Made by a program: the position numbers and the translations under genes
Notes under the pieces: model-generated
Seen by the model: the letters and a program-made list of their open reading frames with translations, nothing else
Told to the model about the DNA's origin: nothing
Database searches by the model: none
Part shown: positions 1 through 37,142 of the stretch, piece by piece
How positions within the stretch are numbered: position 1 is the first letter of the stretch
Layout of the letters: every line of letters starts with the position of its first letter
From: an uncultured Roseburia sp.
GTDB lineage: Bacteria > Bacillota > Clostridia > Lachnospirales > Lachnospiraceae
Length of the DNA stretch: 37,142 nt
Reading direction: 5' to 3'
NCBI GenBank assembly: GCA_947628935.1
Contig: CANRBT010000003.1
Location: 1-37,142 of the forward strand

Positions 1-417
1 ACCAAGAACGATCTGCTCCCGCCCCCCGAAAAGAAAAAATACACCAAGGAGCATGTGCTGACGCTGATCTTTATCTATTATTTCAAGACGATCCTCTCGA
101 TCAGCGACATCCAAAGCATCCTCAACCCGATCACGGAACGGTATTTCGGGGAAAAGGGCGACTACAGCCTGGAGGATATCTACAAGGAGGTCTTTGGGCT
201 CGAGCACCAGGAGACTCTGAACATCATGAAGGATCTGGCAAAAAAGTTCAACACCTCCATGCAGACGTTCCCGGACGCCTCGGAGGAGGACGCCGACCTG
301 CTCCGCACCTTCAGCTTCATCTGCATGCTCAGCTATGACGTCTATGTCAAAAAGACGATCATCGAGAAAATGATCGATCATGCCGCCGCATCCAAAAAAA
401 CAGACAGACAGCGGTGA
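1..417 (+). CDS. DUF1836-like protein, 5' truncated by window edge
   Basis: Frame 1 is open from base 1 (TKNDLLPPPEKKKYTKEHVLTLIFIYYFKTILSISDIQ...) to a stop at 417; the pattern resembles DUF1836 proteins. Confidence 0.7.
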   Translation, partial: TKNDLLPPPEKKKYTKEHVLTLIFIYYFKTILSISDIQSILNPITERYFGEKGDYSLEDIYKEVFGLEHQETLNIMKDLAKKFNTSMQTFPDASEEDADLLRTFSFICMLSYDVYVKKTIIEKMIDHAAASKKTDRQR

Positions 418-452
418 CGCCGTTCTTATGATGCTGTCATTCCTGTCCTGTC

Positions 453-770
453 TCAGGAATCCGCCTGCTGATCCGAAGCGTTCTGCTTTCCGATCCGGGC
501 GAACACCATATCATACCCGTCGTTTCCATAGTTCAGCGCACGGTTCACACGGCTGATCGTCGCCGTGGACGCGCCGGTCTTTTCCGCAATTTCCAGATAG
601 GTCTTCTGCTCCCTGAGCATCCTCGCGACCTCGAACCGCTGCGAAAAAGAGAGCAGCTCATTCACGGTACAGACATCCTCGAAAAACGTATAGCACTCCT
701 CACGGTCTCTCAGGCTCAAAATGGCGTCAAAGAGATGGTCGACCGCCTCTGTCCTTAGCTTCTTACTCAT
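453..770 (-). CDS. YerC/YecD family TrpR-related protein
   Basis: 105 aa; ELLSFSQRFEVARMLREQKTYLEIAEKTGASTATISRVNRALNYGNDGY is a TrpR-like HTH typical of YerC/YecD. Confidence 0.88.
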   Translation of the reverse strand: MSKKLRTEAVDHLFDAILSLRDREECYTFFEDVCTVNELLSFSQRFEVARMLREQKTYLEIAEKTGASTATISRVNRALNYGNDGYDMVFARIGKQNASDQQADS

Positions 771-802
771 ATTCCCCTCTCCTTCTTCTCCGTGGTCTTT
801 TT

Positions 803-831
803 ATTTTAGCATATTAAAGTCCTAAAGTAAA
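803..831 (-). promoter_or_regulatory. Putative sigma-A promoter for the yerC-like gene
   Basis: Minus strand TTTACT-17 nt-TAAAAT (-35 at 826-831, -10 at 803-808). Confidence 0.5.
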
Positions 832-855
832 CACCCTTTCCGAAAGCCGCCGCGC

Positions 856-884
856 TTGCATTCCCCTCTCACGATTGCTATAAT
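856..884 (+). promoter_or_regulatory. Putative sigma-A promoter for the CPBP protease gene
   Basis: TTGCAT (856-861)-17 nt-TATAAT (879-884) upstream of the ATG at 923. Confidence 0.6.
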
Positions 885-922
885 AAAAAGACGATAACAA
901 GAAACGGAAAGGGATATCACCT

Positions 923-1840
923 ATGAAAAGAGTCGGAAATTTCTTCTTTGCCTTTGTACCGCTCTTAGCGGCGTCAGGACTCCAGATCCTGGCTATGATG
1001 TTCGCCATGGGAACCAGCTCGCTGCTGGAGTTCTGTCGATACGGAGTGTTCGCCGGCGAGGGCAGCTCCGCCATCCTGAACGATCTGACGCAGTGGTGGG
1101 TATCTCAGCGCTTCAATATCTATCTCATGGTGATCTACGCCATCCTCTCGATCGCCCTGTTCGGCGTCTGGTACTACATGTGCTATGGCGGCAGCCTCCG
1201 CCCCGCCCTGCGCGGCGTCTTCCGCCCGCTGTCCGTCCTCGGCATCGTCCTGCTGGTGCCCGGCACACAGTTCCTCTCCTCCTATCTCATCAGCCTGCTC
1301 GCCTCACTGCTCCCGAGCTGGCTGCGCGCCTATGAGGAGCTCCTGCAGAGCATTGGTCTTGACGAGCGTCTCACCTTCGGTCTGTTCCTCTACTCCGTGC
1401 TGCTCGCGCCGGTCTCGGAGGAGCTGATCTTCCGCGGCGTCACCCTGCGCCAGGCGAGGAAGGCGCTCCCGTTCTGGCTGGCAAACCTGTTTCAGGCGCT
1501 GATGTTCGGCATCTTCCACGGGAACATGCTGCAGGGCTCCTACGCCTTCTGTCTCGGCATCCTTCTGGGCTACGTGTGCGAGAGGAGCGGCAGCATCTAC
1601 TCCTCCATCCTGCTGCACATGCTCTTCAATTTCTGGGGTACCGTCCTCAGCGAATTTTTGGACCCGGATTACGGAGCCTCCGTGTTTTCGTTCCTCTTCT
1701 GGCTGATGTGCGGCATCGCGCTGACCGCCGGCGGTCTGGCGGCGTACCACGCCGGGACGGCGCGCCGCGGGCAGCCTAAGCCAGGGCACGCTCCAGAAAC
1801 CGGATCAATGCCTCCATCTCCTCCTGCGTCCCAATGCTGA
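923..1840 (+). CDS. CPBP family intramembrane metalloprotease
   Basis: Hydrophobic 305 aa ORF with SEELIFRGVTLRQ and FGIFHGN/HMLFNFWG motifs of the CPBP (Abi/CAAX) family. Confidence 0.85.
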   Translation: MKRVGNFFFAFVPLLAASGLQILAMMFAMGTSSLLEFCRYGVFAGEGSSAILNDLTQWWVSQRFNIYLMVIYAILSIALFGVWYYMCYGGSLRPALRGVFRPLSVLGIVLLVPGTQFLSSYLISLLASLLPSWLRAYEELLQSIGLDERLTFGLFLYSVLLAPVSEELIFRGVTLRQARKALPFWLANLFQALMFGIFHGNMLQGSYAFCLGILLGYVCERSGSIYSSILLHMLFNFWGTVLSEFLDPDYGASVFSFLFWLMCGIALTAGGLAAYHAGTARRGQPKPGHAPETGSMPPSPPASQC

Positions 1841-2831
1841 TGCGCAGGTAGTTGTCGATGCGCTCCTTCTCAAAATACCGCACGTAGATGCGCTCTTTTT
1901 TCAGTGCCAGAAACAGCTCCTTCGCGGGCATGCTCTCATGCGTGGCAAAGATAAAATTGCTGGCGGAATCCCCAAAGGAAAAGCCGAGCCTCCTCAGCTC
2001 CCCCTTGGTCCACTCCCGCGTGGCGATGATCTTTTGCCTCGTCTCCTCAAAGTACGCCTCGTCCCGGATCGCCTCCACGCCGCAGACGAGCGCCGTCCGG
2101 TTCAGCGTGTAAGAGTTGAACGAATACTTCACGTCATTTAAGTACCCGATCAGCTTCGGCTGCCCCATCGCATAGCCGATGCGCATGCCCGCCAGGGAGC
2201 GCGATTTGGAAAAGGTCTGCACCACGAGCAGGTTGTCGTAGCGCTCGATGAGCGGCAGGGCGGACTCCCCGCCGAAATCGATGTACGCCTCGTCCACGAC
2301 CACGACCACGTCCCGGTTGTGCTCCAGGATATCCTCGATCTCAGACAGCGGCATCAGAATGCCCGTCGGCGCGTTCGGATTCGGAAAGACCACCCCGCCG
2401 TTTTCCCCGTAATAATCCTCCGCGCGGATCAGAAGCTGCCCGTCCAGCGGCTTCACCTCGTAGGGAATCCGCAGCATGTCCGCCCAGACATCGTAAAAGG
2501 AATAGGTGATGTCCGGGAAAAAGACAGGCTTTCCCGCATTGAAAAAGGTCAGAAAGATCATCGCCAGCACGTCGTCCGAGCCGACGCCGACAAACACCTG
2601 GCTGTCATCCAGCCCGTAATGCTCCGCGATCGCCTCCACGAGCGCGCCGCAGGCAGGATCCGGGTACAACCGCAGCGCATCCGCATCCAGCCGCTCCAGC
2701 GCCCTGCGCACGCCGGGTGCGGGCGGATAAGGATTCTCGTTTGTATTCAGCTTGATCATGTCCGGCTGGTTCGGCTGCTCGCCCGGCACATAGGGCGTGA
2801 CCCTCCGCACATAGGTTTCCCAGTTCTTCAT
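1776..2831 (-). CDS. hisC: Histidinol-phosphate aminotransferase
   Basis: 351 aa; IKLNTNENPYPPAPGV, FPNPNAPTG, VDEAYIDFGG and FSKSRSLAGMRIGY motifs. Confidence 0.93.
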   Translation of the reverse strand: MKNWETYVRRVTPYVPGEQPNQPDMIKLNTNENPYPPAPGVRRALERLDADALRLYPDPACGALVEAIAEHYGLDDSQVFVGVGSDDVLAMIFLTFFNAGKPVFFPDITYSFYDVWADMLRIPYEVKPLDGQLLIRAEDYYGENGGVVFPNPNAPTGILMPLSEIEDILEHNRDVVVVVDEAYIDFGGESALPLIERYDNLLVVQTFSKSRSLAGMRIGYAMGQPKLIGYLNDVKYSFNSYTLNRTALVCGVEAIRDEAYFEETRQKIIATREWTKGELRRLGFSFGDSASNFIFATHESMPAKELFLALKKERIYVRYFEKERIDNYLRISIGTQEEMEALIRFLERALA

Positions 2832-2847
2832 AAGTCCCTCCTGACTG

Positions 2848-4053
2848 TCAGGTCAGCCCGCAGGCTTCCGCCAGCTTCTCAAATGCGGGGAGCGACCGCT
2901 CGATCGTCTGCGGCGACACACAGTAGGCAAGGCGCACATAGCCCGGACATCCGAACGCGCCGCCCTTGACCATCAGGATGTGGCGCTTTTTCCCCTCGTT
3001 CACAAAGGCTTCCTCGTCCTCCATCGGCGACTTCACCCAGAGATAGAACGCGCCCTCCGGTTTGATGCAGGAAAAGCCGAGCTTCATCAGCCCCTCGTAG
3101 AGCATCCTGCGGTTGTTGTCGTAGAACGCGACGTCCGTCTTTTCCTCCAGGCACAGCGCTACAGCCTTCTGGATCAGGGACGGCGCGTTGACAAAGCCGA
3201 GCGTGCGGTTTGAGATCTCGATGCCGCGGAGCAGCTCCTCGGCGTCCGCCGCCTCGTCCGGCACGACCACATAGCCGATGCGCTCCCCCGGCAGGGAGAG
3301 GGACTTGCTGAACGAATAGCCCACCAGCGTATTTTTGTAATATTTCGTGAGAAAATCCTCCCGGTTCCCGTCGTACACGAGTTCGCGGTACGGCTCGTCC
3401 GAGATCAGGTAGATGTCCGTGCCGTACTCCTGCTGCTTGCGCTCGAGGATCTCCGCGATCCGTCTCATCGTCTCCGGCTTGTAGATGACGCCGGTCGGAT
3501 TGTTCGGCGTGTTGACGATCAGCGCCCTCGTCCGCGGGGAGAGCTTTGCCTCAAAGTCCGCCAGATCCGGCTGGAAGGTCTCGCGGTCCGGCATGACCGC
3601 CACCACCTCGGCGTCAAAATTCGCCGCATACTGCCGGTATTCCCCGAAGAACGGCGCGAACACGATGACCTCGCTGCCTGGGTCCAGGATCGTCTTGAAG
3701 ATGATGTTCAGCCCGCCTGCCGCGCCCACGGTCATGACGAGGTTGTGCGCGTCAAAGGACGTGCCGAACCGCCGGTTCAGGTTCTCCGCGATCGCCGCGC
3801 GCACCGTTTCGTAGCCCGCGTTTTCCATGTAGCCGTGCAGCTCCAGCGAGCCGCCCTCCGACGCGTCGCTCTCGTCCAGCAGCGCGCGCATCGCGTCGTT
3901 GACCGCCGCCGGCGCGGGCGTCGCCGGATTGCCCAGCGAAAAATCGTAGACGTTCTCCGCCCCGTACTGCTCCGCCATCCGCTTTCCCTCAACGAACATC
4001 GCGCGGATCGCGGAGCTTCCCTCCAGTGCCTTTAAAATTTTTTGTGAAACCAT
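2848..4053 (-). CDS. Pyridoxal phosphate-dependent class I/II aminotransferase
   Basis: 401 aa; VNTPNNPTGVIY, SDEPYRELVYDG, GYSFSKSLSLPGERIGYV. Confidence 0.9.
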   Translation of the reverse strand: MVSQKILKALEGSSAIRAMFVEGKRMAEQYGAENVYDFSLGNPATPAPAAVNDAMRALLDESDASEGGSLELHGYMENAGYETVRAAIAENLNRRFGTSFDAHNLVMTVGAAGGLNIIFKTILDPGSEVIVFAPFFGEYRQYAANFDAEVVAVMPDRETFQPDLADFEAKLSPRTRALIVNTPNNPTGVIYKPETMRRIAEILERKQQEYGTDIYLISDEPYRELVYDGNREDFLTKYYKNTLVGYSFSKSLSLPGERIGYVVVPDEAADAEELLRGIEISNRTLGFVNAPSLIQKAVALCLEEKTDVAFYDNNRRMLYEGLMKLGFSCIKPEGAFYLWVKSPMEDEEAFVNEGKKRHILMVKGGAFGCPGYVRLAYCVSPQTIERSLPAFEKLAEACGLT

Positions 4054-4099
4054 TGTTTTTGCTCCTTCACTTGATCTTATCCATACTTTACCAAAATAA

Positions 4100-4126
4100 C
4101 GCGCGAAAGTAAACCACTTTCGCGCG
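4100..4126 (-). terminator. Hairpin downstream of the enzyme I gene
   Basis: Perfect stem CGCGCGAAAGT/ACTTTCGCGCG with a 5-nt loop just after the stop at 4134; the following T-tract is weak (minus strand gttatttt). Confidence 0.6.
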
Positions 4127-4133
4127 CCGGTCG

Positions 4134-5783
4134 TTATCGTCCCGCCCTGTACGCTTCGACGTTCGTCTCCCGCACGAGCTTCCGTATCGGGAGAATGCTC
4201 CCCGGCGGCACGGACAGCTCATCCACGCCCATCGCGAGAAATTCCCTCGTCAGCGACAGGTCCGCGCCAAGCTCCCCGCAGATCCCCGCCCGGATGCCTG
4301 CCCTGTGCGCGTTTTCCACCACCATCGAGATCATGCGCAGGACCGCCGGGTGATGCGCGTCATAAAACCGGTCCAGCTTCGGATTCTGGCGGTCGACCGC
4401 CAGCGCGTACTGGGTCAGGTCGTTCGTGCCGATGCTGAAAAAATCCGCCTCCCTGGCGAGCTCGTCGCTGATGAGCGCCGCCGCGGGCGTTTCGATCATA
4501 ATGCCCTGCTCCGGCTCGCCAAACGCGATCCCCTGCGCGCCAAGCTCCTCCTTCACGAGCGCGACCGTCTCCCGGATCCTTTGCATCTCCCAGACGCTCG
4601 TGATCATCGGGTACAGGATCGCGAGCTTCCCGAACGCGCTCGCACGGAACAGCGCGCGCAGCTGCGTCTGGAAGAGCTCCGGTCTGGACAGACAGATGCG
4701 GATCGCACGGCACCCCAGGGCGGGATTCTCCTCGTGCTCCATCTCAAAATAGCCGCACTGCTTATCCGCCCCGATATCCAGGGTGCGGATGACGACCCGC
4801 CTGCCCGCAAGGGTCTCCGCCACCTGCCTGTAGACCCGAAACTGCTCCTCCTCCGTCGGATAGCGGTCGCTCTCCAGATAGAGGAACTCGCTGCGGAACA
4901 GCCCGACGCCTTCCGCGTCATTCTGTATGACCGCCGCCAGATCTCTGACGTTTCCGATGTTCGCATACAACTTCAGCCTCTGACCGTCAAGCGTGACGCT
5001 CTCCTTCCCCTTCAGGCGCTGCAGAAGCTCCCGCCGCTCCTGCTCCTTTCGCTGCCTCTCCCGCAGCGCCGAGATCGTCTCCTCATCCGGCTCCACATAG
5101 AACAGTCCCTCCGTGCCGTCCACGATGCCGGTCTTTCCGTCCACGGCATCCGGATCAAGCTCCGTTTCGACCAGCGCCGGGATCGCCATCGTCCTCGCCA
5201 GGATCGCTGTGTGGGAGTTGGCGGAGCCGCGGATCGTGACAATGGAGAGCACCTTCTCCCTGGGGAGCTGCACAGTCTCCGAGGGCGCAAGCTCCTCCGC
5301 CACAAGGATCACAGGCTCATGAAGGGAGAGCCGTCCGTCCCATTCCCCTCCGAGCGCCTGCAGCAGACGCTCGGAGACATCCCAAACGTCCGCCGCCCGC
5401 TCCCGCATATAAGCGTCGTCCATCGCCGCGAACATCCGTGCAAAATGATCCCCTGTCGCGGCGACCGCATACTCGGCGTTCACCTCCTGGCTGCGGATGA
5501 TCGACGCGACCGACCGGTTGTAATCCTCGTCGTCCAGTATCATCTGATGCCCCTCAAAGATGGCTGCGCCTGCCTCTCCCACCTCTCTGCACGCCTTGTC
5601 ATAGAGCGCCCCGAGCTGACGGACCGTCTCCTCCCTCGCCGCCTCGTAACGCGATACCTCCGCATCCGCGTCCGTGATCCTCACGCGCTTTACCTGCCGT
5701 CTGCCCTTGCGGTACACGCAGATCCTTCCGATCGCGACGCCGCCAGATACCCCTTTTCCGCTATATGTCTCCATACGATCCAT
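4134..5783 (-). CDS. ptsP: Phosphoenolpyruvate-protein phosphotransferase (PTS enzyme I)
   Basis: 549 aa; ANSHTAILARTMAIPALV active-site His region, GVGLFRSEFLYLESDRYPTEEEQF, GIMIETPAA, SIGTNDLTQYALAVDR. Confidence 0.95.
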   Translation of the reverse strand: MDRMETYSGKGVSGGVAIGRICVYRKGRRQVKRVRITDADAEVSRYEAAREETVRQLGALYDKACREVGEAGAAIFEGHQMILDDEDYNRSVASIIRSQEVNAEYAVAATGDHFARMFAAMDDAYMRERAADVWDVSERLLQALGGEWDGRLSLHEPVILVAEELAPSETVQLPREKVLSIVTIRGSANSHTAILARTMAIPALVETELDPDAVDGKTGIVDGTEGLFYVEPDEETISALRERQRKEQERRELLQRLKGKESVTLDGQRLKLYANIGNVRDLAAVIQNDAEGVGLFRSEFLYLESDRYPTEEEQFRVYRQVAETLAGRRVVIRTLDIGADKQCGYFEMEHEENPALGCRAIRICLSRPELFQTQLRALFRASAFGKLAILYPMITSVWEMQRIRETVALVKEELGAQGIAFGEPEQGIMIETPAAALISDELAREADFFSIGTNDLTQYALAVDRQNPKLDRFYDAHHPAVLRMISMVVENAHRAGIRAGICGELGADLSLTREFLAMGVDELSVPPGSILPIRKLVRETNVEAYRAGR

Positions 5784-6717
5784 TCTCCTGCATCCGTTTC
5801 CGGTTTCCCTGATCCGCCACCTGCGCGTACACGGTCTCGATCTCCTCCCGAGTCGCCAGAGCCTCCGAAAAAGCGCTGGCGCTTCCCGCGGCTATCCCCA
5901 TGTAAAACGCATGCGCGACATCCTTTTTTTCCAGCCAGCCTGCCATAAAACCGGCGACCATCGAGTCGCCTGCCCCCACGCCGTTCACGAGCGTGCCCTT
6001 CGGCGCGGGCGCGGAAAAGACCCTGCCGTCCGCTGCGATCAGCACAGCCCCCTCTCCCGCCATCGAGACCAGAACATGCTGCGCGCCCATCTCCTGCAGC
6101 CTTTTCCCGTAGGGCACGACCTCCTCCCTGGTCCGAAGCTCTGTCCCGAAGATCTCGCCCAGCTCGTGCTGATTCGGCTTGAGCAAAAAGGGGTGACAGG
6201 GCAGGACGTTCACCAGCAGCTCCTGCGTCGCGTCCACAACGGTCAGCACCCCTCTCCCGTCCAGCATCTCCATGATCCTTTGGTAGATGTCGTCAGGCAG
6301 GGACGCCGGGATGCTCCCCGACAGAAACAGCACGTCGCCGTCTCCCAGCCCGCCGAGCTGCCGCATCAGCCGCTCCACTTTGTCCTCGCCGATCACGGGA
6401 CCCGCACCGTTGATCTCTGTCCCCTCGATCGACCGCAGCTTCACATTGATCCTTGTACAGCCCTCCTCGAGCGCGATGAAACCGTTTTTGACCCCCAGCG
6501 CCTCCAGCCGCCGCACCACCTCGTCTCCGGTAAAGCCCGCCACAAAGCCCAGCGCCGTATTCTCGATCCCCAGATTTTGCAGGATCGTCGACACGTTGAT
6601 CCCCTTTCCTCCGGGGAGCAGCAGCTCCGAGCGCGTGCGGTTCGTAAGCCCTGTGTGAAAATCGGGAACGTCCACAATATAATCCAGCGACGGATTAAAG
6701 GTCACTGTGTAGATCAT
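5761..6717 (-). CDS. pfkB: 1-phosphofructokinase family hexose kinase (PfkB)
   Basis: 318 aa; MIYTVTFNPSLDYIV, GGKGINVSTILQNLG, NGVGAGDSMVAGF. Substrate (fructose-1-P versus tagatose-6-P) cannot be fixed from sequence. Confidence 0.88.
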   Translation of the reverse strand: MIYTVTFNPSLDYIVDVPDFHTGLTNRTRSELLLPGGKGINVSTILQNLGIENTALGFVAGFTGDEVVRRLEALGVKNGFIALEEGCTRINVKLRSIEGTEINGAGPVIGEDKVERLMRQLGGLGDGDVLFLSGSIPASLPDDIYQRIMEMLDGRGVLTVVDATQELLVNVLPCHPFLLKPNQHELGEIFGTELRTREEVVPYGKRLQEMGAQHVLVSMAGEGAVLIAADGRVFSAPAPKGTLVNGVGAGDSMVAGFMAGWLEKKDVAHAFYMGIAAGSASAFSEALATREEIETVYAQVADQGNRKRMQENGSYGDI

Positions 6718-6751
6718 TTTGCCGTCTCCTTTTCCTTTTTTCTGTTTTCAT

Positions 6752-6793
6752 AAAAAAAGCCTCCCGGAACCCTGACGTTTCCCGGGAAGCCTC
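6752..6793 (-). terminator. Rho-independent terminator of the galKT transcript
   Basis: Minus strand GGCTTCCCGGGAAACGTCAGGGTTCCGGGAGGC followed by a T7 run, just after the galT stop. Confidence 0.85.
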
Positions 6794-6801
6794 CCTCTCG
6801 C

Positions 6802-8364
6802 CTATCGGTTTACATCATCCACAAAGCGTCCAAACGCCGCGCGTCCCTCCTCCGTGCACTTGTACACCCCGGCATCCTGCAATACCTCCTGAAACACCAG
6901 ACCGATCTCCGTCTGAACGATCTCATGCAGCCGCTCGGCGGACACCTCGCCCTCCAGCGCGCCGCCCGCGGTAAAGCCGTACTTCGGCAGGAACTCCTCC
7001 ACCCAGTCGGCATGCTTTTCCAGCGTGTCGTCCCTGCGGAGCGAAACGCCGTCCAAAAGCGCCCGCTCGAGCGCCGCCATCTCATCCTTCAGCCTTGCCG
7101 GAAGGACCGCAAGACCCATGACCTCGATCAGACCGATATTCTCCTTCTTGATGTGGTGCAGCTTTGCGTGCGGGTGATACACCCCAAGCGGATGCTCCTC
7201 GGTCGTGATGTTGTTTCGCAGCACTAGGTCGAGCTCAAAATCCTCCCCGCGCCGCCGTGCGATCGGCGTGATCGTGTTGTGCGGCTCTCCGTCCGTCTCC
7301 GCGAACACGAACGCCGCCTCATCCGTGTAACCGCGCCATGCCAGCAGGATCTTATCCGCCAGCTCGATCAGGCGCTCCTTCTCCCTCGCGCGGATGCGGA
7401 TGACGGACATCGGCCATCTGACGATGCCTGCCTTCACATCCGAAAATCCGTCGAACGCGATCTCCCGCTCCACAGGCGCCTTTGCCATCGCAAACTCATA
7501 ATGACCGCCCTGGAAATGGTCATGGCTTAAGATCGAGCCTCCCACGATCGGAAGATCCGCATTCGAGCCGACAAAGTAATGCGGAAACTGCTCCACAAAA
7601 TCCAAAAGCTTTCCGAACGTCGCGCGCTCGATCTTCATCGGCGTATGCTGCGCGTTGAAAACGATGCAGTGCTCGTTGTAATAGACATACGGCGAATACT
7701 GGAAAAACCAGTCGCTGTCATTGATCGTCACAGGAATGATGCGGTGGTTCTGTCTTGCCGGATGGTTGATGCGCCCCGCATAGCCCTCGTTCTCCTTGCA
7801 CAGGAGGCATTTGGGATAGCCGCTCTGCTTTGCCAGCTTCGCCGCCGCGATCGCCTTCGGATCCTTCTCCGGCTTGGACAGGTTGATGGTGATGTCGAGC
7901 GTGCCGTACTCCGTGTCGGCGGTCCACTTGACGTCCTTTCGGATGCGGTATCTGCGGATATAGTCGGTATCACGGCTCAGCTTGTAAAAAAAGTCCGTCG
8001 CCGCCCTCGGGGACTCGTTCCTGTAAAGCTCTCGAAAATGCGCGATCACCTCGCTTGGTCTGGGAACCAGCATGCTCATGATCTTTGTGTCGAACAGATC
8101 GCGATAGGTGATCGTATTCTCGGGCATCAGCCCCTCCTGCGCCGCGTAGTCGAGCATTTCCGCGAGGATGCCCTCCAGCGCTTCCTCCGCCTGCTCCTGC
8201 GTCATGGGCTCCCGTTTTGCGAACGCCTCCGCAGTCTCATCGGAAAGCTCCTCCAGCCCAAACAGCTCCAACAGACGGTTGATCGTATATCTCCGGTCCT
8301 CCGGCTTCACCAGTCCGGTCGCCAGTCCGTACTCCGTCAGCTCCAAAATCCGCTCCTGAATCAT
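6802..8364 (-). CDS. galT: UDP-glucose--hexose-1-phosphate uridylyltransferase (GalT, Firmicutes type)
   Basis: 520 aa; KCLLCKENEGYAGRINHPARQNHRIIPV, SILSHDHFQGGHYEFAMAKAP. Confidence 0.94.
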   Translation of the reverse strand: MIQERILELTEYGLATGLVKPEDRRYTINRLLELFGLEELSDETAEAFAKREPMTQEQAEEALEGILAEMLDYAAQEGLMPENTITYRDLFDTKIMSMLVPRPSEVIAHFRELYRNESPRAATDFFYKLSRDTDYIRRYRIRKDVKWTADTEYGTLDITINLSKPEKDPKAIAAAKLAKQSGYPKCLLCKENEGYAGRINHPARQNHRIIPVTINDSDWFFQYSPYVYYNEHCIVFNAQHTPMKIERATFGKLLDFVEQFPHYFVGSNADLPIVGGSILSHDHFQGGHYEFAMAKAPVEREIAFDGFSDVKAGIVRWPMSVIRIRAREKERLIELADKILLAWRGYTDEAAFVFAETDGEPHNTITPIARRRGEDFELDLVLRNNITTEEHPLGVYHPHAKLHHIKKENIGLIEVMGLAVLPARLKDEMAALERALLDGVSLRRDDTLEKHADWVEEFLPKYGFTAGGALEGEVSAERLHEIVQTEIGLVFQEVLQDAGVYKCTEEGRAAFGRFVDDVNR

Positions 8365-8380
8365 CGCTCTCTCCTCCCCC

Positions 8381-9550
8381 TTATGCCAGCTTCACAGGTC
8401 CGTCGCCGATCTTAACCACATAGAAATCCGCCGCGTAACCGATCTTCTTCTGATAAGCCGCGCCGACCCTCTCGATAAAGGCATCGACCGCCTCGTCCTG
8501 CACGATACTGACCGTACAGCCGCCGAAGCCCGCCCCGGTCATACGCGAACCGATGACGCCTTCGACCTTCCACGCCTCCTCGACCAGCGTGTCAAGCTCG
8601 ATGCCCGTCACCTCGTAATCGTCGCGCAGCGAGACATGGGAAGCATTCATCAGCTCGCCGAACAGCTTCACGTCATTCTCGCCGAGCGCCTTCACAGCCT
8701 GGATCGTCCGCTGGTTCTCATAGACGGCGTGCCTTGCCCGCTTTCTGCAGGTCTCATCCCCGATGGCGTCCTGATACCGCTCGAACTGCTCCTCCGTCAG
8801 ATCGCCCAGCGTCCGAATATCCGTGACCTTCTGAAGTTCGGCAAGCGCCTGCTCACACTCGCTGCGCCTCTCGTTGTACTTGGAATCGCCGAGCCCGCGC
8901 TTCTTGTTGCTGCAGGAGATCACGATCTTCGCGTTTTCAAGCCTGATCGGGGCATATTCGTATGCGAGCGTCGCCGTGTCCAGAAAGATCGCATGCCCCG
9001 CCTTGCCCATCGCGATCGCAAACTGATCCATGATGCCGCAGTTGACGCCGTTAAATTTGTTTTCGGAATACTGTCCGATCAGAGCCAGATCCTGATTCGT
9101 CACGTCAAAGCCGAACAGGTCTTTGAGGATAAAGCCTGTGAGCACCTCGACCGACGCGGAGGAGGACAGCCCGGAACCGTTCGGGATATTGCCGAAAAGC
9201 ACGAGATCCAACCCCTGCTCCACCTTCATGCCCTTCTCGCCGAATGCCCATATCACGCCCTTCGGGTAATTCGTCCAGTCCGCTTCCTTCTCCGGTTTTA
9301 GATCCTCCACAGACGATTCCAGCACGCCGAGCTGTTCAAAGTTCATCGAATAGAACCGAAGCTTCTTGTCCTGACGCTTTCTCGCCACCCCATAGGTGCC
9401 GATCGTGAGCGCGCAGGGGAACACATGCCCTCCGTTGTAATCTGTGTGCTCGCCGATCATGTTGACGCGCCCCGGCGCAAAATACACCCCGATCTCGCCC
9501 TCTCCCCCGAACAGCTCCTCAAATCTTGCCCGTACGTCTTCCCAAATCAT
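8381..9550 (-). CDS. galK: Galactokinase
   Basis: 389 aa; FAPGRVNMIGEHTDYNGGHVFPCAL signature, PNGSGLSSSASVEVL, MTGAGFGGCTVSIV. Confidence 0.96.
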   Translation of the reverse strand: MIWEDVRARFEELFGGEGEIGVYFAPGRVNMIGEHTDYNGGHVFPCALTIGTYGVARKRQDKKLRFYSMNFEQLGVLESSVEDLKPEKEADWTNYPKGVIWAFGEKGMKVEQGLDLVLFGNIPNGSGLSSSASVEVLTGFILKDLFGFDVTNQDLALIGQYSENKFNGVNCGIMDQFAIAMGKAGHAIFLDTATLAYEYAPIRLENAKIVISCSNKKRGLGDSKYNERRSECEQALAELQKVTDIRTLGDLTEEQFERYQDAIGDETCRKRARHAVYENQRTIQAVKALGENDVKLFGELMNASHVSLRDDYEVTGIELDTLVEEAWKVEGVIGSRMTGAGFGGCTVSIVQDEAVDAFIERVGAAYQKKIGYAADFYVVKIGDGPVKLA

Positions 9551-9656
9551 GTAAGCTCCTCCTATACATCATTTTTTCTCAAATTCCGCGGCTCCAAAGC
9601 ATTCCGTAAATCCCCGCGCACGGAATGCATACCTCCTCCGCACCGCTGATAAATCT

Positions 9657-9685
9657 ATTATAACGCATGTTCCTCTCCCTGCAAA
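9657..9685 (-). promoter_or_regulatory. Putative sigma-A promoter of galKT
   Basis: Minus strand TTTGCA-17 nt-TATAAT (-35 at 9680-9685, -10 at 9657-9662). Confidence 0.65.
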
Positions 9686-9732
9686 GGACTAAGTGCGAAC
9701 CTGCAACAAAGTTCAGAAATCCTGCAACAAAA

Positions 9733-10617
9733 TCACATAGGAAAATGCACCGTCACATACAGCCTTCCGCCCCGGTATTCCGCGCCGACGGTACCGCCCT
9801 CGCGCTCCGCGAGCGTGCGGGCGATGGAAAGCCCCAGACCGGTCGCGCGCCGTCCGCCCTCCACGGTATAAAAGCGGTCGAACATCCGCCCTACCTGTAC
9901 CGGATCCAGCGTCCGCGCCCGGTTAGAAAAGCAAAAAACGCCGTCCTCCGACAGCGTGATCTCACAGTCCCCCTCACTGTATTTGATGACATTCCCCATC
10001 AGATTTGCCAGGATCCGCGCCAATGCATGCGCATCCAGCACACGGCGCACGTCCTCCTCCGGCATCCGGATCTCCGGCGTGATGCCCGCCGCGCGCAGAG
10101 CGCCGTAATGCGCAGCCACGCACTCCTCGAGCGCCGCGGACAGGGACACCTCCCGCCGCACGGGCTCCTCCTCCGCCGCATACGCCACGGAATAGTCCAG
10201 CAGCTCCTCCGTCAGCGCCCGCATCGCGCGGACGCGGTTCTCGATGACGGAGAGCATCTCCTTCGCCTCCCCGGGCAGCTCCTCCGCCCGCAGCAGCTCC
10301 AGATACCCGCTGATCGCCGCGAGTGGCGTGCGCAGATCGTGGGAGAGGTCTGTGACGGCGCGCTTCACCCCGGCATCCCCCTGCGCGCAGCGGATGTGCT
10401 CCCTGCGGAGCGCCGCAAGCTGGCGGTCCATGCATGCCGCCAGCCTTCTCATCGTCCCATCCCCCGCAGACAGCGTGATGCCCACGTTCGTCTCCTCACA
10501 GAGGCTCGCGTCGAAGCCCCGTTCCAGCTCACGCGCCGCCCTGTGCAGGGACCACACCCAATACGCCAGAACTGCGTTGCATGAAAACGAAAGCACACAT
10601 AAAACCTCCCACACCAT
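9733..10617 (-). CDS. Sensor histidine kinase
   Basis: LSHDLRTPLAAISGYLELL H-box, NLMGNVIKYS N-box, GLGLSIARTLAEREGG. ORF is open to 10737; MVWEVLC at 10617 is the likely start. Confidence 0.88.
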   Translation of the reverse strand: MVWEVLCVLSFSCNAVLAYWVWSLHRAARELERGFDASLCEETNVGITLSAGDGTMRRLAACMDRQLAALRREHIRCAQGDAGVKRAVTDLSHDLRTPLAAISGYLELLRAEELPGEAKEMLSVIENRVRAMRALTEELLDYSVAYAAEEEPVRREVSLSAALEECVAAHYGALRAAGITPEIRMPEEDVRRVLDAHALARILANLMGNVIKYSEGDCEITLSEDGVFCFSNRARTLDPVQVGRMFDRFYTVEGGRRATGLGLSIARTLAEREGGTVGAEYRGGRLYVTVHFPM

Positions 10618-10658
10618 CCCGCGAACCCTCCCTTTTCTCTTCCGACGCCATATGCCGC

Positions 10659-11489
10659 CTACTTCAGATCTTTTTTCCCAAAGGCGAGCAGACCCGCCGC
10701 ATTGCAGCACACAGTGACCGCAAGGGAACATAGGCACATCCTCACGGGATGCGGCATATCGCAGTTCAACATCTGCAGCACCTGCCCGCCCGGGAACAGG
10801 TCGAGAACAAACTGAAAGACCTCCCGCTTCCCGCCGGACACATAGCCCGGATTCGGCTCCGTGACCGGAAGCATGTCTCCTCCGCTCACAGTCAGCTCAT
10901 ACCCCACGATCTCCGCCGGCTCTCCCAGACGCGCGTACAGATAGATCCCGAGGAACAGCACGCCGAAGCCGCACAGGATATTGCAGACCGACGCGCAGGT
11001 CCTGTCCGCAGACAGCATCACGACCATGTAGAAAAAGGAAACATAGGCTGCCGCCGCAAACAGACAGACGGCGGCGCGCTCCGCCGTAAATGCCGCTCCC
11101 CTCTGCAGACCGCCGAGCAGCACGCCGCCAACCGCCGCGTTGACCGCCACAGAGACAGCCGCCGCGAGGAACGCGCCCCACAGGCAGGTCATCGCCCCCG
11201 CCAGATAGACCTCGCTCCTTCTCCTGCCCACGACCAGCTTGTTGCGGATCGTGCCGTCCGAGAACTCCGTCCCGACGTGGACGGAGAGGACGACCGCCAG
11301 CCCGACACCGATCATGCTGAAGCTGTAGAACAGCACATCGTCCAGCCGTCCTATCCCCTCATAGCCGCGGCTGTTCCGGTAATACAGGACACAGGCAGCG
11401 GCGCCGTAACACACAGTCAACAGACAAAAAACGCGGTAGAGCGTGCTCCTCCACAGCCGCCTTCCGTCCGCACGCAACAGATTACGCAT
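10659..11489 (-). CDS. ABC transporter permease subunit
   Basis: Hydrophobic multi-TM protein with FSDGTIRNKLVVGRRRSEVYLAG typical of ABC-2 permeases; start taken at MRNLLRADG overlapping the ATPase stop. Confidence 0.8.
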   Translation of the reverse strand: MRNLLRADGRRLWRSTLYRVFCLLTVCYGAAACVLYYRNSRGYEGIGRLDDVLFYSFSMIGVGLAVVLSVHVGTEFSDGTIRNKLVVGRRRSEVYLAGAMTCLWGAFLAAAVSVAVNAAVGGVLLGGLQRGAAFTAERAAVCLFAAAAYVSFFYMVVMLSADRTCASVCNILCGFGVLFLGIYLYARLGEPAEIVGYELTVSGGDMLPVTEPNPGYVSGGKREVFQFVLDLFPGGQVLQMLNCDMPHPVRMCLCSLAVTVCCNAAGLLAFGKKDLK

Positions 11490-12411
11490 GCTCCTCACCT
11501 CCCAGCAGCCGGATATAATAGCTCTCCAGACTCTCCTCGCGCTTTTCGACGGACCGCACCTCGCAGCCCCGCTCGGCAAGCGCCAGGGTCAGCTCCGTGA
11601 TACCGATCTCGCCGTAGATCTCCGCCTCTGTGCCCGTCAGCACAGTATAAGACAAGCCCCGCGCATCCAGCACCGGCGCCAGCGCGCGCACATCCGTGAC
11701 CTCCACGCGCAGACATTTTCTGCAAGCCTGCATCAACTGGTCGGCGCTCATCTCCTTCACGAGACGCCCGCGGTCGAGGAACCCGTAATGCGTCGCCAGA
11801 CGCGAGAGCTCATCCAGGATATGGCTCGAGATCAGCACTGTGATCTCCCGCTCCCGGTTCAGCCGCAGCATCAGCTCCCGCAGCTCTATGATCCCCTGCG
11901 GGTCCAGACCGTTGACCGGCTCGTCCAGCGCCAGAAAATCCGGATTTCCAGCAAGCGCGACCGCAATCCCTAGCCTCTGGCGCATGCCGAGGGAAAAATC
12001 CCCCGCCCGCTTCTTCCCTGTGCCGGAAAGTCCGACCAGCTCCAAAAGCTCCGTAATGCCGTCATACGAAGGACGCCCCAGCACCAGATACTGCTGTCTC
12101 AGATTCTCCTCCGCCGTCATTCCCAGATAGACGGACGGAGACTCGACGATCGCGCCCATCCGCCTGCGCGCCCGCATGAGCGCCTCCGTCTCCCTGCCGC
12201 CGGCATCACACGACGCCCCGTACAGCCGTATACTCCCACTGTCCGGCCGCTGCAGACCGCACGCCACGCGGATGAACGTCGTCTTTCCCGCGCCGTTTTT
12301 TCCGATGAACCCGTAGATCGCGCCCCGCGGCACGTGCATCGTAAGCTCGTCCAGCGCCCGGAAATGCCCGTAGGACTTGCACAGCCCCTCCGTCTCCAAC
12401 ACATATTCCAT
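11482..12411 (-). CDS. ABC transporter ATP-binding protein (BcrA-like)
   Basis: Walker A GKNGAGKTT, signature DFSLGMRQRLGIA, Walker B FLALDEPVNGLD. Confidence 0.93.
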   Translation of the reverse strand: MEYVLETEGLCKSYGHFRALDELTMHVPRGAIYGFIGKNGAGKTTFIRVACGLQRPDSGSIRLYGASCDAGGRETEALMRARRRMGAIVESPSVYLGMTAEENLRQQYLVLGRPSYDGITELLELVGLSGTGKKRAGDFSLGMRQRLGIAVALAGNPDFLALDEPVNGLDPQGIIELRELMLRLNREREITVLISSHILDELSRLATHYGFLDRGRLVKEMSADQLMQACRKCLRVEVTDVRALAPVLDARGLSYTVLTGTEAEIYGEIGITELTLALAERGCEVRSVEKREESLESYYIRLLGGEEHA

Positions 12412-12447
12412 ATCCGATCCTCCCTGCTCTTATTGTACTTCCCGTCT

Positions 12448-12493
12448 ATCCTAGCACAGGAAGGTTAAGGATCCGGTTAAGAAAACCGTTAAG
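12448..12493 (-). promoter_or_regulatory. Putative regulated promoter of the ABC operon with three phased GTTAAG repeats
   Basis: GTTAAG at 12464, 12476 and 12488 (exact 12-bp period); minus-strand extended -10 TGCTAGGAT at 12448-12453 with no good -35. Confidence 0.6.
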
Positions 12494-12507
12494 AATCGGT
12501 AAACCTT

Positions 12508-13188
12508 TCAGGGCTCTCCCCGCAGGGTAAACCCGATGCCCCAGACCGCCTCGATGTGATCTCTGCCGCTCACATCGCGCAGCTTGCGGCGCAGATTGCT
12601 GACATGCACCTTCAGCGAGCTCTCCACACAGTCCGGCGTCAGAAGACAGAGCTCCTCCAGCATGGCGCTTTTCGTCACGACCCGCCCGGCGTTCTGCAGG
12701 AGGATCTGCAGGATGGCGTACTCGGTCCGCGTCAGGTGCACGGACTGCTCCCCGACCCACGCCTCCCTGGTCTCCGGCCGCAGCCGCAGCTCCCCGAAGG
12801 CAAGCTCCCGCATCTCCTCCTGCCCCGCAGCGCCTCCCCTCATGCGCAGCTGCACCGCGACCCGCGCCAGAAGCTCCCGCATCTCAAAAGGCTTCGTCAG
12901 ATAATCCGCCGCGCCCGAGAGCAGCACGCCGACCTTGTCCTCCACATCCGCCTTGGCGCTTAAAACGATCACAGGGATCCCTTTGAGCGCGGGAAGCACC
13001 TCCTCGCCGGACATGCCCGGCAGCATCAGGTCCAGCAGCACCAGATCCGGCCGCTTTTCGCGCAACAAAAGAAGCGCTTCCGTGCCGGAATAGGCACGGA
13101 GCACTTCATATCCCTCTCTTTTCAGTCCCTTCTCCAGCATGTCGCCGATGCAGCTGTCATCATCGACGACCGCGATCGTCTCATTCAT
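12508..13188 (-). CDS. OmpR/PhoB-family response regulator
   Basis: 226 aa; IAVVDDDSCIGDMLEKGL, DLVLLDLMLPGMSGEEVL, C-terminal winged helix VHLTRTEYAILQILLQNAGRVVTK...VHVSNLRRKLR. Confidence 0.92.
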   Translation of the reverse strand: MNETIAVVDDDSCIGDMLEKGLKREGYEVLRAYSGTEALLLLREKRPDLVLLDLMLPGMSGEEVLPALKGIPVIVLSAKADVEDKVGVLLSGAADYLTKPFEMRELLARVAVQLRMRGGAAGQEEMRELAFGELRLRPETREAWVGEQSVHLTRTEYAILQILLQNAGRVVTKSAMLEELCLLTPDCVESSLKVHVSNLRRKLRDVSGRDHIEAVWGIGFTLRGEP

Positions 13189-13209
13189 AAGCCCATCCTG
13201 CTATGTCTC

Positions 13210-15924
13210 TCAAAGCATACCGGTCCACTCCGCGATGATCTCCTCGCAGGCGTCTGTGTCCATGCCGTCCGCAGCCTCCCACAGCCTGTCAAACAGCTCC
13301 TTCTCCTCTCCCTCATAGCGATACGCGGCAAGCGCCTTCATCGTCTCCTCCATGCACTCCATATCCAGATTCTCGGATGCCTCCTGCAAGGTATGTAACT
13401 GCTGCCGCAGCGTCTCCCTGTCGATCGGCTCCTTCTCCTCCTCGCTCACCCCGTCGTCTGTGAAATACTGTGCGAACACAGGAAGATAGCCGCGATAGCG
13501 CTCCAGAAGCTCCCCGGTATGCGCACGGATCGCCTCCGTGTCCCGGGCGTTGCCCGCCTTCTCCATCTCCGCCGCAAGCTCGGAGAGCTCCATCGCCCCG
13601 ATCTGCTTGGAGAGACTCTTTAACGCGTGCACCTCGATCGTGTAGCCCGCCCAATCCTCCGCCTGATACTGGGACTCGATCTTCGCCGCCTTCTTTTCGA
13701 TCTCTTTGTAGTACGCCTCGAGGATCGTCCAGAACATGCTCTCGCTGCCGAGGATCCGCACAGCCTCCGCCGTGTCGAGGTCGCCCACGGTCAGCGGCTT
13801 TCCGGACTTCTCCTCCTCCGGTTCTATCTTCCGCGGCGCGACGCGGCGGATCTTCTCCACAGGGAGCCACTGCTTGACCTTTGTGATCAGGGAGCGGACC
13901 TCGATCGGCTTGCTGACAAAATCGTTCATGCCCTCGTTCAGGAACATCTCCTTCGTCCCCTCGATGGCGTTCGCGGAGAGCGCGATGATCGGCACGTCGT
14001 GATAGTCCTCGTGGAAGCGCCGGATGATGCGCGTCGTCTCCACCCCGTCCATCTCCGGCATCATGTGATCCATAAAGATCAGATCGAAATGATGCCCCTC
14101 GATCCGCTCGAGCGCCTCCTTGCCGCTGAGCGCCGTCTGGATCTTGAGCTCTAACGGCTCCAGAAGCCCCTCCGCGATCGTCAGATTGACCGTGTTGTCA
14201 TCCACGATCAGCACCTCCGCCTCCGGCGCGATAAAGTCGAACTCGTCCTCCGTCGTACTGTCCATGGAGAGATTGAGGTTCTCTCCGCGCAGCAGCGTCG
14301 CCAGGTTCAGCATATAGATCGGCTTCTTCATCACGAAAAGGTTGGTCAGGCTGCGCCGCTCCGTATCGAAGAAATCCACGATCAGGGTGACGCGGATCTC
14401 GGTCTGCTTTTCGGCAAATTCCTCCCAGCGCTCCGTAAAGTAGGAGGAATCGATCATCACGAAGATCTCCTTGTCCGGGTGCTCCTCCGCATAGGCACGG
14501 ATCTCCTCCTCCGTGCTCATCTCCAGGCACGCCACGCCGAGCCGCTCGCAGTCCTCCTCCAGCTGCCTGCGCACGTAGCCCTTTGCGATATTGGCGACCA
14601 CGACCTTTTTGTCCGCATCCGCGAGCGTGATGCTGGGCTGCCCGTCCCGGACATGCTGGGGCAGGGTAAAGGAGAACCTGCTGCCCCTGCCGTATTCGCT
14701 CTGCACAGCGATATCGCCGCCCATCAGTCCGAGCAGCTGCTTGGTGATGGCGAGACCGAGTCCCGTCCCCTCCACGTTGCGGTTGCGCTTGCTGTCGACC
14801 TGCGAGAAGGACTGGAACAGCTTTTTCATATCCTGCTGCTTGATGCCGATGCCCGTGTCCTCCACGGCGACCTGCAGCTCGATCTCGTCGTCGGAGATCC
14901 GCTTAAAATCGACGTCGATCGTGATCGCGCCCTCGTTCGTGAACTTTACCGCGTTGTTCGCAAGGTTGATCAGGATCTGCTTGATGCGGATATTGTCGCC
15001 GTAGAGCAGTCTCGGCACGTCCGGCGCCAGCTTCAGCAGAAGCTCCACATTCTTGCCCTTCAGGCGCGCCATGATGACATTCATGACGTCGTTGACGATG
15101 GACATGGTCTCGTATTCCGCGTTGATGATCTCCAGCTTGCCGGACTCGATCTTGGAAAAATCCAGGATGTCGTTGATGATCGTCAGCAGCTCCCTGCCGG
15201 AGGACTTGATCTGATGGATGTAGCTGCGCGCCGCCGGGGGCAGCTCCTCCCGCAGCGCCATCTCCGCCATTCCGATCACAGCGTTCATCGGCGTGCGGAT
15301 CTCATGGCTCATGTTTGCCAGAAAGTCCGACTTCATCTTTGCCGCGCGCTCGATCTCCCGGTTTGCCAGCTTCGTCTGGTACGCGCCGTAAGCCATATCG
15401 GAGATGACATCCGTGACCTGGTACAAAAACTCCGCCGCCTTGTTCACGGACTCCTTGGAGCGGATCTGGACCTTCTGCGCCGCCTCGGCGTACTCGTCCG
15501 GGTCGATCCCCATCTCGCGCGCCATCCAGCGCACCCGCTCCATATCCAGCTTCTTCGTGAGCACCTGTCCGCCGATAAAGCAACCGACCCACTCCCCCGC
15601 TATGATGATCGGCGCCGCAAAGTCGATCAACTCCACATGGCAGAAGTAGGTCGTCGCCTTCCCGCTCTCCATCGCCTGCTGCGCGCCGAACTTGTCGCAC
15701 CACTCGCAGCGGATGCCGCCGACCTTGCTGTTTCTCGTATATTTCATGCAGAAATCCGTAAAATTGCTCCCCTCCGTGATCGGCTTGCCGTCCCGGTCCG
15801 CGATCACCGCAGCCATGCCCGTCATCTCGGAGAAGGCGTCCTGTATTCTCTTTAGCACTGCAATGTCCAGATAATCGGTCAGCTGAAGCGGCTGTTCATT
15901 CTCTTGTCCCATCATTCTCACCAT
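13210..15924 (-). CDS. Hybrid sensor histidine kinase: PocR ligand domain, HisKA/HATPase, degenerate REC, REC, Hpt
   Basis: N-terminal PocR-like CxxWCDKFGA...CHVELIDFAAPIIIAGEWVGCFIGGQ; SHEIRTPMNAVIGM; VEGTGLGLAITKQLLGLMGG; VLIVDDNTVN...DLIFMDHMMPEMDGVE; HALKSLSKQIGAMELSELA Hpt. Confidence 0.9.
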   Translation of the reverse strand: MVRMMGQENEQPLQLTDYLDIAVLKRIQDAFSEMTGMAAVIADRDGKPITEGSNFTDFCMKYTRNSKVGGIRCEWCDKFGAQQAMESGKATTYFCHVELIDFAAPIIIAGEWVGCFIGGQVLTKKLDMERVRWMAREMGIDPDEYAEAAQKVQIRSKESVNKAAEFLYQVTDVISDMAYGAYQTKLANREIERAAKMKSDFLANMSHEIRTPMNAVIGMAEMALREELPPAARSYIHQIKSSGRELLTIINDILDFSKIESGKLEIINAEYETMSIVNDVMNVIMARLKGKNVELLLKLAPDVPRLLYGDNIRIKQILINLANNAVKFTNEGAITIDVDFKRISDDEIELQVAVEDTGIGIKQQDMKKLFQSFSQVDSKRNRNVEGTGLGLAITKQLLGLMGGDIAVQSEYGRGSRFSFTLPQHVRDGQPSITLADADKKVVVANIAKGYVRRQLEEDCERLGVACLEMSTEEEIRAYAEEHPDKEIFVMIDSSYFTERWEEFAEKQTEIRVTLIVDFFDTERRSLTNLFVMKKPIYMLNLATLLRGENLNLSMDSTTEDEFDFIAPEAEVLIVDDNTVNLTIAEGLLEPLELKIQTALSGKEALERIEGHHFDLIFMDHMMPEMDGVETTRIIRRFHEDYHDVPIIALSANAIEGTKEMFLNEGMNDFVSKPIEVRSLITKVKQWLPVEKIRRVAPRKIEPEEEKSGKPLTVGDLDTAEAVRILGSESMFWTILEAYYKEIEKKAAKIESQYQAEDWAGYTIEVHALKSLSKQIGAMELSELAAEMEKAGNARDTEAIRAHTGELLERYRGYLPVFAQYFTDDGVSEEEKEPIDRETLRQQLHTLQEASENLDMECMEETMKALAAYRYEGEEKELFDRLWEAADGMDTDACEEIIAEWTGML

Positions 15925-15967
15925 ACCCTTTTCTATTCCCCAGCCTCCTAGTCCGAAAAACAGACAT

Positions 15968-16801
15968 TTATACCCCCCCCAGTGTCTTTTCGATCGTCTC
16001 CATCAGCTTGTCGTGCTCCACAGGCTTTAACAGGTAGCCCTGCGGCTGCACGGCAAGCGCCTGCGCGATCTTGGAGCGCTCCGTGACGCCGGTCAGGAAG
16101 ATGACCGGGATATCCTTGGTCGCGGGATTCTTCCTCAACTTCTCCAGCACCTGCACGCCGCTCTCCTCCGGCATCTCATAGTCCAGCAGGATGAGATCCG
16201 CCTGCTTTTTTTCGAGATACTTCAACGCCACCTTGCCGCTGACCGCGGTCGCGACCTCATACTCGCCGACCAGCTGCTTGTTGATCGTCTTGAGCATCGT
16301 CACGCTGTCGTCCACGACCAGGATCGTCTTTTTCCGCGCCGGCTCCTTTGCCGGCTGCGATCCGCTCCCGAAAGGATTGAGCAGGGACGCGAGCACGTCC
16401 TCCTCCTCCTGCGTCCGCTCGATCCCGCGGCGCGCGTTCTCCTTCAGGTACTTCGCGAACCTCACGCCGATATCCTGCGCTTTGATCGGCGTCGTCAGGA
16501 TCACATCCGCCGTGTTGGGCGCCTCACGGGTAAAATCCGAACAGCTTTCATGCGAGCCGACCACGAAAAACGGGATCGTGTCCCCGACCCGGCGCTTCAG
16601 CGCGACCATCCGATTCACCATGTCCACAGGCTCGTCATAGATACAATAACAGAACATATCAGGGTCGCAGAACTTGATATGGTTCATAATGTCGTCGATC
16701 CGCGTGGAAGTCGTCAGCAGATCCATATTGTCGCTCAGATGGGCGTAAATGTCATCGATGACCGTGTTGTTCTTCCCCGCCAGCAAAATCTTATACCGCA
16801 T
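15968..16801 (-). CDS. Response regulator with two receiver-like domains and no output domain
   Basis: C-terminal canonical REC TILVVDDSVTMLKTI...ADLILLDYEMPEESGVQVL...LLKPVEHDKL; N-terminal half REC-like but degenerate. Confidence 0.85.
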   Translation of the reverse strand: MRYKILLAGKNNTVIDDIYAHLSDNMDLLTTSTRIDDIMNHIKFCDPDMFCYCIYDEPVDMVNRMVALKRRVGDTIPFFVVGSHESCSDFTREAPNTADVILTTPIKAQDIGVRFAKYLKENARRGIERTQEEEDVLASLLNPFGSGSQPAKEPARKKTILVVDDSVTMLKTINKQLVGEYEVATAVSGKVALKYLEKKQADLILLDYEMPEESGVQVLEKLRKNPATKDIPVIFLTGVTERSKIAQALAVQPQGYLLKPVEHDKLMETIEKTLGGV

Positions 16802-16838
16802 ACTCTCTCTTTCCTCTCCCTATGTGATCTCTTTTTTC

Positions 16839-18008
16839 TCAGGACCGCTCCGCCTGAAAATCCCGGATGAGCCGCAGCGCCGGAAGCGCGTTCCCGTCAT
16901 AGTCAAAGAGCGCCTGATTCGCCCACTCGTTGCCGCAGGGTCCCGGATCGCCCATATATTTCAGGGACGCCGGCGTCGCCCAGCCGGAACCCGGAACCGG
17001 GATCCACGCGGGCTCCCAGTAGAAAAAGCCCCGTCCCCTGCCGTCCCGGATATGGCTGATGCGGTTCAGGAAATCCTCCATAAAATCGCACTGCCCCTGC
17101 CTGGTCATCGGGTACTCGATCTTCTCCACGAGCTCCCGTCTGGTCGCATAGCCCTTGCGCTCCCCGTCCGGCAGCTTCTCGTACGCCCCGTAATCCTCCA
17201 TCGTGTAGCCCATGGAGACCTCCGCGATGATGAGGTCCTTCCCGTACCGCTCCGCGATATCGTTCATGTTGTCCGTGAGCATCTGGAGCGTCCCGTGCCA
17301 GAACGGATAGTAGGACAGACCGATGATCTCGAAGTCCTCGCCGCACGCCGTGAAATGGTCGAACCACTCCCGGTAGAGCGCATTGTTGCCGCCGTTGTCC
17401 AGATGGATCATCACGGGGATCTTTGCAAGGCGCCTGCACGCCTCATGCACGCCGGAGATCTCTCCCGCCAGCCGCATAGCGTCCGCCTTCCGCACAGCGC
17501 GGATGCCCGCGTTCACGAATCTTGCGATATTGTCGTAATGCGGCACCCGTCCCTCCGGCCAGAGCAGCCCGTTCGAGAGCTCGTTGCCGACCTGGATCAT
17601 CGAGAGGTTCACGCCGTTCTCCAAAAAAGTCCTCGTGCTCTCCAGCGTATAGTCGTAGACCGCACGCTCCAGCTCCTCGACCCCGTAAGACGCCCACGCC
17701 TTGGGCTTGATCTGCTTGCCCGGATCCGCCCAGAAATCGCTGTAATGAAAATTCAGCAGCACGGAAAATCCCGCCGCCGTCACACGCTTTGCGATCGCAA
17801 GCGTAGTCTGCAGATCGTTCTCCCCCGCGCCGTAGGACTCGCCCGTCTCCGACCGCGGGTCGTTCCAGAGGCGGATGCGGACGGTATCGACATCGTACCG
17901 TTTCAGGATCGAGAGCACATCCTCCTCCCCGCCTCCGTCGTAATACCTCGCCCCGCACCGCTCCAGCTCGAGAAGGGTAGACAGATCCATTCCTTTTACA
18001 AATCTCAT
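16839..18008 (-). CDS. Arabinogalactan endo-beta-1,4-galactanase (GH53), no evident signal peptide
   Basis: 389 aa; MRFVKGMDLSTLLELERCGARYYD, VDTVRIRLWNDP, LLNFHYSDFWADPGKQ, IQVGNELSNGLLWPEG, FEIIGLSYYPFWHGTL, AEVSMGYT. Confidence 0.92.
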   Translation of the reverse strand: MRFVKGMDLSTLLELERCGARYYDGGGEEDVLSILKRYDVDTVRIRLWNDPRSETGESYGAGENDLQTTLAIAKRVTAAGFSVLLNFHYSDFWADPGKQIKPKAWASYGVEELERAVYDYTLESTRTFLENGVNLSMIQVGNELSNGLLWPEGRVPHYDNIARFVNAGIRAVRKADAMRLAGEISGVHEACRRLAKIPVMIHLDNGGNNALYREWFDHFTACGEDFEIIGLSYYPFWHGTLQMLTDNMNDIAERYGKDLIIAEVSMGYTMEDYGAYEKLPDGERKGYATRRELVEKIEYPMTRQGQCDFMEDFLNRISHIRDGRGRGFFYWEPAWIPVPGSGWATPASLKYMGDPGPCGNEWANQALFDYDGNALPALRLIRDFQAERS

Positions 18009-18014
18009 GCGCCG

Positions 18015-18581
18015 CTATACCTCCTGTATCATCCGAATGAGTTCCTCCCGCGAGACCCCGTAGCGCGATGCGTAGGACACCAGCTCCTTTGCGCGCTCGC
18101 GCACATAGATCTCCGGGTTATCCTTGGAAACGGAAATGATCATCTCGTACTTTTTCTGCTTCTCCTCAGATACCAGCTTTAAGAATTCGGACAACGTCTG
18201 CTTGAGCACAGTCACCTCTTTTGCCCCTGCCATGCAGAGCAGTTCCCGGTACGCCTGCAGCTCGACCTCGTTCAGCCGTCCCTTCACGCACACGCCGACC
18301 ACGGGCTTTTTCAGAAATCCCGCTTTCCCCGCCGCCTCCTGTGTGCGCGCCATGAACTCGCGGAACATGTACTCAGCCGCCTGGAGATCCGAGATACGCC
18401 CCTGATGGAGCGGAGAGATATACATCGTCCCCTCCGGGAAATCTCCTTCCGACACAGCGTTGCCGACCGCCTGCACCTGCCCTCGGGGCGAAAGCGCAAG
18501 GAGCGCCTGCTCCTTCAGCACGATGCCATGCCCTCTGACATAGATCTCAATGTCCGCCGGTTCATAGTTGATTCTTTTCAT
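18015..18581 (-). CDS. Truncated MreB-like (actin-fold subdomain IA) protein with degenerate phosphate loops
   Basis: IYVRGHGIVLKEQALLALSPRGQVQAVGNAV...ISPLHQGRISDLQAAEYMFREFM...KPVVGVCVKGRLNEVELQAYRELLCMAGAKEVTVL aligns by eye with MreB IYVKGKGIVLNEPSVVAI...AVGN...RPLKDGVIADF...RPxVVICVPSGVTEVEKRAVxDAAxxAGAREV. ORF open to 18596. Confidence 0.7.
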   Translation of the reverse strand: MKRINYEPADIEIYVRGHGIVLKEQALLALSPRGQVQAVGNAVSEGDFPEGTMYISPLHQGRISDLQAAEYMFREFMARTQEAAGKAGFLKKPVVGVCVKGRLNEVELQAYRELLCMAGAKEVTVLKQTLSEFLKLVSEEKQKKYEMIISVSKDNPEIYVRERAKELVSYASRYGVSREELIRMIQEV

Positions 18582-18606
18582 ACAACCCTCTCCCATTCTT
18601 CCTGTT

Positions 18607-21693
<3,087 letters not shown>

Positions 21694-21711
21694 TTATCTG
21701 ATCCTCAGGGA

Positions 21712-22551
21712 CTACTTGACCGCGCCGGTGATACCCTCTGCAAACTGCTTCTGCAGCACGAAGAAGATGATCATCGTCGGGATCGAGCAGAACAACACGC
21801 CCAGCATCAATACCCCGTAGTCCACGGTATAGCCTGCCGCCAGGTTCGCGATCAACATCGGCATCGTCTGCGCCGCATTGTCCGTCAAAACGACCTTCGG
21901 CCACAGATAGGCGTTCCAGGCGTTCATGAACGTGATGACCGCCGCAGCCGCGTAGGTCGAGCGCATGATCGGCATATACATCTGGAAGAAAATGCGGAGC
22001 TCACTCAGACCGTCGATGCGCGCCGCCTCCATGACGTCCACAGGAAAGCTCCTGGAGTTCTGGCGGAACATCATGATCAGGAACGGCGTCGAGATCGCCG
22101 GAAGCATAAAGCCCCACACGGTATTGAGCATGTGCATACCGGAGATCATCTTGTACAGCGGGATCATCGTCGCCACCTGCGGCACCATCATGGCGAGAAG
22201 CAGAATGGAAAACACGAGATCCTTCTGCTTGTCGTGGTATAGCTCAAAGCCATAGCCCGCGAGAGAGCAGATCAGCAGTGCCACGATCGTCTGCACGAAC
22301 GCAAACAGGAAGGAATGCCCCATCGCGCTCCACAGATCCTGTCTGTCGAGCAGGTTCCTGAAATTCTCCGCGAGGTAAGTCCCGAACCAGATCCTGCCGC
22401 GCGCCACATCGACCGACTGGTTCGTCGCCGCCGTGATCATCCAGAACAGCGGAAACACGGAGATGAAGGACACAACGATCAAAAATATGTAGGACGGGAT
22501 CAGCTTGCGCTGGATATGTGAGGTCTTTCTCTTCTTAGTCACGCTTATCAC
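21712..22551 (-). CDS. Carbohydrate ABC transporter permease (MalG-like)
   Basis: 279 aa; multi-TM with EAARIDGLSELRIFFQMYMPIMRS EAA loop. Confidence 0.92.
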   Translation of the reverse strand: MISVTKKRKTSHIQRKLIPSYIFLIVVSFISVFPLFWMITAATNQSVDVARGRIWFGTYLAENFRNLLDRQDLWSAMGHSFLFAFVQTIVALLICSLAGYGFELYHDKQKDLVFSILLLAMMVPQVATMIPLYKMISGMHMLNTVWGFMLPAISTPFLIMMFRQNSRSFPVDVMEAARIDGLSELRIFFQMYMPIMRSTYAAAAVITFMNAWNAYLWPKVVLTDNAAQTMPMLIANLAAGYTVDYGVLMLGVLFCSIPTMIIFFVLQKQFAEGITGAVK

Positions 22552-23431
22552 CTACTTTCATGCTGATCGCGGAAAGGATCGCGACCAGAATAAAGATGAA
22601 GAACGACATCGCCGACGCATATCCGAAATTCGCAACGCCCTGTCCGAAGGAGTTGTTGTAGATATAGTGCGACATCGTGATGGTCGAATTCGCCGGACCG
22701 CCGCTCGTCAGGTTCATGGACTCGTCGAACAGCTGCAGCGTACCGTTGATCGACATGATCGCGGTCATGACGATGGTCGGCATCAAAAGCGGGACTGTGA
22801 TCCGCCAGAAGGTCTGCCAGCCGTTCGCGCCGTCGATCTTTGCCGCCTCGTACACAGAGTACTCGATGTTCTGCAAACCGGCAAGGAAGAATACCATGTT
22901 GTACCCTGTCCAGCGCCAGAGCAGGGCGATGATGATGATCGCCTTCGCGCTGCCCGCCGTGCCGAGGAAGTTATAGTTTTCCTCCAGGATCCCAAGATTC
23001 ACTAAGATGGAATTAATGAGTCCCTGTGTTGCGAACAGCGACTTGAAGATCAGCGAATAGGAAACCAGGGATGTCGCACAGGGCAGGAACACGCAGGTGC
23101 GGAAAAATCCCCTGAATTTCAGATCCTTATTGTTCAGTATCTGCGCCAGGAGCATGGCGAGGATCAGCATGATCGGCACCTGCACCAGCAGATACAAAAA
23201 CGTATTTCCAACAGAACGCATGAATAATTTGTCCTGGAACATTCGCGTATAATTGTAAACGATCGGCTCCGCCCACTGCATATTGGCGCTCGAGCCTGTC
23301 TTCAGTGAAGTGATGACTGCCTGGATGATCGGATAAAAGCTCATGACCACGATCAGAGCGGTCGCCGGTGCCAGGTACACCCAGCCCGCAATGTGCTGCT
23401 TCGAGGTCACGCTCATGCCTTTTTTCTTCAA
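22535..23431 (-). CDS. Sugar ABC transporter permease (MalF/UgpA-like)
   Basis: 298 aa; YEAAKIDGANGWQTFWRITVPLLMPTI EAA loop. Confidence 0.92.
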   Translation of the reverse strand: MKKKGMSVTSKQHIAGWVYLAPATALIVVMSFYPIIQAVITSLKTGSSANMQWAEPIVYNYTRMFQDKLFMRSVGNTFLYLLVQVPIMLILAMLLAQILNNKDLKFRGFFRTCVFLPCATSLVSYSLIFKSLFATQGLINSILVNLGILEENYNFLGTAGSAKAIIIIALLWRWTGYNMVFFLAGLQNIEYSVYEAAKIDGANGWQTFWRITVPLLMPTIVMTAIMSINGTLQLFDESMNLTSGGPANSTITMSHYIYNNSFGQGVANFGYASAMSFFIFILVAILSAISMKVGDKRD

Positions 23432-23452
23432 CTCCCAAACCCCCTTTTTATG

Positions 23453-23487
23453 ACAAACGGGGGACTCAAAGCGACTCCCCCGTTTGT
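23453..23487 (-). terminator. Strong hairpin between solute-binding protein and permease genes
   Basis: ACAAACGGGGGA/TCCCCCGTTTGT perfect 12-bp arms; only a modest T content follows on the minus strand (cataaaaa). Confidence 0.6.
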
Positions 23488-23511
23488 ACTGTGTCCCCTA
23501 TAGATGACCGA

Positions 23512-24897
23512 TCAGTTGCCCATCTCGAAATTCAGCTGATCCTCTGCCGCCTGCAGCTCTGTCATTGTGTCTGCGCCGTTGATGATGTTGATGATCGCTG
23601 CCGCGATATACTGACGGCAGGTGTAGTGATAATCACTCTGCTCTACGACCGGCACGTTCGCACCCATCTCTACGATCTTTGCATAGATCGGGGTGTTGTT
23701 GAAGTACTCCACGCCCTGCTGATAGACGTCGGACTCGCCCGCGGAGATACAGGTCGTGATAACGCCGCCGTTCGTCAGCGCCCCGTCATAGGTCACTGTG
23801 CTCCCGCCGAAGGTGTAGGCAAGGAAATCCTTTGCAAGCTGCGCGTTCTGGCAGTTGGAGCTGATGTACAGGGAGGAGCCGCCGTTGGATGCGTAGCCCT
23901 CCTTGCCGCCGCCTTCCAGTGTCGGCATCGAGGTGATCTCCCACTTTCCGCTGTTCTCCGCCACCTGCTCGATGGTCGGGATGATCCAGTTGCCGTTCAT
24001 AACGCCTGCGACCATGTCGCCGACGATCGTCTGATCCGTGTAATCGCTCCACTCGTTCGCCAGATACAGCACGTTATTCTGCGCCATCTCGACGATCTTG
24101 TTGACGATCTCGACCAGCGTCTCGTTCTCTACGATGTAGGGCTTGCCGTCCTTGAACTGGGAGCCGCCCTCCGCCTGCAGCATCATGTACACGAGGTCAT
24201 TGCCGTCGCCGTCCATCGAGAGCAGGTACTTGCCGGTCTTGTCATAGACATCCTTGCCGATCGCGATGAACTCATCCCAGGAAATACCGGTCAGATCGTC
24301 GATCGTGTAGTTGCACTGCTCCAGAAGATCCACGCGGTATGCAAAGATGACCGTGCCGTTGTCCACCGGAAAGCCGTAGTGCGTTCCGTTGATCGTGGAG
24401 TAGGAGAGCTTCTCCTGGCTGAAATCGTCCCAGTTGACGTCCGCATCCGCCACATCGATAAATGCGTCCGGATAATCCGCCACATATCTCTGGATCCAGT
24501 GATCCTGGAACAGGAAGATATCCGGCAGCGTGCTGTAATCGCCGGAAGATCCTGCCAGCGTGATCGCATTCTCGATGTCCTCGGACTGGGACTGCTCCAC
24601 GATGTTCAGCTCGAACTCCGGATCGACGTTCGCCTTGTAGTCGTCTGCCGCCGCCTGCAGCGCCGGAATGTTAAAGCCCGCGTCCCATGCCCATGCGGTC
24701 AGGGTGTGTCCGCCCTCCGCACCTGCGTCCGCGCTGCCCGCATCCGAGGAGCCTGCGTCCGCCGCGCCCGCATCCGCACTGCCTGCGTCCGCGCTGCCTG
24801 CGTCTGAGGAGCCTGCATCGCTGCCGCCTCCGCATCCGGCTGCCATCGTCGCGATCATCGCCGTCGTCAGCATCAGTGATAATACCTTTTTCTTCAT
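23512..24897 (-). CDS. Extracellular solute-binding lipoprotein, sugar ABC transporter
   Basis: MKKKVLSLMLTTAMIATMAAGCGGG lipobox, followed by a typical family 1 SBP sequence. Start at 24897. Confidence 0.93.
   Translation of the reverse strand: MKKKVLSLMLTTAMIATMAAGCGGGSDAGSSDAGSADAGSADAGAADAGSSDAGSADAGAEGGHTLTAWAWDAGFNIPALQAAADDYKANVDPEFELNIVEQSQSEDIENAITLAGSSGDYSTLPDIFLFQDHWIQRYVADYPDAFIDVADADVNWDDFSQEKLSYSTINGTHYGFPVDNGTVIFAYRVDLLEQCNYTIDDLTGISWDEFIAIGKDVYDKTGKYLLSMDGDGNDLVYMMLQAEGGSQFKDGKPYIVENETLVEIVNKIVEMAQNNVLYLANEWSDYTDQTIVGDMVAGVMNGNWIIPTIEQVAENSGKWEITSMPTLEGGGKEGYASNGGSSLYISSNCQNAQLAKDFLAYTFGGSTVTYDGALTNGGVITTCISAGESDVYQQGVEYFNNTPIYAKIVEMGANVPVVEQSDYHYTCRQYIAAAIINIINGADTMTELQAAEDQLNFEMGN
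24718..24822 (-). repeat. Low-complexity S/A-DAG repeat linker in the lipoprotein
   Basis: Encodes SDAGSSDAGSADAGSADAGAADAGSSDAGSADAGA. Confidence 0.85.
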
Positions 24898-25079
24898 GCT
24901 TCTTCCTCCCAAAATATTCATTTTGACCAATCCGAACCGCACGCGCCGGAAACTTTTTCATCAGTTTGCCAGATTTTCGTGTTTTTTTCGTTTAGTCTTA
25001 TATGCATTTTAACAAATATATGCCGCATTTTGTGAGCATATTCAGAGGAAATACGCGCATTTTCGACCATCACTGAGCA

Positions 25080-26030
25080 TTACCAACCCTTCAGCGCAGA
25101 AATCCGGTAATTTAAGAGCTTATTTTCGTAATTTCCCGCGCTGATCTTCCACTGATAAGGCGAGGTTCCCAGAAATTTCTTAAAGTTCCGGTTAAAGGTA
25201 GACGTCGTGGAAAAGCCGACCTTCTGCGCCACCATGTCCATCGAGTCGCCGCTCCTTTTCATCAGGTCGCACGCCTTCTGGACGCGCATAAAATTGATAT
25301 AATCTACCGGCGACATGTTCATACAGGCTTCAAAGACGCGCCGGAAATGCGTCTCGCTCATGTGGCACGCTTTTGCCAGCTCCTCCACGCGGATCATGTG
25401 CATGTATTCCGCCTCCACATATTCCAGCGCCGCGCCGATCTTTGCCACGCCCACAGCCCTGTGCACGCCGCTCTCCGGCGCGGCCATAACGCCCTCCTGC
25501 CCGTTCACCCGCAGAAGCTCCGTCAGAAACGCGAGCAGCAGCCCCTTCACGCTGTCGTTGTAATTCGTCCGCTTTTCGCGCATCTCCTCCATGATCATGC
25601 GCGCGAGCGTTGCAAGGCTGCGGTTCTCCCACTCGTGCAGAAACAGCGCCGTGCGGTTCAGCTTCTCCAGCAGGCTGTGCCGGTACAGATCGCTTCCCTG
25701 GTACAGCTCGGGCATAAGCGCCGGAAGATCGAGATAGAGATACTCCCAAAAGCTGGGACCCTCCCCGGGGGCGCTTCTGGTCGTGTGCGGGTAATTGGCA
25801 GGGATCACGCTGAGCATGGCGGGCTGATAGGGCATCGCCTGCTCGTCCAGCACCAGCTCGCCGGTCCCGCTCCTGCAGCAGCCGATCTCCATCAGATTGT
25901 GAAAGTGGAGTCCCGTCTCCCCCACTCCGTAGTTGCGCACCCAGCTCTCCCCGAGCAGCGCCAGCACATACTCGTTCTGCGGTATCTCATAGAACCGCAG
26001 CTCCATCGTTCCCGCTTTCTTTTTCTTCAT
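25080..26030 (-). CDS. AraC family transcriptional regulator
   Basis: C-terminal tandem HTH: VEELAKACHMSETHFRRVFEACMNMSPVDYINFMRVQKACDLMKRSGDSMDMVAQKVGFSTTSTFNRNFKKFLGTSPYQWK. Start may alternatively be 26006. Confidence 0.92.
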   Translation of the reverse strand: MKKKKAGTMELRFYEIPQNEYVLALLGESWVRNYGVGETGLHFHNLMEIGCCRSGTGELVLDEQAMPYQPAMLSVIPANYPHTTRSAPGEGPSFWEYLYLDLPALMPELYQGSDLYRHSLLEKLNRTALFLHEWENRSLATLARMIMEEMREKRTNYNDSVKGLLLAFLTELLRVNGQEGVMAAPESGVHRAVGVAKIGAALEYVEAEYMHMIRVEELAKACHMSETHFRRVFEACMNMSPVDYINFMRVQKACDLMKRSGDSMDMVAQKVGFSTTSTFNRNFKKFLGTSPYQWKISAGNYENKLLNYRISALKGW

Positions 26031-26052
26031 CCGAATCCCCCAAAAAATCCCC

Positions 26053-26093
26053 AAAAAGGGGGCTGTCGCCGCAAAGCGTCTCCGACAGTCCCC
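26053..26093 (-). terminator. Rho-independent terminator between the zinc-ribbon ORF and araC-like gene
   Basis: Minus strand GGGGACTGTCG ... CGACAGCCCCC followed by TTTTT. Confidence 0.75.
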
Positions 26094-26105
26094 TTCTCTC
26101 AGGCT

Positions 26106-26324
26106 CTAATCAAAATCAAATTTGGTAAACCGATCCATCATCGCGCGATAGCGAAAGCGGATCATCTCATTCTTCTCCAGCACATCCTCCTCCGTGCCAA
26201 CGTACTGGCAGCGAAGGCAGTAGTACTCTTTTTTGTCCTTATCATAGAACATATCAATGTCGAGATCGCGCATAAAGCACGAGGGACACCGGTAATTTAG
26301 TTTGCCCTTTCCAGATTGAGCCAT
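26106..26324 (-). CDS. Small zinc-ribbon-like hypothetical protein
   Basis: 72 aa with two CxxC pairs (YRCPSC ... YYCLRC); 28-nt overlap with the upstream gene's 3' end; followed by a terminator. Confidence 0.65.
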   Translation of the reverse strand: MAQSGKGKLNYRCPSCFMRDLDIDMFYDKDKKEYYCLRCQYVGTEEDVLEKNEMIRFRYRAMMDRFTKFDFD

Positions 26325-28150
26325 GTCGCAAACACCTCCTTATCTGCCATTGTCTTCTTATATCCCAGCGTGAACATCGGCGAGAATGCATATCCCTCGC
26401 GGATATAGCCCTCCGCCCTGTCATCGTCTGCAGTCAGCGACACCCTTGTCTCGATCGCCGGGATCACGGCGGAGACTTCTCTTGCCCCTGCGACAGACGC
26501 CTCCCGGCACTTGTACTCGTAAGCGATCGTCTCTGCCACACCGTCCCCTTCCGCCTTCAGCGTGATGCCGGTCATATCCTCCGGGTACTCCGTTGTGCCA
26601 TAGCACGCGACCATGTACTCGTTGATCTCCACCTGTGCGGACGGGTCGCTCATCTCAAGGATCGTGCGCTCGATGCGGATATTGCCGCTGCCCTCCTCAA
26701 AATATTCCTTCGTCTGGAGCTTCACCGTCAGTCCGTCAAATTCGATATCGACCGGGTCAAGCGTCAGCACGCGCGTCACTCTGCCTGCCGCATCCTTCTC
26801 CTCCGAGAAGTGCGCCTTCGTGCGGCAGAGGCAGAGATCGACCTCCTCGCCGTTGTAGCAGACCTTTGCGCTGCGCACCGTCCCCTCGCCCGCGTAGTGC
26901 GTGAAATAGCCCGCGCGGTACTTCTCCTGGATCAGGAACGGATAGGAAGCATCCTGTACATGCTTTGTGCCGATACCGACCTCCCACCGCAGCTTCGCCG
27001 CATACGGACGCAGATCGACGATCGCGCCGCCCTGGTCCATATTGACGCAGGCTCTCATGTACGGGTCGCAGTACCAGAACACCTGCTTGTCGGAGCCGTA
27101 GAGGATATCTCTCCAAAGCGCACACTCCGGTTCTGTGTAGTGCTTTTTCTCGCGGTAGTAATCCGCAAACTCGGACATCGTGAGGTCTAAGAGCTTGCCC
27201 TCCTTCTTGAGCTTGCCGTAATACGCGCATCCGTCCTCATAGGACTTGAGCAGCAGCTCGTACGGCGCCTCCCAGCGTCCCATCTTGTTCATCCAGCCGG
27301 GTCCGACGAACATCATGTTGTATGCATAGCCGTTGTTGTATTTTGCCAGATCACGGTACTGGTCGATCAGATTGTAGAGGTACGGGTACTCCCAGGTCTT
27401 GGAATCGTAGATCATGCCGCGGAGCACGTTCTGCGGATGCGTTCCGAAATTGGAGCCGTTGCCGTCATAGCACGCGATCAGGTCGCGGGACAGATGCGGG
27501 ATCGCGACGATACCGCTGTCCTCCGCCTCATTCGCCGCCGGTGCGTGCGTATTCTGCTTGGACGGGATCCACGGAGCCCAGGGACCGCCGTCAAACAGCG
27601 TATACCAGGAGTTATTGCAGGTGTGGTACGCCTTCGGTCCCTCCTCCCAGCAGGTCGCGACCGCACACTTCACCATCGGGTATTTCTCCTTGATGTAATT
27701 CGTCAGGTCCGCATCCATGTAGTAGGAGCCTGTAGACTCCGGATAGAAGCCGAAGCGCTCATGGAACTTCTCGAACACGTCGTTGACGATCTCCTTTTTG
27801 TCCTCCATCGAGAACATCCAGATACAGAAATCCTTGGTATTGTACTTCTCGCGGAACTCCTTGCAGGGAAGTCCCAGCAGGGAGAGCGCGATCTCGTCCC
27901 CGTATTTCTCGTGATGCTCCTTCGCCAGCGCAACCGCCTCGTCGTTGAACAGACTCGCGTAGGTCATCTGGATCGTGACCTTCAGTCCGTTCTTGTGCGC
28001 CGCTTCCTGCTGCGTCTTAAAAATGTCCAGGGACTCCGTTAAAAGCGCCTTTCTTCCGATGTCCTCCGTTTTTCCGTGACCTGTGACCTTCTCCGCATAC
28101 TCGGGAACCATCTCCGGTCTGTGAATCAGGTTCAAAACCAATTGATCCAT
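26297..28150 (-). CDS. Uncharacterized 617-aa putative carbohydrate-active protein (family not recognised)
   Basis: Intact long ORF in a sugar-transport operon; aromatic/acidic-rich, with STGSYYMDADLTNYIKEKYPMVKCAVATCWEEG resembling NodB/GH57-type barrels. No signal peptide. Confidence 0.6.
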   Translation of the reverse strand: MDQLVLNLIHRPEMVPEYAEKVTGHGKTEDIGRKALLTESLDIFKTQQEAAHKNGLKVTIQMTYASLFNDEAVALAKEHHEKYGDEIALSLLGLPCKEFREKYNTKDFCIWMFSMEDKKEIVNDVFEKFHERFGFYPESTGSYYMDADLTNYIKEKYPMVKCAVATCWEEGPKAYHTCNNSWYTLFDGGPWAPWIPSKQNTHAPAANEAEDSGIVAIPHLSRDLIACYDGNGSNFGTHPQNVLRGMIYDSKTWEYPYLYNLIDQYRDLAKYNNGYAYNMMFVGPGWMNKMGRWEAPYELLLKSYEDGCAYYGKLKKEGKLLDLTMSEFADYYREKKHYTEPECALWRDILYGSDKQVFWYCDPYMRACVNMDQGGAIVDLRPYAAKLRWEVGIGTKHVQDASYPFLIQEKYRAGYFTHYAGEGTVRSAKVCYNGEEVDLCLCRTKAHFSEEKDAAGRVTRVLTLDPVDIEFDGLTVKLQTKEYFEEGSGNIRIERTILEMSDPSAQVEINEYMVACYGTTEYPEDMTGITLKAEGDGVAETIAYEYKCREASVAGAREVSAVIPAIETRVSLTADDDRAEGYIREGYAFSPMFTLGYKKTMADKEVFATWLNLERAN

Positions 28151-28183
28151 AGCTTCCTCCTCATAGATATGATAATTTTCCGT

Positions 28184-29026
28184 TTAACCCTTTACCGCTC
28201 CGCCCGTGATACCCTCGACGTAGAACTTCTGCATGATGACGAACAGCACAGAGATCGGGATCGCCACGATCACGCCGCCCGCGCAGAACACGGAGAAATA
28301 ACTTCCGATCAGGTTCCTCTGCAGCAGATTGAACAGCCCGATCGCGACCGTCCAGTCCGCGGGGCTCTTGGACTTGATCATCAGCCGCGCCATCACAAAG
28401 TCCATCCACGGATTCAGAAACGAGTTGATGACCGTGTACACGATGATCGGCTTGGAGAGCGGAATGATGATCCTCGTAAAGATCGTGAACTCCGAAGCGC
28501 CCTCCAGCTTCGCGGACTCGCGCAGCGAAACGGAGATCGTATCGAAGAATCCCTTACAGATCAGATACCCGAGCCCCGATCCCGCCGAGTAGACGATGAT
28601 CAGTCCGGCGATGCTGTCCGAAAGCCCGAACAGCTTGAGCACGAAATAGATCGCGATCATGGAGAGCACGCCCGGGAACATCCCGAGGATGATCGAAAAG
28701 CTCATCAGCGCTTTCCGTGAACGGAACCGCATGCAGCTGAACGCGTAGGACACCATCAGGACAAACATCGTCGATATGATACAGCACGCGATGCCGATGA
28801 TCATGGAATTTTTAAACCACGCCGGGAAATTCGCCGCCGTGTCCGGTCGGAAGAACAGCTGCGCATAGTTGTCAAGCGACCAGTGCTCCGGGAAGAAATG
28901 TGTTGTGTCGATGCTCTTGTTCGCACTCAGCGAAGTCACCACCAGCCAGATGATCGGAATCAGCCAGATAAATGCGAGGAGTGCCAGAACAACGTGTCTT
29001 ATGATCAATTTCACAGTTTTTTTCAT
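28184..29026 (-). CDS. Carbohydrate ABC transporter permease (MalG/GanQ-like)
   Basis: 280 aa; ESAKLEGASEFTIFTRIIIPLSKPII EAA loop; ATG overlaps upstream TAA (TAATG). Confidence 0.92.
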   Translation of the reverse strand: MKKTVKLIIRHVVLALLAFIWLIPIIWLVVTSLSANKSIDTTHFFPEHWSLDNYAQLFFRPDTAANFPAWFKNSMIIGIACCIISTMFVLMVSYAFSCMRFRSRKALMSFSIILGMFPGVLSMIAIYFVLKLFGLSDSIAGLIIVYSAGSGLGYLICKGFFDTISVSLRESAKLEGASEFTIFTRIIIPLSKPIIVYTVINSFLNPWMDFVMARLMIKSKSPADWTVAIGLFNLLQRNLIGSYFSVFCAGGVIVAIPISVLFVIMQKFYVEGITGGAVKG

Positions 29027-30450
29027 TATTGAAATTCCTCCTCCTTATTGCCGCTGATCATCCGCGTGTAGCTGAGCAGCGTGATCACAGCGCAGATGAT
29101 GAAGGTCACGATACCGATCACGGAAGCCATCTTGAAGTTCGAGTAGTCGTTCGTCAGTGTAAACAGCCAGGTGATCAGCAGGTCGACCTCCTTCGCATTG
29201 GAATTGGCGTATGCCATATTCGTCGTCACATAGGAATTCGTCAGCAGGTAGATGACATTGAAGTTGTTGATATTTGCGATCACGGAGGTGATCAGACTCG
29301 GTCCTGTGATGAACAGCATATACGGCATCGTGATCTTCCAGAAGATCTGAAACTCGCTCGCGCCGTCGATGCGCGCGCTCTCGAGCTGGTCGTTCGGAAT
29401 GTTCATCAGAATGCCGGTCGCGATCAGCATCTGGTAAGGCACACCGACCCAGATATTGATGAGGATGATCATCACATGCGCCCAGCCCGGCTTGGAGAGA
29501 AACGGGATATAGGAAAGTCCCTTGCTCACCAGTCCGATGTCCTGCAGAAACCCGGTCAGTCCGATCTTGCTGCACAGACCGTTCACGATGCCGTAGTCTC
29601 CGAACATCTTGCTGATCAAAAGCAGCGTGACGAACTGCGGGATCGCGATCGTGATAATGAACAGCGTCCTCCAGACCTTCTTGCCGATGGTCTTCTCGTT
29701 GTTGATGAATTTTGCAAGCAGAATACCGCCAATGTATGTCGTAAACGTGGCAAGCACAGCCCAGATCAGAGTCCACACGAGGACGCGGGCAAATACATAG
29801 CCAAAGGTTATCGTCGTAGTCGATGTAAACAGCGCCTTAAAGTTCGCCAGTCCGACCCAGGTAAACAGATAGGTCGGCGGCTGATGGTTCATGTCGTAAT
29901 TGGTGAACGCGATACAGATCATGAACAGGATCGGGATGATGTTGATGATCAGCACGCCGAGGCTCGGCAGCGTCAGCAGCGTTACATGGAACCTGTCGTT
30001 GATCAGTGTGCGCAGATCCTCGCGCAGCGAATTGATGTGCTCCCCGTTCTCCTTCATCGTCTGAATGCGGTACACAGTCTTCATGTTGCTGATCCACAGC
30101 AGAAGAAATGCGAAGATGACCAGAATGCCGATCACGCCGCCCAGCAGGATCAACAGCGAGTTGTCATAGTCATTGACCGTTTTGGTCATCGTCAGCGGGT
30201 CAAAGACCTCCTCCCGCTGCACGGTGCCCAGCGTGCCGAGCTTTGCCATATAGGGCCAGGAAAACAGTGCCGTGAACGCAAAAAATCCGCACTCCACAAG
30301 CGTCATCAGAATGCCCTTCACGAGCTGTCCCCTTCCGGCATACCCCGCTCCCATGATCACCAGCGACAGCCTGGTCCAGATGTCTCCCCTTGCAACGCTG
30401 GTTCCAAATTCCGCAAAATATTTTTTCAAACCGTTCAAGAATTTTTTCAT
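29026..30450 (-). CDS. Carbohydrate ABC transporter permease (MalF/GanP-like, with N-terminal extension)
   Basis: 474 aa; ESARIDGASEFQIFWKITMPYMLFITGPSLI; N-terminal extra TM segments as in Bacillus MdxF/GanP types. Confidence 0.92.
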   Translation of the reverse strand: MKKFLNGLKKYFAEFGTSVARGDIWTRLSLVIMGAGYAGRGQLVKGILMTLVECGFFAFTALFSWPYMAKLGTLGTVQREEVFDPLTMTKTVNDYDNSLLILLGGVIGILVIFAFLLLWISNMKTVYRIQTMKENGEHINSLREDLRTLINDRFHVTLLTLPSLGVLIINIIPILFMICIAFTNYDMNHQPPTYLFTWVGLANFKALFTSTTTITFGYVFARVLVWTLIWAVLATFTTYIGGILLAKFINNEKTIGKKVWRTLFIITIAIPQFVTLLLISKMFGDYGIVNGLCSKIGLTGFLQDIGLVSKGLSYIPFLSKPGWAHVMIILINIWVGVPYQMLIATGILMNIPNDQLESARIDGASEFQIFWKITMPYMLFITGPSLITSVIANINNFNVIYLLTNSYVTTNMAYANSNAKEVDLLITWLFTLTNDYSNFKMASVIGIVTFIICAVITLLSYTRMISGNKEEEFQ

Positions 30451-30498
30451 TGCAAAACCCCTTTACGAAGAGTATTTGTTATGCCCCTGGTTTAAAAC

Positions 30499-30526
30499 AG
30501 CCCACATGCCCGGGGGCATGTGAGCC
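30499..30526 (-). terminator. Hairpin between second solute-binding protein and permease genes
   Basis: Minus strand GGCTCACATGCCCCCGGGCATGTGGGCT followed by GTTTT. Confidence 0.65.
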
Positions 30527-30549
30527 GTCTCCCTGCTTCTCAAGCTGTC

Positions 30550-31911
30550 TTACTGTGCATTCGCCGGCTGTGTGATACCCGCTACCGCCTCATCGAGCGC
30601 CGCCTGGAAATCTGTCACAGAACCCTCTACAAACTGTGCGCCGAGAGAGTTTGCCGGATCCCAGAAGTTCGGTCCGACAACCTGACGATCCGCAAATGCA
30701 GACTGTGCGGAAAGCGCCGCGATCGCCGGTGAAGAGACTGTGGATGCCACTGCCGTGTTCGTCGGGCTCTCGCCGGTCGCATTCGCGATCGCCGCCTGTC
30801 CGTCCTCGCTGGAGATATACTCCGCAAGGAGCATTGCCCATCCGACATTCTTGGAGTAAGCGTTCACGCCCACGAACTTGTAGCCTGCGAAGGAGCCCAT
30901 CTGGACGTCCTGTCCGCCGGCGTTGAAGGTCGGAAGCTTCACAGCGCCGTAATCCTCGCCGTAAGCTGCAATGATATCATCGACCGCCCACACGCCGTTG
31001 ACATATGCCTTCAGATCCTGTGCGTACATCGCGCGGGAATCCTGATCGTTCACTGCGATAAACGCCGGATCCGTAGCGATCGTCTGGATCGCCTCCGCGA
31101 CCTCTGCGCCCGTCGGGGATGTCGAGGTGGAGTTCCAGTCACAGGTGTTGGACTGATCCTCGTTCATGGTGAGCTCCATGCCTGCGCCCGCGAAGAAGGA
31201 GTACAGATACCATGCGTCCGCCACGTTCATGCCGACCTTCACGCCCGCCTCGTTTGCCTTTGCCAGAAGCGCCTCCCAGGATGCGACATCCGCATCGTCA
31301 AATACGCTCTTGTCATAATACAGGAAATATCCGTTCGACGCCGTCAGCGGATAAGCGTACATCTTGCCGCCGACCGTCACAGCCTCAACCGTGCTCTCCG
31401 CGTCCGCCTGCGCAATGTCATAGGTGTAGGTGGTCGCGACCTCGTTCAGCGCTCCCGCGTTCACCAGCTCGGAGATCTGGTCGTCCGCAAATACATAGAC
31501 ATCCGCAGCCGCCTCGACATCCTCGAGCACGCGATCCTTCGCGTCCGCCTCGGAAACGGAACCGATCTGAATATCAAACGTCACCTCCGGATAGGTGGAC
31601 TTAAAGCCATCGACCAGCTCTGCCATAACCGTCTGATAAGCCTCCTGCTCGGAGCACCACAGCTGCAGCGTCACCGTATCCGTGGTGTTCGCGATCAGTG
31701 TGTCGATCGGATTTGCAGCAGCGTCGCCTGCATCCGCCGCGCCTGCATCTCCTGCGTCCGCGGTGCCTGCGTCTGCAGCGCCTGCCGCGCCTGCATCTGC
31801 CGCGCCTGCGTCGCTGCCGCCGTCCGTCGTACCGGCATCACTGCCGCAGCCTGCGAACAGGCTTGCCGCCATGCTCATGCAGAGCACTGCGCTCAATACC
31901 TTTTTCTTCAT
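30550..31911 (-). CDS. Extracellular solute-binding lipoprotein (maltose/galacto-oligosaccharide type)
   Basis: MKKKVLSAVLCMSMAASLFAGCGSDAG lipobox; DTVTLQLWCSEQEAYQTVMAELVDGFKSTYPEVTFDIQ...YAYPLTASNGYFLYYDKS. Confidence 0.93.
   Translation of the reverse strand: MKKKVLSAVLCMSMAASLFAGCGSDAGTTDGGSDAGAADAGAAGAADAGTADAGDAGAADAGDAAANPIDTLIANTTDTVTLQLWCSEQEAYQTVMAELVDGFKSTYPEVTFDIQIGSVSEADAKDRVLEDVEAAADVYVFADDQISELVNAGALNEVATTYTYDIAQADAESTVEAVTVGGKMYAYPLTASNGYFLYYDKSVFDDADVASWEALLAKANEAGVKVGMNVADAWYLYSFFAGAGMELTMNEDQSNTCDWNSTSTSPTGAEVAEAIQTIATDPAFIAVNDQDSRAMYAQDLKAYVNGVWAVDDIIAAYGEDYGAVKLPTFNAGGQDVQMGSFAGYKFVGVNAYSKNVGWAMLLAEYISSEDGQAAIANATGESPTNTAVASTVSSPAIAALSAQSAFADRQVVGPNFWDPANSLGAQFVEGSVTDFQAALDEAVAGITQPANAQ
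31711..31842 (-). repeat. Low-complexity DAG/AADAG repeat linker in the second lipoprotein
   Basis: Encodes SDAGTTDGGSDAGAADAGAAGAADAGTADAGDAGAADAGDAA. Confidence 0.85.
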
Positions 31912-31961
31912 GTCTTTTTTCCTCCCTTTCTTTCTTGAGGAGCATTCGGATGCGCACTTTG

Positions 31962-32017
31962 TTGCGCAATCGGTTGTCCTCTTTGATAAGTATATCCTGA
32001 TTTTTCCTTTGTGTCAA
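31962..32017 (-). promoter_or_regulatory. Promoter of the second ABC operon with downstream TTGCGCAA palindrome
   Basis: Minus strand TTGACA-17 nt-TATACT (-35 at 32012-32017, -10 at 31989-31994); palindrome TTGCGCAA at 31962-31969. Confidence 0.75.
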
Positions 32018-32062
32018 CGATTATCCGTGCCGATCCGGAAAATTTTGCATAGGCGGGATCAC

Positions 32063-33070
32063 CTATTTTGTCGAATCCTTCAGCACGATTTCGTAGGACA
32101 GCAGCGTCCGGTCTTCCACAGGCTTCCCCTCGATCAGATCGAGCAGCTCCCTGCACGCCGTGCGCCCGAGCTCCCTGGAATCAAAGGAAAGCGAGGTGAT
32201 CGACGGCACATTGTCCTGCAGGATCATGCTGTCATAGAAGGATGCCACGCGCACATCCTCCGGCACGCGCACCCGGCGCTCTCTGAGCGCCCGCAGCACC
32301 CGGCTCGTGACCGCATCGTCCATACAGAGGATGCAGTCCACCCGCTGCCCGAGGATCTCCTGCACCACCCGTCCGACCATCATGCGGTTGTCGGGATTCA
32401 GGTACAAAAGCTCCTCATCGACCGTTCTGCCCGCCTGCTCATAGGCATCCCGAAAACCGTCCAGCCTGCTCTGGGTGACGACATACCCCTCATCCTCCCC
32501 CACGAGCGCAATGCGGGTAAGTCCCCGCATCAGAAGCAGCGATGTCAGTTCCCGACAGGCGCTCCTGTGGTTGTGGTCCACCTGGACGACCCCCTCATAA
32601 TTGGTGCTTCCGGTCGTCACAAAGGGAATGTCCCGCTGCTGTAAAAATTCCAGCTGCGCATCCTCAAGCAGCGTGCGCATCACGATCACGCCGTCCACCT
32701 TGTGGTTCGCCACGATACGCTCCAGAGACGAGATATCGTTCCTTCGCCCCATGGTCATCAGGATATCGTACCCGGCGGTCTCCGCCATCTCCTGGATGCC
32801 GAACAGGCACTCCTGGAAATAGTTCCAGTCGACGACCTCGTAATTTCCGGGCATCGTCACGCACAGATTGTAGGTCTTGGACTGCGCAAGCCCCTTTGCG
32901 ATCGCGTTCGGCTTGTAATCATGCTCTTGAATGTACGTCAGCACCCGCTCCCTCGTGCCGCGTCCAATGCGCCCCTTCCCGGAGATCGCCCGGGAGACCG
33001 TCGTCTTGGAAACGCCCAGCGCCTCCGCCACATCCGCGATCGTAATGTTCTTCTTTTCGTCTTTTTCCAT
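32063..33070 (-). CDS. LacI family transcriptional regulator
   Basis: ITIADVAEALGVSKTTVSRAISGKGRIGRGTRERVLTYIQEHDYKPNAIAKGLAQSKT N-terminal HTH and hinge. Confidence 0.95.
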   Translation of the reverse strand: MEKDEKKNITIADVAEALGVSKTTVSRAISGKGRIGRGTRERVLTYIQEHDYKPNAIAKGLAQSKTYNLCVTMPGNYEVVDWNYFQECLFGIQEMAETAGYDILMTMGRRNDISSLERIVANHKVDGVIVMRTLLEDAQLEFLQQRDIPFVTTGSTNYEGVVQVDHNHRSACRELTSLLLMRGLTRIALVGEDEGYVVTQSRLDGFRDAYEQAGRTVDEELLYLNPDNRMMVGRVVQEILGQRVDCILCMDDAVTSRVLRALRERRVRVPEDVRVASFYDSMILQDNVPSITSLSFDSRELGRTACRELLDLIEGKPVEDRTLLSYEIVLKDSTK

Positions 33071-33122
33071 ACCGTAAGCACCGTATCCTTCTGTAATCTG
33101 CGCCGGCTGCGCACCTGATTTC

Positions 33123-33151
33123 ATTATCAGGCATCCCGTAAAAAAAATCAA
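33123..33151 (-). promoter_or_regulatory. Putative lacI-type gene promoter
   Basis: Minus strand TTGATT-17 nt-GATAAT (-35 at 33146-33151, -10 at 33123-33128). Confidence 0.5.
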
Positions 33152-33169
33152 TCCCCGGCGCAGATCTCA

Positions 33170-33198
33170 TTTACAGTATTTTCAGCTCATGGTATAAT
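33170..33198 (+). promoter_or_regulatory. Putative promoter of the GH42 gene
   Basis: TTTACA (33170-33175)-17 nt-TATAAT (33193-33198). Confidence 0.7.
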
Positions 33199-33249
33199 CA
33201 TGCAGTCAGATCCGGCAATTTGTAACACAGAATTACAAGGAGGAACTCT

Positions 33250-35259
33250 ATGCGCACAGACACCTTACGCTTCGGCGCTGCCTACTATTCCGAATACCTG
33301 CCCTACGACCGTGTGGAAAAGGATATGGAGATGATGGAGCGCGCCGGAATGAACACCATCCGTATCGCAGAATCCACCTGGAGCACCCTGGAGCCGCAGG
33401 ACGGCGTATTTGATTTTACGCATATCGACCGGATGCTCTCCGCCGCCGCACGCCATCGCATCTCGGTCATCGTCGGCACGCCGACCTACGCCGTTCCGAC
33501 CTGGCTCGTGAAGAAATATCCGGATATCCTGGCGGTCACGCAGCACGGACGGGAGCGCTACGGTCATCGGCAGAACATGGACATCACGCACCCGGATTAC
33601 CTCCGGCACGCCGAGCGCGTCATCCGCGCGCTGATGGAGCACATCAGGGACGTTTCCCACATCATCGGCTTCCAGCTCGACAATGAGACGAAAAGCTACG
33701 GCACGGCGGGTCCGCGCGTGCAGCGCCGCTTTGTCGAATACCTGAAGGAACGCTTCCCGGACCCAAACGATCTGAATCGCGCGTTCGGACTGGACTACTG
33801 GAGCAACCGCGTCAACGCCTGGGAGGATTTCCCCGATGTCCGCGGCACGATCAACCAGAGCCTTGCGGCGGAATTTCAAAAATTTCAGCGCTCCCTCGTC
33901 ACGGAATTTCTGAGCTGGCAGGCGGCGATCGTGCGGGAATATGCGCGGGAGGACCAATTTATCACGCAGAACTTTGACTTTGACTGGGTCGGACACTCCT
34001 ATGGCTATCAGCCGGAGGTCGATCAGTATGAAGCGGCAAAATGTATGACGGTCGCAGGCGCGGACATCTACCACCCCTCTCAGGGGAATCTCACCGGCGC
34101 GGAGATCAACGTCTGCGGAGCGATCGCGCGCAGTCTGAAAAAGGGCAGCTATCTGATCCTGGAGACCGAGGCGCAGGGCAACATCGAATGGCTCCCCTAC
34201 CCGGGGCAGCTCCGCCTGCAGGCATACAGCCATCTGGCAAACGGCGCCAACAGCGTCATGTACTGGCACTGGCATTCCATCCACAACGCCATCGAGAGCT
34301 ACTGGAAGGGCGTGCTCTCGCATGATTTTTCGGAAAATGAGACCTACCGGGAGGCATGCCGCATCGGCGGCGAGTGGCAGCGCATCGGAAAGCATCTTGT
34401 CAACCTGCAGAAAAAGAATGCCGTCGGCGTGCTGCTCGACAACAACTCTCTGAGCGGTCTTAGCCAGTTCCCGCTGGAGACGACGGGCGCTCACAGCTAC
34501 AACGCCGTCCTGCGCTGGATCTGCGATACGCTCTATCGGATGAATGTGGAATTTGATATGGTCTCCTCCGCAGAGAGGGATTTTTCCGCGTACAGCTTCC
34601 TGATCGTACCGGCGCTCTACAGCGCCCCGGAGGAGCTTCTGACGTCGCTCGCGCGCTACACAAAGGCAGGCGGTCATCTCATCGTCACCTTCCGCAGCGG
34701 ATTTGCGAACGAGGATCTGAAGATCTACGCGGATGCCCAGCCGCATATTCTGCGCGAATGCCTCGGCATCCACTACGACCAGTACACCTATCCGCATGGC
34801 GTGACGGTAAAGCTGACGGACGACGGCGGTTCCGGGCACCCGGCGGAAAGCCCTGCGCACGACTGGATGGAGCTTGTCTCCTGTGATACCGCAAAGGCGC
34901 TTGCCGTCTACGGACACCCCGCCTGGGAGCGCTGCGCAGCCGTGACGGAAAATTCCTACGGGAAGGGTGCTGCGCTCTATCTCGGCGCTTTTTTCGGCGA
35001 GGAGCTGCTCGCACAGATCCTTCGCCGTTTCTTTCTTTCGCATGGTCTGCATGTCCCCGACACACAGTTTCCCGTTGTCATAAAACGCGGCACAAACGAT
35101 TTCGGGAAGGAGCTCCGGTATTATCTCAACTTCTCCGACAGCGAACAGCTCGTCCCGCACAACGGCGACGACGGCGCGGAGCTGCTGGACGGAAAACCGG
35201 TCAAACGCGGCGATCTGTTCACGCTTGCGGCATGGGATCTAAAGATCGTGGAGAGCTGA
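33250..35259 (+). CDS. Beta-galactosidase, GH42
   Basis: 669 aa; LRFGAAYYSEYLPYDRVEKDMEMMERAGMNTIRIAESTWSTLEPQDGVFDF, GFQLDNETKSYGT, LILETEAQGNIEW, MYWHWHSIHNAIESYWKGVLSHDF. Confidence 0.95.
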   Translation: MRTDTLRFGAAYYSEYLPYDRVEKDMEMMERAGMNTIRIAESTWSTLEPQDGVFDFTHIDRMLSAAARHRISVIVGTPTYAVPTWLVKKYPDILAVTQHGRERYGHRQNMDITHPDYLRHAERVIRALMEHIRDVSHIIGFQLDNETKSYGTAGPRVQRRFVEYLKERFPDPNDLNRAFGLDYWSNRVNAWEDFPDVRGTINQSLAAEFQKFQRSLVTEFLSWQAAIVREYAREDQFITQNFDFDWVGHSYGYQPEVDQYEAAKCMTVAGADIYHPSQGNLTGAEINVCGAIARSLKKGSYLILETEAQGNIEWLPYPGQLRLQAYSHLANGANSVMYWHWHSIHNAIESYWKGVLSHDFSENETYREACRIGGEWQRIGKHLVNLQKKNAVGVLLDNNSLSGLSQFPLETTGAHSYNAVLRWICDTLYRMNVEFDMVSSAERDFSAYSFLIVPALYSAPEELLTSLARYTKAGGHLIVTFRSGFANEDLKIYADAQPHILRECLGIHYDQYTYPHGVTVKLTDDGGSGHPAESPAHDWMELVSCDTAKALAVYGHPAWERCAAVTENSYGKGAALYLGAFFGEELLAQILRRFFLSHGLHVPDTQFPVVIKRGTNDFGKELRYYLNFSDSEQLVPHNGDDGAELLDGKPVKRGDLFTLAAWDLKIVES

Positions 35260-35266
35260 AGCACGA

Positions 35267-36883
35267 TCACCACTGCGGCGCTTCCGGCTGCCATGCCTGT
35301 CCTGCCTTCAGCTGTGCAAGCGCCGCCTCATCCGCTACAAGCACATCATAGTTGGTGACATATCCCTTTGCCGTATCCGGCAGCGCATTGTAGAGATTGC
35401 GCGCCGTGGTGATGACCGGCTCGCTCTCGAGCGTAACATAACCGATGCTGTTGATCAGGTCGACGATATACGCCGCATCCTGCTGCTGAACCGCGGGGCT
35501 TTCCGTTCCCGGCAGCGTATAGACCATCACAGCATATCCCTTATCTATGTACTGGTAGATCGTCTTTGCCGCGCTGAGCGGGAGATTGATGCACCCGTGG
35601 GAACCGTTCGTCTTGTAGATACCGCCGCCAAAGCTTCCCCGCCATGTGGCGTCGTGCATACCGACATCCCCGTTAAACGGCATCCAATAATTCACAGGAG
35701 TCGCATAATCCTCCCCGCGGAGCACAGCATTGGTTGTCTTATAGGTCACACCAAACGCCCCGGTCGGAGTTCCATGCCCGTTCGCCAGATTGCCCGACAC
35801 AAAATCCGTATCGAGGATCTTCTTTCCGTCCTTGTACAAAAACAGGTGCTGCGCGGTCAGGTTGATCTCCACATAGGAATCCCCGTAATCGTGCTCCCCG
35901 TGGCTGTTCGCCGTCTGCATGTACACAGGCTCACGCACGATCTGCTCTCCGGTCGGAAGCTCGTCGAGCAGCTGCTCTACCTCCGCGCTGTTGTCGATAC
36001 GCCAGCCGTAAAAGCCATTTGAGATCGTGACCGTTTGACCGTAGGAGGTCTCAAACTCCTTGGGCTGATACGCCGTGTTATAGGTCCTGGCAAGCCCCTT
36101 GACAAACTCCAGGACCGCCTCCTCATCGACGAGCACCTCCCCGTCCTGACCCGTCAGCCAGGTGCTGATCATCCCGCCGTCCAACACCTCCGTCTCATCG
36201 TCAAATTCATAGGTAACCGTCGTGCTGACATAACGGTTGAGCTGATCGATCATCGCCAGCAGCGTCTCATCGTCATCCCCGACGCTAGGCTGCACATAGC
36301 AGCCCGACTCCGCAAGATCCAGATCCTCCGTCAGGGAATCCAGTGCCTCCTCCAGAGCGCTCATCAACGCATTCTCATCGATCTTCGTCCCGTAATCCGC
36401 ACAGACCAGCGAATATCCCTCGCCTGACACATACGGGGAGACTGTGGCATCCACAGGTTCACGCTGATTCGCAGGCTGCATACAGGAAAGATCTCCGATC
36501 GTCTCCTCCAATGCCTCCTCGTCATAGGCAACCGTCTTTGCCAGCGTCAGCTCCTGGCTTTGGTACAGGCTTTTTGGCCAGGCAAATCCGTTCTGCCCCG
36601 CCAGGAGCTGATCGATCTCGCCGTTAAATATCGGTTCCATCTGAATGCTGTCCGCCGTGATCGTCTCCGTCGCATTCTCCCGCTCTATCAGGGTAAGAGC
36701 GTAGCTCTCGATCTCCTCCCTCACGCGGTCCTCAACCGTTCCGACCGCACATCCGCCTGCCTCAATGCCGTCTATGGTCGTTTGGAAGAAAAAATGGCTT
36801 TGGAAAAAAATCGCAAACCCGATATAGACGACCAACAGGATCGCCAGGACGATACCCAAGCCAATTCCAATCTTCTTTTTCAT
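35267..36883 (-). CDS. L,D-transpeptidase (YkuD) with N-terminal TM anchor and peptidoglycan-binding-type repeats
   Basis: YVEINLTAQHLFLYKDGKKILDTDFVSGN...HGTPTGAFGV...SHGCINLPLSAAKTIYQYIDKGYAVMVY; N-terminal TM MKKKIGIGLGIVLAILLVVYIGFAIFF. Confidence 0.94.
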   Translation of the reverse strand: MKKKIGIGLGIVLAILLVVYIGFAIFFQSHFFFQTTIDGIEAGGCAVGTVEDRVREEIESYALTLIERENATETITADSIQMEPIFNGEIDQLLAGQNGFAWPKSLYQSQELTLAKTVAYDEEALEETIGDLSCMQPANQREPVDATVSPYVSGEGYSLVCADYGTKIDENALMSALEEALDSLTEDLDLAESGCYVQPSVGDDDETLLAMIDQLNRYVSTTVTYEFDDETEVLDGGMISTWLTGQDGEVLVDEEAVLEFVKGLARTYNTAYQPKEFETSYGQTVTISNGFYGWRIDNSAEVEQLLDELPTGEQIVREPVYMQTANSHGEHDYGDSYVEINLTAQHLFLYKDGKKILDTDFVSGNLANGHGTPTGAFGVTYKTTNAVLRGEDYATPVNYWMPFNGDVGMHDATWRGSFGGGIYKTNGSHGCINLPLSAAKTIYQYIDKGYAVMVYTLPGTESPAVQQQDAAYIVDLINSIGYVTLESEPVITTARNLYNALPDTAKGYVTNYDVLVADEAALAQLKAGQAWQPEAPQW

Positions 36884-36946
36884 CCCTGTCACTTCCTCCT
36901 GCTGTACAATCTCCCTGTCCTGATACCTAGAAACAGTTATGTTTCT

Positions 36947-36974
36947 ATTATAATGAACAGGAACGGATTGTCAA
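36947..36974 (-). promoter_or_regulatory. Putative promoter of the L,D-transpeptidase gene
   Basis: Minus strand TTGACA-16 nt-TATAAT (-35 at 36969-36974, -10 at 36947-36952). Confidence 0.65.
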
Positions 36975-37002
36975 CCGGAAGAAAGCGGATTCTGCGAACC
37001 GC

Positions 37003-37142
37003 TTACCTGACCCGGTTCGGCGCCAGGAACCGCTCATAGAAATGATATAGCGCATCCTCCTCTCCGCTGTTCCCGATCCCATGCTCGTCGACGTACTCCT
37101 GCATGGCAAGGATCTGCTCATGCGTGAAATAATAGGTCTCGA
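37003..37142 (-). CDS. 3' end of an unidentified gene running off the window
   Basis: Minus-strand frame ETYYFTHEQILAMQEYVDEHGIGNSGEEDALYHFYERFLAPNRVR-stop. Confidence 0.55.
   Translation of the reverse strand, partial: ETYYFTHEQILAMQEYVDEHGIGNSGEEDALYHFYERFLAPNRVR

Follow-up and report, generated by a model that had tools for sequence, protein, structure and literature searches.

An orphan protein of 617 amino acids, which we will call X617, very likely has a role in galactan utilization in an uncultured Roseburia sp. It is encoded in a window of 37,142 nucleotides (the whole stretch of DNA that we analyzed). The chances are about even that X617 is a catalytic glycosidase. The reading that we favor, which we find roughly as credible as not, is an intracellular glycosidase, unassigned to any of the families that we searched, that would act on imported oligosaccharides from galactan or type-I arabinogalactan. 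This reading builds on what we observed of the locus, the genomic partner, the superfamily, the fold, and the conserved acidic residues; from these, we infer catalysis, mechanism, and substrate. Pectic galactan is a common dietary fiber for colonic Lachnospiraceae, including relatives of Roseburia, and X617 probably carries out an unrecognized step in the digestion of pectic fiber.

The X617 gene and its locus

X617 is encoded at 26297-28150 on the minus strand (the plus strand across this interval is interrupted by stops). The open reading frame begins with ATG, has no internal stop, and is preceded by a ribosome-binding site, AGGAGG, that we read from the sequence at 28151..28170 (minus strand). 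It lies 33 nt downstream of the gene for a MalG-type permease, which ends at 28184. The coordinates, the intact frame, and the 33-nt spacing agree with an earlier note on this DNA, which left the strand unstated and quoted three motifs that are all in the translation. On inspecting the N-terminus (MDQLVLNLIHRPEMVPEYAEK), we saw no signal peptide, in line with the cytoplasmic location that the note had proposed. We kept 80 relatives, 83-93% identical to X617, from at least 570 confirmed matches, so X617 is not a chance open reading frame. The relatives are all full length or nearly so. The nearest relatives have no described function.

The earlier note recognized no glycoside hydrolase family for X617, and our searches gave the same result: Pfam-A and NCBIfam returned zero families at E ≤ 0.1, and PHROGs returned no family. 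(Nearly all of the neighboring proteins were readily named.) Searching PDB by sequence gave no meaningful match, and no relatives were found in the viral contigs that we searched. In phylum-wide searches, where sampling was spread thinly over families, the sole match was X617's own genome.

In the order of transcription on the minus strand, the locus encodes a LacI-family regulator (32063..33151), a solute-binding protein (30550..31911), MalF-type (29026..30450) and MalG-type (28184..29026) permeases (both BPD_transp_1), X617, an AraC-family regulator (25080..26054), a second ABC importer (solute-binding protein, 23512..24942; permeases, 22535..23431 and 21712..22551), a GH2 beta-galactosidase of the LacZ type (18607..21678), an MreB-like ORF, a GH53 endo-beta-1,4-galactanase (16839..18008), and later, galactokinase (GalK, 8381..9550) and galactose-1-phosphate uridylyltransferase (GalT, 6802..8364). 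A GH42 beta-galactosidase is encoded divergently on the plus strand (33250..35259). The LacI-family regulator and the MalF- and MalG-type permeases were identified by Pfam/NCBIfam profile searches; the AraC-family regulator, the second importer, and GH42 were also identified by profile matches. For the first solute-binding protein, the best named match is GanS (galacto-oligosaccharide), far under that model's cutoff. A promoter-like sequence, TTGACA-17-TATACT (31989..32017, minus strand; a consensus match only), is 5' of its gene. The GH53 is 389 amino acids long, lacks a signal peptide, and is encoded 8.3 kb downstream of X617 on the same strand; a second GH53 (a 649-aa open frame) is encoded elsewhere in the genome. 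Because GH53 is the constant partner of X617 (see below), we assign this locus, with its GH53, GH2, GH42, GalK, GalT, and two ABC importers, to beta-1,4-galactan / type-I arabinogalactan. This narrows the galactose-containing oligosaccharides that had been suggested as the substrate.

Several other genes lie within this region. Between GH2 and GH53 is a 193-aa ORF (18015-18596, minus strand) that matches the first half only of MreB (E ~ 1e-16 to 1e-17); we found no counterpart of this half-length ORF among the loci of the 80 relatives. The minus strand from GH53 to the galactose genes encodes a hybrid histidine kinase that has a PocR domain and Hpt (13210-15924) and, as a separate protein, a response regulator (15968-16801). 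Next to these are another response regulator (12508-13188), an ABC ATPase (11482-12411), and a kinase (9733-10737). PTS enzyme I and a PfkB of the 1-phosphofructokinase type adjoin GalT (4134-6717, minus strand).

The locus can be compared to the gan system of Bacillus, which has GanSPQ, the GH42 enzyme GanA, the secreted GH53 enzyme GanB, and the LacI-type regulator GanR, with five genes in the ganSPQAB operon (PMC5472308). Both have a LacI regulator, an importer, a beta-galactosidase, and an endo-galactanase. In contrast to the Bacillus system as described, which has no X617, our locus has a cytoplasmic GH53 that is accompanied by X617. The predicted arabinogalactan loci (gpPULs) of Roseburia/E. 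rectale also contain GH53, and in the sections of PMC5320581 on these loci, some of the GH53 proteins have a signal peptide and CBM61 and some do not. The figures there show "hypothetical" genes, for which these sections name no function.

Pairing with short GH53 and rate of change

Across 81 loci (window included), GH53 is near X617 in 70, and it is always on the same strand. The two genes are within 400 nt of each other in 50 cases, and there are 53 distinct orders of marker genes. Several of the 11 loci without GH53 are on contigs that end beside X617. Two Lachnospiraceae genomes, G413 and G546, have X617 at 76-77% (loci L098 and L100) and lack GH53; the gene after X617 encodes a 2209-aa multidomain protein in L098 and a melibiase-like protein in L100.

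We also examined co-occurrence in one genus-level sample, 150 genera of Lachnospiraceae that were not chosen by X617. Core X617 was present in 19 genera, GH53 in 30, and both in 16 (p = 8e-11, treating genera as independent, as for all of these p-values). We then considered GH53 proteins by length, where short means an open frame of at most 410 aa (a cutoff that we chose). X617 was present in 14 of the 15 genomes with short GH53 (p = 9e-15), and in the same 150 genera, it had no association with genomes that have only long, presumably secreted GH53 (p = 1). X617 tracks the short, signal-less GH53 and not the long GH53, and we therefore associate it with the processing of galactan inside the cell. 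There are exceptions to this link, as three core members in this sample are found without GH53. Beyond Lachnospiraceae, other families of the class show the pairing as well.

X617 also changes slowly. In the same loci, median identity to the window's proteins is 85% for X617, 80% for GalK, 68% for GalT, 63% for GH53, and 61% for GH2, and X617 is more similar than nearly every neighbor in every locus; because the 80 loci were picked by similarity to X617, this comparison is tilted towards X617. In the genus sample, the median for X617 (83%) equals that of RpoB (82.9%). It is unusual for an accessory gene with a patchy distribution in a sugar locus to change at such a rate. We rejected horizontal transfer of the whole locus as the cause, because the neighbors of X617 in these loci show far less similarity than X617 does.

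Superfamily, fold, and conserved residues

Wider relatives of X617 (16-41% identity) are found across Clostridia in other sugar loci. Their neighbors are carbohydrate enzymes (GH29, GH127, PL8, GH38, GH78-like, and raffinose-synthase-like proteins), and some of the relatives themselves bear F5/8-type-C or CHB_HEX_C domains. A profile of superfamily members matched one PDB entry, 3LM3 (E = 1e-6, or 1e-4 with an earlier profile). 3LM3, the one structure by which DUF3863 is known, is BDI_3119 from Parabacteroides distasonis, an uncharacterized DUF3863/DUF3864 protein (PF12979/PF12980) that is titled "putative glycoside hydrolase/deacetylase." Comparing the X617 profile to this protein with hhalign gave a probability of 94.9% (E = 4.2e-8). 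The profile similarity extends over ~260-300 residues and the fold is the same, but identity is only ~15-19%. The similarities by profile, Foldseek, and hhalign place X617 and DUF3863 together in one wide superfamily. X617 does not match PF12979 itself at the gathering cutoff of 27 bits, nor does any other member of its clade; the best hits (E = 0.022) are in two distant superfamily members. A search of Clostridia for PF12979 found nothing, but since it found nothing in the control genomes either, this result does not argue that the family is absent. In the literature, we found no function for DUF3863 or 3LM3, nor did we find a demonstrated activity for any superfamily member; we know of none.

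The AlphaFold2 model of X617 (mean pLDDT 67, pTM 0.67) has an N-terminal beta/alpha barrel (residues ~1-425) and a C-terminal beta-sandwich (~426-617). The core strands are confident, and many of the active-site loops have pLDDT under 50. A Foldseek search with this model, as the earlier note had suggested, gave 3LM3 first (E = 1.1e-9), with low TM-scores (0.36/0.50). For the barrel, the next matches were NodB polysaccharide deacetylases (3qbu, 1z7a, and 3rxz), and for the sandwich, they were galactose-mutarotase-like domains of GH36, GH2, GH38, and phosphorylases (such as cellodextrin phosphorylase). The predicted fold of X617 is thus a NodB/GH57-type barrel with a mutarotase-like beta-sandwich, much as the earlier note had surmised from local motifs. 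A fold search of BFVD gave weak domain-level matches only.

The suggested likeness to GH57 and GH38 holds for the barrel type and not for family membership. GH57, GH38, and NodB/CE4 share the seven-stranded barrel, and GH38 also adds a beta-supersandwich, but we saw no profile-profile similarity of X617 to GH57 (hhalign probability 0.8%) or GH38 (0.3%). GH57 had no Pfam match, except that one distant relative gave E = 0.084, and the superfamily has no conserved histidine for the zinc site of GH38. X617 can also be likened to the GxGYxYP family (PF14323), which are gut-enriched putative glycoside hydrolases that likewise have a seven-stranded barrel and lack a demonstrated activity (PMC4071793); neither X617 nor the superfamily members match PF14323 in Pfam. 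Because proteins with this similar barrel have resisted activity detection, the Foldseek matches alone are not proof that X617 is catalytic.

In an alignment of 24 diverse superfamily members, T59, C167, and D223 never vary, conservation is 96% at E86, D146, and E327, and every member has Glu or Asp at position 169. T59, E86, D223, E327, and R366 are common to X617 and DUF3863, while D146, C167, and E169 are not shared. Conservation peaks in the barrel, with 65% of positions invariant (versus 30% in the beta domain), and the conserved acids there are near predicted strand ends. No histidine is conserved in this alignment, so by alignment the Asp-His-His triad of NodB/CE4 is absent. The metal sites of NodB (Asp and two His) and of GH38 need histidines, which makes a deacetylase or a GH38-type enzyme unlikely. 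The conserved acids and the lack of a conserved histidine fit a putative metal-free glycosidase with a GH57-like pair of carboxylates.

Proposed role and alternatives

In the pathway that we propose, secreted GH53 enzymes would cut pectic beta-1,4-galactan outside the cell, and ABC importers would take up fairly long galacto-oligosaccharides. In the cytoplasm, GH53 and the beta-galactosidases (GH42 and GH2) would shorten these to galactose, which would enter metabolism via GalK and GalT. X617 would remove a residue or linkage that GH53, GH42, and GH2 cannot handle; in type-I arabinogalactan, the simplest candidate is a side group or a cap at the non-reducing end. Its mechanism may be metal-independent, with two carboxylates in a GH57-like barrel (the candidates are E86, D146, E169, D223, and E327).

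One alternative is that X617 is a non-catalytic partner, a scaffold or sensor that binds galacto-oligosaccharides or the cytoplasmic GH53. A tight complex would suit both the nearly one-to-one pairing with short GH53 and the RpoB-like rate, which is much slower than that of the adjacent GH53. But conservation peaks in the barrel, with acids near the predicted strand ends, and superfamily members are also found in unrelated sugar loci without GH53, so we consider this unlikely. It is still less probable that X617 is a carbohydrate esterase or deacetylase that strips acetyl or acyl groups from imported galactan oligosaccharides and so enables GH53 and GH42. Pectic galactan can be O-acetylated, and the NodB matches follow 3LM3, whose own title mentions a deacetylase; against this, the NodB metal site is missing, and the mutarotase-like sandwich is a partner domain of the glycosidase type.

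Two further alternatives seem very unlikely to us, to a similar degree. X617 is intracellular and follows an importer, and phosphorylases also have a supersandwich domain, as might be expected for a phosphorylase or transglycosidase that acts on galactobiose or galactotriose. However, those phosphorylases have an (alpha/alpha)6 barrel, whereas that of X617 is NodB/GH57-like, and the locus keeps GalK, which is needed for free galactose. The earlier note had raised a phosphorylase and lacto-N-biose; no evidence in our analysis points to either. X617 could instead be a further beta-galactosidase, redundant with GH42 and GH2 and with another linkage preference, and some loci do have X617 and GH53 without GH2 or GH42 in the flanks that we fetched. 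But many X617 loci carry at least one GH2 or GH42, and the known glycosidases with this fold, GH57 and GH38, act on alpha bonds.

Returning to an intracellular glycosidase, a more tentative proposal, which we see as possible, is that X617 is the founding member of a new family of glycoside hydrolases. It would have a metal-free GH57-like site and would take a particular, as yet unassigned decoration or end-cap off the pectic galactan oligosaccharides that are imported; the whole DUF3863-containing superfamily would then comprise glycosidases of many specificities. If X617 is catalytic, then the galactan pathway of Lachnospiraceae has had an overlooked step, and a large unnamed superfamily, found in Clostridia and Bacteroidota and in several kinds of polysaccharide loci, becomes testable as a group of glycosidases.

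In P. distasonis, a closer relative of X617 (hhalign probability 100%, E = 3e-86) is encoded on a plasmid, directly upstream of the 3LM3 protein, and both are in one SusCD/GH2 PUL (L191:7587-10710). The adjacency of these superfamily members suggests a paired function.
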